From the NCBI GenBank assembly GCA_020073665.1, contig JAIQEU010000002.1, forward strand, positions 124,001 through 188,000: DNA of 64,000 nucleotides, given 5' to 3'. Positions within the stretch are counted from its first letter, which is position 1, and each line of letters starts with the position of its first letter. Shown piece by piece: positions 1-64,000 of the stretch. Position numbers and translations under genes: made by a program. The notes beneath the pieces were generated by a model that worked only from the letters and a program-made list of their open reading frames with translations, had not been told where the DNA came from and made no database searches. Origin of the DNA: Terriglobia bacterium. GTDB taxonomy: Bacteria > Acidobacteriota > Terriglobia > Terriglobales > Acidobacteriaceae.

Positions 1-857
1 AGTTCGCACGCGAGTGCGCCATCGACATCCCCGGCGAAGAAACCGACGAACTGGGCAAGATTGCGGTCGAGTACAACGCTTTCATCATCGCCCAGGCAAA
101 AGCGCGCCACCCTGATGTCAAAGACCGTTTCTTCAATGTCGGTTTCATCCTCAACCCGAAAGGCAAAGTAATCCTCAAGCACTACAAGGTCTCGCCCCTG
201 TTCCCGGTGGAGCACTCCGTCTGCCCCCACGACATTTACGATTGGTGGATCGAAAAGTACGGGCGCAACCTGGATGCCTTCTGGCCGGTGGTGGATACCG
301 AGATTGGCCGCCTCGGCATCATGATGGCGAATGAAGGCTCATATCCGGAGAACGCCCGGGCCCTGGCGCTGAATGGCGCCGAGGTGGTCTATCGCGCCTC
401 TTATCCGCACCCCGCGACCGGCAATGAGATTTTCGAAATTCAAAGCCGGGCGCGCGCGCTCGACAACAACATGTACATCGTCGCCCCCAACCTGGGGACG
501 TATTACCTGTTTCCCGAAGAGACCACCCCTATCGATACCTTCGGCGGACGTTCTTTCATCATCAATTACAAGGGGCAAATCGTGGGGCGGCAGGAGTACG
601 GAGGCGGGTCAACCTACGTGGCGGGAGTGATCGACATTGAGGCCCTGCGCGATCACCGCGCGCGGGCGCAATGGGACAACTGGTTGAAAGACTTGCGCAC
701 CGAACTGTACCAGATACTCTACGAACAGCCCATCTATCCCAAGAATCTTTACCTTAAGCGCGAACCGATGAAACACGCGGAATACCGGAAGAAGGTCATC
801 CAGCGGCAGATCCGGCTGATGCACGATCGCGGCATCTGGAAGAAGCCGGAGCGCTGA
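1..857 (+). CDS. Nitrilase-superfamily protein, 5'-truncated, lacking the catalytic Cys
   Basis: The reading frame is open from base 3, so the N-terminus lies outside the window. The sequence resembles aliphatic amidases and other carbon-nitrogen hydrolases, which hydrolyse amide or nitrile bonds with a Glu-Lys-Cys centre. The Lys is visible in HYKVSP (codon 186-188). A Glu lies eight residues later (210-212), the spacing of the second Glu in aliphatic amidases. The nucleophile motif, normally IICDDGNYPE-like, reads IMMANEGSYPE, so Ala (codon 327-329) replaces the Cys. The fold probably persists but hydrolase chemistry is doubtful; it may bind a ligand or act as a structural homologue. The C-terminal tail is rich in basic and aromatic residues. 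The family call is firm and the function is open. Confidence 0.8.
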   Translation, partial: FARECAIDIPGEETDELGKIAVEYNAFIIAQAKARHPDVKDRFFNVGFILNPKGKVILKHYKVSPLFPVEHSVCPHDIYDWWIEKYGRNLDAFWPVVDTEIGRLGIMMANEGSYPENARALALNGAEVVYRASYPHPATGNEIFEIQSRARALDNNMYIVAPNLGTYYLFPEETTPIDTFGGRSFIINYKGQIVGRQEYGGGSTYVAGVIDIEALRDHRARAQWDNWLKDLRTELYQILYEQPIYPKNLYLKREPMKHAEYRKKVIQRQIRLMHDRGIWKKPER

Positions 858-904
858 GCGCGACAAATCCTGCTGACGTGCTTTAGGGACCGTGCCCACG
901 AGGC

Positions 905-1528
905 TTACTTTGCCAGGCAGAAGGCCACGATGGTATCGCCTCGCGCTCCGGTACTTTTCTCGACTTCTTCCACCAGTGTAAGTTCCAGGTCGTCGCAGTC
1001 CGGCTTCATTTCGCAAGCCGCAATCTCTTCCGGCGTGGCCCCGTGAAAGCACAGTTCACACACGCCCAAGCCGCCTTCCGAGCGCAGCGGCGGACCAAAC
1101 ATACGGCAAGTCATAGGCCGCGACTCATAGAGTTCACAAGTCCCCGTTTCCGGGTCCAGCACCGGGCAGGGCTCGTCATTGGCAAAGCCGGCGAAGCGGC
1201 GCTCGGCTTCATGGCCTTCGTGCAAAAGGCCGCTTACCGGATCGCCGGGAAAATCCTTTAATAGCCTTGAAACCGAGTCGCGCGCCCTTTGTCGCAGCCG
1301 CCCAGCACGCTCGGGTTCGCGCCGTTCCAGATCAGCCAGGCCTTGCTGCAGGCGGGCGGCATCCAGCTGATTTATGGCGAAGGGACCGATGCAGCACGAA
1401 GTACAACCCGGGCGGCAAACCAGCCATACCCCGCTTCGCCGCGTGACGTCCGCCAGGGCAGCATCCACGATTTGGACCAGGGCACGGTCCCCGGCGGGAA
1501 CGGCTCGGCAAGCCATGCCTGACAGCAT
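905..1528 (-). CDS. YkgJ-family cysteine-cluster protein
   Basis: A 207-residue protein with the YkgJ-type Cys pattern: CRPGCTSCC near the N-terminus, then CPVLD...GTCELYESRPMTCR, and a late CELCF. These Cys clusters are thought to bind zinc or iron. The family is small and mostly uncharacterised, so no reaction can be given. The Met chosen is the first in the conserved frame; another lies four codons downstream (1516) and neither has a strong ribosome site. It is convergent with the nitrilase-like gene. A palindromic CRP/FNR-type site lies about 100 bp upstream of its start, between it and the divergent cytochrome gene. Confidence 0.7.
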   Translation of the reverse strand: MLSGMACRAVPAGDRALVQIVDAALADVTRRSGVWLVCRPGCTSCCIGPFAINQLDAARLQQGLADLERREPERAGRLRQRARDSVSRLLKDFPGDPVSGLLHEGHEAERRFAGFANDEPCPVLDPETGTCELYESRPMTCRMFGPPLRSEGGLGVCELCFHGATPEEIAACEMKPDCDDLELTLVEEVEKSTGARGDTIVAFCLAK

Positions 1529-1627
1529 ACCGCAGCCGGTTCCCGGGGTGCCGGGGAGGCAGATCCACACATTTTTTCGGCAGAGCCCGACCGGCAAAAC
1601 CACGTCTGGCGCGGCCTGCCAACCCGT

Positions 1628-1643
1628 TGTGATCTACATCACA
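1628..1643. promoter_or_regulatory. Palindromic CRP/FNR-family operator
   Basis: The 16 bases TGTGATCTACATCACA form a perfect TGTGA-N6-TCACA inverted repeat, the consensus of CRP-type regulators. It lies in the divergent gap between the Cys-cluster gene and the cytochrome-barrel gene, about 117 bp before the latter's start codon. It could control either side. Which Crp/Fnr homologue binds it cannot be seen here. Confidence 0.55.
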
Positions 1644-1759
1644 TTCGCCCGTGACTCCCGCCACAGCGCCAAGGTACATGCTTGCCCGACAATCGCTCCA
1701 CTCGCAAGCAGTGGGATGCGAGGTAAAACCAACAAATTCATAGCGAAGGAGGCGATGAG

Positions 1760-3298
1760 ATGCCTACGCGCCATCGCATAGCCCTACCCCTTGTTCTGGT
1801 CCTGATGGTGACGCTGCTCAGCGTTAGCAGTTACGCTATCCCCGCCTTTTCACGCCAATATGGCACCTCGTGCAGCACTTGCCATGTCGATTTCCCCAAG
1901 CTCAACGACTTCGGCAAGGCTTTCAAAGATGCCGGGTTCAAATTTCCCAAAGACGACGAAACCTTCATCAAGGTACCCCCGGTCATGCTGGGGGCCCCGG
2001 CCCAGAAGGACTTGTGGCCGCACACCATCTTCCCCGGCACCATCCCCGGGCTACCCCCGATCGGGCTGCGCTACAACACCTTCTTCCAGGTGGCCGGCAA
2101 CAGCCGGAACAACTTCAACGCCCAGTTGCCGGGAGACCCGACGGCGCCGTTTATCCCGCGCACGGATTTCCAGTCTGGCCTGTTCAGCATCTTCATGGCC
2201 GGGAACTTCGGCAGCGACATCGCCTTCTGGGTCGATGACGACATCAGTGTGGGTGGCGGCCCCGACGGTGGTCTGGGTGACGGCTATTTGAAGTTCGTCA
2301 ATATCGGCCGCTTCCTCAAGCTGCCCACCGACGCTCTCAGCTTGCGAGTAGGTCAGTTCGAACTCGACCTGCCGTTCAGCCCGGCGCGCAGCTGGAACCT
2401 GAGCGGTTGGGACATCTATGACCAGGCGAACGTCGGAGTGATGAACCCCGCGTTTAAGCAGCAGAATGTTAATAATCCATTCGCGCTCTCCAATGCCGCG
2501 CAAGGCGTGGAGTTCAGCGGCGGCCACACCTACCGCGGCTACCACTACTCAGTGGCCTTCGTGAACCAAAATACGAGTGGAAATGTGAGCGCCGGCAACA
2601 ACGTCCCGCCGGTGGTGGGTTACACCTCCGACTCCAACTTCAAAGATATCTACGCCCGCTTCTCCTACCGCTTTAACCTGGAGCGCGACCCGGCCAGCCG
2701 CAACGAAATCCAGGCGGCAGGAGCCACCGGGCCTCGCGATCACACCTACCTCAACATAGGAGGGTTGTATTTCTATGGGCGGTCGGTGCAACGCTTCTCG
2801 GACGAAGCCTCGGGCAACGTCTTGACGGCGCGCGAGCCCTTCTATCGCGTGGGCGCCGATTTCAGCCTCAACTACCGAACCTTCAACCTCTTTGGACAAT
2901 ACATTTACGGGCACGACCACGACCTGCTGCAGGTTCCCAACACCTTTGTGAAGGGAACCCCGGCCACCTTCGACGGCGGCTTTGTCGAAGCCGACTACCT
3001 GGCGCTGCCGTGGCTTATGACCATCATGCGCTGGGATGGAGTAAACTCCCGGGCCGACCGGATCAACGGTATCGGGTCCACGCCGGATGATTCGATCGGG
3101 TCGTTCGTTTCTCCCTTCCACTCCACTCGAAATCGCTTTACACCGGGCGTACAATTCCTTGTTCACGCCAACATAAAAACGTCATTCGAGTACCAGATCC
3201 GGCCGCAACAGGTGGTTTACGACCCGGTTACTGGAAACGCACTCACCAAACCGTTCCGCACCAACACAGCGGTAGCGGGGCTGGAGTTTGTCTACTAA
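1760..3298 (+). CDS. Monohaem cytochrome c fused to outer-membrane beta-barrel (Cyc2-like architecture)
   Basis: A 512-residue protein with a signal peptide (cleavage near SYA, residue 26), one haem c motif CSTCH (38-42), the following PKLNDFGKAFKDAGF segment, then about 440 residues of alternating, aromatic-rich strands ending in EFVY, as outer-membrane barrels do. A short N-terminal haem segment followed by a barrel is the architecture of the cytochrome-porin Cyc2, which oxidises Fe(II) at the outer membrane; related proteins occur in many lineages with unknown substrates. The start has a good ribosome site (AGGAGG, 7 nt spacing). A CRP/FNR-type site lies upstream and a hairpin follows. It probably passes electrons across the outer membrane. 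Direction and substrate are unknown, and barrel topology is inferred from strand pattern only. Confidence 0.7.
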   Translation: MPTRHRIALPLVLVLMVTLLSVSSYAIPAFSRQYGTSCSTCHVDFPKLNDFGKAFKDAGFKFPKDDETFIKVPPVMLGAPAQKDLWPHTIFPGTIPGLPPIGLRYNTFFQVAGNSRNNFNAQLPGDPTAPFIPRTDFQSGLFSIFMAGNFGSDIAFWVDDDISVGGGPDGGLGDGYLKFVNIGRFLKLPTDALSLRVGQFELDLPFSPARSWNLSGWDIYDQANVGVMNPAFKQQNVNNPFALSNAAQGVEFSGGHTYRGYHYSVAFVNQNTSGNVSAGNNVPPVVGYTSDSNFKDIYARFSYRFNLERDPASRNEIQAAGATGPRDHTYLNIGGLYFYGRSVQRFSDEASGNVLTAREPFYRVGADFSLNYRTFNLFGQYIYGHDHDLLQVPNTFVKGTPATFDGGFVEADYLALPWLMTIMRWDGVNSRADRINGIGSTPDDSIGSFVSPFHSTRNRFTPGVQFLVHANIKTSFEYQIRPQQVVYDPVTGNALTKPFRTNTAVAGLEFVY

Positions 3299-3308
3299 AT
3301 CTAAATAC

Positions 3309-3331
3309 GGGGAGGCGCCCCCTCCCCTTTC
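3309..3331 (+). terminator. GC hairpin between cytochrome-barrel and cupredoxin genes
   Basis: GGGGAGG and CCTCCCC (3309-3315 and 3321-3327) form a 7-bp stem with a 5-nt loop, followed by TTTC. It lies between the stop at 3298 and the next ribosome site. The short T tract suggests a partial terminator or an mRNA-stabilising hairpin. Confidence 0.5.
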
Positions 3332-3349
3332 TTGAGAACAGGAGAAATC

Positions 3350-3931
3350 ATGAAGCGCAATGTTCTGATAGCGATCGTAGCCGTGGCAGCACTCAGCCTG
3401 ATCGCCAGTGCCGGCACGATCAGTGGCAAGGTCTCTGGCGTGACTGGAGAATCCGTAGTCTATGTCGACACCATCGCCGGGAAGACTTTCCCTCCGCCGG
3501 CGACGCATCCCTTGATTGATCAGAAGGGTCTGCTCTTTCAGCCCCACATCACCGTGGTGCTGGCGGGCACGACCGTCGATTTCCTGAACAGCGACACCGT
3601 TGCCCACAACGTGTTCTGGCCCTCGGTAGGCGGCAACAAGAAGCTGACACACAACCTGGGGACATGGCCCAAGGGCGAGAAGCGCTCGTTCAAGTTCGAC
3701 AATCCGGGAGCAGCCCCGCTGTTTTGCAACGTGCATCCGGAAATGTCCGGCTACGTGGTGGTGGCGCCGACCCCGTACTTTGCCACGACCGACAAGTCGG
3801 GCGAGTACAAAATCGAGAACGTTCCCGACGGCAGCTACACCGTAACCGCCTGGCACGAAGGCGCCAAGAACCAATCCAAGCCGGTCACGGTGTCAGGTGA
3901 CACCAAAGCTGACTTCACCCTGAGCAAGTAG
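3350..3931 (+). CDS. Periplasmic cupredoxin with C-terminal carboxypeptidase-regulatory-like domain
   Basis: A 193-residue exported protein (signal peptide about 1-21). A plastocyanin/amicyanin-like domain carries plausible type 1 copper ligands His86 (VAHN) and Cys126, His129 and Met132 in FCNVHPEM; the C-x2-H-x2-M spacing is that of amicyanin. A beta-sandwich carboxypeptidase-regulatory-like repeat follows (about 140-190, SGEYKIENVPDGSYTV). Such proteins shuttle single electrons in the periplasm. The ATG at 3350 has AGGAG upstream; an in-frame TTG at 3332 is less likely. Its place between a cytochrome-barrel and a bc-type operon suggests it links the two. Confidence 0.85.
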   Translation: MKRNVLIAIVAVAALSLIASAGTISGKVSGVTGESVVYVDTIAGKTFPPPATHPLIDQKGLLFQPHITVVLAGTTVDFLNSDTVAHNVFWPSVGGNKKLTHNLGTWPKGEKRSFKFDNPGAAPLFCNVHPEMSGYVVVAPTPYFATTDKSGEYKIENVPDGSYTVTAWHEGAKNQSKPVTVSGDTKADFTLSK

Positions 3932-3934
3932 GGC

Positions 3935-3975
3935 GTTGAGGGGCGGCCACCTCCTCCGCCCCTCAACTTTCTTCT
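3935..3975 (+). terminator. Rho-independent terminator after the cupredoxin gene
   Basis: A 12-bp perfect stem (3935-3946 with 3956-3967, GTTGAGGGGCGG and its complement) with a 9-nt loop is followed by TTTCTTCTC. It separates the cupredoxin gene from the bc-type operon that begins at 4031. Confidence 0.75.
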
Positions 3976-4030
3976 CGATCCGTTACCAATTTCTCTAACC
4001 GCGTCACCATAAAGGACCAGATCGACCACC

Positions 4031-6010
4031 ATGCTGAAGCGCTACAAAGATAAGAAGGTGGACAGGGATTGGCTGAATACCAACTTTCCTTGCATGATGG
4101 CATGTCCGGCCCACACCAACGCCGGGCGCTACGTCGGGCTGATCGCCGAAGGACGGTTTGAAGAAGCCTACAAGCTGGCGCGCGATCCCAATCCCCTGGC
4201 CAGCATCTGCGGCCGCGTGTGCGCTCACCCTTGCGAGACCGCCTGCCGTCGCGGGGAAATTGACCGCCCCATCTCGATCCGAGCCCTGAAGCGATTCTTG
4301 ACCGAGCGGCACGGGCCCGAGTCCAAGCATCCCGTTGACATCAACGCCGGACGCGGCCAGCAACAACTGCCTTACAAAGTGGCGGTGGTCGGCGGCGGCC
4401 CGGTGGGACTCTCCGCTGCCCACGACCTGGCCTTGATGGGCTATTCGGTCACCATTTTTGAAGCCGCCCCGGTCGCGGGTGGAATGCTTTATCTGGGGAT
4501 TCCCGAGTACCGCCTGCCGCGCGACGTCGTCGAAGCCCAGGTGAGAGAGATCCTCGAAACCGGCGACATCACGCTGAAGCTCAACACCTCCGCGGGGCGC
4601 GACTTCCTGATTTCCGATCTCCGCCGCCAGGGCTTTGACGCCGTTCTGATTGCCGTGGGCGCACACCGCAGCCGCGATCTGACCATTCCCGGCGTGGACC
4701 TCGACGGCGTCTACAAGGGGATCGACTTTCTACTGAACGTGAACCTGGGCTACAAGTTCACCATCGGCAAGAAGGTCATCGTGATTGGCGGAGGCAACGT
4801 GGCCATGGACGTGGCCCGTTCCGCCGCGCGCGAAGTCGTCCGCCAGCATGTGGCCGGAGTGCAGGACCTGGAGCCCTCGGATGAGAATGTGAGCGCAGTC
4901 GCCACCAAGGAAATGGTCGACATCTCGCTCTCCGCCCTGCGCCTGGGCGCGCAGGAAGTGCACCTTGTCTGCCTGGAAAAACGCGAAGAGATGCCCGCCG
5001 CCCTGGAGGAGATCGAAGAAGCCGAAGAAGAGGGAATTCTCATGCATCCCGGGTTGGGGCCCAAGCGGATGATCGGGAAAGACGGCCGGGTCGTGGCGCT
5101 GGAGACGCTGAACACCAAGTGGGTCTTCGACGAGAACAAGCGCTTCAATCCGGCGTTCTATGAGGGCAGCGAAAGCCAGCTGGAATGCGACACCATTATT
5201 ATGGCCATCGGCCAGGCGCCGCGGCTGGATTTCCTCAAGCCGGAAGACGGCGTAGAACTCTCTCCCCGCGGCCTGATTGCAGTCAATCCTCAGACTCTGA
5301 TGACCTCAACACCGGGCATTTTCGCCGGCGGTGACTGCGTATTTGGCCCGCGCCTGATCATTGACAGCGTGGCCGACGGCAAGCGCGCGGCGGTGGGCAT
5401 CGATGAGTTCCTGCGCGGCGAGAAGCATCCCGACCCGATCGTGGAAGTGGAAATCTTCAAGCGTCACAGCATGCCCATCGAGCTGCTGGATCTGACCCGG
5501 CAGCCGGTCCCCATGCTGCCGCTGGAGCGTCGCACCGGAGTGACCGAGGTGGAGATCGGATACGACGCCGCCAGTGCCATGGAGGAAGCGCAGCGCTGCC
5601 TGCACTGCTGGGTGAACACGATCTTCGAAGGCAGTCCAGAAGACGGCAGCATGTGCATCCTGTGTGGCGGATGCGTGGACGTTTGCCCGGAGAATTGCCT
5701 GCAGCTGGTTTCGCTCGATCGCATTCAGTTCGATCCTCAGGCTGTGCAGCAGATCAGGGAAGAGCAGGAACTGTTCGGTGTAGAACTCGATGAAGTCGCG
5801 GCCGACGAACTGGGCGTGGTGACCGGTTCGGCCATGCTGAAAGACGAGACCCGCTGCATTCGCTGCGGGCTCTGCGCCGCCCGCTGTCCGGTGGGCACCA
5901 TCACCATGGAGTCCTACAACTTGCTTCCCGCAGAGCCGACCGGGCTGATTTCAGTGGAATCGCTGGATTCGCCGTTCCGACCCAAAGCGCCCGCGGGCGC
6001 TCCGAGGTAA
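4031..6010 (+). CDS. GltD-like FAD/NAD(P) oxidoreductase with N- and C-terminal Fe-S modules
   Basis: A 659-residue protein resembling the small subunit of glutamate synthase and related flavoprotein transhydrogenase subunits. The N-terminal Cys-rich domain has Cys 21, 25, 60, 64, 68 and 72. A FAD-binding GGGPVG follows (121-126), then an NAD(P)-binding GGGNVAMD near 254, and two 4Fe-4S ferredoxin motifs at the C-terminus (CILCGGC near 541, CIRCGLC near 608). It has no signal peptide, so it is cytoplasmic. Four bases separate it from the Rieske gene. Together this suggests an NAD(P)H-linked electron input or output for the bc-type complex. No glutamate synthase large subunit is present, so ammonia assimilation is unlikely. 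Confidence 0.8.
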   Translation: MLKRYKDKKVDRDWLNTNFPCMMACPAHTNAGRYVGLIAEGRFEEAYKLARDPNPLASICGRVCAHPCETACRRGEIDRPISIRALKRFLTERHGPESKHPVDINAGRGQQQLPYKVAVVGGGPVGLSAAHDLALMGYSVTIFEAAPVAGGMLYLGIPEYRLPRDVVEAQVREILETGDITLKLNTSAGRDFLISDLRRQGFDAVLIAVGAHRSRDLTIPGVDLDGVYKGIDFLLNVNLGYKFTIGKKVIVIGGGNVAMDVARSAAREVVRQHVAGVQDLEPSDENVSAVATKEMVDISLSALRLGAQEVHLVCLEKREEMPAALEEIEEAEEEGILMHPGLGPKRMIGKDGRVVALETLNTKWVFDENKRFNPAFYEGSESQLECDTIIMAIGQAPRLDFLKPEDGVELSPRGLIAVNPQTLMTSTPGIFAGGDCVFGPRLIIDSVADGKRAAVGIDEFLRGEKHPDPIVEVEIFKRHSMPIELLDLTRQPVPMLPLERRTGVTEVEIGYDAASAMEEAQRCLHCWVNTIFEGSPEDGSMCILCGGCVDVCPENCLQLVSLDRIQFDPQAVQQIREEQELFGVELDEVAADELGVVTGSAMLKDETRCIRCGLCAARCPVGTITMESYNLLPAEPTGLISVESLDSPFRPKAPAGAPR

Positions 6011-6013
6011 GTC

Positions 6014-6511
6014 ATGGCTATGGCTGACGAGAAAAAAACCGTAACCGCCGGACCAGTCGACGATGTGAGTCGGCGAGAATTTTTTGTGAAGCTGGGGCTG
6101 GGATCGCTCAGCATTGCGGCCGCCGGCACCACCGTCTTCGCCTACCAGTTCCTGTCGCCCAATGTGCTGTTCGAGCCGTCTCCCATCGTCAATGCCGGCA
6201 AGCCGGAAAGCTATCCGGTGGACTCGGTGACGCTCGACGTGAACTCCGGCATTTATCTGATCCATGCCAAAGAGGGATTCTTCGCGCTGAGCGCGGTTTG
6301 CACCCACCTCGGTTGCCTGACGGCGTGGAAGCCCGAGTTGGGCATCATCGCCTGCCCATGTCACGGCAGCAAGTTCAGCCGCGAAGGCGTCAAGCAGGAA
6401 GGCCCGGCGCCCAAGCCGCTGCCCTGGCTCCGCACCTGGGTGAGCGACGAGGGTGACTTGATGGTGGACCGTGACACCAGCATCCGGCCCATGGAGTATG
6501 TGAGGGTTTAA
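6014..6511 (+). CDS. Rieske 2Fe-2S protein of a bc-type complex
   Basis: A 165-residue protein with a twin-arginine-like N-terminus (SRREFFVKL), one membrane segment (about 29-48) and the two Rieske cluster boxes CTHLGC (96-101) and CPCHGS (114-119). The 2Fe-2S cluster accepts the first electron from quinol at the periplasmic face. A second Met two codons downstream is an alternative start. Its stop codon overlaps the start of the cytochrome b gene by one base (TAATG), implying translational coupling. Confidence 0.92.
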
Positions 6512-7311
6512 TGGCCAAGACAATCGAAAACTATTTCGACCAGATGCGCGGCACCCGGGTATGGCGCTCGGTCTTTCGTGGCGGCACCGGGTCCAGCACC
6601 CTGCGCCGCTCCCTCGCCATCCAGCAAAACGTGTTCCTGCATCTGTTCTCCACCAAGGTACGGCGCCGCATGCTCAGCTTCAGCGCCACCTGGTACTTGG
6701 GCACGCTGACCCTGGGAACATTCCTGATCCTGGTGAGCACCGGCATTTTCCTGATGCTCTACTACCATCCCTCGGTGCCGCAGGCCTACGCCGATACCAA
6801 GGACCTGCAGTTCGTGGTTTCTTCCGGCCTCTTCCTGCGCAACCTGCACCGCTGGTCGGCGCACGCCATGGTGTTCCTGGTGTTCGCGCACATGTTCAAG
6901 GTGTTCTATCGCGGTGCGTACCGTCCGCCGCGGGAATTCAACTGGGTGATCGGCGTCATCCTGCTGCTGATTACCCTGCTGCTCAGCTACACCGGCTACC
7001 TCCTTCCCTGGGACCAGTTGGCATACTGGGCGATCACGGTCGGCTCCAACATCGCAAAGGCCGTGCCAGTACTCGGCAACAACGTCCACTTCCTGATGCT
7101 GGGTGGCAACCTGGTGAATGCCAATGCGCTGCTGCGGTTCTATGTGCTGCACTGCATGATCCTGCCGCTTACGGCAATTGTGTTTATCGCCATCCACTTC
7201 TGGCGCATCCGCAAGGATGGCGGCCTGTATTCCCACCAGAGCGAACCGAAAACGCTAGCGGCCAAGGCCGTTCCCGCGCCGGCGGGAGCGGTGGCCAAGG
7301 GGGCGCAATGA
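6511..7311 (+). CDS. Cytochrome b N-terminal part (b6-type)
   Basis: A 266-residue integral membrane protein with about four helices. Haem-ligating His pairs are visible: His113 and His127 in helix B (13 residues apart) and His214 and His229 in helix D (14 apart), the 13/14 spacing of cytochrome b6. The quinol-oxidation and haem-binding half of cytochrome b is therefore encoded separately from the C-terminal half. A TAATG junction joins it to the Rieske gene and an ATGA overlap joins it to the next gene, so the three subunits are probably made together. Confidence 0.92.
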
Positions 7312-8012
7312 GCGATCCCAAAGATTTCGTAGCCGGTATGGGCTCGGACTTCCGCAAGAACCCGGTGCGGGTAGCATTCGTCACCCGCCGCACCTCCGCG
7401 CAAGTAAAGGTGACGGACGAAGACCAGGTACAGACTTTTCCCGAAGTGCTTTTCCGCGCCCTGGTTGCAATTGAACTTCTGACGATTGGCCTGGTGCTTA
7501 TCTCGCTGGCCTTCAACGCGCCGCTGGAAGGCTTGGCGGACCCGTCGCACACGCCCAATCCGGCCAAAGCGCCGTGGTATTTCCTCGGCTTGCAGGAAAT
7601 GCTGCACTACTTTCCCCCGGTGGTTGCCGGTGTGCTGGTCCCAACCCTGGTGGTGATCGCGCTGGTGGTGATTCCGTATTTCAACATCAACATTGAGGCC
7701 GAGGGCCTGTTCCTCAAAGATCGCAAACGACGGTTGCGAGTCTTCTACGTAGTAGTGGGACTGTTCTGCCTGTTCCTGCTCTACTTTGACGTTTACGTCG
7801 CGCTGGTACCGACCCTGATCGTGGCCGGGTTCATGTTGCTGGCCGCGCAGAGTTCTCCGGGTTCTTCTTCGGCGTTCCGGAGTTACCTGGCCTCCAAGCC
7901 GCTTTCCTACTGGATCATGACCTGGTTCTTGTTTGAACTCGTGGTGCTTACGGCCATTGGCACCTTCTTCCGCGGCCCGGGCTGGTCCTGGGTGTTGCCC
8001 TGGAGGAGCTAA
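7308..8012 (+). CDS. Cytochrome b C-terminal part (subunit IV type)
   Basis: A 234-residue membrane protein matching the C-terminal half of cytochrome b. The quinol-site motif, PEWY in mitochondrial and b6f proteins, appears as [11 protein letters not shown], a variant I recall from menaquinol-linked complexes of anaerobes and delta-like lineages. Three to four helices follow. The ATG overlaps the previous stop as ATGA. A menaquinol substrate is inferred from the motif variant only. Confidence 0.88.
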
Positions 8013-8016
8013 CTAA

Positions 8017-10071
8017 GTGCAATCATCCCGCAACAAATTGTCGGCGCTCTGGCAAACGTTGTTCGGCGATCCGATTCGCGCCTTTGGGGTGGTCAGCCTG
8101 CTGCTGCTGCTTTCGCTGGCCATTGCCCCGGCCAAGAATCACTTCAGCGAGTGGCGCCACTATCAGAACCAGTACCTCACGCTCATCCGCGGCCGCGGTG
8201 ACGCAGTCACCTTACGGCGTCACTTCCAGGGTGGCATTCAACAGATCTGGCTTCCGGAAATCGGCGCGGTCGACCGCTGCACCACCTGCCATGTCGGATT
8301 GAAAGAAGCCAGCCTGGTGGATGTCAGCACGCAGCCATTTCGGCGCCATCCAGCGATTCCCCACACCGCCGAGCAGTTCGGCTGCGTGATGTGCCACCGT
8401 GGACAAGGCGCCGCCACCACGGTCGAAGAAGCCCACAGCAGCACGCTGGCGTGGGAGCAGCCAATTCTGCCCGCGCGCTACATTGAGTCTTCCTGCGGGC
8501 AATGCCATCGTGCGCCGCTCGAGGGTACGCCGCAACTGAACTCTGGGCGCAATCTCTTGGCCCAGTCTGGCTGTGTACACTGCCACACTATTAAGCTGCC
8601 CGATGGCAGCGCCATGAAGGGAACTGACGACCCGCCCTCGCTCTTGCACATTGCCGACAAGACAACCCGGGATTGGATCTACGCCTGGTTGAAGGATCCG
8701 CAAGCCTACGCGGTCACGGCCAAGATGCCGAATTTCAAGCTCCGCGATGCCGACGCGCGCGACATCTCCGCTTTCCTTATTGCAAATAGCTCGCCTTTGC
8801 CCGGCGACGCTTCGCCCGTTGCCGCTGGCCAGAAAGCGCCCGATCCCACTGCCGGAGCGAGCTTGTACGGCGAGTCTTTCTGCGCTTCCTGCCACGCCGT
8901 GCAGAACGCCGCCGGCAACGTTGTCGGTGGCAACCTGGGCCCCGAGTTGACGCGGATCGGTACCAAAGTAAAGCCGGAGTGGCTGCAGGCCTGGGTGCGC
9001 AATCCCAGGGCTTACGACCCACCCACCGAGATGCCGCATTACCGCTTCAGCGACCAGCAAATCGCGGTGCTCACCGGTTTCCTTCTGAACAAAACGGATG
9101 CGGACTTGCTGGCCAACGTCCATCTGGATCCCGCTACACCGGAGCAGATCGCGCACGGCAAGACCCTGGTCACGGAGTACGGATGCGCGTCATGCCACCA
9201 GATTGTGGGCATCAAGAAGCCGGAGAACTTCGCCCCAGAGTTGACCCGCATCGGCAGCAAGCCGGTGACGCAGTTGGTCTTCCTGCCCGGCATGGCCCAC
9301 AATCTGCCGGACTACATCGCGGCCAAGATTCGCCAGCCGCGGTCGTTCGGCTCGGCGCTAAAGATGCCGCAGTACACCTTCACCACGGCCCAGATCGATG
9401 CCCTGGCCACGGCCCTGCTCTCGCTCACCGACCGCACCCAGAATCTGCCGGCGGCGCTGACTGTCCCGTCCGTACCGGCGTCCGATTACCAGCCCGCCGG
9501 CAAAGCCGGACAACTCATCACTGACCTGGCCTGCTTCAGCTGCCATCGCATCAACGGCCGTGGCGGCGACATGGCTCCGGATCTCACCTGGGAGGGAAGT
9601 TCGGTGCAACGGCAATGGCTGTTCGAATTCTTGAAGAATCCCAACACGCTGCGGCCGGCGCTGATCCGCCGCATGCCCAAGTTCAATCTCTCGGATGCCG
9701 ATATCAACGTGTTCACCGACTACATCATGACCGTTTACCAGACGCCGGCCTTCGATCGCGATTCCATGCCCAGCGGCGGCTATCCGCCGGCGCAGGTGGA
9801 GCAGGGCAAACAGCTTTTCTACTCCAAGTACGCTTGCCAGTCCTGCCACATCGTGGATACCAAGATGGACAAGGGTTACATCGGACCTACCCTCACTCAA
9901 GTCGGCTCGCGCCTGACCGCTGCCTGGATGTATCAGTGGATGAAGAATCCGCAAGCGCTGCGGCCGGGCACGATCGAGCCCAACCGCAACATGAGCGATG
10001 ACGACGCCCGAGCCCTGACCGCGTATCTTGCCTCGCTCAAAGGTTCCGGCAAGCGGGAGGCGAAGCAATGA
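8017..10071 (+). CDS. Membrane-anchored octahaem cytochrome c
   Basis: A 684-residue protein with an N-terminal membrane anchor (about 20-40) and eight CXXCH motifs, in order CTTCH, CVMCH, CGQCH, CVHCH, CASCH, CASCH, CFSCH and CQSCH. The internal similarity of the mono-haem modules points to tandem duplication. It probably takes the place of cytochrome c1 or f as electron acceptor for the Rieske protein and may store or relay several electrons. The start is GTG at 8017 with GGAGGAG eight bases upstream; no ATG fits. It overlaps the next gene by ATGA. Confidence 0.9.
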   Translation: MQSSRNKLSALWQTLFGDPIRAFGVVSLLLLLSLAIAPAKNHFSEWRHYQNQYLTLIRGRGDAVTLRRHFQGGIQQIWLPEIGAVDRCTTCHVGLKEASLVDVSTQPFRRHPAIPHTAEQFGCVMCHRGQGAATTVEEAHSSTLAWEQPILPARYIESSCGQCHRAPLEGTPQLNSGRNLLAQSGCVHCHTIKLPDGSAMKGTDDPPSLLHIADKTTRDWIYAWLKDPQAYAVTAKMPNFKLRDADARDISAFLIANSSPLPGDASPVAAGQKAPDPTAGASLYGESFCASCHAVQNAAGNVVGGNLGPELTRIGTKVKPEWLQAWVRNPRAYDPPTEMPHYRFSDQQIAVLTGFLLNKTDADLLANVHLDPATPEQIAHGKTLVTEYGCASCHQIVGIKKPENFAPELTRIGSKPVTQLVFLPGMAHNLPDYIAAKIRQPRSFGSALKMPQYTFTTAQIDALATALLSLTDRTQNLPAALTVPSVPASDYQPAGKAGQLITDLACFSCHRINGRGGDMAPDLTWEGSSVQRQWLFEFLKNPNTLRPALIRRMPKFNLSDADINVFTDYIMTVYQTPAFDRDSMPSGGYPPAQVEQGKQLFYSKYACQSCHIVDTKMDKGYIGPTLTQVGSRLTAAWMYQWMKNPQALRPGTIEPNRNMSDDDARALTAYLASLKGSGKREAKQ

Positions 10072-10802
10072 AGCAGCGCATCCTCATTTTCACCGTGATT
10101 GCATGCGCGATGGTTCTCAGCGGCTGCGCGCGCAAAGCTGTTCCGTCCCCGGTTCCCACTCCAACTGGTTTTGGGAGCGCGCTGGTTGAGTCCAGCGGCG
10201 GTAAGCAGACCGGCGCCGTAGGCACAACCCTGGGCCAGCCCGTGGTAGTGCAGGTGAACGACGATCAAGGCAACGCTGTCACCGGCGCGCTGGTAGAGTT
10301 CAGCGGACCGGCGGGCGTCAGCTTCGATCCCGCCAGCGGGCTGACCGACTCCAGCGGCCAGCTCAGCACCAATGTCTCGCTGGGTGGCATGGCCGGGCGG
10401 TACCAGGTCACCGCCACCACCGTCAGCAAAGCGCAGAAACGCGTTGACCTCAAGCTGGAAGAAATCGCGCTGGGGTACCAGCAGCTGGTGGGTGCCGAGC
10501 TCAACGACAAGTACTGCTCCCGCTGTCACGACCCTGAGTCCACTCCGGAACGGGTTTCCAATTACGACAATCTCGAAATCAAGCCGCATCCCTTCACCGA
10601 AGGTGACACCCTGAACAAGATGAGCGACGCCGACCTGGTGGCTATCATCAGCCACGGCGGCCCCGCGCTAAACAAGTCCGCGTTAATGCCGCCCTACGGC
10701 TATACTCTCAGCAAGACAGAGATCCAGGCGCTGATCGCTTATATCCGCCTGGCATCCGATCCTCCTTATCGCGCTTCCGGAATGGTGTATGCACAAAAAT
10801 AG
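10068..10802 (+). CDS. Lipoprotein with Ig-like domain and monohaem cytochrome c
   Basis: A 244-residue protein with a lipobox (VLSGC, Cys near 19), a bacterial Ig-like domain (about 55-135, with GNAVTGALVEFSGP and AGRYQVTATT typical of group 1 Ig-like repeats), then a small cytochrome c domain with CSRCH. A lipid-anchored haem next to the octahaem cytochrome suggests a further relay in the same chain. It overlaps the octahaem gene (ATGA) and the following gene by 14 bp, so all belong to one transcript. Confidence 0.8.
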   Translation: MKQRILIFTVIACAMVLSGCARKAVPSPVPTPTGFGSALVESSGGKQTGAVGTTLGQPVVVQVNDDQGNAVTGALVEFSGPAGVSFDPASGLTDSSGQLSTNVSLGGMAGRYQVTATTVSKAQKRVDLKLEEIALGYQQLVGAELNDKYCSRCHDPESTPERVSNYDNLEIKPHPFTEGDTLNKMSDADLVAIISHGGPALNKSALMPPYGYTLSKTEIQALIAYIRLASDPPYRASGMVYAQK

Positions 10803-12078
10803 ATCGTGCTGGCTGGGCTGTGTGCTGTTCATGGCCGCTGCGGCTTCGTTCGCCCAGGTGGTTTCTTCTGCCGAAATCAAAGATCCCGAGCTGCGTTCGC
10901 TGCAAACTCAATACATGGACGAACTGACAAGTGTTGGCCATGACATTCTGGCCAACAAGTTCGAATATCCGTTTTACCTGAGCCGCAAGCTCGATCTCGA
11001 CCAGGCACTGCAACAGAAGGCTGACCAGCGGTCCATCCGTTTCGATCGCTTCAATGGTGGGACGGTGGTCGCGGTCACGGGTAACTATTACGCCGCCTAT
11101 TCCGCGGACAAGGTCAATAGCGACCAGCGCGCTCGCAGTACTTTTCTCAACGTGGTGATGCCGATTCTGCAAGCCAGCGTGCCGCGGTTCCAGGGCAACA
11201 AAAAAGTCCAAGGCTATGCCATTGAAATTTCCCACCACATCCTGGGCAAAGTGATGGGCGTCTCCATGGAACGGCCGGAAAACCTGATGGTGTACCTGCC
11301 ACAAAGCGGAGCCATCAAGCTGCTGGCCGCCAAGGACGATTCCACGCGACAGGCCGCGCTGCTGCAGGGCCAGATTTTTCTAAACGCCCAGCCCATCACC
11401 ATCTGGTTGAATGGTGAGGGGCCGCAACTCGCCGCCGGTGCCACGCCCGGCGACACGGCAAACGACGACAAGCCCGGTTCTCAAGCCGGTGTGGAAGTCG
11501 TCCACAGCAGCGATGGGAGTTCCCCATCCGCGCCGATGGCCTTCCCGAAGCCCAAGGAGCCGCCACCGGCTCCGGTGCGAGACACTTCGCCGCAGAACCT
11601 GGCGTCACTGCACGATGCCAACCAGGCGCTGATCGGCGACATGGTGAAAGAACTCGATTCCCAGGCGCACTTCGTAGGCTACGCGCCCCCGAATTTCGTG
11701 GCGTTTCGCCAGGGAATCTACCTCGAGTTTTCGATGAACACCAATCTGCCCGAGTCAGCCGGCGGATCGCGCTACAGAATCGCGGCGATGGCGTTTGACG
11801 ATCATGTGGCCCACCTGATTCGCCCAATCATGGCCCACTTCAAGGACGAGCAGAATTTCGACGGTATCGGCTTCAGCACCACCGTGCACCTGGCAGGGAA
11901 GTCCGCCGCGTCGAGCACCTCGCAGGCTGTCGAGTTTTACTTTCCCCTGGCCGCTCTGCACTGCTACGAGAAATACGACTGCACTGGTCAGCAACTGATT
12001 GATGGCGGCACCGTTCTCATCAATGGAGAGCGCGTCAGTCTGGACTTGCAGGTCGCCGAGGGTGGCGCCAGCCACTGA
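10789..12078 (+). CDS. Secreted protein of unknown function, last gene of the bc-type operon
   Basis: A 429-residue protein with a signal peptide (cleavage near SFAQ, residue 22). I do not recognise a family. An N-terminal region of about 200 residues and a C-terminal region of about 130 residues flank a Pro/Ser-rich linker (about 225-265), so two globular domains are likely. It contains no haem motif. The start overlaps the upstream cytochrome lipoprotein gene by 14 bp, which argues for a shared job, perhaps assembly or a structural subunit of the respiratory complex. Confidence 0.65.
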   Translation: MHKNRSCWLGCVLFMAAAASFAQVVSSAEIKDPELRSLQTQYMDELTSVGHDILANKFEYPFYLSRKLDLDQALQQKADQRSIRFDRFNGGTVVAVTGNYYAAYSADKVNSDQRARSTFLNVVMPILQASVPRFQGNKKVQGYAIEISHHILGKVMGVSMERPENLMVYLPQSGAIKLLAAKDDSTRQAALLQGQIFLNAQPITIWLNGEGPQLAAGATPGDTANDDKPGSQAGVEVVHSSDGSSPSAPMAFPKPKEPPPAPVRDTSPQNLASLHDANQALIGDMVKELDSQAHFVGYAPPNFVAFRQGIYLEFSMNTNLPESAGGSRYRIAAMAFDDHVAHLIRPIMAHFKDEQNFDGIGFSTTVHLAGKSAASSTSQAVEFYFPLAALHCYEKYDCTGQQLIDGGTVLINGERVSLDLQVAEGGASH

Positions 12079-12216
12079 ACATTCCTGCGGCGCCTTGGTT
12101 TCTCCGTCCCTTGCGGCCGTCGCATCCACCTGCACGATAGTAACTTCGCGCCGAAAGCCTCCCGCGATAGCATGTGCGAATAAGCCGGTTTGCCCCCGCG
12201 ATCAGGGAGGCCTCAC

Positions 12217-12771
12217 ATGCGTGCACAGAAAACGGCGATTCTTCTCGCCATCACGATCGGCTTAATTGTCTTGCCCGGTTTCGGCCAGTCACTCGGTGAA
12301 GTGGCCCGCCAGCAGCGCCAGAAGCAGCAGGCCAAGGACGCCCATCCCGCTCACAAAATCATCACCAACGAGGACCTTCCCGCACATCCCGAATCCGAGC
12401 CGAGCGCGGCCAGCCTCCAGGACGAAAAGCGCGCGGACGCTTCCATCGGCAGGGGTGAAAAACATGCCAATCCGCCTGCCCCGGGTTCACCCAGCGATCC
12501 AGGCGCTGCGGAACAGTGGAAGGCCACGATTCAGGCACAGAAGAACGCCGTCGCTTCTATGCAAGGCGAGATCGAGAAGCTCCGCGACTCCATCCATTTC
12601 GTGGAAGCCAACCGCTACTACAACGGTGTCGAGTACAACCAGGACCAGTTGAGGAAGCAGCAGGAAGTCGAGCGGCTTCAGAAGCAGTTGGACGGGGAAA
12701 AGAAAAAACTTGAGGAGATGCAGGAGTCAGCACGCAAAGCGGGCTTCGGCAGCGCGGTGTACGACCCGTAG
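12217..12771 (+). CDS. Exported coiled-coil protein, unknown
   Basis: A 184-residue protein with a signal peptide (cleavage near GFGQ), a polar Gln/Lys/Ala-rich stretch, then a predicted coiled coil in the C-terminal half (about 105-172, regular Glu/Lys/Gln heptads). GGGAGG lies six bases before the ATG. The function is unknown. Periplasmic location is inferred from the signal peptide. Confidence 0.6.
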   Translation: MRAQKTAILLAITIGLIVLPGFGQSLGEVARQQRQKQQAKDAHPAHKIITNEDLPAHPESEPSAASLQDEKRADASIGRGEKHANPPAPGSPSDPGAAEQWKATIQAQKNAVASMQGEIEKLRDSIHFVEANRYYNGVEYNQDQLRKQQEVERLQKQLDGEKKKLEEMQESARKAGFGSAVYDP

Positions 12772-13053
12772 GCCGTGGAGTACATAGCTGCCCTCGCGAC
12801 AATAACCGAATAGGTTGTACGAAACCATTTTCTCCTGTTGCCAAGTACGCCAGCCCGACATCGCAATGGAGTCGAAAGTTTTTCCGGCTGGTATGAAAGT
12901 CTCCAGTCCTCACTCTCGTCCGGTGTGATTTTCAAATCAATTGTGGAAAAATGTGGCTACTTGGCTATTGAAGCCGGTTCCGGGCGCATGTAGACTTCGT
13001 CTGCACTCACTGGGCCCCAGCAACAAACCTTACGAACGGAAGAAAAGGTAAAG

Positions 13054-13290
13054 ATGCGGGCCATCCTCCCCCTGCTGTTGGCCTTCTCGGCCTTTGCTGC
13101 GCCACTCCTTGTGACGCTTGCCCTCGGGGAAGCGCTCGCCTTCGCGCTGGCCAGGTTGTTGAGCCTCTGGTCTCCGGCTCTCGGTTTCATCGTATTCGTA
13201 ATTTTTTCGGTGTGGCTGGTGCGTTTGCTCTGGCGATGCGCGCTGTCGATCGGCGATGGCTGGGGCACGGGGACCAAAGCCAAGTCTTAG
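13054..13290 (+). CDS. Small two-helix membrane protein, hypothetical
   Basis: A 78-residue, very hydrophobic product with two likely membrane helices (about 3-38 and 42-62) and a short hydrophilic tail. A weak AAGG ribosome-like site precedes the ATG. It ends 16 bp before the convergent DUF983 gene. The preceding 282 bp (12772-13053) shows no gene or clear element. Composition could also arise by chance from GC-rich sequence, hence the modest confidence. Confidence 0.4.
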   Translation: MRAILPLLLAFSAFAAPLLVTLALGEALAFALARLLSLWSPALGFIVFVIFSVWLVRLLWRCALSIGDGWGTGTKAKS

Positions 13291-13306
13291 TTCCCAGTTC
13301 ACGAGG

Positions 13307-13708
13307 CTACATCGAAGGCGGTGATTCCGGGTCAACCGCCCGGTCGAGGTAGATCCAGAGCACGCGCGCCAACAAAGTCAGGGATGGCGCCAGCGGCAGG
13401 AACAGCACCACTGCCCAGGTCACGGTCTTCTGCAGCGGCCATCGAAGCGTGAACCACAGCGCCGCGGCGAGCAGGATGATGACCATCAATGCCAGCGCAT
13501 AACTGATGTACATCGCCCCCAGAAAATAACCTTGTTCCCGTTCGAACTTCAAACCACAACTTGGACAGCATTCGTGCATCTTGGGAAAGCCGGTGAAAAT
13601 CGAGGAGCGAAAAATGTGGCCCGTCCGGCATCGCGGACACCGTTGGCGCAATATGGCCGCCGCAGTCGATCTTGAAGCAAGGGTTTCCACGGACTGACGC
13701 CCGTACAA
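13307..13708 (-). CDS. DUF983-family membrane protein
   Basis: A 133-residue protein with a zinc-ribbon-like N-terminus (CPRC and CPSC pairs, about 24-27 and 48-51) followed by two membrane helices, the layout of DUF983. Members are often found near cytochrome oxidase genes but have no proven function. The C-terminus is acidic and proline-rich. Confidence 0.75.
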   Translation of the reverse strand: MYGRQSVETLASRSTAAAILRQRCPRCRTGHIFRSSIFTGFPKMHECCPSCGLKFEREQGYFLGAMYISYALALMVIILLAAALWFTLRWPLQKTVTWAVVLFLPLAPSLTLLARVLWIYLDRAVDPESPPSM

Positions 13709-13731
13709 GTCTACCGAAAATGCGGGCGGAT

Positions 13732-13855
13732 GACCTCAGACCTCAGAACTGGGAGTGTTCCTCGGCGGGCACGCAGAGGGGTGCAGACCTGGTCGCAACT
13801 CGCCGCTACAAATTGGTCTGAGGTTTGAAGCCCGAGGTCTGACCGCTGACCTCCG
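13732..13855. repeat. Inverted heptad array (GACCTCA word)
   Basis: The left arm (13732-13750) repeats AGACCTC with 7-nt period. The right arm (13814-13855) carries reverse-complement words such as GGTCTGA and GAGGTCT. About 60 bp lie between. It sits upstream of the DUF983 gene and abuts the 3' end of the VWFA gene. The word is the same type as the array in the atpD-atpC gap. Confidence 0.6.
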
Positions 13856-13857
13856 GC

Positions 13858-14847
13858 TTAAGGGCCTGCCGACTCCACGGGAGCAAAGTAGCCCTTTCGG
13901 TGTTGCACCTTGAGGCCCTTCTTGCGCGCCGTGATTTCGATTGAACGGAACGAACCGTCCGGTTTGAAGTCGGCGGGGTGATAGCCGACGGCGTATTGGC
14001 TGCGCAGGGCTTTCTCGACCTGGGTGAAAGCCTGCTTCAAGTCGCCCTCCTCCCGCGCCGGCAGAATATGTCCTCCGGTCGGCTCGGTCAGCAGCGTCAT
14101 GACGGCGTCGCCCTTGGGATGCTTGTTGTCCTCCAGGTTGTTGGTGCTAAGCGCGTAGATCACGACATCAGCACGGGCGGCCGCTTCTTCGGCATCCGTC
14201 AGGATGGCCCGGCTCTTGGTGTCCATTCCATCGCTGATCAGGATGATCGCCCGCCGCGTGACTTGCGACTCCCGGTTCTGCTGTAGCTTGTCACAGGCAA
14301 AGATCACGGCGTCATACAACGACGTTTCTCCTTCCGATTTCAAAGAGTGGATGGCCTTGCCCAGTTGGTCGACGTTGCCCGTCATGTCCTGTGCCAGATT
14401 GACGGTGCCATCAAATCCCACCACGAAAGCCCGGTCCACATCCGGCCGTAGAATTTTCTTGAGGAAGGTGCTGGCGGCTTTCTGCTCGAACTTGAAGCGC
14501 CCGCGGATGGAGTCACTTTCGTCGATGAGCAGCCCCACTCGCAGCGGCAGGTCGGTTTGCGGGTGGAAATATCCCATGGCCCGCGGCGGTTGGTGATTGT
14601 CGAGGAACTGAAACGCACTGGACGGAAGCGCGCTGACAAAGTGTCCCTTGGAATCGGTCACGGTGAAGATCAGGTTCACTTCGTCCACCCGCTTGGTGAT
14701 GGTGATCCCGGACGATTCGATGTCCGGGCTGTCTTTGTGCTCTTCGAATGCCGCCACATCGGCGAGCTGCGCCGCAGTGCAGGTTGCCCCAATCAACAAG
14801 ACAAGAACGAGTCGGATAAGACCTTGACCGCTCAAACGGGACCCCAT
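13858..14847 (-). CDS. VWFA-domain protein of the acidobacterial type
   Basis: A 329-residue exported protein (signal or membrane segment about 8-27). The von Willebrand factor A fold shows a MIDAS set: DESDS in the first loop, the Thr of GETSLYDA and the Asp of SDGMD. The flanking segments (FTVTDSKGHFV, FQFLDN, YAVGYHP, RKGYF) match the VWFA-related family expanded in Acidobacteria (TIGR03436). The function is unproven; extracytoplasmic metal-dependent adhesion is assumed. The chosen ATG has AGAAGGA upstream; a longer frame begins 13 codons earlier. Confidence 0.85.
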   Translation of the reverse strand: MGSRLSGQGLIRLVLVLLIGATCTAAQLADVAAFEEHKDSPDIESSGITITKRVDEVNLIFTVTDSKGHFVSALPSSAFQFLDNHQPPRAMGYFHPQTDLPLRVGLLIDESDSIRGRFKFEQKAASTFLKKILRPDVDRAFVVGFDGTVNLAQDMTGNVDQLGKAIHSLKSEGETSLYDAVIFACDKLQQNRESQVTRRAIILISDGMDTKSRAILTDAEEAAARADVVIYALSTNNLEDNKHPKGDAVMTLLTEPTGGHILPAREEGDLKQAFTQVEKALRSQYAVGYHPADFKPDGSFRSIEITARKKGLKVQHRKGYFAPVESAGP

Positions 14848-15153
14848 AAATAGTCCTTCTGGTCCGGACCGGTGTACAGCGTGCAAGACTTCTTGGCGTG
14901 GACCGTGCTATGCCGGAGCAGGCAGGAATACAGGAACCAGCTGCCGGGCGTTGCGCACATTTTAGACCGCGTTTACCCCGATGCAAGCGCAAGCGCAAAA
15001 ATATCTTTGGAGTGCAATCGAGTGCGCGTCCTCGGTTGACACTGCACGGTACAACAGCGTCATGTCAGGAGCTGTGATGACAGAAATTCGAGGAACTGGG
15101 AACGGACAACTGCCCTGTGGTTCAGTCACTGACGCTCTGAGGAGGTCTGCAAA
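14848..15153. other. Gene-free gap of 306 bp
   Basis: Between the starts and ends of two minus-strand genes. A TTGACA hexamer near 15036 has no good -10 partner at the usual spacing. No convincing ORF, hairpin or repeat is visible. Confidence 0.5.
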
Positions 15154-16929
15154 TCACTTAGTGTTTACAAGGAGCGCGGGCAACGCGGCTTTCTGCTGGA
15201 TACCTTGCCCTTCGATCAGAGTGTAAATGAGGTCCGCCACCACGTCTTTCAGCACTTCGATGTTGCCGCTCGGCCAGCGGATTTCTACCCGCTCCATCCT
15301 GCTTTCTTTTCCGAGACCGAAATGCAGTCGCGGATCGTTTTGCGAGATGTAGCTGCCCCCGGCACGTACTTCGCGGATCTGAGTCAGGCCTTCCGTTTTC
15401 ACCGTGACCCGCGCTCCAATTGCCATGCGATTGCTCTTGCTACCGATCAGTTTGAAGACTACCCGGTGATTGCTGTTCCCGCCCCGGTTGATCAGCAGAG
15501 TTGGAGGCTGGCCAACGTTCACCAGCACGACGTCCATATTGCCGTCGTTGTTGATATCGCCGAACGCCGCCCCCCGGCGCGATTCCTCCTGAAGCCCAGC
15601 CAGCCCGCTGGACACGTCTTCAAACGTGCCGTCGCGTTTATTGCGGAACAGTTGTATCGGCTCGCGATAATGTGCGCCGCCCGGAATTGAGTCCACCTGC
15701 GGATACACGTGCCCGTTGGCCACGAACAGGTCGAGCCAGCCATCGTTGTCCATGTCGAAAAACGCGGTGCCCCATCCCACGTACGGATAGGTCGGCTTGG
15801 CCAGTTGGCTGGGCCAGCTGACGTCGGAAAATCCCTCCTGCCCCAGGTTGCGATACAAGGTATCGGGCTGCTCGGTAAAGTTGGTAACGAACATCGCCAT
15901 GCGGCCCTGGTTCAGGTAATCGCCCCAGTCCACGCCCATCGATCCCTGCTCCAGGCCATCGGCGCTTACTGCAATGCCCGAGAGCATGCCGAGTTCTTCA
16001 AACGTCCCATTGCGCAAGTTGTGGTAGAGGTAGTTGGGCCCGGCGTCGTTGGCCACGTACAAGTCCGGCCAGCCGTCGTTGTCGTAATCGCCCCAGATGG
16101 CGCCCAAGCCGTAATAACCGGCCGGGTCGTCAACCCCGGCTTTCTTCGAGACTTCTTCAAAGGTGCCGTCACCGCGGTTATGGAAGAGCACGTCCGATTC
16201 TCCCAGCATGCCCCACGGCCCGCATTGCACCAGGATTCCCTTGAAGCGGCAGTTCTTCTCATCGCTGCCAAAATCCGGCAACTTGTTCATGTCGAAATGC
16301 ACGTAGCGTGAGACGAACAGATCGACACGGCCGTCGCGGTCATAGTCGGCCCAAGCCGCGCCAGTGCTGAATCCACCCACGGCCACCCCAGCCTTGTCGG
16401 TGACGTCCTCAAACTTGCAGTTGCCTAGGTTGTGATACAGCGCGTTGCCGCCGTATCCAGTCACGTAAATATCGGGCAGACCATCGTTGTCGTAGTCGGC
16501 GACTGCAACGCCCATGCCCCAACCCTTGCGAGCCAATCCGGCCGATGCGGTGATGTCGGTGAATTTCAGGTCAGCATCCTGGTGGTAGAGCGTAATCAGG
16601 CGATCGCCGCCCTGACGGTAGCGCTCGATGGTTGACCCGTTCACCGTGATGATGTCGAGCTTGCCATCGTTGTCGCAATCGATCAAACCCGCGCCGCCGC
16701 TCATCGACTCCACAATGTATTTCTTGTCTGGAGTGGAAATGTGCGAGACGGTCAGGCCCGCCTGTTTGGCCACATCTTCGAAATGGGGCAGTGGAGTGGC
16801 GGCGGGGTGAGGCATTGCAGGCGGAGCCTTGGCCACGGCTTTCCTCGGAGGTGGCGTTACCGTGCGCCCCGCCATTTGGGCAGAGGCCATTGCGGAAAGC
16901 AGCAGAACCAGGGGCAAGAGTATGCGCAT
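15154..16929 (-). CDS. FG-GAP/VCBS-repeat protein with ASPIC/UnbV C-terminal domain (CRTAC1-like)
   Basis: A 591-residue exported protein (signal peptide ending near ASAQ). Many FG-GAP/VCBS repeats run through residues 60-470, each with the calcium-binding D-x-D-N-D-G signature (for example DYDNDGLPD, DYDRDGRVD, DMDNDGWLD), predicting an integrin-like beta-propeller. The ASPIC/UnbV domain follows (about 500-570, REVRAGGSYISQNDPRLHFG). These proteins are abundant in Acidobacteria and Planctomycetes; their role is unknown, possibly carbohydrate or surface binding. The start at 16929 is chosen because the signal peptide begins there; the longer frame adds 15 residues. Confidence 0.85.
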   Translation of the reverse strand: MRILLPLVLLLSAMASAQMAGRTVTPPPRKAVAKAPPAMPHPAATPLPHFEDVAKQAGLTVSHISTPDKKYIVESMSGGAGLIDCDNDGKLDIITVNGSTIERYRQGGDRLITLYHQDADLKFTDITASAGLARKGWGMGVAVADYDNDGLPDIYVTGYGGNALYHNLGNCKFEDVTDKAGVAVGGFSTGAAWADYDRDGRVDLFVSRYVHFDMNKLPDFGSDEKNCRFKGILVQCGPWGMLGESDVLFHNRGDGTFEEVSKKAGVDDPAGYYGLGAIWGDYDNDGWPDLYVANDAGPNYLYHNLRNGTFEELGMLSGIAVSADGLEQGSMGVDWGDYLNQGRMAMFVTNFTEQPDTLYRNLGQEGFSDVSWPSQLAKPTYPYVGWGTAFFDMDNDGWLDLFVANGHVYPQVDSIPGGAHYREPIQLFRNKRDGTFEDVSSGLAGLQEESRRGAAFGDINNDGNMDVVLVNVGQPPTLLINRGGNSNHRVVFKLIGSKSNRMAIGARVTVKTEGLTQIREVRAGGSYISQNDPRLHFGLGKESRMERVEIRWPSGNIEVLKDVVADLIYTLIEGQGIQQKAALPALLVNTK

Positions 16930-16979
16930 GATGGACAGGCTGAAGAAATTATAGAGGAGGTGCGCCGCGATCAAATGTT

Positions 16980-17020
16980 CCTCTGTGTCCCCTGCGCCCT
17001 CTGTGGTTAAAGTCTTGGTT
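16980..17020. repeat. 9-nt-period intergenic repeat
   Basis: CCTCTGTGT, CCCCTGCGC and CCTCTGTGG follow one another at exactly 9-nt spacing, ending in TTAAAG. Read on the minus strand this is CTTTAA followed by CCACAGAGG-type words, the same design as the central core of the larger composite arrays at 33, 35, 36.5 and 38.7 kb. Confidence 0.6.
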
Positions 17021-17024
17021 CTGG

Positions 17025-18122
17025 TTATCGCCGGTTACCCTCAAAACAGTCGTGCACAAACGCTGAAGAATATCGCTGCACCACATCCTGAGGAACCGCG
17101 TCCTCGTGAAGTTGCCGGAACTCAAACCCGATGGTGCCATCGGAACTGACGGTGGCCAACAAATATCCGTACACGTACTGGGCAACGGCTTTGGCATCAC
17201 CGGTGTTGGGCGGCAGCGGCACGCGCGTCGCCCCCGCAGTCCCGACGATCCATCCCGGCAATACGCCGCCGTGGCTGCGCCAGTATTCGGTGTTGAAGGT
17301 GCCGTCCATGAAAAAGTGCGAGTGGCTGGCCAGCACGTAGACATTCTTGTGGGCGTCGTTCTTAAGCTTAAGCAGTTCCTGATACACTGTGCGGCCGCTC
17401 TCCACCCCTTGCGCCCACTCGTTCATGCTGTGCCCGTATGAAATGCTCTCCGGTAAGGCAGCGTGCATACCCACCACAATCGTTCGGATCGAACTGTCCG
17501 CCCGGTCACGCGAAGCCACGGCCTCGAACCACTTCATCTGGTCATCGTCAAACTGATCGTGAGAGGCGTTGTCGAGATTGATGAAATCAACTCCATCGCG
17601 CACCCAGTGATAGTAGGTCTTGACCCGGTGATCCGCCGGATCATCCTTCAGTCGCTGCTGTTGCACCACCGGAGCGTTGAGCCAATCGGCAAATTGCGCT
17701 ACGAATTCACCACGCGTCTTCGGTGAAATCACCTCGTGATTGCCAATGCCCAGAAAGAAGGGAACTGATCCGAAAGGTACGACCTGGTTTTGAATGAAGT
17801 CATCCCAGGCCACGTTTTCGTAATCGAGAATGCGCAGCGATTTTCCCTGGCTGGTGGCCAATTGTTTGAAGTCCTGATCAAAGTCATAGATGGCGCGCAG
17901 ATCTCCCAGATGCCAGTAAAACTGCGCCTGATCGCGAATCGCGCCGGCGGCAATTGTGGGCATCACCACGTCGCCACAATTGCGCGAGTCGCCGGAGACC
18001 GCGAAGTGCCAGACCGGAGCCGTGACGGTATTCGAAGCGTTCGTGGTTCGGGCGGCCTGAGCCCACGCCATCATCGAAAAGAGGAGCAGAATTGCGACTC
18101 GAAGATTCACGCGACTTTTCAT
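17025..18122 (-). CDS. Secreted calcineurin-like metallophosphoesterase
   Basis: A 365-residue protein with a signal peptide (cleavage near WAQA). The metallophosphoesterase blocks are in order: SGDSRNCG, WHLGDLRA, GIGNHE, GMHAALPES and ASHSHF, which supply the His/Asp/Asn ligands of a di-metal centre. The first block is GDSR rather than the classical GDxH, a common variation. The substrate is unknown; periplasmic phosphate ester hydrolysis is likely. It is divergent from the DUF1223 gene across about 130 bp. Confidence 0.8.
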   Translation of the reverse strand: MKSRVNLRVAILLLFSMMAWAQAARTTNASNTVTAPVWHFAVSGDSRNCGDVVMPTIAAGAIRDQAQFYWHLGDLRAIYDFDQDFKQLATSQGKSLRILDYENVAWDDFIQNQVVPFGSVPFFLGIGNHEVISPKTRGEFVAQFADWLNAPVVQQQRLKDDPADHRVKTYYHWVRDGVDFINLDNASHDQFDDDQMKWFEAVASRDRADSSIRTIVVGMHAALPESISYGHSMNEWAQGVESGRTVYQELLKLKNDAHKNVYVLASHSHFFMDGTFNTEYWRSHGGVLPGWIVGTAGATRVPLPPNTGDAKAVAQYVYGYLLATVSSDGTIGFEFRQLHEDAVPQDVVQRYSSAFVHDCFEGNRR

Positions 18123-18253
18123 GAGCTTTTGTCTCAACCTGATGCATCCAATGTACCGGGTTAGCCACACTCGGGGAAGCCTTAACCATTGTCACTTTGC
18201 CGGTTCTGAGGCATCCACTTAATATGGATAAGTTCGCGTGCGTGAGTTCGAAT

Positions 18254-19027
18254 ATGGCTAAATTTCTATTCCTTCTTGTGATGCTGGTCGCGGCTGTCGG
18301 TTCAATGTCCGTTTCGGCTTCCGACCTTTCCTCCAGCGGAGCATCTCCGGTGCTGGTCGAACTGTTCACCTCGGAAGGCTGTTCCAGCTGTCCGCCGGCA
18401 GACCGTTTGTTGCAGGACTTGGACCGCCAACCCGTGTCGGGCGTGCAGTTCATCGTGCTCAGCGAGCACGTCGATTACTGGAACCATATTGGCTGGAAGG
18501 ACCCGTTTTCCTCCTCGTTTTTCAGTGACCGCCAGAGCGCCTACTCTGATCACTTCGGACTGAGTGGCGTCTACACCCCGCAGATGGTAGTCGATGGCAA
18601 CACGGAATTCGTGGGCAGCGACTCGCACCGCGCCGCCCAGGCAGCCGAAAAGGCCCGCGCTCAGGAAAAAGTTCCGGTTCATATTTCCGCAATTTCGTGG
18701 GACGGCCCTCACACCCTGCATGCTCACATTGAAGCCGGACAGTCGGGCGCTTCGAAAAACGCCGACGTCTACGTCGTTGTCGCGCTGAACCAGGCCGCAT
18801 CACAAGTTTCGGCGGGCGAGAATTCCGGACGCCATTTGACCCATGTCGCAGTAGTTCAGAGTCTGACCAAAGTCGGCTCGCTGGAAAAAGGCAAGAGTTT
18901 CGCGCAGGATGTTCGCCTTGCCCTGGATCCCAAGACCGATCCCGCCAATCTTCGCGTGATCGCGTTCGTGCAGGAATCTGGCCCCGGCAAGGTGCTGGGA
19001 GCGGCTCTCGAGCACGTGCAGAAGTAA
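18254..19027 (+). CDS. DUF1223 secreted thioredoxin-fold protein
   Basis: A 257-residue protein with a signal peptide (about 1-24) and the DUF1223 hallmark VELFTSEGCSSCPPAD just after it, followed by LSEHVDYWNHIGWKDPF and YTPQMVVDG. DUF1223 adopts a thioredoxin-like fold; the CSSC pair could be redox-active, but no substrate is known. The start was placed at the Met that opens the signal peptide; an in-frame Met lies 19 codons upstream. Confidence 0.85.
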   Translation: MAKFLFLLVMLVAAVGSMSVSASDLSSSGASPVLVELFTSEGCSSCPPADRLLQDLDRQPVSGVQFIVLSEHVDYWNHIGWKDPFSSSFFSDRQSAYSDHFGLSGVYTPQMVVDGNTEFVGSDSHRAAQAAEKARAQEKVPVHISAISWDGPHTLHAHIEAGQSGASKNADVYVVVALNQAASQVSAGENSGRHLTHVAVVQSLTKVGSLEKGKSFAQDVRLALDPKTDPANLRVIAFVQESGPGKVLGAALEHVQK

Positions 19028-19142
19028 TCTTCCAGCAGCCGGCAAGGCGCCACCTGTTCGCGGGTCACGCCGCCGCCCGATCGCGATTTACACCTCGCGT
19101 AGCCTCTGCTACAGTTTGGCGCCTTAGGCCAAAGGAGGAATC

Positions 19143-20324
19143 GTGCGCATCGATCTCTTCCGCATGGAGCGGACGCAGTGCCTCTACGAAAACGAAGTTG
19201 AATTCAACCTCTCCGAAAGCGGTGTACTCCCGCTGCGCGTAGAGGAAATTCTGGAGGGAGAAGATCCCACAACCTTCCTCGCGCACCCCATGAAGTATCC
19301 CGAGTCCGAGGGTTCAGTCGAACTCCGCGAGCACATCGCCCAGTGGTACGGCGCAACCCGCGAGCACGTACTGGTCACCAACGGCGGCTCGGAAGCCAAC
19401 TTCACCGCCATCTGGGGGCTCCTGGACAAGGCCGACCACGCCGCCGTCATGCTGCCCAATTATCTGCAGGCCTGGGGATTGTCTCGCGCATACGCGGCGA
19501 AGACCACCGCCTTCCACCTGGTCGAGCAGACCGAAAACGGTAAGCCGCGCTGGGGACTGGACATCGAGAGTCTGCACAAGGCAGTCAGCAAAAAGACCCG
19601 CCTAATCGTAGTCACCAATCCCAACAATCCCACCGGCGCGGTGTTGAACGAGCGTGAGATGGGCGAAATCGTCCGCGTGGCCCGCAAAGCCAACGCCTGG
19701 CTTCTGGCCGACGAAATCTATCGCGGAGCCGAAGTCAGCGGCCCGCTCTCGCTCACCTTCTGGGGACGCTATGACAAGTTGCTGGTCACCTCAGGCCTCT
19801 CCAAAGCCTTCGGCGCCCCCGGCCTACGCATCGGATGGATCGTTGGCCCACCGAAGGCCCTCGCCAACCTTTGCCGATATCACGACTACACCACGCTGAC
19901 GCCTACATATCTTTCCGATCGGTTGGCCCGAATCATGATGCGGCCCGAGCGTCGCGAGAAAATCCTGGAGCGCACGCGCGCCATTATTCGCCGCAACCTG
20001 CCGAAGCTGGAGTCGTGGATCCACTCGCACGACGACATCTTCAACTACATTCCACCGGTTGCTGGAGCGATCACGTTCTTCCGCTACAAGCTACCTATCT
20101 CATCCGCCGCATTGTTCGACAAGCTGCGCAAAGAACGCTCGGTGCTGATCACTCCGGGAGACCACTTCGGCGCGGGCCGCTACATCAGAGTGGGCTACGG
20201 CTACGACGTGGATTACATATTGCGAGGGCTGGCGCGCGTGGATTTGACTTTGGAGGAACTGAAACAGAAGGGAAGCCGGTCGAAGCAGGTGAAGTCGGTG
20301 GCGGAGCGTCGCGGTGCCGCTTAA
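19143..20324 (+). CDS. PLP-dependent class I/II aminotransferase
   Basis: A 393-residue fold-type I aminotransferase. Visible blocks are TNGGSEANF (cofactor phosphate region), VTNPNNPTG (substrate/cofactor Asn), LADEIYRG (Asp pairing with the pyridine nitrogen) and SGLSKAFGAPGLRIGW, which carries the Schiff-base Lys. The start is GTG with AAAGGAGG upstream at good spacing. The amino-acid specificity cannot be read from sequence. The C-terminal tail is strongly basic. Confidence 0.85.
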   Translation: MRIDLFRMERTQCLYENEVEFNLSESGVLPLRVEEILEGEDPTTFLAHPMKYPESEGSVELREHIAQWYGATREHVLVTNGGSEANFTAIWGLLDKADHAAVMLPNYLQAWGLSRAYAAKTTAFHLVEQTENGKPRWGLDIESLHKAVSKKTRLIVVTNPNNPTGAVLNEREMGEIVRVARKANAWLLADEIYRGAEVSGPLSLTFWGRYDKLLVTSGLSKAFGAPGLRIGWIVGPPKALANLCRYHDYTTLTPTYLSDRLARIMMRPERREKILERTRAIIRRNLPKLESWIHSHDDIFNYIPPVAGAITFFRYKLPISSAALFDKLRKERSVLITPGDHFGAGRYIRVGYGYDVDYILRGLARVDLTLEELKQKGSRSKQVKSVAERRGAA

Positions 20325-20330
20325 CGTGGC

Positions 20331-20430
20331 GCCAGCGTCACCGCCGCCTGTCAGGTGGGCGTCCCTGCCCACCTCATGATGCAGTTGGTGCGTCCCGCTT
20401 CGCGGATTGCCGGTGGGACGCTGGCGCTAT
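20331..20430. repeat. Long imperfect hairpin between convergent genes
   Basis: GGCGCCAGCGTCACC near 20331 pairs with GGTGGGACGCTGGCGC near 20413-20428. Nested inside is a perfect hairpin, AGGTGGGCG facing CCCACCT. It fills the gap between an aminotransferase and a convergent cyclodeaminase-like gene. It could act as a bidirectional terminator, although there is no T tract, or be a REP-like element. Confidence 0.55.
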
Positions 20431-20431
20431 G

Positions 20432-21429
20432 CTAGATCGCAATCTTCTCGCCCCGCCCCGCCGCCTTCGCCCGCTCCATCACCAGCGACGCCGCCGCTAC
20501 ATCTTGCACGCCCACGCCGGTCAGGTCGCAGACGATGATCTCGTCGTCCGAAGTCCGCCCCGGCTTCAGCCCTGCAGTGATCTCGCCCAACTCGGCGTGG
20601 ACTTTTTCTTTGGTGATGGCCCCACGCTCCACCGCGTGATGAATCTCTCCCAGCCGCAAACACTGCGCCAGGCTGTCAGCCACAATCTTGTCGGCGCGCG
20701 CCAGAACGTCGACGTCAAGCTCCTGCTTGTCGGGTGCGTCGGAGCCGACCGCGATCACCGTCACTCCCGGCTTCAGCCATTCCGCCCGCAGCAGCGGTCC
20801 GCGGCTGGCGCTGGCCGTGATAATGACATCCGCCCGTTCTACGGCGGACTGCACCGACTCGGCCACGGCAAAATTGCACGCTGAAATCGCTCGGCACTTG
20901 CCCAAGTCGTCGGCGCACGCCCAGGCTTTGCCGTGGTCGCGTCCCCAGACCCGTACCTCGTGGAACTCGCGCACCCGGGCCAGCATTTCGACCTGGCAGC
21001 GCGCCTGACCGCCGGTACCGATTACCGCGACAGTCGCAATTTTCTTGCGCGCCAAATATTTTGCCGCCACCGCGCCGGCAGCGCCGGTACGCAAGTCGGT
21101 GATGAATCCGTTGTCGAGAAGAAATGCCGCCGGCGCGCCAGTCTTGGCGTCGAACACGACCACCATACCGTCGTTCGCCGGCAACCCAACCTCCGTATTA
21201 CCCAGGAAGCCCGACACGATCTTGACCGCGTAATACGGCCCTCCGCGCACATGCCCAGCTTTGACGTGAATCTCGCCTTGGTGTTCAGGCACGTCCAAAT
21301 GAATGACCGAAGGCACCTCGGCTTGCCCCGTTGAGTAGGCCGAGAACGCCTGCTCCATGGCCGCAATGCAGGCAACAGGATCGAGAAGCTCCCGAATCTC
21401 CGGCTGGCGCAGGATGAGGACTTCGCGGC

Positions 21430-21433
<4 letters not shown>
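20432..21433 (-). CDS. Ornithine cyclodeaminase / mu-crystallin family oxidoreductase
   Basis: A 333-residue protein with the family's Rossmann motif VIGTGGQAR (about 130-140) and the conserved LDVPEHQGEIHVKAG segment near residue 50-60, with Lys at the position used for substrate contact. Members include ornithine cyclodeaminase, alanine dehydrogenase, ketimine reductase and opine-type enzymes; the substrate is not predictable. Its ATG overlaps the stop of the RND permease gene as ATGA, so it is translated from the efflux operon, an unusual partner. Confidence 0.8.
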
Positions 21434-24552
<3,119 letters not shown>

Positions 24553-24565
24553 GAGAATTGGAAGG

Positions 24566-24616
24566 TGGTAGCTGACAGTGGGTGGCCGGAAATGTCCCAG
24601 CTACTAGCTGCCAGCC
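24566..24616. repeat. Short heptad array between efflux genes
   Basis: GTAGCTGACAG on the left and AGCTACT, AGCTGCC, AGCC on the right form a degenerate inverted repeat with 7-nt spacing. The right half runs across the stop codon of the adaptor gene (24604-24606). Confidence 0.45.
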
Positions 24617-25740
24617 TGCGCCGTTACCGCCGCTCCGTCGATCAGGAATTGCGTTCCGGAAACGATCACCTTGTCGCCGGACTTGATTCCGTCCAGTACC
24701 ACGTAGTCGTTGTTTACCATCTCGCCCAGGCGCAGCGGCTTCTGGTGGGCCACCAGCTTGCCGTTCTGTTCGTCGGCCACGAAGGCGAAGTACTGGCCGC
24801 CGATGCGCGACACCGCCAGCACCGGAACCACCGTTCCCTGGCGGGTTCCCCAAACCACCCGTGCCCGGATGGCCTGCGCCGTCCTCAACCGGTCCTTATT
24901 GTTGGTGACGGTGGCCTTTACCAGGATGGTCTGCGTGGTGGTGTCGACTTGCGGAGAAATGAAGCTGATGCGGCTGTCCGCAATCATATTCCCCGCGCCG
25001 TCCACGACTTGGATCGGCAAGTTCATCTTGAGCTGGCCGGAGCGCTCGATGGGCACGTACACGTACACTTCGAGGTTGCCCGGTTTATCCACGGTGGTCA
25101 GCACGGTGGTGTTCGTCACCCGGTCTCCAACCCGCACCGGGATATCCCCGACAATGCCGCTGGTGGACGAAACCACGCGGAAGTAGCGCAACTGCACCTT
25201 CTGCTCACTCACCTGAGCTTCCAGGGCCCGCAGCTGCGCTTGGGTGTTGTCCAGCGCTGACTTCGCCTGGTCCAGTTCCTGCTTGCTGACCACCCCTGCG
25301 TTGTACAAGCCGTTGGCACGTTCGTATTGCTGGCGGGCATACTCCACATCGGCTCGCTTGGCGGCGTGTGTGTCTTCCTGGCTGCGTACCGTGGCCTCCT
25401 GCTTGGACGCATCGATCTGCATCAGCGGCGTGCCCGGCGACACGTGATCGCCGGAGTGAACATGAATTTGTGTGATGTAGCCCTCGACCTGCGGCATGAT
25501 GACGGCCGAGTCCCGCGACTTCAGCATGGCCACGTACTCGGTGGTGTCGCTCACCGGCACTGCGTGTGCCACTTCAATTTTCACCGCAACCGCCGGCATT
25601 CCCTGCGGTGAATCGCCTTTAGCAGAGCCTTTGCCGCACGCCGCCCCCAGCGCGGCCAGCGCCAGCAGCGTCGTCAGCAGGATGTTCGATCCCGCATCCC
25701 GCGGTCTGCGAACCCACCCAGGAATTGCGTTTGACACCAT
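24604..25740 (-). CDS. RND periplasmic adaptor lipoprotein (membrane fusion protein)
   Basis: A 378-residue MFP/HlyD-family protein with a lipobox (LGAAC, Cys35). In order it shows a lipoyl/barrel-sandwich half (VEGYITQIHVHSGDHVSPGTPL, here split around the hairpin), an alpha-hairpin coiled coil (about 105-165), and a beta-barrel and membrane-proximal part. It bridges the RND permease at 21430-24552 to an outer-membrane channel. It is the first gene of the operon. The 3' end carries a heptad repeat. Confidence 0.9.
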   Translation of the reverse strand: MVSNAIPGWVRRPRDAGSNILLTTLLALAALGAACGKGSAKGDSPQGMPAVAVKIEVAHAVPVSDTTEYVAMLKSRDSAVIMPQVEGYITQIHVHSGDHVSPGTPLMQIDASKQEATVRSQEDTHAAKRADVEYARQQYERANGLYNAGVVSKQELDQAKSALDNTQAQLRALEAQVSEQKVQLRYFRVVSSTSGIVGDIPVRVGDRVTNTTVLTTVDKPGNLEVYVYVPIERSGQLKMNLPIQVVDGAGNMIADSRISFISPQVDTTTQTILVKATVTNNKDRLRTAQAIRARVVWGTRQGTVVPVLAVSRIGGQYFAFVADEQNGKLVAHQKPLRLGEMVNNDYVVLDGIKSGDKVIVSGTQFLIDGAAVTAQAGS

Positions 25741-25825
25741 CGTAAGTACCCTAACACGAGTACGCTGTCATGCAGCCTTGCGCGCGGCCAGTGTCGGTGG
25801 GGTGAGTATCACTTTGGAACAAAGT

Positions 25826-25898
25826 CAGGTCGCAGGCGTCAGGACGCAGGTCGAAGAAGCAGTTCTGACGTCCGAGGCCCGACGCCCGAGGCCCGTTC
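25826..25898. repeat. Heptad array upstream of the threonine aldolase gene
   Basis: AGGTCGC, AGGCGTC, AGGACGC, AGGTCGA on the left and CTGACGT, CCGAGGC, CCGACGC, CCGAGGC on the right are each spaced by exactly 7 nt. The two halves are roughly reverse complementary. It ends about 20 bp before the start codon at 25918 and lies in the divergent gap with the efflux operon. Confidence 0.65.
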
Positions 25899-25917
25899 TG
25901 CTACATTGGTTTACGCT

Positions 25918-26952
25918 ATGAAACTCGCCCGCAGCTTTGCCAGCGACAACAATGCCGGTATTCATCCCGAAGTCCTGCAGGCCATCGCCGCCGCCAACCA
26001 CGGCCATACGGTAGGCTACGGCGACGACGCGTACACCGCATCTGCCGTGCGCAAGTTTGAGGAACATTTCGGCCCCGGGATTGAGGTCTTTTTCGTCTTC
26101 AACGGCACCGCCGCCAACGTGCTCAGCCTCAGGGCGCTGACCGAGTCCTATCACGCGGTCATCTGCACCGAAATTGCCCACATTTATACCGATGAATGTG
26201 GCGCCCCAGAAAAGTTCACCGGTTCAAAGCTGATTCCGCTCCCAGCCACGGAAGGCAAGCTCACTGTCGAGACCGTCCGCCACGCCTACCACGGGATTGG
26301 CGACGAGCATCATGTGCAGCCGCGCGTCATTTCTATCACCCAGGCTACCGAGACCGGGACGCTCTACAAGCCGGATGAAATTCAGGCCCTGGCCGGTTTT
26401 GCTCATGATCACGAAATGTTTCTGCACGTGGATGGCGCCCGCATCGCCAACGCCGCCGTCAGCCTTGGACAAACGCTACCGCAGGCGACGCGCGACCTGG
26501 GCGTTGACGTGCTTTCGTTTGGCGGTACCAAGAATGGCGTGATGGGCGGTGAAGCAATTGTCTTCTTCGACCAGAAACTCAGCCGCAACTTCAAGTACCA
26601 CCGCAAACAGGGCATGCAACTGGCGTCAAAAATGCGGTTCATCTCCTGCCAGTTCGAAGCCCTGCTGTCGAACGGCCTGTGGCAGAAAAGCGCCCAACAC
26701 GCCAATCGAATGGCACAGTTGCTGAAAGAAGAAATCAGCAAGATCCCGCAGGTGAAGATCATTTACCCGGTGGAGGCCAACGGAATCTTCGTGCAAATCC
26801 CCCACTCGGCGATCGCCAAGCTGCAGGAGCGATATTTCTTTTACGTCTGGAATGAAGAGGAATCGGTCGTGCGCTGGATGTGCTCGTTCGACACGACGGA
26901 AGACGACGTAAGACAGTTTTCCAAGTTCGTAGCCGAGACCTTGGGTTCGTAG
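25918..26952 (+). CDS. ltaE: Low-specificity L-threonine aldolase
   Basis: A 344-residue fold-type I PLP enzyme that splits threonine or allo-threonine into glycine and acetaldehyde. It begins KLARSFASDNNAGIHPEV; VFNGTAANVLSL binds cofactor phosphate, HVDGARIANA supplies the Asp facing the pyridine ring, and FGGTKNG carries the Schiff-base Lys. The ATG at 25918 fits the family start; an in-frame TTG four codons upstream is less likely. A GC hairpin (26955-26970) follows the stop. Confidence 0.88.
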   Translation: MKLARSFASDNNAGIHPEVLQAIAAANHGHTVGYGDDAYTASAVRKFEEHFGPGIEVFFVFNGTAANVLSLRALTESYHAVICTEIAHIYTDECGAPEKFTGSKLIPLPATEGKLTVETVRHAYHGIGDEHHVQPRVISITQATETGTLYKPDEIQALAGFAHDHEMFLHVDGARIANAAVSLGQTLPQATRDLGVDVLSFGGTKNGVMGGEAIVFFDQKLSRNFKYHRKQGMQLASKMRFISCQFEALLSNGLWQKSAQHANRMAQLLKEEISKIPQVKIIYPVEANGIFVQIPHSAIAKLQERYFFYVWNEEESVVRWMCSFDTTEDDVRQFSKFVAETLGS

Positions 26953-26954
26953 CA

Positions 26955-26970
26955 CCGGCGTCCCCGCCGG
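26955..26970. terminator. GC hairpin after ltaE
   Basis: CCGGCG-TCCC-CGCCGG, a 6-bp perfect stem with a 4-nt loop just after the ltaE stop and before the convergent small gene. No T tract follows, so it may be a stability element or a simple bidirectional hairpin. Confidence 0.4.
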
Positions 26971-26988
26971 CAACCACGAATGCTGCCT

Positions 26989-27159
26989 TCATTCTTGCTG
27001 CAGAAGTTTCCCCAGCGTTGGCTTGTGCTTCTCCACTTTCTTCTTCTTGCGATCCGGAACCACCCGCGCCGGCGGCACAATCCCAATCTGCTCGCGCGAC
27101 ATTTCCTTCACCACTTTCACCGCGCGAAACCGCTTGATTTTCTTCTTTTTTCTCGGCAT
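26989..27159 (-). CDS. Small Lys/Arg-rich protein
   Basis: A 56-residue, very basic product that begins MPRKKKKIKRFRAVK, has PPARVVPDRKKKK in the middle and ends in KPTLGKLLQQE. I recall similar short basic proteins in other Acidobacteria, but that is memory and was not checked. The composition suggests nucleic-acid or ribosome binding. The next gene, a zinc-ribbon-like protein, is divergent about 70 bp away. The ribosome site is weak. A longer upstream frame exists but overlaps that neighbour and looks spurious. Confidence 0.55.
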   Translation of the reverse strand: MPRKKKKIKRFRAVKVVKEMSREQIGIVPPARVVPDRKKKKVEKHKPTLGKLLQQE

Positions 27160-27228
27160 CCAGGCAATCTTGCCACAGTTAGCAGCTCGCAAGGGTGTAG
27201 TATTCTGTTTGTCAGCTGACGACTGCCC

Positions 27229-27504
27229 ATGGAAGAACGCGATTTTTTCGACGAAAAAACCGACAAGAAGCCCGCAACCTTGAACTGTCCGCACTGCCAT
27301 CAGGCCGCAGAATACGAAGTCACTTGGCTGGTGCGCACCAAGAAACAAAATCTTCCCGGCCGCGGCGACGAACGCGACCGCGCCCGCTTCGCCAAGGCAC
27401 GCTCCTACATGATGCGCAAAGACGACGTCATGATGTGCAAGAACCTGCGCTGCCGCAAACGCTTCGAAATTTCCGGGGTGCAGTCGGTGGCATTTCTGGA
27501 CTAG
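27229..27504 (+). CDS. Small zinc-ribbon-like protein, hypothetical
   Basis: A 91-residue protein with CPHC (about 20-23) and CKNLRC (about 70-75), two Cys pairs that could bind one zinc ion. The intervening segment is charged (RTKKQNLPGRGDERDRARF). No family recognised. It is divergent from the small basic protein and is followed 30 bp downstream by a small membrane protein. Confidence 0.6.
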   Translation: MEERDFFDEKTDKKPATLNCPHCHQAAEYEVTWLVRTKKQNLPGRGDERDRARFAKARSYMMRKDDVMMCKNLRCRKRFEISGVQSVAFLD

Positions 27505-27534
27505 CGGTTGCCGGTTCACGGCTTGTTAGAGATC

Positions 27535-27798
27535 ATGGCCTGGTACTGGATTACCATCGCGTGGTTGCTGGTTGTGGCCGTGAACGTGTGTGCCGTAGTG
27601 ATGAGAGTCCGCGTCAATCGCACCCTGCCAGAGAGTGAGCGGTTCTCGGGGTGGAGGCGCGATGCTGGAGCGGTTTCTCGCAGATATCGAGAACTTTTCC
27701 CAAACAGCTATCTGCCGGATCTTGAGCGCTATTCGTTTTGGCTCGTTGTCGTAATGCTCTTGGTGTGGCTGATTGACGCCCTGTGGAAAACAAACTGA
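27535..27798 (+). CDS. Small two-helix membrane protein, hypothetical
   Basis: An 87-residue protein with helices at about 3-23 and 63-83 separated by a basic, Arg-rich loop (RRDAGAVSRRYRELF). The ATG at 27535 is used; an in-frame TTG nine codons upstream is possible. No family recognised. It probably shares a transcript with the zinc-ribbon-like gene. Confidence 0.55.
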   Translation: MAWYWITIAWLLVVAVNVCAVVMRVRVNRTLPESERFSGWRRDAGAVSRRYRELFPNSYLPDLERYSFWLVVVMLLVWLIDALWKTN

Positions 27799-27926
27799 TC
27801 TACCGCCCCTTGCCCGCCGTGGCTTCCCCACCCTCCGCTGATTTATACTGACAAGTTTCCCATCCGCCGCCGGACCGGGTAGAAGTGTCGGAGTCCCGCG
27901 TATTGGCTGGAAACAGGAGTCATACC

Positions 27927-28697
27927 GTGAAAATCCTGGTTTGCATGAAACAGGTGCCGCAGAAAGATGCGCCCCTCAAGCTGAATGAGTCGGGCACCTG
28001 GATTCGCGAAGATGTTTCCTACGAGGTCAACGAGCCTGATGCTTTCGCGCTCGAAGAGTCTCTGCGCCAGAAAGAGAAACACGGTGGCGAGGTGGTCGTG
28101 ATCACCTCCGGCCCGGCCCGCGCCCAGCAGGTGCTGCGCGAAGCCCTGGCCAAGGGCGCCGACCGCGCCATTCATCTGGAAGACAACGCGTTCGTCGGGC
28201 TCGATGCCTTCAACACCGCCCGCGCGTTCGCCGCGGCCATCAAAGACGAGCAGTTCGACCTGATCTTTACTGGCCTGCAATCCGACGACTACGGTTACGC
28301 CCAGACCGGCGTGGTGCTGGCGGAACTGCTGGGCTGGCCGCACGCTACCATCATCATGCACATCGAGAAAAACGATGCCGGCATCCGGGTGAAGCGCGAA
28401 CTCGAAGCCGGCTACTTCCAGTACGTGGACATGCCGCTGCCGGCCGTTCTGACCATCCAGTCGGGCATCAATAAACTGCGCTACGCCACCCTGATCGGCA
28501 TCAAGCAGGCCAAGAATAAGCCGCTGCGCAAAGTGACGCTGGCCGAGGTGCAGTCGGCCATCGGCGCAAACCTGCAGAAAATCGAGCGCCTGTACGTGCC
28601 GCAGAAAACCAAGAACACAGAATTCCTGGAAGGCCCGCCCGCAGAAGTCGCCAAAAAGCTGGTCGACAAGCTGCGCAACGAAGTGCGGGTGCTGTAA
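27927..28697 (+). CDS. etfB: Electron transfer flavoprotein beta subunit
   Basis: A 256-residue EtfB, normal length. It begins VKILVCMKQVPQKDAP, contains the adenine-nucleotide region (VVVITSGPARAQQVLREALAKGADRA is the family block, here abbreviated) and the recognition-loop region near ATLIGIKQAKNKP. With EtfA it binds FAD and AMP and accepts electrons from acyl-CoA and other dehydrogenases. The start is GTG at 27927 with AGGAG upstream; the earlier Met in the frame lies in the leader. The cluster continues with a small membrane protein, etfA and ETF-QO. Confidence 0.9.
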   Translation: MKILVCMKQVPQKDAPLKLNESGTWIREDVSYEVNEPDAFALEESLRQKEKHGGEVVVITSGPARAQQVLREALAKGADRAIHLEDNAFVGLDAFNTARAFAAAIKDEQFDLIFTGLQSDDYGYAQTGVVLAELLGWPHATIIMHIEKNDAGIRVKRELEAGYFQYVDMPLPAVLTIQSGINKLRYATLIGIKQAKNKPLRKVTLAEVQSAIGANLQKIERLYVPQKTKNTEFLEGPPAEVAKKLVDKLRNEVRVL

Positions 28698-28704
28698 GTA
28701 AGAA

Positions 28705-28738
28705 TGTGTGGCCGCGGGCGACTCGCCCGCGCTGTGTC
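28705..28738. repeat. TGTGGCC-GCGGGCG hairpin repeat, copy 1
   Basis: TGTGGCC precedes a 7-bp stem GCGGGCG (28714-28720), loop ACT, CGCCCGC (28724-28730). The same design, with one base changed in the loop, occurs after the ETF-QO gene near 31911. It may be a REP-like element or mRNA 3'-end hairpin. Confidence 0.6.
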
Positions 28739-28814
28739 ATGCATCACTGAAATCATGGGCCGCACTTGTCCATACTGACCCCGAGTGTCCGACAGCGAAC
28801 CAGCGGAGGCGACC

Positions 28815-29036
28815 ATGGTAGATGCCGAAGACAAGCGGGAGCGTGGTACCAGCCTGATGTTTATCGGGCTGGCGCTCTGGGTGGCGGATTTGCTGGTGAT
28901 TTTTTATCTGCCCTCGGCTGTAAAGCTGGGCCGCCACGGGATGTTCCTGGGAATCATCGCAACCCTGGCAGCGCTTGGCGTGATTGCGATGGTCGCCGGC
29001 TACCAGAAGCGCCGCCAAGCCGGAACGGAAGATTGA
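28815..29036 (+). CDS. Small two-helix membrane protein inside the etf cluster
   Basis: A 73-residue protein with two predicted helices (about 15-35 and 43-63) and a polar C-terminus (QKRRQAGTED). GCGGAGGCGACC provides a good ribosome site for the ATG at 28815; an in-frame GTG lies ten codons upstream. It sits between etfB and etfA on the same strand. No family recognised; a role in membrane docking of ETF is speculation. Confidence 0.6.
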   Translation: MVDAEDKRERGTSLMFIGLALWVADLLVIFYLPSAVKLGRHGMFLGIIATLAALGVIAMVAGYQKRRQAGTED

Positions 29037-29040
29037 TAGT

Positions 29041-29097
29041 GAGCCGAGCGAAGCAAGCCAACGAGCTAGAAGCCAAGAGCTAGGAGCTAAAAGCTGA
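29041..29097. repeat. Heptad array (AGCTAGG word) before etfA
   Basis: AGCCGAG, CGAAGCA, AGCCAAC, GAGCTAG, AAGCCAA, GAGCTAG, GAGCTAA and AAGCTGA follow each other with 7-nt period and end four bases before the etfA ATG. There is no clear Shine-Dalgarno between the array and the start codon. Confidence 0.7.
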
Positions 29098-29101
29098 TTT
29101 T

Positions 29102-30097
29102 ATGTCTGACACAATCCTGGTCGTAGTCGAACAACGCGAAGGCAAACTCAGCCGTGTCTCTTGGGAGACCATCACCGCCGGGCAAGCTCTGGCCGCCGAC
29201 ACTGGCTGGACGCTCGAAGCTGCCGTCGTGGGCAGCGGTGTAGCCGGATTTGCCGGCGAAGTTGCAGGCAAGAAGCTGGCGAAGGTCTATGCCATCGAGT
29301 CGCCGAAGTTGGAGCCCTACACTCCAGACGCCTTTGCCGCCGCCCTCAAGCAGTTCCTCTCGTCCCATCCGGCCAAGCTGGTGCTCATGCCGCACACCTA
29401 CCAGGTGCGCGACTTTATTCCCAAGCTGGCCACTGCCATGGGACGCACCGCCATCAGCGATTGCATTGGCTACAAGAAAGACGGCGACAAGTTGCTCTTC
29501 ACGCGCCAGATGTTCCAGGGCAAACTCGCTGCCGACGTCAGCTTCACCTCCGACGCCCCCTGGTTCGTGACCTTCCAGAACGGCGCGTATCGGGCCGACA
29601 AAGTGGAAGCGGGAGCCAGCGCCGCCCCGGTCGAGACGGTGAACGTCGAGATTGCCGATGGCGTGGTCCGCAATAAACCGCAAGAAGTATTCAAAGAAGC
29701 CAAGCAGGCGGTAGACCTGACGCAGGCGGAAATCATCGTGGCGGTCGGCCGCGGCATCAAAGAGCAGAAAAATATCGACATTGCCAAGCAGCTCGCCGAC
29801 GCGCTTGGCGGAGACCTCGCCGCCTCCCGCCCCATCTGCGATTCCGGCTGGCTCCCCATGGACCGCCAGATCGGCTCCTCCGGCCAGACGGTTGCGCCCA
29901 AGCTGTATCTCGCGCTGGGCATCAGCGGCGCCATTCAGCACATCGTGGGCATGAAGGGCGCGCGGACGATTATCGCGGTAAACAAAGACGCGGAAGCCCC
30001 GATTTTCGAAATCGCCGACTTTGCGGTGGTGGGGAACTTGTTCGACATCGTCCCGCCGCTGATTGAGGAAGTGAAGAAGGCGAAGGCAGGAACGTAA
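29102..30097 (+). CDS. etfA: Electron transfer flavoprotein alpha subunit
   Basis: A 331-residue EtfA. The C-terminal FAD-binding domain shows the family blocks GRGIKEQKN, SRPICDSGWLP, QIGSSGQTVAPKLYLALG and NKDAEAPIF. It carries the FAD that receives electrons and, with EtfB, passes them to ETF:quinone oxidoreductase encoded 70 bp downstream. A heptad array immediately precedes the start and no good ribosome site is visible. Confidence 0.92.
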   Translation: MSDTILVVVEQREGKLSRVSWETITAGQALAADTGWTLEAAVVGSGVAGFAGEVAGKKLAKVYAIESPKLEPYTPDAFAAALKQFLSSHPAKLVLMPHTYQVRDFIPKLATAMGRTAISDCIGYKKDGDKLLFTRQMFQGKLAADVSFTSDAPWFVTFQNGAYRADKVEAGASAAPVETVNVEIADGVVRNKPQEVFKEAKQAVDLTQAEIIVAVGRGIKEQKNIDIAKQLADALGGDLAASRPICDSGWLPMDRQIGSSGQTVAPKLYLALGISGAIQHIVGMKGARTIIAVNKDAEAPIFEIADFAVVGNLFDIVPPLIEEVKKAKAGT

Positions 30098-30102
30098 AAG
30101 CA

Positions 30103-30157
30103 GCCACGAATCAACACGGATTTGCACGGATTTGAAACTCAGCGCAAATCCGTGGCC
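30103..30157. repeat. 10-nt-period repeat and hairpin between etfA and ETF-QO genes
   Basis: ACACGGATTT and GCACGGATTT are adjacent with 10-nt spacing, and CAAATCCGTGG downstream is their reverse complement, so the segment can fold. A related CCACGGATCT, ACGCGGATTT pair occurs at 31952. Confidence 0.6.
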
Positions 30158-30168
30158 AGGTTTTTCTT

Positions 30169-31896
30169 ATGCTGATTTTCCGAAAGCCTCTCGAAAACGT
30201 CGAGCGCCCTCAAATGCCGGCCGACGTCGTCATCGTCGGCGGTGGACCGGCGGGCATGGCGTGTGCCCTGCGGTTGTCTCAGTTGATCGATCAACATAAC
30301 GTAGCCCAACCCGACGCTCCGTTATCGAAAGAGAACATCTACGTTCTCGAGAAAGCCCGCGAAGTCGGCCAGCACTGCCTTTCCGGCGCCTTGCTTGATC
30401 CGCGCTCCATGCGCGAGTTGCTGCCCGGGTTCGAAAAAGAAGCGCCACTCGACGCCGAAGTCACCAAAGAATCCGTCTACTTCCTCACCGAGAAAGGCAA
30501 ACTCAAGTTCCCCGTTACCCCGCCGCCGTTGCGCGATCATGGCAACTACGTCATCTCCATCAACCGCTTCGTGAAGTGGTTGGGCTCGAAGGTCGAAGAA
30601 ACCGGCATCACCGTCTTCACCGGATTCGCCGGCTCGGAACTGCTCTACGGGTTGGATGGGGACGGCAACCGCGTCACCGGCGTCCGCACCGACGACAAAG
30701 GGGTGGACAAGGAGAACCAACAGAAATCCAATTTCGAGCCCGGCTATGATCTGCAGGCCAAAGTCGTCATCCTCGCCGAAGGTACGCGCGGGTCGTTGAC
30801 CAAGCAGCTCATTTCGAAATTTGACCTGACCCGCAACTCCAACCCGCAGACCTGGGGCCAAGGCGTGAAAGAGCTGTGGGAGGTGCCCTCCGGCCGAGTG
30901 GCTCCGGGCGAGGTCATTTACACCATGGGCTGGCCGCTTACCTCGAAGGAATACGGCGGCGCCTGGATTTACGGCTCGAAGGACAATGTGGTCTCGCTCG
31001 GCTTTGTCACCGGACTCGACTATCCCGACCCGCGTCTCGACCCGCAGAAAGTTCTGCAGGACTTCAAGCAGCATCCCTTCGTAGCCAAGTTGCTCGAAGG
31101 CGGCAAGATGATCCGCTACGGCGCGAAATCGCTGCCCTACGGCGGATGGTGGGCCTTGCCCCCGTTAGCTGGCGACGGCTGGATGATTGTTGGCGACTCC
31201 GCCGGCTTCCTGAATTCGGCGCGGCTCAAGGGCATTCACCTCGCCATCAAGAGCGGCATGCTCGCCGCCGAGACTGCATTCGAAGCGCTGAAGAAAGACG
31301 ACTCATCCGCAGCCACGCTCGGGGCTTTCCAGAAAAACGTGGAAGCCAGCTGGATCAAAGACGAACTCTGGAAAGTCCGCAACATGCACCAAGGCTTCGA
31401 GCACGGGTTCTATGCCGGCATGTTCCACACCGGCCTGCAGATGTTCACCGGCGGACGCGGCCTGCACAACCGTTATCCCAGCAAGGCCGGATACGAACAC
31501 ATGAAGAAACTCGCCGAGCTGCCCCCCGATGGCGGCGGCGAAGCCCACCTGCTGGGCCCGGCCAAGGGCGACGGTAAGCTCACCTTCGACAAGCTCACCG
31601 ACCTCTATCACTCCGGCACCAAGCACGAAGAGGATCAGCCGGCGCACCTGGTGATTCGCGACACTGACATTTGCAATACTCGTTGCGTGAAGGAATTCGG
31701 CAGCCCCTGCCAGAATTTCTGTCCGGCGAATGTCTACGAGATGGTGGAAGACACCACCCAGTTGAACGGCAAGCGCATCAGCCTGAACCCCTCGAACTGC
31801 GTCCACTGCAAAACCTGCGACATCATTGACCCCTACCAGATCATCACCTGGGTCCCGCCCGAAGGCGGCGGCGGGCCAAACTACGATGGAATGTAA
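30169..31896 (+). CDS. Electron transfer flavoprotein:quinone oxidoreductase
   Basis: A 575-residue ETF-QO, normal length. It has FAD-binding GGGPAGMACALRL near residue 25, the GQHCLSGALLDPRSM block, and a C-terminal 4Fe-4S domain with CVHCKTCDI and upstream Cys in NTRCVKEFGSPCQNFCP. It takes electrons from reduced ETF and reduces membrane quinone, joining fatty-acid oxidation to the respiratory chain. It is last in the etfB-etfA cluster. No strong ribosome site precedes the ATG at 30169. Confidence 0.93.
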   Translation: MLIFRKPLENVERPQMPADVVIVGGGPAGMACALRLSQLIDQHNVAQPDAPLSKENIYVLEKAREVGQHCLSGALLDPRSMRELLPGFEKEAPLDAEVTKESVYFLTEKGKLKFPVTPPPLRDHGNYVISINRFVKWLGSKVEETGITVFTGFAGSELLYGLDGDGNRVTGVRTDDKGVDKENQQKSNFEPGYDLQAKVVILAEGTRGSLTKQLISKFDLTRNSNPQTWGQGVKELWEVPSGRVAPGEVIYTMGWPLTSKEYGGAWIYGSKDNVVSLGFVTGLDYPDPRLDPQKVLQDFKQHPFVAKLLEGGKMIRYGAKSLPYGGWWALPPLAGDGWMIVGDSAGFLNSARLKGIHLAIKSGMLAAETAFEALKKDDSSAATLGAFQKNVEASWIKDELWKVRNMHQGFEHGFYAGMFHTGLQMFTGGRGLHNRYPSKAGYEHMKKLAELPPDGGGEAHLLGPAKGDGKLTFDKLTDLYHSGTKHEEDQPAHLVIRDTDICNTRCVKEFGSPCQNFCPANVYEMVEDTTQLNGKRISLNPSNCVHCKTCDIIDPYQIITWVPPEGGGGPNYDGM

Positions 31897-31910
31897 TGCC
31901 CCAGTGGCCA

Positions 31911-31938
31911 GTGTGGCCGCGGGCGGCTCGCCCGCAGA
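31911..31938. repeat. TGTGGCC-GCGGGCG hairpin repeat, copy 2
   Basis: GCGGGCG (31919-31925), loop GCT, CGCCCGC (31929-31935), preceded by TGTGGCC as in the copy after etfB. Confidence 0.6.
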
Positions 31939-31950
31939 GTCAACTTCTTA

Positions 31951-32047
31951 GCCACGGATCTACGCGGATTTCAAAACAGATAACAGCAAGAGGACACAGA
32001 GGAAGGCCAACGACCAACGACGAACTACAAGAGTCCAACGACTACCG
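31951..32047. repeat. Composite array: 10-, 9- and 7-nt periods
   Basis: CCACGGATCT, ACGCGGATTT (10 nt) are followed by GAGGACACAGAGGAAG (9 nt) and then GGCCAAC, GACCAAC, GACGAAC, TACAAGA, GTCCAAC, GACTACC (7 nt). The heptads run into the stop codon of the convergent SH3 gene at 32042. Confidence 0.65.
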
Positions 32048-33058
32048 CCTCTTCTTTTTCCCCACCTTCGGCGGTTCTTCTCCCGGAGCCAGCACCCGGC
32101 GCACGATTGGCGTATTCAATTTGTATTTGCGTTCGGCAATATTTCCACTGTCGTCCTGCACGTGCAGCACAAACACCGGTAGCGTACCTTCTTTATCGAA
32201 ACTCTCCTGCAAAACCGTCACCGGCAGCATGCCGTTCAGGCCATGTTCGCGGTAGGCGGTTTCGTAACGATGCTTGCGCACGTTCCAGGTGAAAACCCGG
32301 ATCTGGCTGTAGTCATAGGGCAGGCCGTCTTTGTTCTCGCTCAGCAGGACCAGGTACTGCGGCACTTTCTTGTCGGCGTCGGTGACTTCGTCGAGCTTGA
32401 AGAAGGCAACAATGCGCTGGCCCTCGGCGTACTGTGCGATTTCGAGCGGCACGTCGATGTCGATCATGCGGCCCAACACCCAGCCCACATGGCCGCCCTC
32501 GTCGCGGATGAGCCACCAATCCTCCATCGCCGGCTGGGCCGCGTCTTTGCTCTTGCCCGGGCTGGCGGCTGGCTTCGGTGCAGCGCCGGGAAGCACCTTC
32601 GCGCTGGCCGTGCGTTTCAGCAACCCAACCTTCGAACCCGAGCCCAGCAGGAAAAGATGGTCGGCGTCGCGGCGGGGATCCAGATGGATATTGGTATCGT
32701 TGCGAGTAATGCCCGTGGCCTGCACCGGCGCGTTCAGTTGCTGCTGCACCAGCTTCTGGAAGCCGTCATACACCTGCTGGCTGACCAGGTTGCGCTGTTC
32801 AATCCAGCCCTCGGTCCCGTTGGCCAGGCGCACCCGCGCGAAGCGGCGGTCGCGATCCAGTATCTGGACCCGGTCTCCGTTCTTGACCACGCCAGTTTTC
32901 GAGTAGACCGCCGCCACCTGGTCGCGAAGAAACGCCTGCGGCGCGGAAACGTAGGCGATTTCCTGGTTCCGGGAGCGGTGCCCGCATCCCGCGGACAACA
33001 TTGCCAGAACAAGCAGTAGCGGAACACAGCGCGCCAGCCATCGGCAGACAGGTTTCAC
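32042..33058 (-). CDS. SH3-domain lipoprotein
   Basis: A protein of about 338 residues with a lipobox (MLSAGC) after a hydrophobic stretch. A bacterial SH3-like domain follows (about 40-85, VYSKTGVVKNGDRVQIL and GTEGWIEQRNLV). A Pro/Ala/Lys linker leads to a C-terminal part with WWLIRDEGGHVGWVLGRMID, resembling a second SH3-like segment, and ends in KKKRR. Such domains often bind peptidoglycan or cell-surface ligands. The start is uncertain: GTG at 33058 gives a typical lipoprotein signal, but a GTG at 33070 and a longer frame exist. Confidence 0.65.
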   Translation of the reverse strand: MKPVCRWLARCVPLLLVLAMLSAGCGHRSRNQEIAYVSAPQAFLRDQVAAVYSKTGVVKNGDRVQILDRDRRFARVRLANGTEGWIEQRNLVSQQVYDGFQKLVQQQLNAPVQATGITRNDTNIHLDPRRDADHLFLLGSGSKVGLLKRTASAKVLPGAAPKPAASPGKSKDAAQPAMEDWWLIRDEGGHVGWVLGRMIDIDVPLEIAQYAEGQRIVAFFKLDEVTDADKKVPQYLVLLSENKDGLPYDYSQIRVFTWNVRKHRYETAYREHGLNGMLPVTVLQESFDKEGTLPVFVLHVQDDSGNIAERKYKLNTPIVRRVLAPGEEPPKVGKKKRR

Positions 33059-33101
33059 GGGAATACTCACTAATATAGCGCAGGAAGCCTTCGTTGGAAG
33101 A

Positions 33102-33236
33102 TAGTCGTTAGTCGTCAGTCGTTGGCCGTTGACCAAAACCCTTTCACCGCCGAGTGCGCCGGGCAATTCTGCTCTGCGTTCTCTGCGAGACCTCGGTGTG
33201 CTCCGCGGTGAGGTTTGTTCTTCTTCTCTTGGGCCT
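33102..33236. repeat. Composite heptad array upstream of the SH3 gene
   Basis: TAGTCGT, TAGTCGT, CAGTCGT, TGGCCGT, TGACCAA (7 nt) lead into CCCTTTCACCGCCGAG, the 9-nt core, followed by a degraded right half near CTCCGCGGTGAGG. It extends to the stop codon of the pfk gene at 33237. Confidence 0.65.
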
Positions 33237-34301
33237 CTAGTCTCCGAAGCAAATCCCGATGGCGCGCGCGGTGCGCACCAGTTCGCCCTGGGGATCGACG
33301 GCCTTCATCAGCCCCACAGCATCGGCGATGTCCACAGCCTTGATGCGCTCCTGCTGCAAACACACCATCTTGCCGAAACCGCCCTGGGCGATCAGATCGA
33401 CGGCGGCCACGCCGAAGCGCGTGGCCAGCACGCGATCGAAAGGAGTGGGCGAGCCACCACGCTGGATGTGTCCCAGCACGCTGACCCGCACTTCCTTGCG
33501 AGAAACGAGAGAGATGGCGTCGCCGATAAGCATGCCCACCGAACCGCCGCGTGAAATCTGCTTCAGTTCAGGCGGCAGCTTGATGCCTTCCGCCACCACC
33601 ACGATGGTGAAACGCTTGCCGTAGCCCTCGCGGTGGGTGACGTAGTTGCAAATGTTCTCGACGGTGAAGGGAATCTCCGGGATGAGGATGACGTGCGCCC
33701 CGCCGGCAATCCCGGCTTCGAGCGCAATCCAGCCGGCATCGCGTCCCATGACTTCCACCACCATGATGCGGTGGTGCGATTCGGCCGTAGTGTGAATTTT
33801 GTCGATGCACTCGGTGGCCGTCTGCACCGCGGTGTCAAAGCCAAAGGTCAGCTCGGTGGCGGAAAGATCATTGTCAATAGTCTTGGGCACGCCCACGATC
33901 TTCATGCCCTTGCGAAACAGGTCGAGGGCAATTTTCTGCGAGCCGTCGCCGCCAATCGAAATGATGGCGTCAATGCCCAGTTTCGCCGCGTTCGCGATCA
34001 CCTCGTCTGAAATGTCGCGGATCACTTCGTGGCCATTCTCCACCGTCTTGTAGCAGAAAGGATTGCCGCGGTTAGTGGTGCCGAGAATAGTGCCGCCGCG
34101 CGGCAGAATGCCGCTCACGTCTTTCAGCGTGAGTTCGCGCGAGCGCTCCGGCCAGATCAGCCCGTCAAAACCATCCGGGATGCCGATGACCTTCCACTGG
34201 TACTTAAGGAACGCACACTTGACCGCGGCGCGAATCACCGCGTTGAGTCCGGGAGCATCGCCGCCCCCAGTGCAGATGCCGATACAGCGAATGTCAGACA
34301 T
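33237..34301 (-). CDS. 6-phosphofructokinase
   Basis: A 354-residue group A phosphofructokinase that phosphorylates fructose 6-phosphate in glycolysis. It shows TGGGDAPGLNAVIR at the nucleotide site, IISIGGDGSQKIA and GVPKTIDNDL with the catalytic Asp. At the two residues that usually separate ATP from pyrophosphate enzymes (E. coli 104 and 124), it has Gly in GGDGS, as in ATP enzymes, and Lys in PKTIDND, as in PPi enzymes. The phosphoryl donor is therefore ambiguous. The next gene upstream, at 34448-35083, is on the same strand. Confidence 0.9.
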   Translation of the reverse strand: MSDIRCIGICTGGGDAPGLNAVIRAAVKCAFLKYQWKVIGIPDGFDGLIWPERSRELTLKDVSGILPRGGTILGTTNRGNPFCYKTVENGHEVIRDISDEVIANAAKLGIDAIISIGGDGSQKIALDLFRKGMKIVGVPKTIDNDLSATELTFGFDTAVQTATECIDKIHTTAESHHRIMVVEVMGRDAGWIALEAGIAGGAHVILIPEIPFTVENICNYVTHREGYGKRFTIVVVAEGIKLPPELKQISRGGSVGMLIGDAISLVSRKEVRVSVLGHIQRGGSPTPFDRVLATRFGVAAVDLIAQGGFGKMVCLQQERIKAVDIADAVGLMKAVDPQGELVRTARAIGICFGD

Positions 34302-34447
34302 GTTGATTCACGGCGTCGTCTAGGGACGCCCGATTTTCATCATACCGTCTTACTTGGCAGGGATGGGACGTTACGGGTGGACGTGGAAGACGCTGGAACC
34401 GAACTAGAGCGGCGCCAGACTCTCCGGGAGGAGGGCGCCGCGCCGGG

Positions 34448-35083
34448 TTACGGGCTAACGGTCATGGTCACACTACCAAAAACCGTGCCGGACGTTGCAG
34501 TGACCGTGACGGTCGTAGTTTGCGTTACCGCCAGAGTGGTAAGCGTTCCCTTTGGGACCGTGTTGGTGATCGTGGCAGCGCTCGCTGGGTTGGTCGACCA
34601 TGTCACTTGCTGGGTAATGTCCTGATCGGGCCCATTCGTGAAGTGGCCCATCGCCGTGTATTGTTGCATCTGTCCCTGCCCCATCAAGCTGACGTTCGAG
34701 GGACTCACGGTAATCGAGGACAAGTTCGCCAACGTAATGTTCACGCTGGTGGACCCGCTGACGATGCCGGATGTGGCGGTGATGGTGGCGGAGCCTGCCG
34801 TTATTCCCTTTACTAGTCCTGTGCTGGTGACGGTGGCGATGTTGGAATCCGAGGTCGTCCAAAGTACGTTGCCTGTAAGCGTCTTGGTCGTGCCATCGTC
34901 ATAGGTGCCGACGGCAACCATCTGCAATGTTTTGCCTTGCTGAATCGAGGGCGTGGCCGGTCCTACCGTTACACCCGTCAGTGTCGGGTTCACGAAAAAG
35001 CCCCGGCAACCCACCGCCAAGGCGAGCGACAAGAGCGCCGTAAACCCAGCCGCGAGTTGCAGTTTCCGCTTAGTACTCACCAT
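34448..35083 (-). CDS. Ig-like (BIG2) repeat lipoprotein
   Basis: A 211-residue lipoprotein (ALAVGC lipobox). Two bacterial Ig-like group 2 domains follow: the first has SIQQGKTLQMVAVGTYDDGT and GLVKGITAGSATITAT, the second SLMGQGQMQQYTAMGHFTNG. Such domains give rigid stalks in surface proteins. The product is short and ends in the second domain. The ATG at 35083 is chosen because it opens the signal peptide; a longer frame adds 19 residues. An extended -10 element lies about 60 bp upstream. Confidence 0.75.
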   Translation of the reverse strand: MVSTKRKLQLAAGFTALLSLALAVGCRGFFVNPTLTGVTVGPATPSIQQGKTLQMVAVGTYDDGTTKTLTGNVLWTTSDSNIATVTSTGLVKGITAGSATITATSGIVSGSTSVNITLANLSSITVSPSNVSLMGQGQMQQYTAMGHFTNGPDQDITQQVTWSTNPASAATITNTVPKGTLTTLAVTQTTTVTVTATSGTVFGSVTMTVSP

Positions 35084-35271
35084 GGATAAAAGCCCCGGCA
35101 GGAGTGCCTTTCCGGCCCTCGCCGCGAGTGGCGTAGACAAATTGTACCAGAGAAAATTCCGCCCGGAGCCAGCCTCTCAACCGCCATGTACCAGCGAGCG
35201 TACCCCGGCACAGCTGCGCCACGAGGGTAGAACGCCCGGTACCGGTGGACTTGCAGGGAAACCACAGAGAC
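35084..35271. other. First half of the gene-free gap between lipoprotein and dihaem cytochrome
   Basis: The gene-free gap runs from 35084 to 35437. This half holds the promoter-like TGGTACAAT on the minus strand (35142-35150) and no ORF of note. The other half is the composite heptad array. Confidence 0.5.
35142..35150 (-). promoter_or_regulatory. Extended -10 promoter element
   Basis: On the minus strand TGGTACAAT combines a TGn extension with a TACAAT -10 hexamer (five of six consensus bases), about 60 bp before the Ig-like lipoprotein start. No -35 element at 17 bp is evident. Confidence 0.4.
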
Positions 35272-35436
35272 GTGGTCGTCAGTCGTCCGTCGTCAGTCGT
35301 CAGCAAAGGCAGAACCTTTTACCGCTGAGGACGAGAGTTCGCTGAGATGAAGAAACAAGAACTGCTCGGCGATCCCGGCGTGCTCCGCGGTTGAAGGTCT
35401 TTGCTGACGACTGACGACGGATGACGGACGACTGGG
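35272..35436. repeat. Large composite inverted array, 165 bp
   Basis: The left arm (GTCGTCA, GTCGTCC, GTCGTCA, GTCGTCA, GCAAAGG; 35277-35310) is the reverse complement of the right arm (CTTTGCTGACGACTGACGAC region; 35399-35434). Inner arms AACCTTTTACCGC and GCGGTTGAAGGT also pair. The centre shows the 9-nt core (CTGAGGACGAGAG type). This is the clearest example of the family. It ends at the stop of the dihaem cytochrome gene. Confidence 0.75.
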
Positions 35437-35437
35437 T

Positions 35438-36445
35438 CTAGTTCTGGTCTCCTCCCCCGTGCTTCAGCCGGCAGAGTTTGCAAAAAGTCGGCGGCAGGGA
35501 ATTGTCCACCCGATGATGCACCGGTTTGACCGTGCGCAAGTACGCAAAGATGGCTTTCAGGTCGTCATCGCTAAGATTTCTGTAAACCTGAACCGGCATG
35601 ATCGGACTCAGTTCGCGCGCCTTCACCATTCCGGTGCGTATGGTTTGCAGGAAAAGAGCCTCGTCGTAGTAGGAGATGCCGGAAGGATCCGGGGTAATGT
35701 TTGCCGGGGCTACGGAGCCCCAGGGGCCCACGAACGGGGCGCCACCGGCAAAGTCCATGCCTCTGACGGGCTCGCCCTTGTCCGAGGGGGTGTGGCAATC
35801 CGCACAGCCGCCCAGTTTCACCAGGCGGGCCCCACGCTTCACCGGGTCAGACATGCCCTCCGGCTCGCCCACCGGCGCAGTGATCGGCTGGGGCAGGCTG
35901 CGGATCAGATACTTCACGGGAAAGATGATTTCGGTTTTCGGTAGTTCGTGATGCACCGGCGGCAGCGAGCGGATGAATACCACGATCGAGGCCACATCCT
36001 CGTCCGTAAACTCGCGGAAATTCAGGTACGGCATCAGCGGGAAAAGCGCCCGGCCATCGTGTCCGATGCCCTCGCGGATGGCGCGCGCGAACTGGTCGTC
36101 GGTCCAGTTGGCGGTGCCGGTCGCCGGGTCCGGGGTGAGGTTGGGAGCAACAATTCTTCCCGGGAGATTGGCGTAAGGCTCGACTTCGCCGGAACCCTCC
36201 ATCCCGGCAACGATGGGCGCGCCCGGAGCGGCCCAGTCATGCGGGGAATGACAATAGATACAACCCTTCCCCCAGTATTTCCCGCGCTCCAGCCGTTGCG
36301 GGGTGCGTTCGAATGTCCGGCTGGTCAGCGGTCTGGATTTCGGACCCAGAAACGGCCGCCAGCCGATCGTGACGCTGATGGCTATCACCAACAGAACCGC
36401 CAGCCCGCCCACCACGATCAACAACCATTTTCCCAGCTTCCTCAT
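35438..36445 (-). CDS. Membrane-anchored dihaem cytochrome c
   Basis: A 335-residue protein with an N-terminal membrane anchor (about 7-28) and two cytochrome c domains, CIYCH (62-66) and CADCH (214-218), each followed by an axial-Met candidate region (LMPYLNF, PIMPVQV). The NLTPDPATG and NITPDPSG blocks are typical of cytochrome subunits of alcohol and aldehyde dehydrogenases. No partner dehydrogenase is adjacent. An extra CKLC lies near the C-terminus. It would act in periplasmic electron transfer. Confidence 0.85.
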   Translation of the reverse strand: MRKLGKWLLIVVGGLAVLLVIAISVTIGWRPFLGPKSRPLTSRTFERTPQRLERGKYWGKGCIYCHSPHDWAAPGAPIVAGMEGSGEVEPYANLPGRIVAPNLTPDPATGTANWTDDQFARAIREGIGHDGRALFPLMPYLNFREFTDEDVASIVVFIRSLPPVHHELPKTEIIFPVKYLIRSLPQPITAPVGEPEGMSDPVKRGARLVKLGGCADCHTPSDKGEPVRGMDFAGGAPFVGPWGSVAPANITPDPSGISYYDEALFLQTIRTGMVKARELSPIMPVQVYRNLSDDDLKAIFAYLRTVKPVHHRVDNSLPPTFCKLCRLKHGGGDQN

Positions 36446-36524
36446 GAGGGATCCTCCACATTCACCTGCCAGAAAAGGTAGTGTGTCAGTGCCTGTAGTG
36501 TTGCGTGTGCATGCATATTAGCGC

Positions 36525-36660
36525 AGTCGCTGGTCGTTCGTCGTTGGTCGCTGGCCAAAAAACATTTGACCGCCGAGTACGCCGAGAATTTACGGATATT
36601 CTTCTCGGCACGCTCTGCGGGCTCAGCGGCTAAAGGTTTGGCCCAACGACCAACGACGGC
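36525..36660. repeat. Composite inverted array
   Basis: The left arm AGTCGCT, GGTCGTT, CGTCGTT, GGTCGCT, GGCCAAA pairs with the right arm GGCCCAACGACCAACGACG. Next in are CATTTGACCGCCGAG and its partner CTCAGCGGCTAAAGG. The 9-nt core reads CCGAGTACG, CCGAGAATT, and a hairpin follows: GCCGAGAAT, loop TTACGGAT, ATTCTTCTCGGC (nearly perfect). Confidence 0.75.
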
Positions 36661-36687
36661 CTTCTGTTAACCTAGCAAGCTCAAAAT

Positions 36688-38172
36688 ATGATCAAACCAT
36701 TTTTGCTTTTGTACGTTCTAGCGGCGGTGACGTGGGCACAGCCGCATACAGCGATGGACGCCGCGTCCAGTCGCCCGACTGGAGTGGCACCTGCCGCCGT
36801 CGCCCGGCGGCCATTGCCCAAGCCCTGTCCGGCTTGCATCCGGGCGCACGAAGAGTTCCTGGCTTCTGACGCGCTGAACGGCCGCGGCAGTGGCACCCAC
36901 GACGAACTGGTCGCGGCCACCTACATTGCGGCCCAGCTCCGCCAGTACGGCATCGCTCCCGCAGGCGATGGCGGCGGATACATCCAGCGCGTGCCCTTGT
37001 TGCGGCGCAAGTTTTCCCATCCTCCGGAATTGCGATTCATGACTCCGGGCGACGGCATCCCAGCCCAGGAGATCACCTTCACCCACGGAAACGAAGCCCT
37101 GTTCCTGCACATTGGCGGAGCAGAACTCAGCGGCCTGTTGCAAAAGATTGTGCTCAATGCCTCGCCCGCACCCCAGATTCAGCCCGGTGCATTCGTGTTT
37201 CTAAAGACAGCGCCGGATGGAAAGCTCCCCAGTCAGGATGACGCCGCACGCATGGTTCGGGCGGGCGCGGCGGTGGTGCTGTTGCCCGAGAATCCGCGCT
37301 ACCGGGCGCACTGGAAGGTCATCGGAGACAGACTGTTCTCCGATTCTCTGGAATTGGCCGATGCCACCGGCGCCAACGTGGAAGACCAGTCCACCATCCT
37401 CATGCTGAGCGACGATGCGACCAAGCGTCTGGACGAAATGCCCGACGGCACCCGCATGCGAATAATGGCGCCGGCGGAGAAGCTGGAGAAGGTGTCCACC
37501 TGGAATGCCGTGGGAGAAATCACGGGCCGCGATCCCGCGTTGCAGAAAGCGGCAGTGCTGCTCTCGGCGCACCTTGATCACCTCGGCGTGGGTGAACCGG
37601 TGAACGGGGACTCGATTTACAACGGCGCCGATGACGACGCCTCGGGAACCACGGCCGTTCTGGAATTGGCGCGGGTTCTTGGCGCCGGGCCCCGGCCGCG
37701 GCGGACCGTGATCTTTGCCTTGTTTGGCAGCGAGGAACTGGGCGGAGTCGGGTCCACGTATTTCCGCGAGCATCCGCCGCTGCCATTGACCGACCTGGCG
37801 GCCAACCTGGAGTTCGAGATGATTGGCCGCACCGACCCGGCGGTTCCGCCCGGCACGCTGTGGCTCACGGGATGGGAACGCTCGAACCTGGGCCCCACCC
37901 TGGCTGCGCACGGGGCGCGCCTGGTGGGCGATCCACATCCGCAGCAGGAGTTTTTTGAGCGGTCCGACAACTTCGTCCTCGCCCAGAAGGGCGTGGTGGC
38001 GCAAACCATTTCCAGTTACGGCCTGCACCAGGACTATCACCAGCCCAGCGATGAGTTGTCCCGCCTGGACTTCCAGCACATGGACGAGGCCATTCAATCG
38101 TTGTTGGGGCCGGTGGAGTGGCTGGTGAATTCAGGATTTCGGCCGGAGTGGAAGGCGGGAGGGAAACCGTGA
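36688..38172 (+). CDS. Secreted M28-family metallopeptidase
   Basis: A 494-residue protein with a signal peptide (cleavage near TWAQ). A PA-like insert lies about 110-240 and the M28 catalytic part follows. The zinc site is visible: His and Asp in SAHLDHLG, Asp in NGADDDASGT, Glu pair in GSEELGG, Glu/Asp in FEMIGRTD and His in DYHQPSD. M28 enzymes are mostly aminopeptidases; the likely role is periplasmic or extracellular peptide scavenging. Divergent from the dihaem cytochrome with a heptad array between them. Confidence 0.88.
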   Translation: MIKPFLLLYVLAAVTWAQPHTAMDAASSRPTGVAPAAVARRPLPKPCPACIRAHEEFLASDALNGRGSGTHDELVAATYIAAQLRQYGIAPAGDGGGYIQRVPLLRRKFSHPPELRFMTPGDGIPAQEITFTHGNEALFLHIGGAELSGLLQKIVLNASPAPQIQPGAFVFLKTAPDGKLPSQDDAARMVRAGAAVVLLPENPRYRAHWKVIGDRLFSDSLELADATGANVEDQSTILMLSDDATKRLDEMPDGTRMRIMAPAEKLEKVSTWNAVGEITGRDPALQKAAVLLSAHLDHLGVGEPVNGDSIYNGADDDASGTTAVLELARVLGAGPRPRRTVIFALFGSEELGGVGSTYFREHPPLPLTDLAANLEFEMIGRTDPAVPPGTLWLTGWERSNLGPTLAAHGARLVGDPHPQQEFFERSDNFVLAQKGVVAQTISSYGLHQDYHQPSDELSRLDFQHMDEAIQSLLGPVEWLVNSGFRPEWKAGGKP

Positions 38173-38274
38173 GCCGTCGTCAGGAAAGGCTTTGCCGCGG
38201 AGATGATTCGTGTACCTGGAAACGAGAAAGTGGATGGGCTGACGACTGATGACGGGCGACTGACGACTGGCTAA
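38173..38274. repeat. Heptad array (CTGACGA word)
   Basis: CTGACGA, CTGATGA, CGGGCGA, CTGACGA, CTGGCTA (7 nt) on the right; GCCGTCGTCAGGAAAGGC on the left as a partial inverse. The right arm contains the stop codon of the DUF2203 gene (38271-38273). Confidence 0.6.
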
Positions 38275-38705
38275 TTTGTTTTTTTCCCCCTCGCAATCCG
38301 CTCGTCGATCGGTTTTCGGCCGGCAAAGCCTTCGTCGACGCCGTGCCAGTGGGTAATTCCTTTTTCGCCCAGCTTCCAACAAAGCAGCACCGTAGTGCCG
38401 TCGACCAGGCAAGGGAAATCGAGCAGACCGATTTCGAGGTCTTTGACCTGGACGCCGGTGGCATCAATCTCGGCGAGTGCGTCTTTTACCTTCTGGATGG
38501 TCTTCTCCCGCTCCGCCTTGCGCCGCGCCAGTTGCACAATATTCAACGACAGGCCGCCACTGAGAAAAACCTTGTGCGCCAGTTCCTGCAATTCATTGTC
38601 TACGGCTTCGATCAGCTTCTTGCCGTCGATGGCAGTACGCAAGAGGGATTCGAGAATGGGCAGGAGCGATTGGGCTTCAGCAAGAGTGAAGGTACGTTCG
38701 GACAT
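38271..38705 (-). CDS. DUF2203-family protein
   Basis: A 144-residue protein matching DUF2203 from end to end: FTLAEAQSLLPILESLL near the start, a helical middle (LARRKAEREKTIQKVKD) and the conserved C-terminal LDFPCLVDGTTVLLCWKLGE and FAGRKPI. The function is unknown. Its C-terminal codons are formed by a heptad repeat. Confidence 0.8.
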   Translation of the reverse strand: MSERTFTLAEAQSLLPILESLLRTAIDGKKLIEAVDNELQELAHKVFLSGGLSLNIVQLARRKAEREKTIQKVKDALAEIDATGVQVKDLEIGLLDFPCLVDGTTVLLCWKLGEKGITHWHGVDEGFAGRKPIDERIARGKKTN

Positions 38706-38734
38706 AAGAGTATGGATTCATTCTAATGCATTCA

Positions 38735-38886
38735 CTGGTCGTTGGTCGGTAGTCGTTAGTCGGTGGCCAAAAACACTAAACCGCCGGTCGCCGCGGTCGC
38801 CCAGAATTTCCTCATCCGTGCTCTCGGCGCACTCCGCGTACTCGGCGGTTAAAGGCCTTGTTCTGGCCAACGACGAACGACGGTCT
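38735..38886. repeat. Composite inverted array
   Basis: The left arm TGGTCGT, TGGTCGG, TAGTCGT, TAGTCGG, TGGCCAA pairs with the right arm CTGGCCAACGACGAACGACG. Next in, AACACTAAACCGCCG faces CGGCGGTTAAAGGCC. The 9-nt core is CCGCGTACT, CGGCGGTTA type. It ends in the nadA stop codon (38885-38887). Confidence 0.75.
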
Positions 38887-39994
38887 ATGCGATTTCCAGC
38901 ATTCTATCGAGCGCCGCCCGCGCCCAGTGCTTGACGTCGTTTTTCACTTTGATCTGGTTCACCACGTTGCCTTCGGCCAGGTTTTCCAGTGCCCAGCAGA
39001 GGTGCTGCGGCGAGATGCGGAACATGGTGGTGCACAGGCATCCGGAGTCGTCGAGGGTGATGACCTTTTTGCCTTCGGCGGCGAACTCCTTGCCCATGCG
39101 GTTGACCAGGTGGATCTCAGTGCCTACGGCGAACATGGTTCCCGCGGGCGCATTGCGGATCAGTTTCAGCAGGCCTTCGGTTGAGCCGATGCCGTCGGCT
39201 TTCTGGCAGACTTCCCAGCGGCACTCGGGATGCACGATCACGCGGATGCCGGGGTACTTGGCGCGGACGTTGTCCACGTGTTCGGGCAGGAAGCGCTGGT
39301 GCACCGAGCAGTGGCCCTTCCACAGAATGACTCTGGCGGAGCGCAGGCGCTCGGCGGTCAAGCCACCGTTAATCATGTAGGGATCCCAGACCACCATCTC
39401 GTTCAGCGCGATGCCCATGGCATAGCCGGTGTTGCGGCCCAGGTGCTGGTCGGGAAGAAAGAGAATCTTGGAGTTCTTGGCAAATCCCCATTTGAACGCG
39501 CCCGCGGCATTGGAAGAAGTGCAGACCACGCCGCCACGCTCTCCGCAGAAAGCCTTAATCGCGGCGGCGGAGTTCATGTAGGTGATGGGCGTAATGCCTT
39601 CACCGGACTCCGAGGTCAGGCCGGCGCCAGCCAGTTGCTCCCAGCAGGTTTCCACCTGGGTGATTTCGGCCATGTCGGCCATGGAGCATCCGGCGTTGAG
39701 GTCGGGAAGCACGGTGATCTGGCCGGGGTGGCTGAGGATGTCGGCGCTCTCGGCCATGAAGTGCACGCCGCAGAACACGATGTACCTGCCGGCCGCGGCT
39801 GCGGCCTGCTGCGCCAGTTTGTAGGAGTCGCCGCGAAAATCGGCGAAGCGGATGACTTCATCGCGCTGGTAATGGTGTCCCAGCACGACACAATCGCGGC
39901 CGAGAACCTCCCGGGCCGCGGCGATGCGCCGGTCCATGGCGTGGTCCGGCATCGCAAGATAATTTTCCAGACTGCAAAGTTCTGTGGCCGTTGC
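38885..39994 (-). CDS. nadA: Quinolinate synthase
   Basis: A 369-residue NadA that condenses iminoaspartate with dihydroxyacetone phosphate to quinolinate for NAD synthesis. It has LGHHYQRDEVI, the Cys blocks VFCGVHFMAES, VVCTSSNAAG and DDSGCLCTTM that can hold the 4Fe-4S cluster, and HPECRWEV. The start at 39994 fits the family; a longer frame begins 14 codons upstream. No nadB or nadC is adjacent. Confidence 0.92.
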   Translation of the reverse strand, partial: ATATELCSLENYLAMPDHAMDRRIAAAREVLGRDCVVLGHHYQRDEVIRFADFRGDSYKLAQQAAAAAGRYIVFCGVHFMAESADILSHPGQITVLPDLNAGCSMADMAEITQVETCWEQLAGAGLTSESGEGITPITYMNSAAAIKAFCGERGGVVCTSSNAAGAFKWGFAKNSKILFLPDQHLGRNTGYAMGIALNEMVVWDPYMINGGLTAERLRSARVILWKGHCSVHQRFLPEHVDNVRAKYPGIRVIVHPECRWEVCQKADGIGSTEGLLKLIRNAPAGTMFAVGTEIHLVNRMGKEFAAEGKKVITLDDSGCLCTTMFRISPQHLCWALENLAEGNVVNQIKVKNDVKHWARAALDRMLEIA

Positions 39995-40548
39995 CATCGT
40001 AACCGCTTTCAGTTCCAGGTGCGGGCGGGCGCTCAAAGGCGCGCTCAGGCTCGAACTGGAACGGGGATGTTGAAAGCCCTTCAGTGGCTCAGCCGGTTCA
40101 CTGCGCGCCTTAAAAGCCGCGCCCAGCCGGCGGGGATGTTGTAGCCACCTCTACTGCCTTTACACCTAGTTTGATGCTCAGAGGGAGTAAACGGTGACGC
40201 CTTTTTTCGAACCGCCGTCACTCCCGGTGGTGACCTGAGTACCCGTCGGTATTGTGCACTGGGAAGGGCGCGAAGTGCAACTGATCAACAGTCGTTGGTC
40301 ATTAGTCGTTAGTCGTTGGCCGAAATCGGGAAGGGCACGAGCGTACTGGTGCCGCTTTTCCCGGATGACGCCGCAGCTTCAGTCCCCGAGGTTCGCTGTG
40401 CGCCCGGGTTCAAGTTCGACGAGCGGCCCCCAGCGGCTAAAGCCCGCATTGTTCAGAGCTCAGATGGCACGACTGAAATCGTGCCCTTCCCGGGCTGCGG
40501 GTGTTACACTGCTGCCCGCCGCCAACACACCGAAGAGAGGAACACACC
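39995..40548. other. Gene-free gap of about 550 bp with hairpin and heptads
   Basis: Between divergent nadA and the SDR gene. It holds a heptad array (40290-40325) and a perfect 7-bp hairpin GGCACGA-CTGAAA-TCGTGCC (40466-40485), similar in style to REP elements. TACACT at 40505 is -10-like but has no partner -35. I see no gene. Confidence 0.55.
40290..40325. repeat. Heptad array, single arm
   Basis: AGTCGTT, GGTCATT, AGTCGTT, AGTCGTT, GGCCGAA with 7-nt period. No inverted right arm is seen, unlike the loci at 35, 36.5 and 38.7 kb with the same word. Confidence 0.65.
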
Positions 40549-41421
40549 ATGGCAAAAGTACTCATCACCGGAACCAGCACCGGGATTGGCCTGGCCACCG
40601 CGCTGGCCTTGGGCCGGGCCGGCCACAACGTGTACGCCACCATGCGCAACCCAGCGCGCGCGCCGGAACTCGGAGAGAGGGCTGCGCAGGAGCGGCTCCC
40701 AATCAAGGTTTCGGTGATGGATGTGGACTCCGATAGTTCCGTGAAAACCGCGATGGCGGATATCCACAAAGACGCAGGCCACATCGATGTGCTGGTCAAT
40801 AACGCCGGCGTGGAACGCAACGGCTCGGTCGAAGAACTTGCCTTGGCCGATTTCCGCGCGGTGATGGAGACCAACTACTTTGGGGCTTTGCGCTGCATCC
40901 AGGCAGTGGTGCCGCAAATGCGCCAGCGCAAGAGCGGATGCGTCATCAACGTGACCTCGGTCGCCGGGCGCGTCGCCAGCTCTCCGCTTGCTCCCTACAC
41001 GGCATCTAAGTTTGCTTTGGAGGCCCTCAGCGAGGCACTGGCCCAGGAGATGAAAACGTTTAACGTCCGGGTCGCCGTGGTCCAACCCGGCATTATCGAC
41101 ACTCCCATGGCCAGGAGAATAGAGGAACCCTCAAACGGAACCCAGTACTCGCAGCAGCGGAGGTTCAGCCATCTGTTCACCGCAGCTCTGAAGAGCCCGG
41201 CGCAACCGTCCCTGGTGGCGGAGAAAATCCAGGAGATCATCGAGAGCGGCACCTGGCAACTGCGGCACCCGGTCGGGCCTGATGCTCTGCCATTTCTTGG
41301 ATGGCGGAATTCCATGACCGACGAAGAATGGGTGGACCTGCATGCCGCCGACGACGAAACCTGGTACGGCCGCATGGAGCGGGATTTCGGCTTGCCGATA
41401 CGTCCCAAGAAAATGAGTTGA
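40549..41421 (+). CDS. Short-chain dehydrogenase/reductase
   Basis: A 290-residue classical SDR with TGTSTGIGLA at the NAD(P) site, NNAG (about 90), catalytic Ser in NVTSVAG and the YTASK Tyr-Lys pair. The Arg in ATMRNP after the second strand is compatible with NADP. The C-terminal part is longer than usual and specific to a subfamily I cannot name. GAGAGG precedes the ATG at good spacing. The substrate is unknown. Confidence 0.88.
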   Translation: MAKVLITGTSTGIGLATALALGRAGHNVYATMRNPARAPELGERAAQERLPIKVSVMDVDSDSSVKTAMADIHKDAGHIDVLVNNAGVERNGSVEELALADFRAVMETNYFGALRCIQAVVPQMRQRKSGCVINVTSVAGRVASSPLAPYTASKFALEALSEALAQEMKTFNVRVAVVQPGIIDTPMARRIEEPSNGTQYSQQRRFSHLFTAALKSPAQPSLVAEKIQEIIESGTWQLRHPVGPDALPFLGWRNSMTDEEWVDLHAADDETWYGRMERDFGLPIRPKKMS

Positions 41422-41487
41422 GGCGATTAGCGGGCGTGAGCCAAGCGGGAGCCCGCTGCCGAAATCCTGAGCGTAGCGAAAGAGCTC

Positions 41488-42480
41488 CTACCCGCCGATG
41501 TGAACCATGGTCCGCGATGCGGGCACAAAATCCGCCTCGCCGATGTGGTGACGCTCTTCCTTCCTCGCCACCACCCCGCAGATGAATTCCACTAACTCTT
41601 CGTCTGACGCGTTCCGCCTCATCAGCTCGTGCAGATCATGGTCCCAAACCGAGAACAGGCAAGTGCGAATCTTGCCGTCGGAAGTGATGCGGATGCGGCT
41701 GCAGTGTCCGCAGAAGGGATGCGACACCGGCGCGATGATGCCGATTTCGCCGATGCCGTCGTCGAAGTGATAACGCCGCGCGGTCTCCGAGCGCTCGTGC
41801 GGAATCTCCACCAGCGGCCGGTATTCGGCCATGCGGGCGACAATCTCATCCAGTGTGACCACGGTTTCCGGAGCCCAGGTGCGGTCCTCTTCGAGCGGCA
41901 TGAACTCGATGAAGCGCACGATTACGCCTTCTTCGCGGGCGAACATGCCGAAAGGAATGATCTGGTCTTCGTTGAAGCCGCGCATCAGCACGCAGTTGAC
42001 TTTCACCGGCCACAGACCGGCATGGCGGGCGGCACGAATCCCGGCCAGCACGTTGTCGAATCCGTTGGGCACGCGGGTGATGCGGGCGAAGCGGTCGGGA
42101 TCAACCGCGTCCATGGAGACGGTGGCGCGGCGCAGGCCCGCATCTTTGAGCGGCTGCGCCATCTCGGCAAGCAAGTGGCCGTTGGTGGTAATGGCCAACT
42201 CCAACGGTTCGTCATCGGTCGTGCGCAGCTTCGCCAGTTCTCGCACGAACTCGACTACTCCTTTGCGCAGCAGCGGTTCGCCACCGGTGATGCGGACCTT
42301 CCTGATCCCCAGCCCGGCGAAAATGCGGGCCATGCGCAAGTAGTCGGTAAATGGCAGGTCGCTATAGAGCGCGCCTTCGTTGCCGGTGCGGCAGTAGACA
42401 CACTTGTAGTTGCAGTGATCGGTGATCGAGATCCGCAGATCAGTGATCGGACGCCCGAATTTGTCGGAGAGGAGCAGCAT
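41488..42480 (-). CDS. moaA: GTP 3',8-cyclase (molybdenum cofactor biosynthesis)
   Basis: A 330-residue radical-SAM enzyme for the first step of molybdopterin synthesis. The N-terminal cluster is CNYKCVYC (C23, C27, C30). The second cluster is CGHC plus Cys in KIRTCLF near the C-terminus. The last two residues are Gly-Gly, as needed for activity in MoaA. The start has no strong ribosome site and abuts a heptad array. No other moa or moe gene is adjacent. Confidence 0.93.
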   Translation of the reverse strand: MLLLSDKFGRPITDLRISITDHCNYKCVYCRTGNEGALYSDLPFTDYLRMARIFAGLGIRKVRITGGEPLLRKGVVEFVRELAKLRTTDDEPLELAITTNGHLLAEMAQPLKDAGLRRATVSMDAVDPDRFARITRVPNGFDNVLAGIRAARHAGLWPVKVNCVLMRGFNEDQIIPFGMFAREEGVIVRFIEFMPLEEDRTWAPETVVTLDEIVARMAEYRPLVEIPHERSETARRYHFDDGIGEIGIIAPVSHPFCGHCSRIRITSDGKIRTCLFSVWDHDLHELMRRNASDEELVEFICGVVARKEERHHIGEADFVPASRTMVHIGG

Positions 42481-42875
42481 TTAGCAGTTGGCAATTAGCA
42501 TTTAGCCACTTGACCGTGTCGCCGAACCCGGCGATGCGCGGGATTAAGCTAAATGCCAAGTGCGAATTGCTAAGTGCTTACCAATCGAAGCTACATCTGT
42601 TGCATCCTAAGTTGGCGCTGGAAAGGAAACCGCAGGCAGGAGCGTTACTCCGGGCGTTTCCTTTCCAAGCACGGGAGGCGCAGGTGTTTCCACCGGCACC
42701 CTCGGGAGTGTGTGGCGCGCAAAACTCTTGTCCGCGCCCTTTCTCCCTCGCCGCCGCAGCCACGGGTATGCCCACCGGCCAAGGCGGTCGGAAACTCATG
42801 CCCATTATAGATGCAGTGTGGCGGCCGTGCGACACATTTGAGGTCAAGATCTTGGCCAACGACCAACGACCACGA
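42481..42875. other. 395-bp gap upstream of moaA: structured leader candidate
   Basis: A paired heptad array lies at 42482-42580. A perfect 11-bp hairpin (42620-42630 with 42656-42666, GGAAAGGAAAC and its complement) encloses a smaller GGAG/CTCC hairpin. The rest is GC-rich with several short inverted repeats. Read on the minus strand the region would be the 5' leader of moaA, where other bacteria carry a molybdenum-cofactor riboswitch. I could not match that consensus with confidence. Confidence 0.45.
42482..42580. repeat. Inverted heptad array (AGCAATT / TGCTAAG words)
   Basis: The left arm AGCAGTT, GGCAATT, AGCATTT, AGCCACTT and right arm AGCTAAA, TGCCAAG, TGCGAAT, TGCTAAG, TGCTTA have 7-nt period and are mutually reverse-complementary. 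The same words occur in the atpG-atpD gap. Confidence 0.7.
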
Positions 42876-42880
42876 CTAGG
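42851..42880. repeat. Heptad array at the 3' end of the DegT gene
   Basis: GGCCAAC, GACCAAC, GACCACG with 7-nt period, overlapping the stop codon of the minus-strand DegT gene (42876-42878). Confidence 0.55.
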
Positions 42881-44066
42881 AGTAGAACTCAGCGATGCTC
42901 TCGACCACCCATCGCTGTTCGTCTTCGGTCAGCTCCGGGAACATCGGCAGGGCGAGCACTTCCTGCGCCGCCCTTTCGGACTCGGGCAAGTCACCCTCGC
43001 GGCGGCCCAGGTAGGCAAAGCAGGGCTGCAAGTGTAGCGGAATGGGATAGTAAATCTCGGTGCCAATACGACGCTCGCCCAGGAACTTGCGCAGTTCGTC
43101 GCGCCGCTGGGCGCGAACCACGTACTGATGAAAGACGTGATGCGCCGGAGCCGCACTCTCGAGCAAACGAAGCGGCGCGCTCCCTTGCCGCGAGATCAGC
43201 CCCGCCTCGGCCAGCAAGAGATCGTATTTCGCGGCGCGTTCGCGGCGCTGCTGGTTCCAGCTCTCCACGTACGGCAACTTCACCCGCAGGATCGCCGCCT
43301 GGATCGCATCCATGCGCGCGTTCCAGCCGATTTCCTCGTGGTAATATCGGCGCGGGCTGCCGTGATTCCGCAGGCGGCGCATATGTTCCGCCATTTCGGG
43401 ATCGCGCGTGGTAACCAGCCCGGCATCTCCGTAGGCGCTTAAATTCTTCGTCGGGTAAAAACTGAAAGCAGCAGTGACGCCCAGCGCTCCCGCGCGCCGC
43501 TGGCGCCAGGCTGCGCCAATGGCCTGAGCCGCGTCTTCGATCACGAGCATGCCGAATTCCTGCGCGATGCGATCGAAGGCGTCCATGTCGGCGCACTGGC
43601 CGTACAGGTGGACGGGAAGAATGGCCGTCACCTTGTACGATCCCGCACCGCGAAGCTGGGCCTCTACCTTGGCCGGGTCGAGATTGAGCGTACCGGGTTC
43701 GATATCCACCAGCACAGGCGTGGCGCCGGCGCGCACGATCGCGCTGGCGGAAGCAAAGAAACTGAATGCGGTGGTGATGACCGCGTCGCCGGGACGAACT
43801 CCCGCCGCTGCCAATGCCAGCCAGAGCGCATCGGTCCCGGAAGCGCAACCTACCGCTGCGGCCGCGCCAGTGAAAGTGGCAATCTCGCGCTCCAGCGACT
43901 CGACTTCCGCCCCCAGGACAAATTGCTGCGAGGCACAAAGCCGCTCCACCACGGACAACACCTGCTCCCGAATCTGCCGGTATTGACGTTGCAGATCGAG
44001 CAACGGCACGGCATCGAATTTCCGGGCGAGTGGCACGCGCGAGTTAGCAGCGGAAGGCTGGGTCAC
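42876..44066 (-). CDS. DegT/DnrJ/EryC1/StrS-type sugar aminotransferase
   Basis: A 396-residue PLP enzyme. It has the VPLLDLQRQYRQIREQV start typical of the family, SGTDALWLAL for cofactor phosphate, VIEDAAQAIGA with the Asp/Gln, and FYPTKNLSAYGDAG carrying the Schiff-base Lys. It probably makes an amino-sugar nucleotide for surface polysaccharide. No glycosyltransferase is adjacent. Confidence 0.88.
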   Translation of the reverse strand: MTQPSAANSRVPLARKFDAVPLLDLQRQYRQIREQVLSVVERLCASQQFVLGAEVESLEREIATFTGAAAAVGCASGTDALWLALAAAGVRPGDAVITTAFSFFASASAIVRAGATPVLVDIEPGTLNLDPAKVEAQLRGAGSYKVTAILPVHLYGQCADMDAFDRIAQEFGMLVIEDAAQAIGAAWRQRRAGALGVTAAFSFYPTKNLSAYGDAGLVTTRDPEMAEHMRRLRNHGSPRRYYHEEIGWNARMDAIQAAILRVKLPYVESWNQQRRERAAKYDLLLAEAGLISRQGSAPLRLLESAAPAHHVFHQYVVRAQRRDELRKFLGERRIGTEIYYPIPLHLQPCFAYLGRREGDLPESERAAQEVLALPMFPELTEDEQRWVVESIAEFYS

Positions 44067-44081
44067 GGGAAAAAGTCTACA

Positions 44082-44135
44082 TCAGTCGTCTGTCGTCCGT
44101 CGTCAGCAAGGCTTTTCCTGACGACGGACGGCTGG
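44082..44135. repeat. Compact inverted heptad array
   Basis: CAGTCGT, CTGTCGT, CCGTCGT, CAGCAAGG is followed by CTTTTCCTGACGACGGACGG. CCGTCGTCAG and CTGACGACGG form a perfect 10-bp stem with an 11-nt loop. It lies between the DUF309 and DegT genes. Confidence 0.7.
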
Positions 44136-44138
44136 CGC

Positions 44139-44486
44139 TTACAGCCGTGGCAGCGGCGGTACAGGTTGGTCCTTGGCCAGGGCTTGGCGCCACTCGGCGA
44201 TGGATTGCCGCAACGGCACCAGCGCGATGCCGCAGAAGTCGTCCGCATATCCCTCCAGGTTGCGAGCAGCCCGCCGCAGCAGGGAAGCCGCCCCAACCGC
44301 ATTGCCTTTGCTGTGATGGTGCAGCGCGACCGCGACCTGAATCAGGCCCTGCAGGAATCTTCGTTCCGGCTCCGTCGAGGGCCGCCAAACGTCCTCAAGC
44401 ACCTCGTGCGCCTCGAAGAACTGGGCACGATTGAAGAGGGCAATACCCCGAGAGAACCCTTCGGAATCCACGTTCCATTTTGACAC
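44139..44486 (-). CDS. DUF309-family protein
   Basis: A 115-residue helical protein with the DUF309 signature FFEAHEVLEDVWR followed by FLQGLIQVAVALHHHSKGN. The function is unknown. Upstream of the DegT aminotransferase in transcription order? No: it lies downstream of the DegT start and reads the same way, so the DUF309 gene precedes DegT on the minus strand and may share its transcript. Confidence 0.8.
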   Translation of the reverse strand: MSKWNVDSEGFSRGIALFNRAQFFEAHEVLEDVWRPSTEPERRFLQGLIQVAVALHHHSKGNAVGAASLLRRAARNLEGYADDFCGIALVPLRQSIAEWRQALAKDQPVPPLPRL

Positions 44487-44753
44487 GGAACTGGCGGGTT
44501 CTGTCCCTGTTTAATACGGTATTTCATAGGTTGACCGGGCACGATTATCCGTAAATCAATAAAGTGGCATGATTCGCGGTTGTAACATACTGAAAACGTG
44601 TGTCTTACCAATTGTCTTTTTGGAATGTGAGTTGCTTCTGTCTATCAGTTAAGTCAATTCCTACAGTTGTGTTTGTAATCTGGCTGTGGGGTTTGTTCAA
44701 GTATGTCATGATCGACACAATTCCAGGTTTTTCAACTACTTAGGAGGACGTCA
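44487..44753. other. AT-richer leader before the TonB receptor gene
   Basis: A 267-bp gap, clearly lower in GC than its surroundings, between divergent DUF309 and the receptor gene. TTGTTC (44695) and CACAAT (44718) are 17 bp apart and could be a weak sigma-70 promoter. No repeat is present. Confidence 0.4.
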
Positions 44754-47700
44754 ATGGAATATGCATTTCGTAACACCTTGACTCGGTTCCTTCTTGTGCT
44801 TGGCGTGCTCGGGCTGCTGACGAGCGTGGTATGGGCGCAGGGAACTGGCGACCTGTCGGGTCTGGTTTCGGATCCGTCAGGGGCTGTGGTCGCAAATGTC
44901 ACGGTCACCTTGGTCAACAGCGCGACTGGTGACAAGCGCACCACAGTGACAACCCCCGCCGGAATATACCGGTTTTCGGCACTACCGATCGTCGGTACCT
45001 ACACCTTGGAATTGGCACCCAAGGGCTTCAAGAGCACCAAGGTTGCCGGCATCGTGGTCAGCGTCGGTACGACGGTGTCACGCGACGTGAGACTGGAACT
45101 CGGTACGACCACTGAGCAGGTGACGGTCGAAGCCGGCGCGGAGACAGTGCAAACCACTGAGTCCCAGGTTTCGCAACTGGTGGATCACAGAGTGTGGCAG
45201 AACATGCCGCTGTCGATCCGCAATCAGAACTCCTTCATCGAACTCGTCGCCGGCGCGGTTCCGCAGGATGGAACCGCCAACAACCGCGGCGCGGAAGTAA
45301 ACGGAACCCGTGGCGGTGCAGGCAGCTACCTCGTAGAGGGTGCGGACAACAATGAGCAGGGCCAGGCAGGTCGTGGGCAGATCTCGCCGTTTGACAAGGG
45401 CGGCGCCTCCACCTCCATCTCGCCGGACGCGATTCAGGAATATCGCGTCATCACCAATAGCTACTCGGCGGAATATGGCAAGGGCGGCGGGTTCATCACC
45501 GACACCGTGCTCAAGAGTGGCACCAACAACTGGCACGGTTCGGCATTCGAATACAACCGCATTCAGGCCCTGGTGGCCAATGACTGGTTCTCAACCCACG
45601 CCGGCATCAAGGACAGCCTGGTGCGCAACCAGTTCGGCGGTTCAATCGGCGGACCGATCGTCAAGGACAAGACTTTCTTCTACGGTACCGCGGAACTGCA
45701 CCGGGTTCGTTATTCCAATCCCTACGGTCCCAACACCGTCGTGACCCAGCCGTTCCTGGATTTCATCCAGAATGGTGGCCTGCAGTCCTGGGCGGAAAGC
45801 GATCCCGGCGGGTTCTGCGTGCAGGAGTTGGGCGCAGCATGTCCGGGTAAGTTTGCAGCGGTCAGCACCTTTGGGCCGATTGCCAACACCCTGTTACACA
45901 GCCCGGCCCAGCACTTCCCGGCGGTACCCAGCACCGTGGATTGCGCCACGGATCCCGCAGCCTGCACGACGGCAGACCCCTTATCCGGTGGTCTGGTATA
46001 CCCGGTTCCCATCTACGGCTCGGCCACATTGAACGATCCGCAGAGTTTCGATGAGGCGCGCTGGACCGCGAAAATTGATCATCGCTTCAGTGACAAGGAC
46101 ACCATCAATGGCGTGTACCTGTTCCAGGATGGTACCTACTTCGAGCAATTTACGGGTGGCAATAACTTTATTGGTCCGGCGATCATTCAGGACGGACGCG
46201 GGCAGAACTTCGCCTTGACCTGGAACCACACCTTTACCCCCACCATCCTGAACACGGCCCGGGTGGGTTACTTGCGCCACAAGCTTGACTTCCCGGCACC
46301 GGCGGGCACGTTCGGTGTTCCCGGCTACTACAGCTTGTTCGACGGTCTCGGCGAGGACTTCGGCCAATATGGTGGCTTGCCGCAGTTCTTTACCGAAAAC
46401 CAGTTCCAGTATCTCGACACCATGTCGATCGTAAAGGGAAAGCACAGCTTCAAGTTTGGCGGAGAGTATCGTCGCACGCGCAACGGTTCCTCCTTCTTCA
46501 ATGACGCTTTCGGTACCTTCTACCCCTGGAGCGTTGAGGGCGAACTCACCGACTTGCAATTCACCAACATTGAAGAACAGTTACTGAATGGTGGGGCCAA
46601 CCCGTACTTCGGGGGCGCTTACGCCGCGACCGCGGCGGTAGTGCCATCGACCGGACAAGTTCCCCAGTTCTACCGTGGCTACCGCGCGAATGAATTTGCG
46701 GCGTTTATCCAGGATGACTGGCGCGTGACCAACCGGTTGACTGTTAACCTCGGTCTGCGCTGGGAGTACTTTGGACCTCCGCACAACTTCCAGCCGGGCA
46801 TCGATTCCAACTTCTACTTCGGCAGCAACGTTACGCCGATCCAGCAACAATGTCCGAACACGGTACCCGGCGGGCCGCAGTTTGTCTCCTGCGCCTCGCT
46901 CGGCATCACTCCGAATCCCACCTTCCCCAGCAGCCCGTTCCTCGCCAGCGTGCAGAACGGTACCTTCCAGATCCGCAACAATGAGATCTGGAACAAAGAT
47001 ACCAACAACTTCGGGCCGCGCGTCGGCTTTGCCTGGGACGTGTTCGGGACCCAGAAGTTTGTGGTCCGCGCCGGCGCGGGCGTGATGTACGACCGCATCT
47101 ACAACAACCTGTTCGAGAACATCCGGTTCAACCCGCCCTACTTCTCGGACAACCAGATCGGCGGTGGCGCCAATGGGGTGGCAGTAAGCCCCTCCCTGTT
47201 GACCTATCCGTTTACTTCCACGCCGGTTTTCGCCTCGGGCTTCTCTGCGGTACCCAACCCACGGCACATGGATCAGAACATGGTGACTCCGTACTACGAG
47301 CAGGCGCACTTTGGAGTGCAGTGGGAGTTCGCTAAGGGGTGGGTGTTCGAACCTGAGTATGTGACCACGTTCGGCCGCAAGCTGACCGGGATCATTGACA
47401 TCAATACGTGGGATGGACGCATAGCGTGCTCGTCGCCACCGGTCGGGGGATACCCCGACGGTCCCTGCTTTAATGCTGGTTTTGCCGATGGAATTCCGTC
47501 AAACCGCATCAACCCCAATGTTGGCGCCGATAACTATCGCACCAACGCATTTTCGTCGAACTACCATGCCCTGCAGATGAGTGTTCGCAAGAGCTACTCC
47601 TCTGGTTTGACGTTGACGGGCAACTACACCTGGTCGAAGGCGTTGGATGATTTGAGCGACGCGTTCAACAACCGCAACGCTCTTCGTCCGACGGACAACC

Positions 47701-48371
47701 TGAACCCCGGCCTTGACTACGGTCCAGCCGACTTCGACTTGCGCCACCGCATCGTAGCCACGGTGGGTTACGACCTGCCGTTTATGAAGAACAATCGCTG
47801 GCTCGGGGGATGGGGCACCAACTCCATCGTGAGCTGGCAAACCGGCCATCCCTTCTCGGTGTATAGCAGCAGCAGTTCCTACGACCCGAACAAGGACGGC
47901 TACCGGACCGACCGTTTGGTCACGACGGGCGCCGCCCCGTCGGGTACCATCCTCAGCGGCAGCGCTGCGGATGCCTGCACGATCGCCGCAGCCGCTCCGG
48001 GAGCGGGAGGGGGAAAGTGCTACTTTGATACAAGCATGTGGGCGCGCTTCGCCTACGACCCCTCACTCCATCCTGCCCAAGTCGCGTGCCCGGGCGGCGC
48101 CCTCGCGTGCAACCCGCCGATTGGTCGGAATACCCTGTTCGGACCCCACTTCGTCAACGTGGACTTCAACGTAAGCAAGAAGTTCAAGATCACCGAAGGA
48201 TCGTCGTTGACCTTCCAGGCCAACTTCTTCGATCTCTTCAACCATCCGAACTTCCTGACTCCGACTACAGGAGCTAACAGGTCAAGCGCCACCTACGGCC
48301 AGCTCACGGCGACCGGCGGCGACAGCGGTGGTCATCGCGTCACCCAGCTCGCGCTGCGGTTTGATTTCTAA
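44754..48371 (+). CDS. Oar-like TonB-dependent outer-membrane receptor
   Basis: A 1205-residue protein with a signal peptide (cleavage near VWAQ, about 27), an N-terminal carboxypeptidase-regulatory-like domain (about 30-110, GDLSGLVSDPSGAVV and GIYRFSALPIVGTYTL), a plug region with SPDAIQEYRVITNSYSAEYG (about 225-245) and a long barrel ending in LALRFDF, with terminal Phe. This architecture is expanded in Acidobacteria, often for uptake of plant-polymer fragments or other large ligands. AGGAGG sits seven bases before the ATG. A strong terminator follows. The ligand is unknown. Confidence 0.9.
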   Translation: MEYAFRNTLTRFLLVLGVLGLLTSVVWAQGTGDLSGLVSDPSGAVVANVTVTLVNSATGDKRTTVTTPAGIYRFSALPIVGTYTLELAPKGFKSTKVAGIVVSVGTTVSRDVRLELGTTTEQVTVEAGAETVQTTESQVSQLVDHRVWQNMPLSIRNQNSFIELVAGAVPQDGTANNRGAEVNGTRGGAGSYLVEGADNNEQGQAGRGQISPFDKGGASTSISPDAIQEYRVITNSYSAEYGKGGGFITDTVLKSGTNNWHGSAFEYNRIQALVANDWFSTHAGIKDSLVRNQFGGSIGGPIVKDKTFFYGTAELHRVRYSNPYGPNTVVTQPFLDFIQNGGLQSWAESDPGGFCVQELGAACPGKFAAVSTFGPIANTLLHSPAQHFPAVPSTVDCATDPAACTTADPLSGGLVYPVPIYGSATLNDPQSFDEARWTAKIDHRFSDKDTINGVYLFQDGTYFEQFTGGNNFIGPAIIQDGRGQNFALTWNHTFTPTILNTARVGYLRHKLDFPAPAGTFGVPGYYSLFDGLGEDFGQYGGLPQFFTENQFQYLDTMSIVKGKHSFKFGGEYRRTRNGSSFFNDAFGTFYPWSVEGELTDLQFTNIEEQLLNGGANPYFGGAYAATAAVVPSTGQVPQFYRGYRANEFAAFIQDDWRVTNRLTVNLGLRWEYFGPPHNFQPGIDSNFYFGSNVTPIQQQCPNTVPGGPQFVSCASLGITPNPTFPSSPFLASVQNGTFQIRNNEIWNKDTNNFGPRVGFAWDVFGTQKFVVRAGAGVMYDRIYNNLFENIRFNPPYFSDNQIGGGANGVAVSPSLLTYPFTSTPVFASGFSAVPNPRHMDQNMVTPYYEQAHFGVQWEFAKGWVFEPEYVTTFGRKLTGIIDINTWDGRIACSSPPVGGYPDGPCFNAGFADGIPSNRINPNVGADNYRTNAFSSNYHALQMSVRKSYSSGLTLTGNYTWSKALDDLSDAFNNRNALRPTDNLNPGLDYGPADFDLRHRIVATVGYDLPFMKNNRWLGGWGTNSIVSWQTGHPFSVYSSSSSYDPNKDGYRTDRLVTTGAAPSGTILSGSAADACTIAAAAPGAGGGKCYFDTSMWARFAYDPSLHPAQVACPGGALACNPPIGRNTLFGPHFVNVDFNVSKKFKITEGSSLTFQANFFDLFNHPNFLTPTTGANRSSATYGQLTATGGDSGGHRVTQLALRFDF

Positions 48372-48390
48372 CCGAAGCTGAGTTGCTTTG

Positions 48391-48418
48391 AGGCCGGCCG
48401 AAAGGCCGGCCTTTTTTC
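48391..48418 (+). terminator. Strong rho-independent terminator
   Basis: An 8-bp perfect stem GGCCGGCC (48392-48399 and 48404-48411) with a GAAA tetraloop is followed by six Ts. It ends the TonB receptor transcript. Confidence 0.92.
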
Positions 48419-48494
48419 TTGCCCGCCGTCTGGTTGCGGCGAAGTGCTTCGACCCATGGCGTGAGCCCTCGCCTGTGTTAGACTTTTTTTTCCT

Positions 48495-50519
48495 ATGCGG
48501 GGTCCTTGGCGGTGGATGCTTCTTTTGATTTTGGCGCAGTGCGCCGGGGCCGCCACTACTCCCAAATCCGCTGCCAGAGCGCCTTCCGTTGCCGCCGCCC
48601 GCCCCAACATCATCATCATTACCCTGGACACCACCCGTGCCGATCGTATGGGCTTCCTGGGGTCAACCCGAGGCCTAACGCCCAACCTGGACGAACTGGC
48701 GAAGCAGAGCGCGGTGTTTTCCCGCGCCTATGCTCACGTTCCCCTTACCCCGCCCTCGCACGCCACCATCCTTAGCGGGACCTACCCTCAGTTCAACCAC
48801 TTGCGCTACATGGGAGATCCGCTCGCCAAGACCCTCCCTTATCTGCCCGACATCCTCCACCGGCGGGGCTATCGCACCGCCGCTTTCGTGGGCTCCAACA
48901 TCCTGGATCCCAAGAACGTCGCCATCGGCTTCGATCGCGGGTTTGACGTCTACGACGCCGGCTACCACAATCGCAAGCACGGAGAAGATCGCTACAAGAG
49001 TTTTGAACGCCGGGCGGGAGAAGTAGCCGACCACGCCTTGGCCTGGCTGAATAAGCGTCCGCCTGGCCCCTTTTTTCTCTGGGTACATTTCTACGATGCC
49101 CACGATCCCTACGAGCCGCCCGAGCCTTATAAGACGCGCTACCAGTCAGAACCCTATGACGGAGAGATTGCCTACACCGACTCAGCCGTGGCCAAGATAT
49201 TGACCGCGCTGCGGGCGCGCCGGCTCTATGACGGAACGCTCATCGCGGTGATGGCGGACCACGGGGAAGCCTTCGGAGAACATGGTGAGCATCATCACGG
49301 CATCTTCCTGTACGACGAAACCATTCATGTTCCTTTGCTCTTTAAACTTCCGGCGGAGCGATTCGCTGGGAAGGCCGTGGATGCGCGGGTGGGACTGGTA
49401 GACGTGACGCCGACGATCCTGGAAGCGTTGGAAGTTCCGATCCCCTCTGCGGTGCAGGGAAAATCACTGTTAGGGTTGATGAAAGCCGCGCCGGGAGCGC
49501 CTTCCAGCACCGGCGGCCAGGATGCGACTGCTAACCGTGCCATGTACGCGGAAAGTGACTACGGGCATCGCGCCTTCGGCTGGAGCGCTTTGCGCGCCTG
49601 GCGGACCGGTAAATATCTCTACGTGCAAGCCCCCAAGCGGGAACTGTACGACGAAAGCACGGATCCCCAATCCGGACACAACCTGGCAGAGACCTCCAAG
49701 GCGGTGGCCGATACCCTATCGGGGCAACTTCAGGATTTCCGCCAAAGCACCAGTAGCGCCGGCGATGCCCAGACCAAGCTCAGTGTGGATCAGGCCCAAA
49801 GTCTGCGGGCGCTGGGCTATTTGGGTTCTGAATCCGGCGATTCCAGCGCGGCCGGAAACGAGGGCGGGCCCGATCCCAAGGATGATATCGCCATGGCCAA
49901 CGTCTTCCACGATGCCCTGGTCGATATGGAGACAGAGCGTTTTGAAGATGCCGTGCTCAAGCTGCAGAAGATTTTGAGTCAAGAGCCCAACACGAATATG
50001 GCGTACCTGGAACTGGGCCGGGCCTACGTCCATGTGAGGGAATATGAGCAAGCCATCCCACCCTTGCAGAAGGCATTGGAAAAGTCACCCCAGGATGTTC
50101 TGGCGCACTACGAACTGGCCCAGGCCCTGGTGAAGACGGGGAGGTGGCAGGAGTCGGTGCCCCATCTGAAAGCGGTGGTGGAGCGCACTCCGCAATCGGC
50201 CGAGATGCACTTTGATCTGGCCGTGGCCTGCTCCAGAACAGATCGCATTCCTGAGGCCATCAAGGAATTTCAGACCACCATCAAACTGGAGCCGGGCAAT
50301 TTCCGGGCAAACCTGCTGCTCGGACGCTTGTATGGCATGCGTGGAGACAGCAAATTGGCCTTACCCTACTTGCGCAACGCGGCGAAGATCGATCCCCAAT
50401 CGGTGGAGGCCCACATGTTTCTTTTCAATGTCTACACAGCCCTGGGAGAGACCGAGAACGCACGTCGCGAGCGTGCCGAGGCTGAGCGCCTCAAGGCCAC
50501 TGGCGCCCAGGCGCCCTGA
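48495..50519 (+). CDS. Sulfatase-fold protein with C-terminal TPR repeats
   Basis: A 674-residue exported protein (signal about 1-20). The alkaline-phosphatase/sulfatase fold shows IIITLDTTRADRMG (metal ligand Asp45), then LTPPSHATILSG, MADHGEAFGEHGEH with further metal ligands, and ends near 440. At the residue that sulfatases convert to formylglycine (Cys or Ser in C-x-P-x-R) it has Thr85, so it should act as a Thr-nucleophile phosphatase-like enzyme rather than a sulfatase. About five TPR units follow (about 475-665, for example AYLELGRAYVHVREYEQAI). Such fusions are frequent in Acidobacteria; the role is unknown. Confidence 0.82.
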   Translation: MRGPWRWMLLLILAQCAGAATTPKSAARAPSVAAARPNIIIITLDTTRADRMGFLGSTRGLTPNLDELAKQSAVFSRAYAHVPLTPPSHATILSGTYPQFNHLRYMGDPLAKTLPYLPDILHRRGYRTAAFVGSNILDPKNVAIGFDRGFDVYDAGYHNRKHGEDRYKSFERRAGEVADHALAWLNKRPPGPFFLWVHFYDAHDPYEPPEPYKTRYQSEPYDGEIAYTDSAVAKILTALRARRLYDGTLIAVMADHGEAFGEHGEHHHGIFLYDETIHVPLLFKLPAERFAGKAVDARVGLVDVTPTILEALEVPIPSAVQGKSLLGLMKAAPGAPSSTGGQDATANRAMYAESDYGHRAFGWSALRAWRTGKYLYVQAPKRELYDESTDPQSGHNLAETSKAVADTLSGQLQDFRQSTSSAGDAQTKLSVDQAQSLRALGYLGSESGDSSAAGNEGGPDPKDDIAMANVFHDALVDMETERFEDAVLKLQKILSQEPNTNMAYLELGRAYVHVREYEQAIPPLQKALEKSPQDVLAHYELAQALVKTGRWQESVPHLKAVVERTPQSAEMHFDLAVACSRTDRIPEAIKEFQTTIKLEPGNFRANLLLGRLYGMRGDSKLALPYLRNAAKIDPQSVEAHMFLFNVYTALGETENARRERAEAERLKATGAQAP

Positions 50520-50571
50520 GCCACGGCCATTCACCGGCGACTGCCTCAGCCGTACCCGTTTGCACAACTCA

Positions 50572-50604
50572 CAAAACAAAAGCCCCGCGCCGCAGCGCGA
50601 GGCT
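50572..50604 (-). terminator. Terminator of the PuuD-like gene
   Basis: On the minus strand AGCCTCGCGC and GCGCGGGGCT form a stem (one mismatch) with loop TGCG, followed by TTTGTTTTG. It lies just beyond the stop at 50622. Confidence 0.7.
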
Positions 50605-50621
50605 CAAGAATAACCGCCCCT

Positions 50622-51353
50622 CTACCGCCCTAGGATCGCGTAGTGCGAGCTGGCAGCCATGAAAAACACCATGGGAACAGAGAGGAAGAAGTTGGTGCGA
50701 GACGCCAGGAAAGCCTGGCGACCGAGAGCCGCGGCGTTCGCGGGAGGCGTGCCGGCCAGGGTCCCTTGAATCACGGCCTTGTTGTTGCGCCAGATGATTC
50801 CCCAGACGTTCATCATCATGATGATGCCGAACCCGCCACCGACCCCGATGGAGAGCACATGATTGTCGTCCTGGCCCACCGGGGTGTAATTCACGAATAG
50901 CCAGGCGGCGGCTACCACCACGACTGTCGTAATCACACCCAACACGTACCCGCTGGGGGCCTTGGTGATGACGAAGTACAGGATCCCCCAACTCACAATC
51001 CAGATCAGCAGGAACAGCCCGATGGTGCTCCAGGGGCTGGTCGCGGCGCGCTCGGCGTCGGCCGCCACGTAGATCTGCGACCAGTACCAGAAGCCGGCAA
51101 TGACCGTCACCAACGCGCTCCAGCGGAACCACTGCAGCGTGGGCAGGGTCATATACTGAAATATCTTCGGCTTCATCCCGGCGTCCACCTGCTTCATGAA
51201 CGGTACGTTTACCAGGTTGAAGAAGTAGAGCAATCCAATCCAGGTGATGCCCGCCAGCAAGTGAGTCCAGCGCAGAAGCATAGCCAGCGCTTCTGTGCCC
51301 GTGTGGGTGGGCATTACCCACGAGGCTGCGGCCAGAGCAGTAAGCATGTGCAT
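50622..51353 (-). CDS. PuuD-like integral membrane protein (urate oxidase N-terminal domain family)
   Basis: A 243-residue membrane protein with about seven helices matching the membrane part of the urate hydroxylase PuuD (urate_ox_N). Visible blocks are WTHLLAGITWIGLLYFFN and NVWGIIWRNNKAVI, with His in helix 1 that may bind haem. The cytochrome c domain that PuuD carries at its C-terminus is missing, so urate oxidation is not assured. GGAGG lies eight bases before the ATG at 51353. Confidence 0.7.
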   Translation of the reverse strand: MHMLTALAAASWVMPTHTGTEALAMLLRWTHLLAGITWIGLLYFFNLVNVPFMKQVDAGMKPKIFQYMTLPTLQWFRWSALVTVIAGFWYWSQIYVAADAERAATSPWSTIGLFLLIWIVSWGILYFVITKAPSGYVLGVITTVVVVAAAWLFVNYTPVGQDDNHVLSIGVGGGFGIIMMMNVWGIIWRNNKAVIQGTLAGTPPANAAALGRQAFLASRTNFFLSVPMVFFMAASSHYAILGR

Positions 51354-51743
51354 TGATTTTTCCTCCGCCAACGGGAACCGCGAGAATGTTTCGGGGACCC
51401 CACCCTGGAATGGTGGGTACGGCAAATCAGGAAAGCAGGCCAGGGACGACGAAAAAGACGCCCGAATACGGTGCTGCGTTCTCTGGTCCCCCTACGGCGG
51501 GATGATGTTTGCACTTTGAGCCGTTTATGTCAACCTCGGCGTATGCCCTGCCGGGTTCGCTTGAAAAGTGCGGGGTAAGGCCGTATTGTACGAACATTGC
51601 CCGCGACCCGTACTGTGCGCTGGCGGATCCTTGTCCGCCAGGCCCAGACCCGTCCCGGGGTATCCCCCCTGCTCTTTGTGGCTGTGCCCGGCACGGCCGC
51701 GAGGCGCAGATATGTATGGCAAGGCGAGCCAAGGAGATCGGCG
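51354..51743. other. 390-bp gap upstream of hfq
   Basis: A perfect 8-bp hairpin CTGGCGGA-TCCTTG-TCCGCCAG lies at 51620-51641, about 100 bp before hfq. It could be an mRNA leader structure. Open frames run through this gap in several phases because it is GC-rich, but none has codon use or similarity that I recognise. Confidence 0.45.
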
Positions 51744-52040
51744 ATGGAAAACAAGCCGGCACAGAACATCCAGGATTCCTTCCTCAACACGGCCCGAAAA
51801 GAAAAACTCAACATCACCATTTATCTGCTGAGTGGGGTTAAGCTGACGGGCCGCATCCGTTCCTTCGACAAGTACTCAGTGGTGCTGGAGACCAACAACC
51901 AGGAGCAGCTGATCTTCAAGCACGCCATTTCCACCGTGGCCATGGGAAGGAGCGGTCACGCCCACTCCGACCGGCCCGCGGTGATTGCGCCGGCGGCGGC
52001 GGAGAATGCCCCACCCAGCGCCTCAGGCACGGAAGGATAG
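51744..52040 (+). CDS. hfq: RNA chaperone Hfq
   Basis: A 98-residue Hfq. The Sm1 and Sm2 motifs are clear: NIQDSFLN with the Gln of the proximal RNA site, [17 protein letters not shown], and [10 protein letters not shown] with the KH pair. It forms a hexamer that pairs small RNAs with mRNAs. The C-terminal tail is short and Ala/Pro-rich. AAGGAG precedes the ATG. It is followed 12 bp later by hflX, the usual order. Confidence 0.95.
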
Positions 52041-52052
52041 GGTCCTCCCGAA

Positions 52053-53471
52053 TTGCGCAGTTCCCACACCAAAGGGTTCGGGACGCAGGCTGCCGGGCGA
52101 GGCTCGACGGGAACTCGCGAGACGCGGAAAGAGCGCGCCTTCCTGGTCGGCCTCGACTACCGCACCCGCACGCGTCCGCCCAAGGGGACGAAGCCCGCTT
52201 TGACGGCTGGCGCGCAGGCTGCCCGCGACCACGCGGCAGCCGCGCCCATGGCATCCAAGGCGCCGAGCATTCCGGAGTTCAGTGCGGAAGAGTCGCTCGA
52301 CGAGCTGCGCTCCCTGGCTACCAGCGCCGGGGCCGAGATTGCCGGTGAATTTCTGCAGCACCGCGACCGGCCGGATCCGGCGACCCTGATCGGGAAAGGC
52401 AAGCTGCAGGAGATTGCCGGCGCGGCGGCGTCGGTCTCCGCCGACCTCATCCTGTTCGATCACGACCTCACCGCATCGCAGCAACGCAATATCGAAAACG
52501 CCATCGGGGCGCGGGTCATCGACCGCACCCAGCTTATCCTCGACATTTTTGCCCGGCACGCGCGGACGCGTGAAGGCCAGTGGCAGGTAGAGCTGGCCCA
52601 GCTCGAGTACATGCTGCCGCGGTTGAGCGGGCGCGGCATTGAGATGTCACAGTTGGGCGGCGGCATCGGCACCCGCGGCCCGGGCGAAACCCAGCTCGAA
52701 ACCGACCGCAGGAAGATTTACCGGCGCATCCGCCACGTCAAAGAGCAGATCGAAAACGTGCGGCGCATCCGCGCGCAGCAGCGGCAGCGGCGGGAATCGG
52801 TGCCGGTGGCGACGGTGGCGCTGGTGGGCTATACCAACGCGGGCAAGTCCACACTGTTTAACGCGCTGACCCAGGCGGCCGTGCTGGCGTCGCCGCGCAT
52901 GTTTGCCACCCTCGATCCCACCATCCGCGCGGTGACCATGCCCTCAAAACGCAAGGTGCTGCTGTCAGACACGGTGGGGTTTATTCGCAACCTGCCGCAC
53001 ACGCTGGTTTCGGCCTTTCGCGCGACTCTGGAAGAGGTGCAGCGGGCCGCGTTTATCTTGCACGTCTCCGATGCCAGCAGCCCGTTGTCGGCCGAGCAGG
53101 ATGCGCAGGTGGACAAGGTGTTAAAGGAACTGGAAGCCGATCGGAAGCCTCGCCTGCGGGTGATGAACAAGATTGATCTGTTGTCGCCGGTGCAACGCGA
53201 GTCTTTACGCGATGACGCGAACACCGTGCATGTGTCCGCCGCCAAGGGTATCGGGATGACAACACTGCTCGAAAGGGTAGACGAGATGTTGTCGGGAGAC
53301 CCCTTGAGCCGGGTGCGGCTGCGAGTGCCGCAGAAGGAAGGGAAGATGCTAGCCCTCCTGGAAGCGCGTTCGCGGATCTACTCCCGCCAATATAGGGATG
53401 GCTTAGTGGAGTTGGAGGCAGAGGCACCGGAGTCGGTGCTGCGGCGGGTGCGGGCCTGGGTGGTGGATTAG
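52053..53471 (+). CDS. hflX: Ribosome-associated GTPase HflX
   Basis: A 472-residue GTPase with an N-terminal ribosome-binding domain (VGLDYRT near 32; [24 protein letters not shown] near 200 in separate blocks) and the G domain: G1 [13 protein letters not shown]3 DTVGF, G4 NKID. It splits stalled ribosomes. The start is uncertain: TTG at 52053 is the first start-like codon and has no good ribosome site. Overlap or coupling with hfq is likely. It ends four bases before the convergent diguanylate cyclase gene. Confidence 0.92.
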
Positions 53472-53475
53472 AATC

Positions 53476-55185
53476 TTACGTCGCTGGCTCTCCCGGGCCG
53501 GCTGTGCATAGGGTCTGCACCGGCAGAGCGCCGGGGGGAACACTGGGGGCGGCGGCTGCGATTTCGCTCGCTGCCAGCATCCGGTCGGAGGGCAAGGTGC
53601 CAATCGCCCGGTTCTTGCCTGCCTGCTTGGCTTCAAGGAGACCGCGGTCGGCCAGGCTGAGGACCTCATGGTAGCCGACCGCGTCGGCAGCCTGCTGCAG
53701 CCACGGGAAGGCGGCCCAGCCAATCGAGCAAGTCTTGTAGAGCGCTTCGCCGGTCCGGGGCAGAATGAAAGGCCGCTCCCCTACTGCGGTCAGGACGCGG
53801 CCAGCAAGCGTGGCTGCCTCGCTACGATCCGTATACCGTGACACCACCAGAAATTCTTCGCCTCCCCAACGGACGAGGACGTCCGAGTGGCGGATGGCGG
53901 AACTGATGCGGCGTGCCATTTCCACCAGAAGTTGATCGCCCGCATCGTGCCCGTACTGGTCGTTCACCTCTTTGAAATCGTCAGCATCGATTAAATAGAA
54001 GACCAGGTCGCGCGTTCGCGGATCATGGCCGTCCGCATAGGACCGCAGAGTCTGGGCCACGTCGGATTCAATGGTGGCATCAAAAAATCTGCGGTTGCGA
54101 ACTCCGGTAAGCGGATCAGTAACGGAAGCTTCCTCCAGCACTTGGTTCATGCGCCCCAGTGCCTTGCCCAGCCGGTGCTGTTTCACAAAAACGCAAAGCG
54201 CCATCAACAACATCGTGCCCAGCGTCACCAGGATGCGGAACCGGGTAATCGCGGGCGGATTGCTATGGTCGAGATACGCCCACGCGGCCATGACCGGCAG
54301 CGACAGCACCGCCATCATGGCGAGACGGGCCACCTCGAAGGAATGATTTTTCTGCGGAGCAGATAGCTTCTCCGGAGACAGTTTGAAACCCGCCACGGCC
54401 ACCACGGTGAACAAGGCAAGGCCGCAAATATAGGGCAGTTCGTACCAGCTCCCGGGATAAAAAATGTGGTAGTCAATAGCGCGGTTGGCCACATAATCGC
54501 TAGCGCAACTGACCACCTCGGCTCCCAGAAAGAAAACATAAAAGCGTCTCCAGCGTCCCGAGCTTCTGTAGACCAGCGCTCCCAGCACAATTACTGAGAC
54601 CGACTCTTCGATCACCGCTAGCTGGTTATAGCTCGAGCCATAGAGGGCTTCGTTGGGAACCACGTATTGCCACGGAATCACAAAGAACAGGTAGAGGTAT
54701 AGCCACCAGAGCAACAGGAGCATGAAGTCGACGGCGCCGAAGGAGTCCTCGCTCCGGTGGGCCTCGACATGGGGCTGAAGCAGCAGTCCGGCCAGGACCG
54801 GCACTTCCGACAGGAACAACAAAACGTCCCCCACAAAAGGGTTGGGGACTTCTCGCCGCAACACCAGTTCATACACCATCCAGAGGACTTGGGTGCACAG
54901 CAACAGGCCCCAGCCGGTGGTTTGCAGACTCCAGAACAACCGGGCGCGTCCCGTGCTGCCGACGATGCTGGTGGCGAAGGCGAGCGTGGCGCACAGCATG
55001 AGCAGGAAAGGGATGGTGTCAGCCAGAAGCGTGAGCGTAAAACCGCGCGGCACCAACGCCGACACTGCCGTCTGCGCCAGTGCCAGGAAGACAATGACGG
55101 CAATCCAGCGTTTCGGGTGGTTTTGCAGGTCCAATTTTGCCCTCCGGGATTCTAGGCCGAATAGGGAGTTGGCTCTAGTTACCAA
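53476..55185 (-). CDS. Membrane-bound diguanylate cyclase (GGDEF)
   Basis: A 569-residue protein with eight to ten N-terminal membrane helices (about 28-330) and a C-terminal GGDEF domain. The active-site motif reads GGEEF, which is functional. The inhibitory site RxxD is present as RHSD exactly five residues upstream. It should make cyclic di-GMP from two GTP and be subject to product feedback. The signal sensed by the membrane part is unknown. A structured leader candidate lies upstream at 55262-55393. Confidence 0.9.
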   Translation of the reverse strand: MVTRANSLFGLESRRAKLDLQNHPKRWIAVIVFLALAQTAVSALVPRGFTLTLLADTIPFLLMLCATLAFATSIVGSTGRARLFWSLQTTGWGLLLCTQVLWMVYELVLRREVPNPFVGDVLLFLSEVPVLAGLLLQPHVEAHRSEDSFGAVDFMLLLLWWLYLYLFFVIPWQYVVPNEALYGSSYNQLAVIEESVSVIVLGALVYRSSGRWRRFYVFFLGAEVVSCASDYVANRAIDYHIFYPGSWYELPYICGLALFTVVAVAGFKLSPEKLSAPQKNHSFEVARLAMMAVLSLPVMAAWAYLDHSNPPAITRFRILVTLGTMLLMALCVFVKQHRLGKALGRMNQVLEEASVTDPLTGVRNRRFFDATIESDVAQTLRSYADGHDPRTRDLVFYLIDADDFKEVNDQYGHDAGDQLLVEMARRISSAIRHSDVLVRWGGEEFLVVSRYTDRSEAATLAGRVLTAVGERPFILPRTGEALYKTCSIGWAAFPWLQQAADAVGYHEVLSLADRGLLEAKQAGKNRAIGTLPSDRMLAASEIAAAAPSVPPGALPVQTLCTAGPGEPAT

Positions 55186-55252
55186 AGTGACCTACCTAGG
55201 TCAGGCTTCGGTCGCTGGGGTCGCGAGGGCCCGCGCTAGAGATTGGGAGAAA

Positions 55253-55345
55253 AGGGCCCGCAAAAATTAAATGGGCCGGCAACCAAGAAGCGGTGACATT
55301 CCTTGGCTATCGGCCCACTCGATCCTGAATTGGATCGGAGGTGAT
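55253..55345. ncRNA. Candidate structured RNA or leader
   Basis: GGGCCG (55273-55278) pairs with CGGCCC (55311-55316). Inside, CCAAG pairs with CTTGG. A second hairpin, CGATCC (55320-55325) with GGATCG (55332-55337), touches the sequence GGAGGTGAT. On the minus strand the big stem is followed by ATTTAATTTTT, like a terminator, and by an alternative GCGGGCCC partner. That would make it an attenuator in the leader of the diguanylate cyclase. Its strand is undetermined. Acidobacteria-specific RNA motifs are known; identity was not checked. Confidence 0.35.
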
Positions 55346-55351
55346 ACCTTC

Positions 55352-55393
55352 ATGCTAGACCCCTTCTGCCAGATGTCAAGCGTTCTTTGCTGA
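55352..55393 (+). CDS. Tiny ORF with full-length Shine-Dalgarno
   Basis: A 13-residue frame (MLDPFCQMSSVLC) follows a complete nine-base Shine-Dalgarno GGAGGTGAT at six-base spacing. It is too short to judge by composition. It may be a leader peptide or chance. The opposite strand has a 28-residue frame over the same DNA (55267-55353) with GAAGGGG upstream. Confidence 0.25.
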   Translation: MLDPFCQMSSVLC

Positions 55394-55472
55394 ATTCTGA
55401 CAAGGGCTTGACAAGAAAGCGGAAACCGGTTCCAAACGGAGAAGCCTCCCCGGCACCGCGACTGGGATCGCG

Positions 55473-55501
55473 TTGACACTAGTTCCCTAGAATGTTAAGT
55501 T
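55473..55501 (+). promoter_or_regulatory. Candidate sigma-70 promoter of the atp operon
   Basis: A perfect -35 TTGACA (55473-55478) is followed 17 bp later by TAAGTT (55496-55501), a weak -10. Transcription from here would give a leader of about 40 nt before the atp b' start. Confidence 0.45.
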
Positions 55502-55546
55502 TGAGGGTTTTAAGCCCTCTTACGCTCGGGTTCTTATCAGCTCCAA

Positions 55547-56014
55547 ATGGACGAAATACTCAAACAGCTAGGCGGATTACTGCTCGGCAGCGTGCCCACG
55601 GTCATTTTCATGGTGCTGCTCTACGGCCTGTACAGCGTGCTGGTCCACAAGCCGCTGGTGAAAGTGCTCGCCGAGAGGCGCGCCAAGACCGAAGGCGCCG
55701 TCGAAAAGGCCCGGGCCGACATCGCCGCCTCCGAAGCCCGAACCGCCGAATACGAACAGCGCCTGCGCGAGGCCCGCATGGCCGTCTTTAGGGCCCAGGA
55801 GGTGCGCAGGCAGGAAGCCTTGCAGGTCCGGGCCAAGGCAGTGGCCGAGGCGCGCGCTGCGGCCCAGAGGCAGGTGGAACAGGCGCGGGCCGGCATCGAG
55901 AAAGACAGGTTAGTGGCGCAATCTGGCCTGGAAGGAGAGGCTGGGCGGCTGGCCGTCGAGATTATCCGCATGGTACTGCAGCCCACAGGGCAGCCTCCGG
56001 CAGGTGTCCGATGA
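55547..56014 (+). CDS. ATP synthase F0 subunit b' (b-type, first copy)
   Basis: A 155-residue b-type subunit with one N-terminal membrane helix (about 10-30, LLLGSVPTVIFMVLLYG), then a long Ala/Glu/Arg coiled coil (about 45-140) that forms the peripheral stalk. It is paired with a second b gene that overlaps its stop (ATGA), indicating a b/b' heterodimer as in photosynthetic bacteria. No good ribosome site precedes it. Confidence 0.85.
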   Translation: MDEILKQLGGLLLGSVPTVIFMVLLYGLYSVLVHKPLVKVLAERRAKTEGAVEKARADIAASEARTAEYEQRLREARMAVFRAQEVRRQEALQVRAKAVAEARAAAQRQVEQARAGIEKDRLVAQSGLEGEAGRLAVEIIRMVLQPTGQPPAGVR

Positions 56015-56790
56015 GAACTATGGGCAAGGGGCGGCGAGGATCCAGTGCGTGCTTTATTTTGCTGCTGTGGCTGGCGCTGCTGACGGTAGCCGCCGTTGCG
56101 CAGGAGAATGCCAATCCTTCCGCGCCTGGGGGCGCATCGGCTAGTTCTGATCAGCATCAAGCCGAGAGCGAGGCCGGACAGTCTTCACCCGGCGCCGAGG
56201 CGGAACGGAAATCAGGCGAAGGCGAGAGTGACGAGGAGCAGTTCAAGCACTCCGCGTCGGTGCGTTTTCTCGCGAAAATCACCGGCATGAGCCTGGAGCA
56301 CGCTTACTGGCTGGCGGTGCTGCTCAACTTTGGCGTGATTGCGGTAGCCATCGGCTGGCTGTCGAAGAAGAATTTGCCCGGGATGTTCCGCAACCGGACA
56401 GCCTCCATCCAGAAAGCCATGGAAGAGGCTCGCAAAGCCAGCGCAGAAGCGAACCGGAGGCTGGCCGAGATTGAAGCCCGGCTTGCGAAGCTGGACGGGG
56501 AGATCGCCGGGATGCGCGCCGCGGCGGAGAAAGAAGCGGCTGCCGAAGAAGCACGAATCAAAGCTGCGGCCGAAGAGGACGCGCGCAAAGTAGTCGAGTC
56601 AGCCGAGCAGGAGATTGCCGCAGCCGCCAAGACAGCGCGCCGCGAACTGACTGCGTATGCGGCCGATCTGGCCGTGGCGCTGGCCAAGAAACAGATTCAT
56701 GTCGACACGGCCACCGACCAGGGGTTGGTCCGCAACTTCGCCGATCAACTCTCGGCGGAAGGCGACGGGCCACGGAAGGGTAAGAACTAG
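56011..56790 (+). CDS. atpF: ATP synthase F0 subunit b with extra N-terminal exported segment
   Basis: A 259-residue protein, about 90 residues longer than usual. An N-terminal hydrophobic signal-like helix (about 12-30) ends in VAQEN and is followed by an acidic, Ser/Glu-rich stretch (30-75). The canonical membrane helix is YWLAVLLNFGVIAVAIGWL (about 92-110), then a coiled-coil stalk. The extra segment could be cleaved or sit in the periplasm. The start overlaps the b' gene by ATGA. Confidence 0.85.
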   Translation: MRTMGKGRRGSSACFILLLWLALLTVAAVAQENANPSAPGGASASSDQHQAESEAGQSSPGAEAERKSGEGESDEEQFKHSASVRFLAKITGMSLEHAYWLAVLLNFGVIAVAIGWLSKKNLPGMFRNRTASIQKAMEEARKASAEANRRLAEIEARLAKLDGEIAGMRAAAEKEAAAEEARIKAAAEEDARKVVESAEQEIAAAAKTARRELTAYAADLAVALAKKQIHVDTATDQGLVRNFADQLSAEGDGPRKGKN

Positions 56791-56793
56791 GCG

Positions 56794-57311
56794 ATGGCAT
56801 CAGTGACCAACACTTACGCGCGCGCCTTTGCTGATGTGGTGGTCAGCAGCCGCCTGGACGCCGCTCAGACCTTGCGGGAAACGCAGTCTCTGGCGGCGCT
56901 CGTCGCCAGCAGCAAAGAACTGCGGCAAGTGTGGGAAGCGCCGTCGATCCCAGCGGAACCGAAGCGCCGCGTGCTCGACGCGCTGGTCGCGCGTGAGGGC
57001 GTTTCGCGGCCCGTGCGGAATTTTGTGGCCGTGCTGATCGATCACCATCGCATCCATTTTCTGGATGAGATCGTCAAGCAGTTCGAAAAAGAGTTGAACC
57101 AGCGGCTGGGATTTGCCGAAGCCGAGATCTCAAGCGCGCGCGAGTTGAGTGGATCAGAACGGCAGGCGCTCGAGGCCCAGGTCGGAAAACTCACCGGCAA
57201 GAAAGTTCGCGCCCGCTACTCCCAGGACAAGTCGCTCCTGGGAGGCGCAGTGATCAAAGTAGGTAGCACGATTTACGATGGCTCGGTAAAAGGACAGTTG
57301 GAAAGGATTAA

Positions 57312-57330
<19 letters not shown>
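56794..57330 (+). CDS. atpH: ATP synthase F1 subunit delta
   Basis: A 178-residue delta subunit, normal length, that joins F1 to the b stalk. The N-terminal helical bundle begins VTNTYARAFADVV. The C-terminal part carries RYSQDKSLLGGAVIKVGSTIYDGSV in family-typical form. It lies three bases after subunit b. The last codons are formed by the first heptad of the following repeat array. Confidence 0.9.
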
Positions 57331-58983
<1,653 letters not shown>

Positions 58984-58985
<2 letters not shown>

Positions 58986-59072
58986 TACCGACACCTGGTA
59001 CCGAGTACCGAGCGAAGAGCATTCAGCCAAGTGGATGTTTGCTGACGACGGACGACGGAACACTGACGACTA
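58984..59072. repeat. Heptad array between atpA and atpG (GTACCGA and CTGACGA words)
   Basis: GTACCGA, CACCTG, GTACCGA, GTACCGA, GCGAAGA, then CTGACGA, CGGACGA, CGGAACA, CTGACGA, CTAG. Two different words in one gap, both period 7. It ends at the atpG start. Confidence 0.7.
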
Positions 59073-59075
59073 GAT

Positions 59076-60122
59076 ATGGCCAACATTCTCGACATCCGGC
59101 GCCGTATTCGCAGCGTGACCAACACGCGGCAGATCACCAAGGCCATGAAAATGGTCTCGGCGGCGAAGTTGCGGCGCGCGCAGGAACGGGCGCTGGCGGC
59201 GCGTCCCTACGCGCAGATGCTGACTAACGTGCTCAAGTCGCTAGTGTCGCGGGCGGAAATCTACGATCCCGAAACCGGCGAGCCGCGCCACCCTTTGCTG
59301 GCGCAGCGGCCGGAGAACAATGTTTTTCTGATCGTCGTGACCGGCGACAAGGGCTTGGCAGGCGCGTTCAATACCAACATCTTGAAAGCGGCGTCGCGGT
59401 TCCTGGAGTCCAAGGCGGGCAAGAACATCGAGATCGAAACCATCGGCCGCAAAGGGCGCGACTTCCTGAAGCGGCGTTACCCGATGGGCGAGCCGCGGGC
59501 CGCGGACGCGCAGGCTGCCGCGCAGACAACCATCATCGGTGAACTGGTCGGTGCCCTGAACAAGGTGGATTACGCGATGGCATCGGACATGGCCGAGCGC
59601 GTCATCGAACGCTACAGCAAGGGTGAAATCGATTCCGTCTACCTGGTGTACAACGAATTCAAGTCGGTGATTGCGCAACGGCTGGTGGTGGAGCAGGTGT
59701 TGCCCATCGGACAGATTGGCGAAGTCCAGGTGCTGCAAGCCGAAGAAATGGGCGCTAAGGAAAAAGAGCGCGCCATGGAAGCGGCCAAAGGTGCGGGAGT
59801 GGGCGTGCGGCCAGTGGACACGCGCGAGATCGATACCCAGGCGGCCAGGTTTGCCGCCGCTCCGGTGGACTACATTTACGAGCAAGCCCCCGGCGAACTC
59901 TTCCGGTCGCTGCTGCCCAAGTACGTGGGCATCCAGATTTTTCACGGGCTGCTGGAATCGGTTGCCGCCGAGCACGCGGCGCGGATGACCGCCATGGACG
60001 CCGCCACCAACAACGCCACCGACATGATCGATTCGCTGACCCTGGTGATGAACCGTGCCCGGCAGGCGAAGATCACGAAGGAAATTATTGAAATCGTGAG
60101 CGGCGCGGCGGCAGCGCAGTAG
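59076..60122 (+). CDS. atpG: ATP synthase F1 subunit gamma
   Basis: A 348-residue gamma subunit, about 55 longer than E. coli. The N-terminal helix (MANILDIRRRIRSVTNTRQITKAM family block) and the C-terminal helix (ITKEIIEIVSGA) form the central shaft. An insertion of roughly 40 residues (about 225-265, EKERAMEAAKGAGVGV) lies before YIYEQAPGELF. The insert could touch the b stalk or regulate rotation, as inserts do in cyanobacterial gamma, though it is a different sequence. Confidence 0.93.
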   Translation: MANILDIRRRIRSVTNTRQITKAMKMVSAAKLRRAQERALAARPYAQMLTNVLKSLVSRAEIYDPETGEPRHPLLAQRPENNVFLIVVTGDKGLAGAFNTNILKAASRFLESKAGKNIEIETIGRKGRDFLKRRYPMGEPRAADAQAAAQTTIIGELVGALNKVDYAMASDMAERVIERYSKGEIDSVYLVYNEFKSVIAQRLVVEQVLPIGQIGEVQVLQAEEMGAKEKERAMEAAKGAGVGVRPVDTREIDTQAARFAAAPVDYIYEQAPGELFRSLLPKYVGIQIFHGLLESVAAEHAARMTAMDAATNNATDMIDSLTLVMNRARQAKITKEIIEIVSGAAAAQ

Positions 60123-61694
<1,572 letters not shown>

Positions 61695-61698
61695 AAAG

Positions 61699-61768
61699 CC
61701 GACCTCGGACCTCAGACGTCAGGTTCCAGAGGTTTAGCCCAGGTCCGAGGTCCGAAGTCTGATGTCAG
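61699..61768. repeat. Inverted heptad array between atpD and atpC (GACCTCG word)
   Basis: CCGACCT, CGGACCT, CAGACGT, CAGGTTC on the left; CAGGTCC, GAGGTCC, GAAGTCT, GATGTCA on the right. The last heptads contain the atpC start codon (61762-61764), so the gene begins inside the repeat. Confidence 0.75.
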
Positions 61769-62166
61769 ATACTTTCCAACTCGAAATCGTCACCCCCGAA
61801 AAGATGGTGGTGAAGGACGTGGCGGAGGAGATGCAGATTCCCGGCAAGAACGGGTATCTGGGTATTCTTCCAGGGCACGCGCCGCTCATTACCGAACTGG
61901 CGGTGGGAGAAATTACCTATCGCCACGCCGGTGATACGTATCATCTCGCCGTGGCATGGGGCTTCGCCGAGGTCCTGCCGGACAAGGTGACGGTGCTGGC
62001 GGAAACCTGCGAGCGCGCCGAAGAAATCGACGTGCGGCGGGCCCAGGAAGCTAGGCAGCGCGCCGAAGACCGGCTGAAGAGCGCCAATCCCGAGATCGAC
62101 TTTGTCCGTGCCGGAGTGGCGCTGCAACGCGCCGAAACGCGACTGGAAGTGGCGGAGAAGAAGTAA
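61762..62166 (+). CDS. atpC: ATP synthase F1 subunit epsilon
   Basis: A 134-residue epsilon subunit, normal length. The N-terminal beta-sandwich has FQLEIVTPEKMVV and GYLGILPGHAPLIT; a two-helix C-terminal part follows (about 90-134). It regulates F1. The start codon is embedded in a heptad repeat with no recognisable Shine-Dalgarno. A strong terminator follows. Confidence 0.93.
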   Translation: MSDTFQLEIVTPEKMVVKDVAEEMQIPGKNGYLGILPGHAPLITELAVGEITYRHAGDTYHLAVAWGFAEVLPDKVTVLAETCERAEEIDVRRAQEARQRAEDRLKSANPEIDFVRAGVALQRAETRLEVAEKK

Positions 62167-62199
62167 AGCGGTTCTTCGCCCTTGGAAACAGGATTTTCA

Positions 62200-62228
62200 G
62201 GCTGCCGATTGAATCGGCAGCCTTTTTT
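62200..62228 (+). terminator. Rho-independent terminator of the atp operon
   Basis: GGCTGCCGAT and ATCGGCAGCC form a perfect 10-bp stem with a 3-nt loop (62200-62222), followed by six Ts. Confidence 0.92.
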
Positions 62229-62305
62229 GCTTGCAGTTGGTCCGCAGAAAGCACATCCTCTTGGCCGGAAAGGCCGCCCCGACCGCTGGTCGGGAACATA
62301 GAACA

Positions 62306-62890
62306 GTGCAGATCGTTGAAATCATCGCCGTGGCCGGGCTGGGCATCCTCTTTCTGCTGATGGCTCGGGTTCTGGTCCAGACCCGCGGTTCCGCCGCGGT
62401 CTCCCCGCGCGGTCCGCAGACTTCCGCGATGCAGACGTATCTGGCCCTTCGCCACCAGGCGTTGCAGGGTTCACGCAAGGCGTCCGGACTCGCCGCCCCG
62501 TCTACGTTGGCCGAGCCCTGGGGCGTCGTCATGGACATGGCTCTGGGCAACGGTTCGGCCACGGTCGCCGCTCTCTCCGACGGCAGCGCCAGCATTTACC
62601 TGAGCGGGGGCGGCGGCTTCATCGGAGGGCGATCCCAGCAGCCGGTTCGCGATGCCGCCAAGAAAACTGTGGAGGAGGCGAAGAAATGCCGGCCTCTCAT
62701 GCGCGCCACGACGTCATTCCCCTTGCCTGAGAAGAGCGAGGTCGCTTTTTACCTGCTGACCGACGCCGGAATTTTTGCCGCCATCGCTTCCGAGGAACTG
62801 GTGGGCACGCCTTCCCATCCCTTCGCCAGGCTGTACGCTGCGGCTCAGGATGTCATCACCCAATACCGGCTCAGCCAGCAACCCGAGTGA
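62306..62890 (+). CDS. Hypothetical protein with N-terminal membrane segment
   Basis: A 194-residue product if started at GTG 62306, which opens a membrane helix (IVEIIAVAGLGILFLLMARV). The rest (about 60-190) looks globular, with VMDMALGNGSATVAALSDGSASIYLSGGGG in segments and a regular alpha/beta pattern. No family recognised. A longer frame starts inside the terminator T tract and is unlikely. Confidence 0.55.
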   Translation: MQIVEIIAVAGLGILFLLMARVLVQTRGSAAVSPRGPQTSAMQTYLALRHQALQGSRKASGLAAPSTLAEPWGVVMDMALGNGSATVAALSDGSASIYLSGGGGFIGGRSQQPVRDAAKKTVEEAKKCRPLMRATTSFPLPEKSEVAFYLLTDAGIFAAIASEELVGTPSHPFARLYAAAQDVITQYRLSQQPE

Positions 62891-62898
62891 GCCCCGGG

Positions 62899-63810
62899 CT
62901 AGGGCTGCTCTTGGGCTTGGCCCAGCGGCACGATGCGGGTATCGCTGCGAAACTTCTTGTAGTCACGGAAGGTGACGTCTTGCTCGATGTCGAAATTCTT
63001 CATCAGGGCTAGCCGGACGTCTACTTTCACCTCCATGTGCCGCGGCAGCCAGACTTCGTCGTTTACTCGAGTTTCTTCGATCAGGATGCGCGAGCCCTTG
63101 TGGATTCTTGCCAGGAAGAGGCCGAGCGAAACCGTGTCAATACATTGCGCATCGAGCTTGACCCACTGGCTTTCGGCCTTGTCGATCCAGACGCGAAAAC
63201 GGAACTTGGGCAGAAACTTGGCTCCCTTGACGTGCGGCTCAAAACCGGGTCGCGGGTCGGCATCGATCATGTAGGTGTCGCGACCCTCGAGGTTTTCAAT
63301 ACCCGCCAGGTGGAAGTTGTAGGCGTCGGCAATCTCGCTCACAAACTGGCGGGTTTCCTCGCGGTCTTTTTCTTCTTCTTTCAGCCGCTTCGCCCTCTGC
63401 TCGTCGGTTTCGTTCTTGCGCTTGTCAGTCAGCTTCTGGATGCGCTCGTCTTCTTTGGCTGCGTCCTTTTCGGGCAGGGGCCTATCGTTCTTGGCGATCA
63501 GGCGCTCGACTTGGTCGCCGTAGAGCATCATGACTTCGCGGGTCCTGGTCTCGGTGGATTTTACTTGTCCCTTCCCATCCAGCCGGTGCTCTTCTACACG
63601 CTCAATGTAGGTGTAGTCGCGCTGCTTCTTTTCGTTCTCCATGTCTTTTTCAGCAACCTGGCGGATGAGGTCGCGGATCTGGTCAGCCGACAGGGTGGGG
63701 GCGCTCTCCGAGGCGGTCGCCGCTGGGGTGGAAGGCGGGGCCGTCGTTTCCTGGCCTAACGCGAGAAACGGTGCGAGGGCTAGAACGATCAAGACCGGGC
63801 TGGGCTTCAT
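62899..63810 (-). CDS. Exported protein, highly charged, acidobacterial hypothetical
   Basis: A 303-residue protein with a signal peptide (cleavage near LALGQ). A Lys/Glu-rich coiled coil (about 110-170) precedes a beta-rich C-terminal half with RFRVWIDKAESQWVKLDAQ and MKNFDIEQDVTFRDYKKF, which resembles the half-barrel seen in LolA/MucB-like proteins. Similar secreted proteins occur in Acidobacteria. The function is unknown. Convergent with the membrane-segment gene by eight bases. Confidence 0.65.
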   Translation of the reverse strand: MKPSPVLIVLALAPFLALGQETTAPPSTPAATASESAPTLSADQIRDLIRQVAEKDMENEKKQRDYTYIERVEEHRLDGKGQVKSTETRTREVMMLYGDQVERLIAKNDRPLPEKDAAKEDERIQKLTDKRKNETDEQRAKRLKEEEKDREETRQFVSEIADAYNFHLAGIENLEGRDTYMIDADPRPGFEPHVKGAKFLPKFRFRVWIDKAESQWVKLDAQCIDTVSLGLFLARIHKGSRILIEETRVNDEVWLPRHMEVKVDVRLALMKNFDIEQDVTFRDYKKFRSDTRIVPLGQAQEQP

Positions 63811-63882
63811 ATCAGGGTTTACGTGCTTAGAACTGTGGAAGTTCCTCCAGGATGCCTGCGGACTGGAGCGACATCTTCGGTT

Positions 63883-64000
63883 TCAATGCAGTTCCAATAC
63901 TACGATCCTGACCGGCGTCGCGGCATTGTTGATCAGCTTCTTTTTGCGGCCCGCCGCAATCCAGAGAAGTTCACCTGGCGATTTGCGGATTCTCTCGTCG
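63883..64000 (-). CDS. Cupin-like protein, 3' fragment at the window edge
   Basis: The minus strand is open from 63999 to a TGA at 63883-63885, giving 38 residues. SPGELLWIAAG, LINNAATPVRIVVLEL resemble the last strands of a cupin barrel (a conserved Gly, then Asn-x-x-x-x-Pro and a final strand). The start lies outside the window. The family call is tentative. Confidence 0.45.
   Translation of the reverse strand, partial: DERIRKSPGELLWIAAGRKKKLINNAATPVRIVVLELH

Follow-up and report, generated by a model that had tools for sequence, protein, structure and literature searches.

Positions 1760–12078 of the window, by which we mean the whole 64,000-nucleotide stretch analysed here, raise the question of whether an outer-membrane cytochrome barrel, a Rieske/cytochrome b pair and an NAD-binding flavoprotein encoded side by side could act as one electron-transfer system and, if so, in which direction electrons would run. 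An earlier note had read the block as a linear route from the outside to quinone and on to NAD(P), while allowing for outward flow just as well. The source organism of the window is a soil acidobacterium. The features of the block are:

1760..3298, forward strand: Cyc2-like fused mono-haem cytochrome and 16-strand OprP-like barrel, 512 residues (motif, AF2 and fold search)
3309..3327, forward strand: GC-rich hairpin between the barrel stop and the cupredoxin gene (terminator-like scan)
3350..3931, forward strand: cupredoxin with the full type-1 copper motif H...CxxHxxM (Copper-bind PF00127, CarboxypepD_reg)
4031..6010, forward strand: GltD-like NAD-binding flavoprotein with Fe-S clusters (Pyr_redox_2, Fer4_20 and Fer4; Pfam/NCBIfam)
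6014..6511, forward strand: Rieske 2Fe-2S protein, CTHLGC and CPCHGS (Pfam Rieske)
6511..7311, forward strand: b6-type cytochrome b with four haem-ligand His (Pfam Cytochrome_B; alignments)
7308..8012, forward strand: subunit IV-like protein, APWY replacing PEWY at the Qo site (Pfam Cytochrom_B_C)
8017..10071, forward strand: membrane-anchored octahaem c, a cytochrome f replacement, with 8 CXXCH, its N terminus carrying a hydrophobic segment
10068..10802, forward strand: lipoprotein with a bacterial Ig-like and one cytochrome c domain (Pfam Cytochrome_CBB3, Big_1)
10789..12078, forward strand: conserved protein of unknown function, often the last gene of the block

Open reading frames together with Pfam and NCBIfam matches confirmed a compact single-strand block in which the cytochrome-barrel, cupredoxin, octahaem cytochrome, Rieske/cytochrome b and GltD-like genes named earlier are all present and consecutive, although the GltD-like gene, previously listed last, is actually third. 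The order is barrel, cupredoxin, GltD-like, Rieske, cytochrome b, subunit IV, octahaem c, Ig-cytochrome lipoprotein and the unknown protein. From the GltD-like gene through position 12078, neighbouring genes overlap or are spaced by at most 4 bases, the two larger intergenic gaps of the block measure about 51 and 99 bases, and a single transcript is likely. The hairpin at 3309–3327 could attenuate transcription; the terminator-like scan of the region found 13 sites against 9.3 expected, and when 45 bases were folded, a strong hairpin followed the barrel gene in 5 of 19 relatives (L078, L088, L129, L141 and L143), with one further on in L103 (by eye) and weak or absent hairpins in the remaining 13. 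Judged from sequence, the block is well beyond chance because its gene order is kept in far relatives. Even the final protein, which has no NCBIfam or Pfam match, has homologues in the same place in many loci.

The barrel protein carries its sole CXXCH (CSTCH) at residue 38, with AIPAFSRQY ahead of it and PKL three residues after, and its N terminus is hydrophobic (residues 7–25 by hydropathy). Structure prediction, which had been proposed as a check, bore out the 16-strand barrel: the AF2 model has 16 long strands (pTM 0.70, mean pLDDT 67.5), and its closest PDB folds are OprO and OprP (Z 25.7 and 25.6 by VIA-align; OprP ranks second in Foldseek). A PDB sequence search gave nothing meaningful. 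Residues 21–46, haem motif included, have pLDDT below 50, so the model does not place the barrel haem. The suggested Cyc2-like architecture stood as regards the one CXXCH, the PXL, the 16 strands, the OprP-like fold and a length of at least 365 residues, but the strict motif AXPXFAR[Q/K][T/Y] is missed by one residue, and the protein is therefore named Cyc2-like and not filed as Cyc2. Among 90 operon barrels, the haem motif lies within the ORF in 85 and is absent from 5, mostly cut ORFs; the 85 comprise 27 with the strict Cyc2 motif, 52 with a relaxed form, 5 with M or L at the Q/K place and one with neither (L154). Speaking further against strict Cyc2 membership, a largely FeGenie-based pipeline lists 0 oxiEET genes for Geothrix (PMC12285243).

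In a tree of 53 barrels, the window barrel groups with operon barrels, but these do not form one clade relative to barrels without the complex (6 changes). Subtype T2 joined with the paralogues of the window's own genome, a join flagged as long-branch, and its modelled structure also has 16 strands but is weak (mean pLDDT 53). The alignments A2 and A3 omit six barrel ORFs that are too short or lack the haem motif. Searches among plasmids gave no match for the barrel and only matches below 60% identity for the GltD-like protein. The genome has two paralogous barrels, one of which adjoins genes that by visual inspection encode a putative aa3-type oxidase and a dihaem c whose match to cytochrome 579 is weak (51.9 bits, where the cut-off is 280).

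Conserved synteny upheld the linkage of barrel, cupredoxin, Rieske/cytochrome b and GltD-like subunit. A Cyc2-like barrel adjoins the complex in 64 of 80 named loci, on the same strand in all 64, a count that includes L154 despite its weak barrel match (41 bits) and non-fitting motif. Rieske and cytochrome b lie near GltD in 79 of the 80, in more than one gene order; these loci were found via GltD, and the sole exception (L120) is cut. Loci joining barrel and complex are mostly from Acidobacteriota, with other phyla and Scalindua also represented. Within the phylum, linkage was seen in 26 of 39 loci examined, a set that excludes the genome's own paralogue (L057) and is not simply the best 39, strong matches (G133, G174, G242, G062 and G032) being among those outside. 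Geothrix campi and G. terrae have the barrel, cupredoxin, GltD, Rieske, cytochrome b, subunit IV and octahaem c, and the Ig-cytochrome lipoprotein at least by HMM. Two unlike barrel subtypes (T1 and T2) replace each other in the operon, 5' or 3'; a paralogous complex in the window's genome carries, where the barrel would be, an enzyme of the type II DMSO-reductase family, and anammox loci have an octahaem protein there, which marks the barrel as an exchangeable high-potential end. A Mantel correlation (r = 0.916, 0 of 2,000 permutations) indicates common travel only and would be obtainable by vertical descent alone. The conserved union of a Cyc2-like barrel with an NAD-type Rieske complex looks novel: among the titles and abstract starts listed in searches of open-access literature, none names the barrel–Rieske–GltD combination. 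Multiple Rieske/cytochrome b complexes were reportedly covered by ten Brink in 2013.

The inner-membrane core is a relative of the anammox Rieske/cytochrome b–NAD(P) oxidoreductase complexes, with adjacent genes for Rieske, b6-like cytochrome b, subunit IV, multihaem c and a GltD-type protein, as in the anammox-type loci L210–L216. The earlier note knew of no described complex that includes a GltD-like subunit, but Kuenenia has two of them (Kuste4569–4574 and Kustd1480–1485; PMC12954380). An interfacial haem b has been proposed there, involving His43 and Arg247 of Kuste4571 and Arg511 of Kuste4570 (PMC12954380, section 3.3). Locus L215 of an anammox-order genome, with the gene order Rieske, GltD, cytochrome b, subunit IV, pentahaem c and octahaem protein, has these residues at the published numbers, and alignment to it gives His44 and Arg234 (cytochrome b) and Arg522 (GltD-like) as the window counterparts, the two cytochrome b residues sitting at the place of the proposed haem. 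They are kept in 116 and 104 of 117 cytochrome b relatives, respectively, and Arg522 in 124 of 125 GltD-like relatives. However, C17, a cytochrome b set in this genome that lacks GltD, also has equivalents of His44 and Arg234 as well as APWY, so these features do not prove NAD coupling. At the haem-cN position the window has Tyr62, and Cys occurs in 3 of 117 aligned rows versus 7 of 7 anammox-type rows; the missing Cys makes the window complex a relative and a variant rather than the same complex, and a b6f-like QN site unlikely.

The Rieske ligand motif with Ser is present in 128 of 130 loci having a Rieske match (142 examined, 12 without a match), and the Qo motif across 127 loci is APWY in 116 and AAWY in 1, with none found in 10. 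Hydropathy of subunit IV gives four peaks, one stretch of which could hold two spans, against five in L215. The GltD-like protein, whose PDB relatives are NfnA, a formate dehydrogenase-type protein and the GltD small chain, has 15 Cys positions kept in 124 or 125 of 125 relatives. It carries CLE (Glu316 in 124 of 125) where the PDB relatives have YRR, which we take to be an NADP-binding motif, and NAD rather than NADP would be its partner.

Candidate carriers between core and barrel are encoded alongside. Of 112 loci that have a cupredoxin match, 111 show the full type-1 copper motif; in the window, the ligands were read from the translation, and the start (ATG at 3350, preceded by AGGAG) was picked by eye within an ORF that opens at 3332. 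The product is a cupredoxin as previously stated, but the amicyanin label is loose (TIGR02657 scores 28.6 bits, where the cut-off is 110.2). Pfam Cytochrom_C matched the octahaem c over five stretches. The Ig-cytochrome lipoprotein (Big_1 at 33.4 bits, below the cut-off of 34.9; lipobox LSGC by eye) is likely a periplasmic relay.

Our preferred reading, to which we give a probability just short of one half (about 0.47), is that a menaquinol-oxidising, anammox-type Rieske/b NAD(P) complex is wired to the Cyc2-like outer-membrane barrel and splits electrons between NAD+ and the outside, with net outward flow. The subunits would form a physical complex in which a quinol, presumably menaquinol, is oxidised at a periplasmic site. 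One electron would pass from Rieske to octahaem c, then through the lipoprotein cytochrome and/or the cupredoxin to the barrel haem and an oxidant that is extracellular or enters the barrel pore. The other would move from bP to bN and, by way of the proposed interfacial haem b and the Fe-S clusters, reach FAD and then NAD+, export of the high-potential electron paying for NADH formation. The linear route from outside to quinone to NAD(P) does not fit this layout: the c-type cytochromes and barrel form the high-potential branch and the b haems and NAD the low-potential one, both belonging to the same quinol, so that electrons would diverge (or converge) instead of travelling from barrel to NAD. 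Using quoted potentials (menaquinone −70, NAD −320, Cyc2PV-1 +208 and Fe at pH 7 about 0 mV) and leaving the proton-motive force aside, splitting yields only about 28 mV with a +208 mV haem as the high-potential acceptor and costs about 180 mV with Fe(III) at neutral pH, so an acceptor well above +200 mV would be needed. Outward flow would also require a Rieske potential of roughly the Kuenenia level, which is above +300 mV. Bifurcating NAD(P)+ reduction in the anammox complexes is itself a proposal (PMC12954380), and Geothrix has been called an electrogen (PMC12285243). Counting against the preferred reading are eight loci with barrel and cupredoxin but no complex (L219–L226), one with a barrel but neither cupredoxin nor complex (L227), and the fact that, of 32 genomes having a barrel match at 1e-60, 9 have no GltD match at that same threshold. 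The broader idea of a widespread bifurcating machine spanning both membranes, sending one menaquinol electron out through a mono-haem barrel while the other makes NADH, is somewhat more tentative still.

Run in reverse, the same complex would merge electrons from an external donor such as Fe(II), arriving through the barrel, with those of NADH to reduce menaquinone, aided by the proton-motive force. This confurcation would be downhill by about 180 mV for neutral-pH Fe(II) at the quoted potentials; Cyc2 from an iron oxidiser takes electrons from Fe(II) (PMC8406198), and the paralogous barrel near the putative oxidase and dihaem c has an uptake-like context. One study suggests that Fe(II) may serve as an electron donor for Geothrix and Holophaga (PMC11748539), which likewise counts against an outward reading. 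We nevertheless consider reversal unlikely: NADH would be spent instead of made, the anammox authors hold NAD(P)H-driven quinone reduction to be unlikely because of the energy loss (PMC12954380), a CO2-fixation search limited to RuBisCO found none at E 0.001, and Geothrix, described as an anaerobic respirer, carries the set.

Similarly improbable is that the GltD-like protein works apart as a soluble enzyme whose gene is co-transcribed for regulatory reasons, leaving the Rieske, cytochrome b, octahaem c and barrel to form a simple quinol:extracellular oxidoreductase that runs a normal Q-cycle. A Desulfobacterales locus (L218) with barrel, cupredoxin, Rieske, cytochrome b, octahaem c and Ig-cytochrome but no GltD fits this arrangement, as does the lack of specificity of His44 for GltD complexes; against it stand the association of Rieske and cytochrome b with GltD in more than one gene order, the comigration of the anammox subunits (PMC12954380) and the absent haem-cN Cys. 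Least probable as an account of its own is import through the barrel of a small redox-active solute (metal ion, nitrogen oxide or quinone shuttle) that reacts at a periplasmic haem plug, a dissolved oxidant rather than minerals, which agrees with the OprO/OprP-like fold and with the Cyc2 haem being modelled at the periplasmic mouth, so that a substrate must enter the pore (PMC8406198), but is compatible with the outward split and mainly refines it.

Cyc2-like proteins are used as iron-oxidation markers, and here their relatives occur next to an NAD-type complex that oxidises quinol, in Geothrix as elsewhere; if flow is outward, Cyc2-type barrels would need context before being taken for iron oxidases. 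An NAD(P)-linked Rieske complex, discussed for anammox (PMC12954380), is now seen to be encoded in the cultured organisms Geothrix campi SG10 and G. terrae SG184, which makes the bifurcation proposal testable. Were the broader bifurcating machine real, extracellular respiration would yield reducing power directly, and modules (barrel subtypes, Mo enzyme and octahaem reductase) would plug into a common core across many phyla.

Three known systems come close. ExtP, ExtQ and ExtS of selenite/tellurite reduction operons (NF040969–NF040971) share a cytochrome b, a membrane subunit and a multi-c cytochrome, whose models match the window proteins, all under their curated cut-offs (ExtP, NF040969, 260.6 of 290; ExtQ 53.5 of 150; ExtS 91.1 of 100 bits). 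Cyc2 (PMC8406198) has in common with the window barrel the N-terminal single CXXCH, the PXL, the length of at least 365 residues and the 16-strand OprP-like barrel, but the window protein has AIPAFSRQY in place of AXPXFAR[Q/K][T/Y] and is linked to a quinol-oxidising NAD-type complex. The Kuenenia complexes share the Rieske protein, b6-like cytochrome b, subunit IV, GltD-type Fe-S NAD(P) oxidoreductase, the His/Arg/Arg set of the proposed interfacial haem b and the replacement of cytochrome f by a multihaem c. Unlike them, the window has GltD ahead of Rieske (after it in L211–L216), Tyr62 instead of the haem-cN Cys and no octahaem HAO-like partner gene, and instead encodes its own octahaem c built of mono-haem domains, together with an extra cupredoxin, an Ig-cytochrome lipoprotein and the Cyc2-like barrel.

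The compact run of consecutive genes at 1760-12078 (plus strand) was borne out by gene calls and domain matches. Its barrel protein contains one CXXCH, with AIPAFSRQY ahead and PKL behind, and thus misses by one residue the strict Cyc2 motif (AXPXFAR[Q/K][T/Y] and PXL; PMC8406198). An AlphaFold2 model from a 40-row alignment has 16 long strands (pTM 0.70) but places the haem segment at low confidence. The best-matching folds were OprO (Z 25.7) and OprP (Z 25.6), with 313-317 residues aligned at 3.3-3.4 Å, while general porins scored lower (Z 23.5); the published structural match of Cyc2 is likewise an OprP structure (2O4V; PMC8406198). As judged from sequence and predicted fold, the barrel is Cyc2-like, although the proposed architecture stands without the strict motif. 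A GC-rich hairpin directly follows the barrel stop (3309-3327), as in L078, L088, L129, L141 and L143, and may raise barrel expression above that of the complex. The protein at 10789-12078, with no Pfam or NCBIfam match, is conserved and ends the block in many relatives.

Using the GltD-like protein as bait in named genomes, we confirmed at least 559 relatives and analysed the best 80, mostly from Acidobacteriota; the nearest, at 90% identity, were Acidobacteriaceae and Terriglobia MAGs (the source organism is itself an acidobacterium, assembly 5.4 Mb). Among these best 80 of at least 559 loci, HMMs detected Rieske in 79, cytochrome b in 79, cupredoxin in 75 and a barrel in 64, all 64 on the same strand as the complex and including one doubtful case, L154. 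Sixteen loci had no barrel, of which 11, judged from flank lengths, end inside the region where one could lie and five (L118, L147, L148, L151 and L152) do not end early. Barrel subtype T1 occurs in 44 of the 64, upstream in all but L155, and T2 in 20, upstream or 4.7-5 kb downstream of GltD; in L047 and L068 a mono-haem cytochrome occupies the cupredoxin's place. The most persuasive evidence for a shared function is that parts are swapped while the neighbourhood stays. Distances among barrels also correlate with those among GltD proteins (Mantel r 0.916), which would equally be expected from vertical descent.

Across 297 acidobacterial genomes, 106 matched and 39 loci were fetched; 26 carried a barrel (T1 20, T2 6), and of the other 13 one was cut and 12 had no cupredoxin either. 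Barrel-bearing loci came from Acidobacteriota, Geothrix campi and G. terrae among them, and from records of Ignavibacteria, Bacteroidetes, Neomarinimicrobiota and Eisenbacteria. In Scalindua loci L217 and L230 (GltD, 550 bits), Rieske-cytochrome b-GltD-subunit IV is preceded by a pair of cupredoxins and by two barrels, of which one lies about 8 kb farther upstream; the other Scalindua GltD locus, L151, has a cupredoxin and no barrel.

Some findings speak against a tight linkage. Counted by eye, 32 genomes had a T1 barrel match at 1e-60 or better, 23 with and nine without a GltD match at 1e-60. Barrel and cupredoxin form a unit existing also apart from the complex, because eight of these nine (L219-L226) have both with GltD, Rieske and cytochrome b absent from the stretch fetched, several contigs being short; in the stretch fetched for L227 the barrel lacks cupredoxin, GltD, Rieske and cytochrome b. 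L218, from Desulfobacterales, lacks GltD but carries barrel, cupredoxin, Rieske, cytochrome b, octahaem c and the Ig-cytochrome lipoprotein, and operon barrels split over more than one clade in the barrel tree. Beside the barrel in L136, L149, L221 and L225 lies a recurrent ORF pair (about 650-800 and 460-470 aa), whose sizes fit a histidine kinase and an NtrC-type regulator.

The source genome encodes four cytochromes b of the same superfamily, the window's included, and further barrels (coordinates within each locus):

L005 (contig C41:22501-42500), 3243-10332, minus: strict-motif (AIPAFARKY) Cyc2-like barrel, dihaem c, CarboxypepD-like protein
L006 (C6:85001-105000), 7421-10401, minus: third barrel, dihaem c, CarboxypepD-like protein; no adjoining oxidase
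L057 (C10:59500-79000), 8472-19048: GltD-Rieske-cytochrome b (fused)-hexahaem c, then Tat-signal type II DMSO-reductase-family alpha and beta
L162 (C33:204000-223500), 7811-17294: Rieske, PEWY cytochrome b (C33:213506), nonahaem c; 766-aa membrane protein nearby

By analogy, L005 looks like an iron-oxidation-like chain: its dihaem c weakly matches cytochrome 579, and aa3-type oxidase genes lie alongside (by eye). The L057 set, whose Mo-enzyme alpha and beta subunits both exceed their curated cut-offs, probably represents the window's core with a different high-potential partner. The 766-aa protein of L162 has no NCBIfam match, and we take it to resemble nitric oxide reductase. On C17, a cytochrome b without GltD adjoins haem-synthesis and oxidase-assembly genes, identified by eye.

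PDB relatives of the GltD-like protein close the second Rossmann strand with YRR in the alignments shown, presumably binding the NADP 2'-phosphate. In Rieske-linked flavoproteins this place is taken by C-L-E, with Glu316 present in 124 of 125, a replacement that suggests use of NAD, not NADP. Elsewhere in the window, 27885-31896 encodes an electron-transfer flavoprotein subunit and ETF-quinone oxidoreductase.

From these gene sets we infer that quinol at the Rieske/b site would give one electron to an upper branch (octahaem c, lipoprotein cytochrome, cupredoxin, barrel) and one to a lower branch (GltD), the complex either splitting (NADH made, electron exported) or merging (NADH used, electron imported). 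Assuming menaquinone (-70 mV; NAD -320 mV; PMC12954380), with Cyc2PV-1 at +208 mV and Fe(III)/Fe(II) at 0 ± 100 mV at pH 7 or 770 mV at pH 2 (PMC8406198), splitting before proton-motive force yields about +28 mV with the +208 mV haem as acceptor, -180 mV with neutral-pH Fe(III) and +590 mV with acid Fe(III); proton-motive force would weigh further against it. Outward operation would therefore need a strong oxidant such as acid Fe(III), Mn(IV), oxygen or nitrogen oxides, whereas the same potentials allow inward operation with neutral Fe(II).

Our best explanation, at slightly under even odds (about 0.47), is that menaquinol oxidation is split, making NADH and exporting an electron through the barrel. 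We prefer the outward direction because Geothrix, termed an electrogen (PMC12285243), has the set, RuBisCO was not found in the source genome, and inward operation costs NADH. Cyc2 homologues are also reported from Fe(III)-reducing taxa, for example Ignavibacteriaceae (PMC6344600). Against the outward direction, Geothrix and Holophaga have been suggested to use Fe(II) (PMC11748539), and the oxidase beside the C41 barrel (by eye) shows that this cell may also contain uptake chains. The Mo-enzyme paralogue leaves direction undecided, since type II DMSO-reductase relatives include both reductases and dehydrogenases. The linear route from barrel through quinone to NAD(P) proposed in the earlier note is not the natural reading, because the branches holding barrel and GltD part at quinol oxidation.

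The same note knew of no described complex in which such a set is combined with a GltD-like subunit, yet Kuenenia has two, combining b6-like cytochrome b, subunit IV, multihaem c and NAD(P) oxidoreductase, with NAD(P)H formation by bifurcation proposed there (PMC12954380). In the order to which a Scalindua genome belongs, 59 genomes were searched and 26 of them matched at 1e-100 (15 near full length, 11 partial), and five of these supplied seven anammox-type loci. Four (L211, L212, L214, L215) follow Kuste4569-4574 (Rieske-GltD-cytochrome b-subunit IV-multihaem c-octahaem protein), two (L213, L216) follow Kustd1480-1485 (Rieske-GltD-cytochrome b-subunit IV-octahaem c), and L210 reads cupredoxin-Rieske-cytochrome b-GltD-subunit IV. 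Because L215 aligns His43, Arg247 and Arg511 at exactly the published numbers, the numbering transfers to the window, as His44, Arg234 and Arg522. Across the 117 of 120 loci with alignable cytochromes b, His44 is kept in 116 and Arg234 in 104, but Cys at the haem-cN place in only three, against 7/7 anammox-type rows; with these His and Arg residues kept and that Cys absent, the window complex is a relative that lacks haem cN. APWY replaces PEWY in 116/127 loci; the His, the Arg and APWY recur in the C17 set, which lacks GltD, and this calls for caution on their meaning. Both modules, taken singly, are already described; as far as our literature search reached, their union conserved in several phyla, the haem cN loss, the CLE motif replacing YRR and the way in which barrel subtypes stand in for one another are new.
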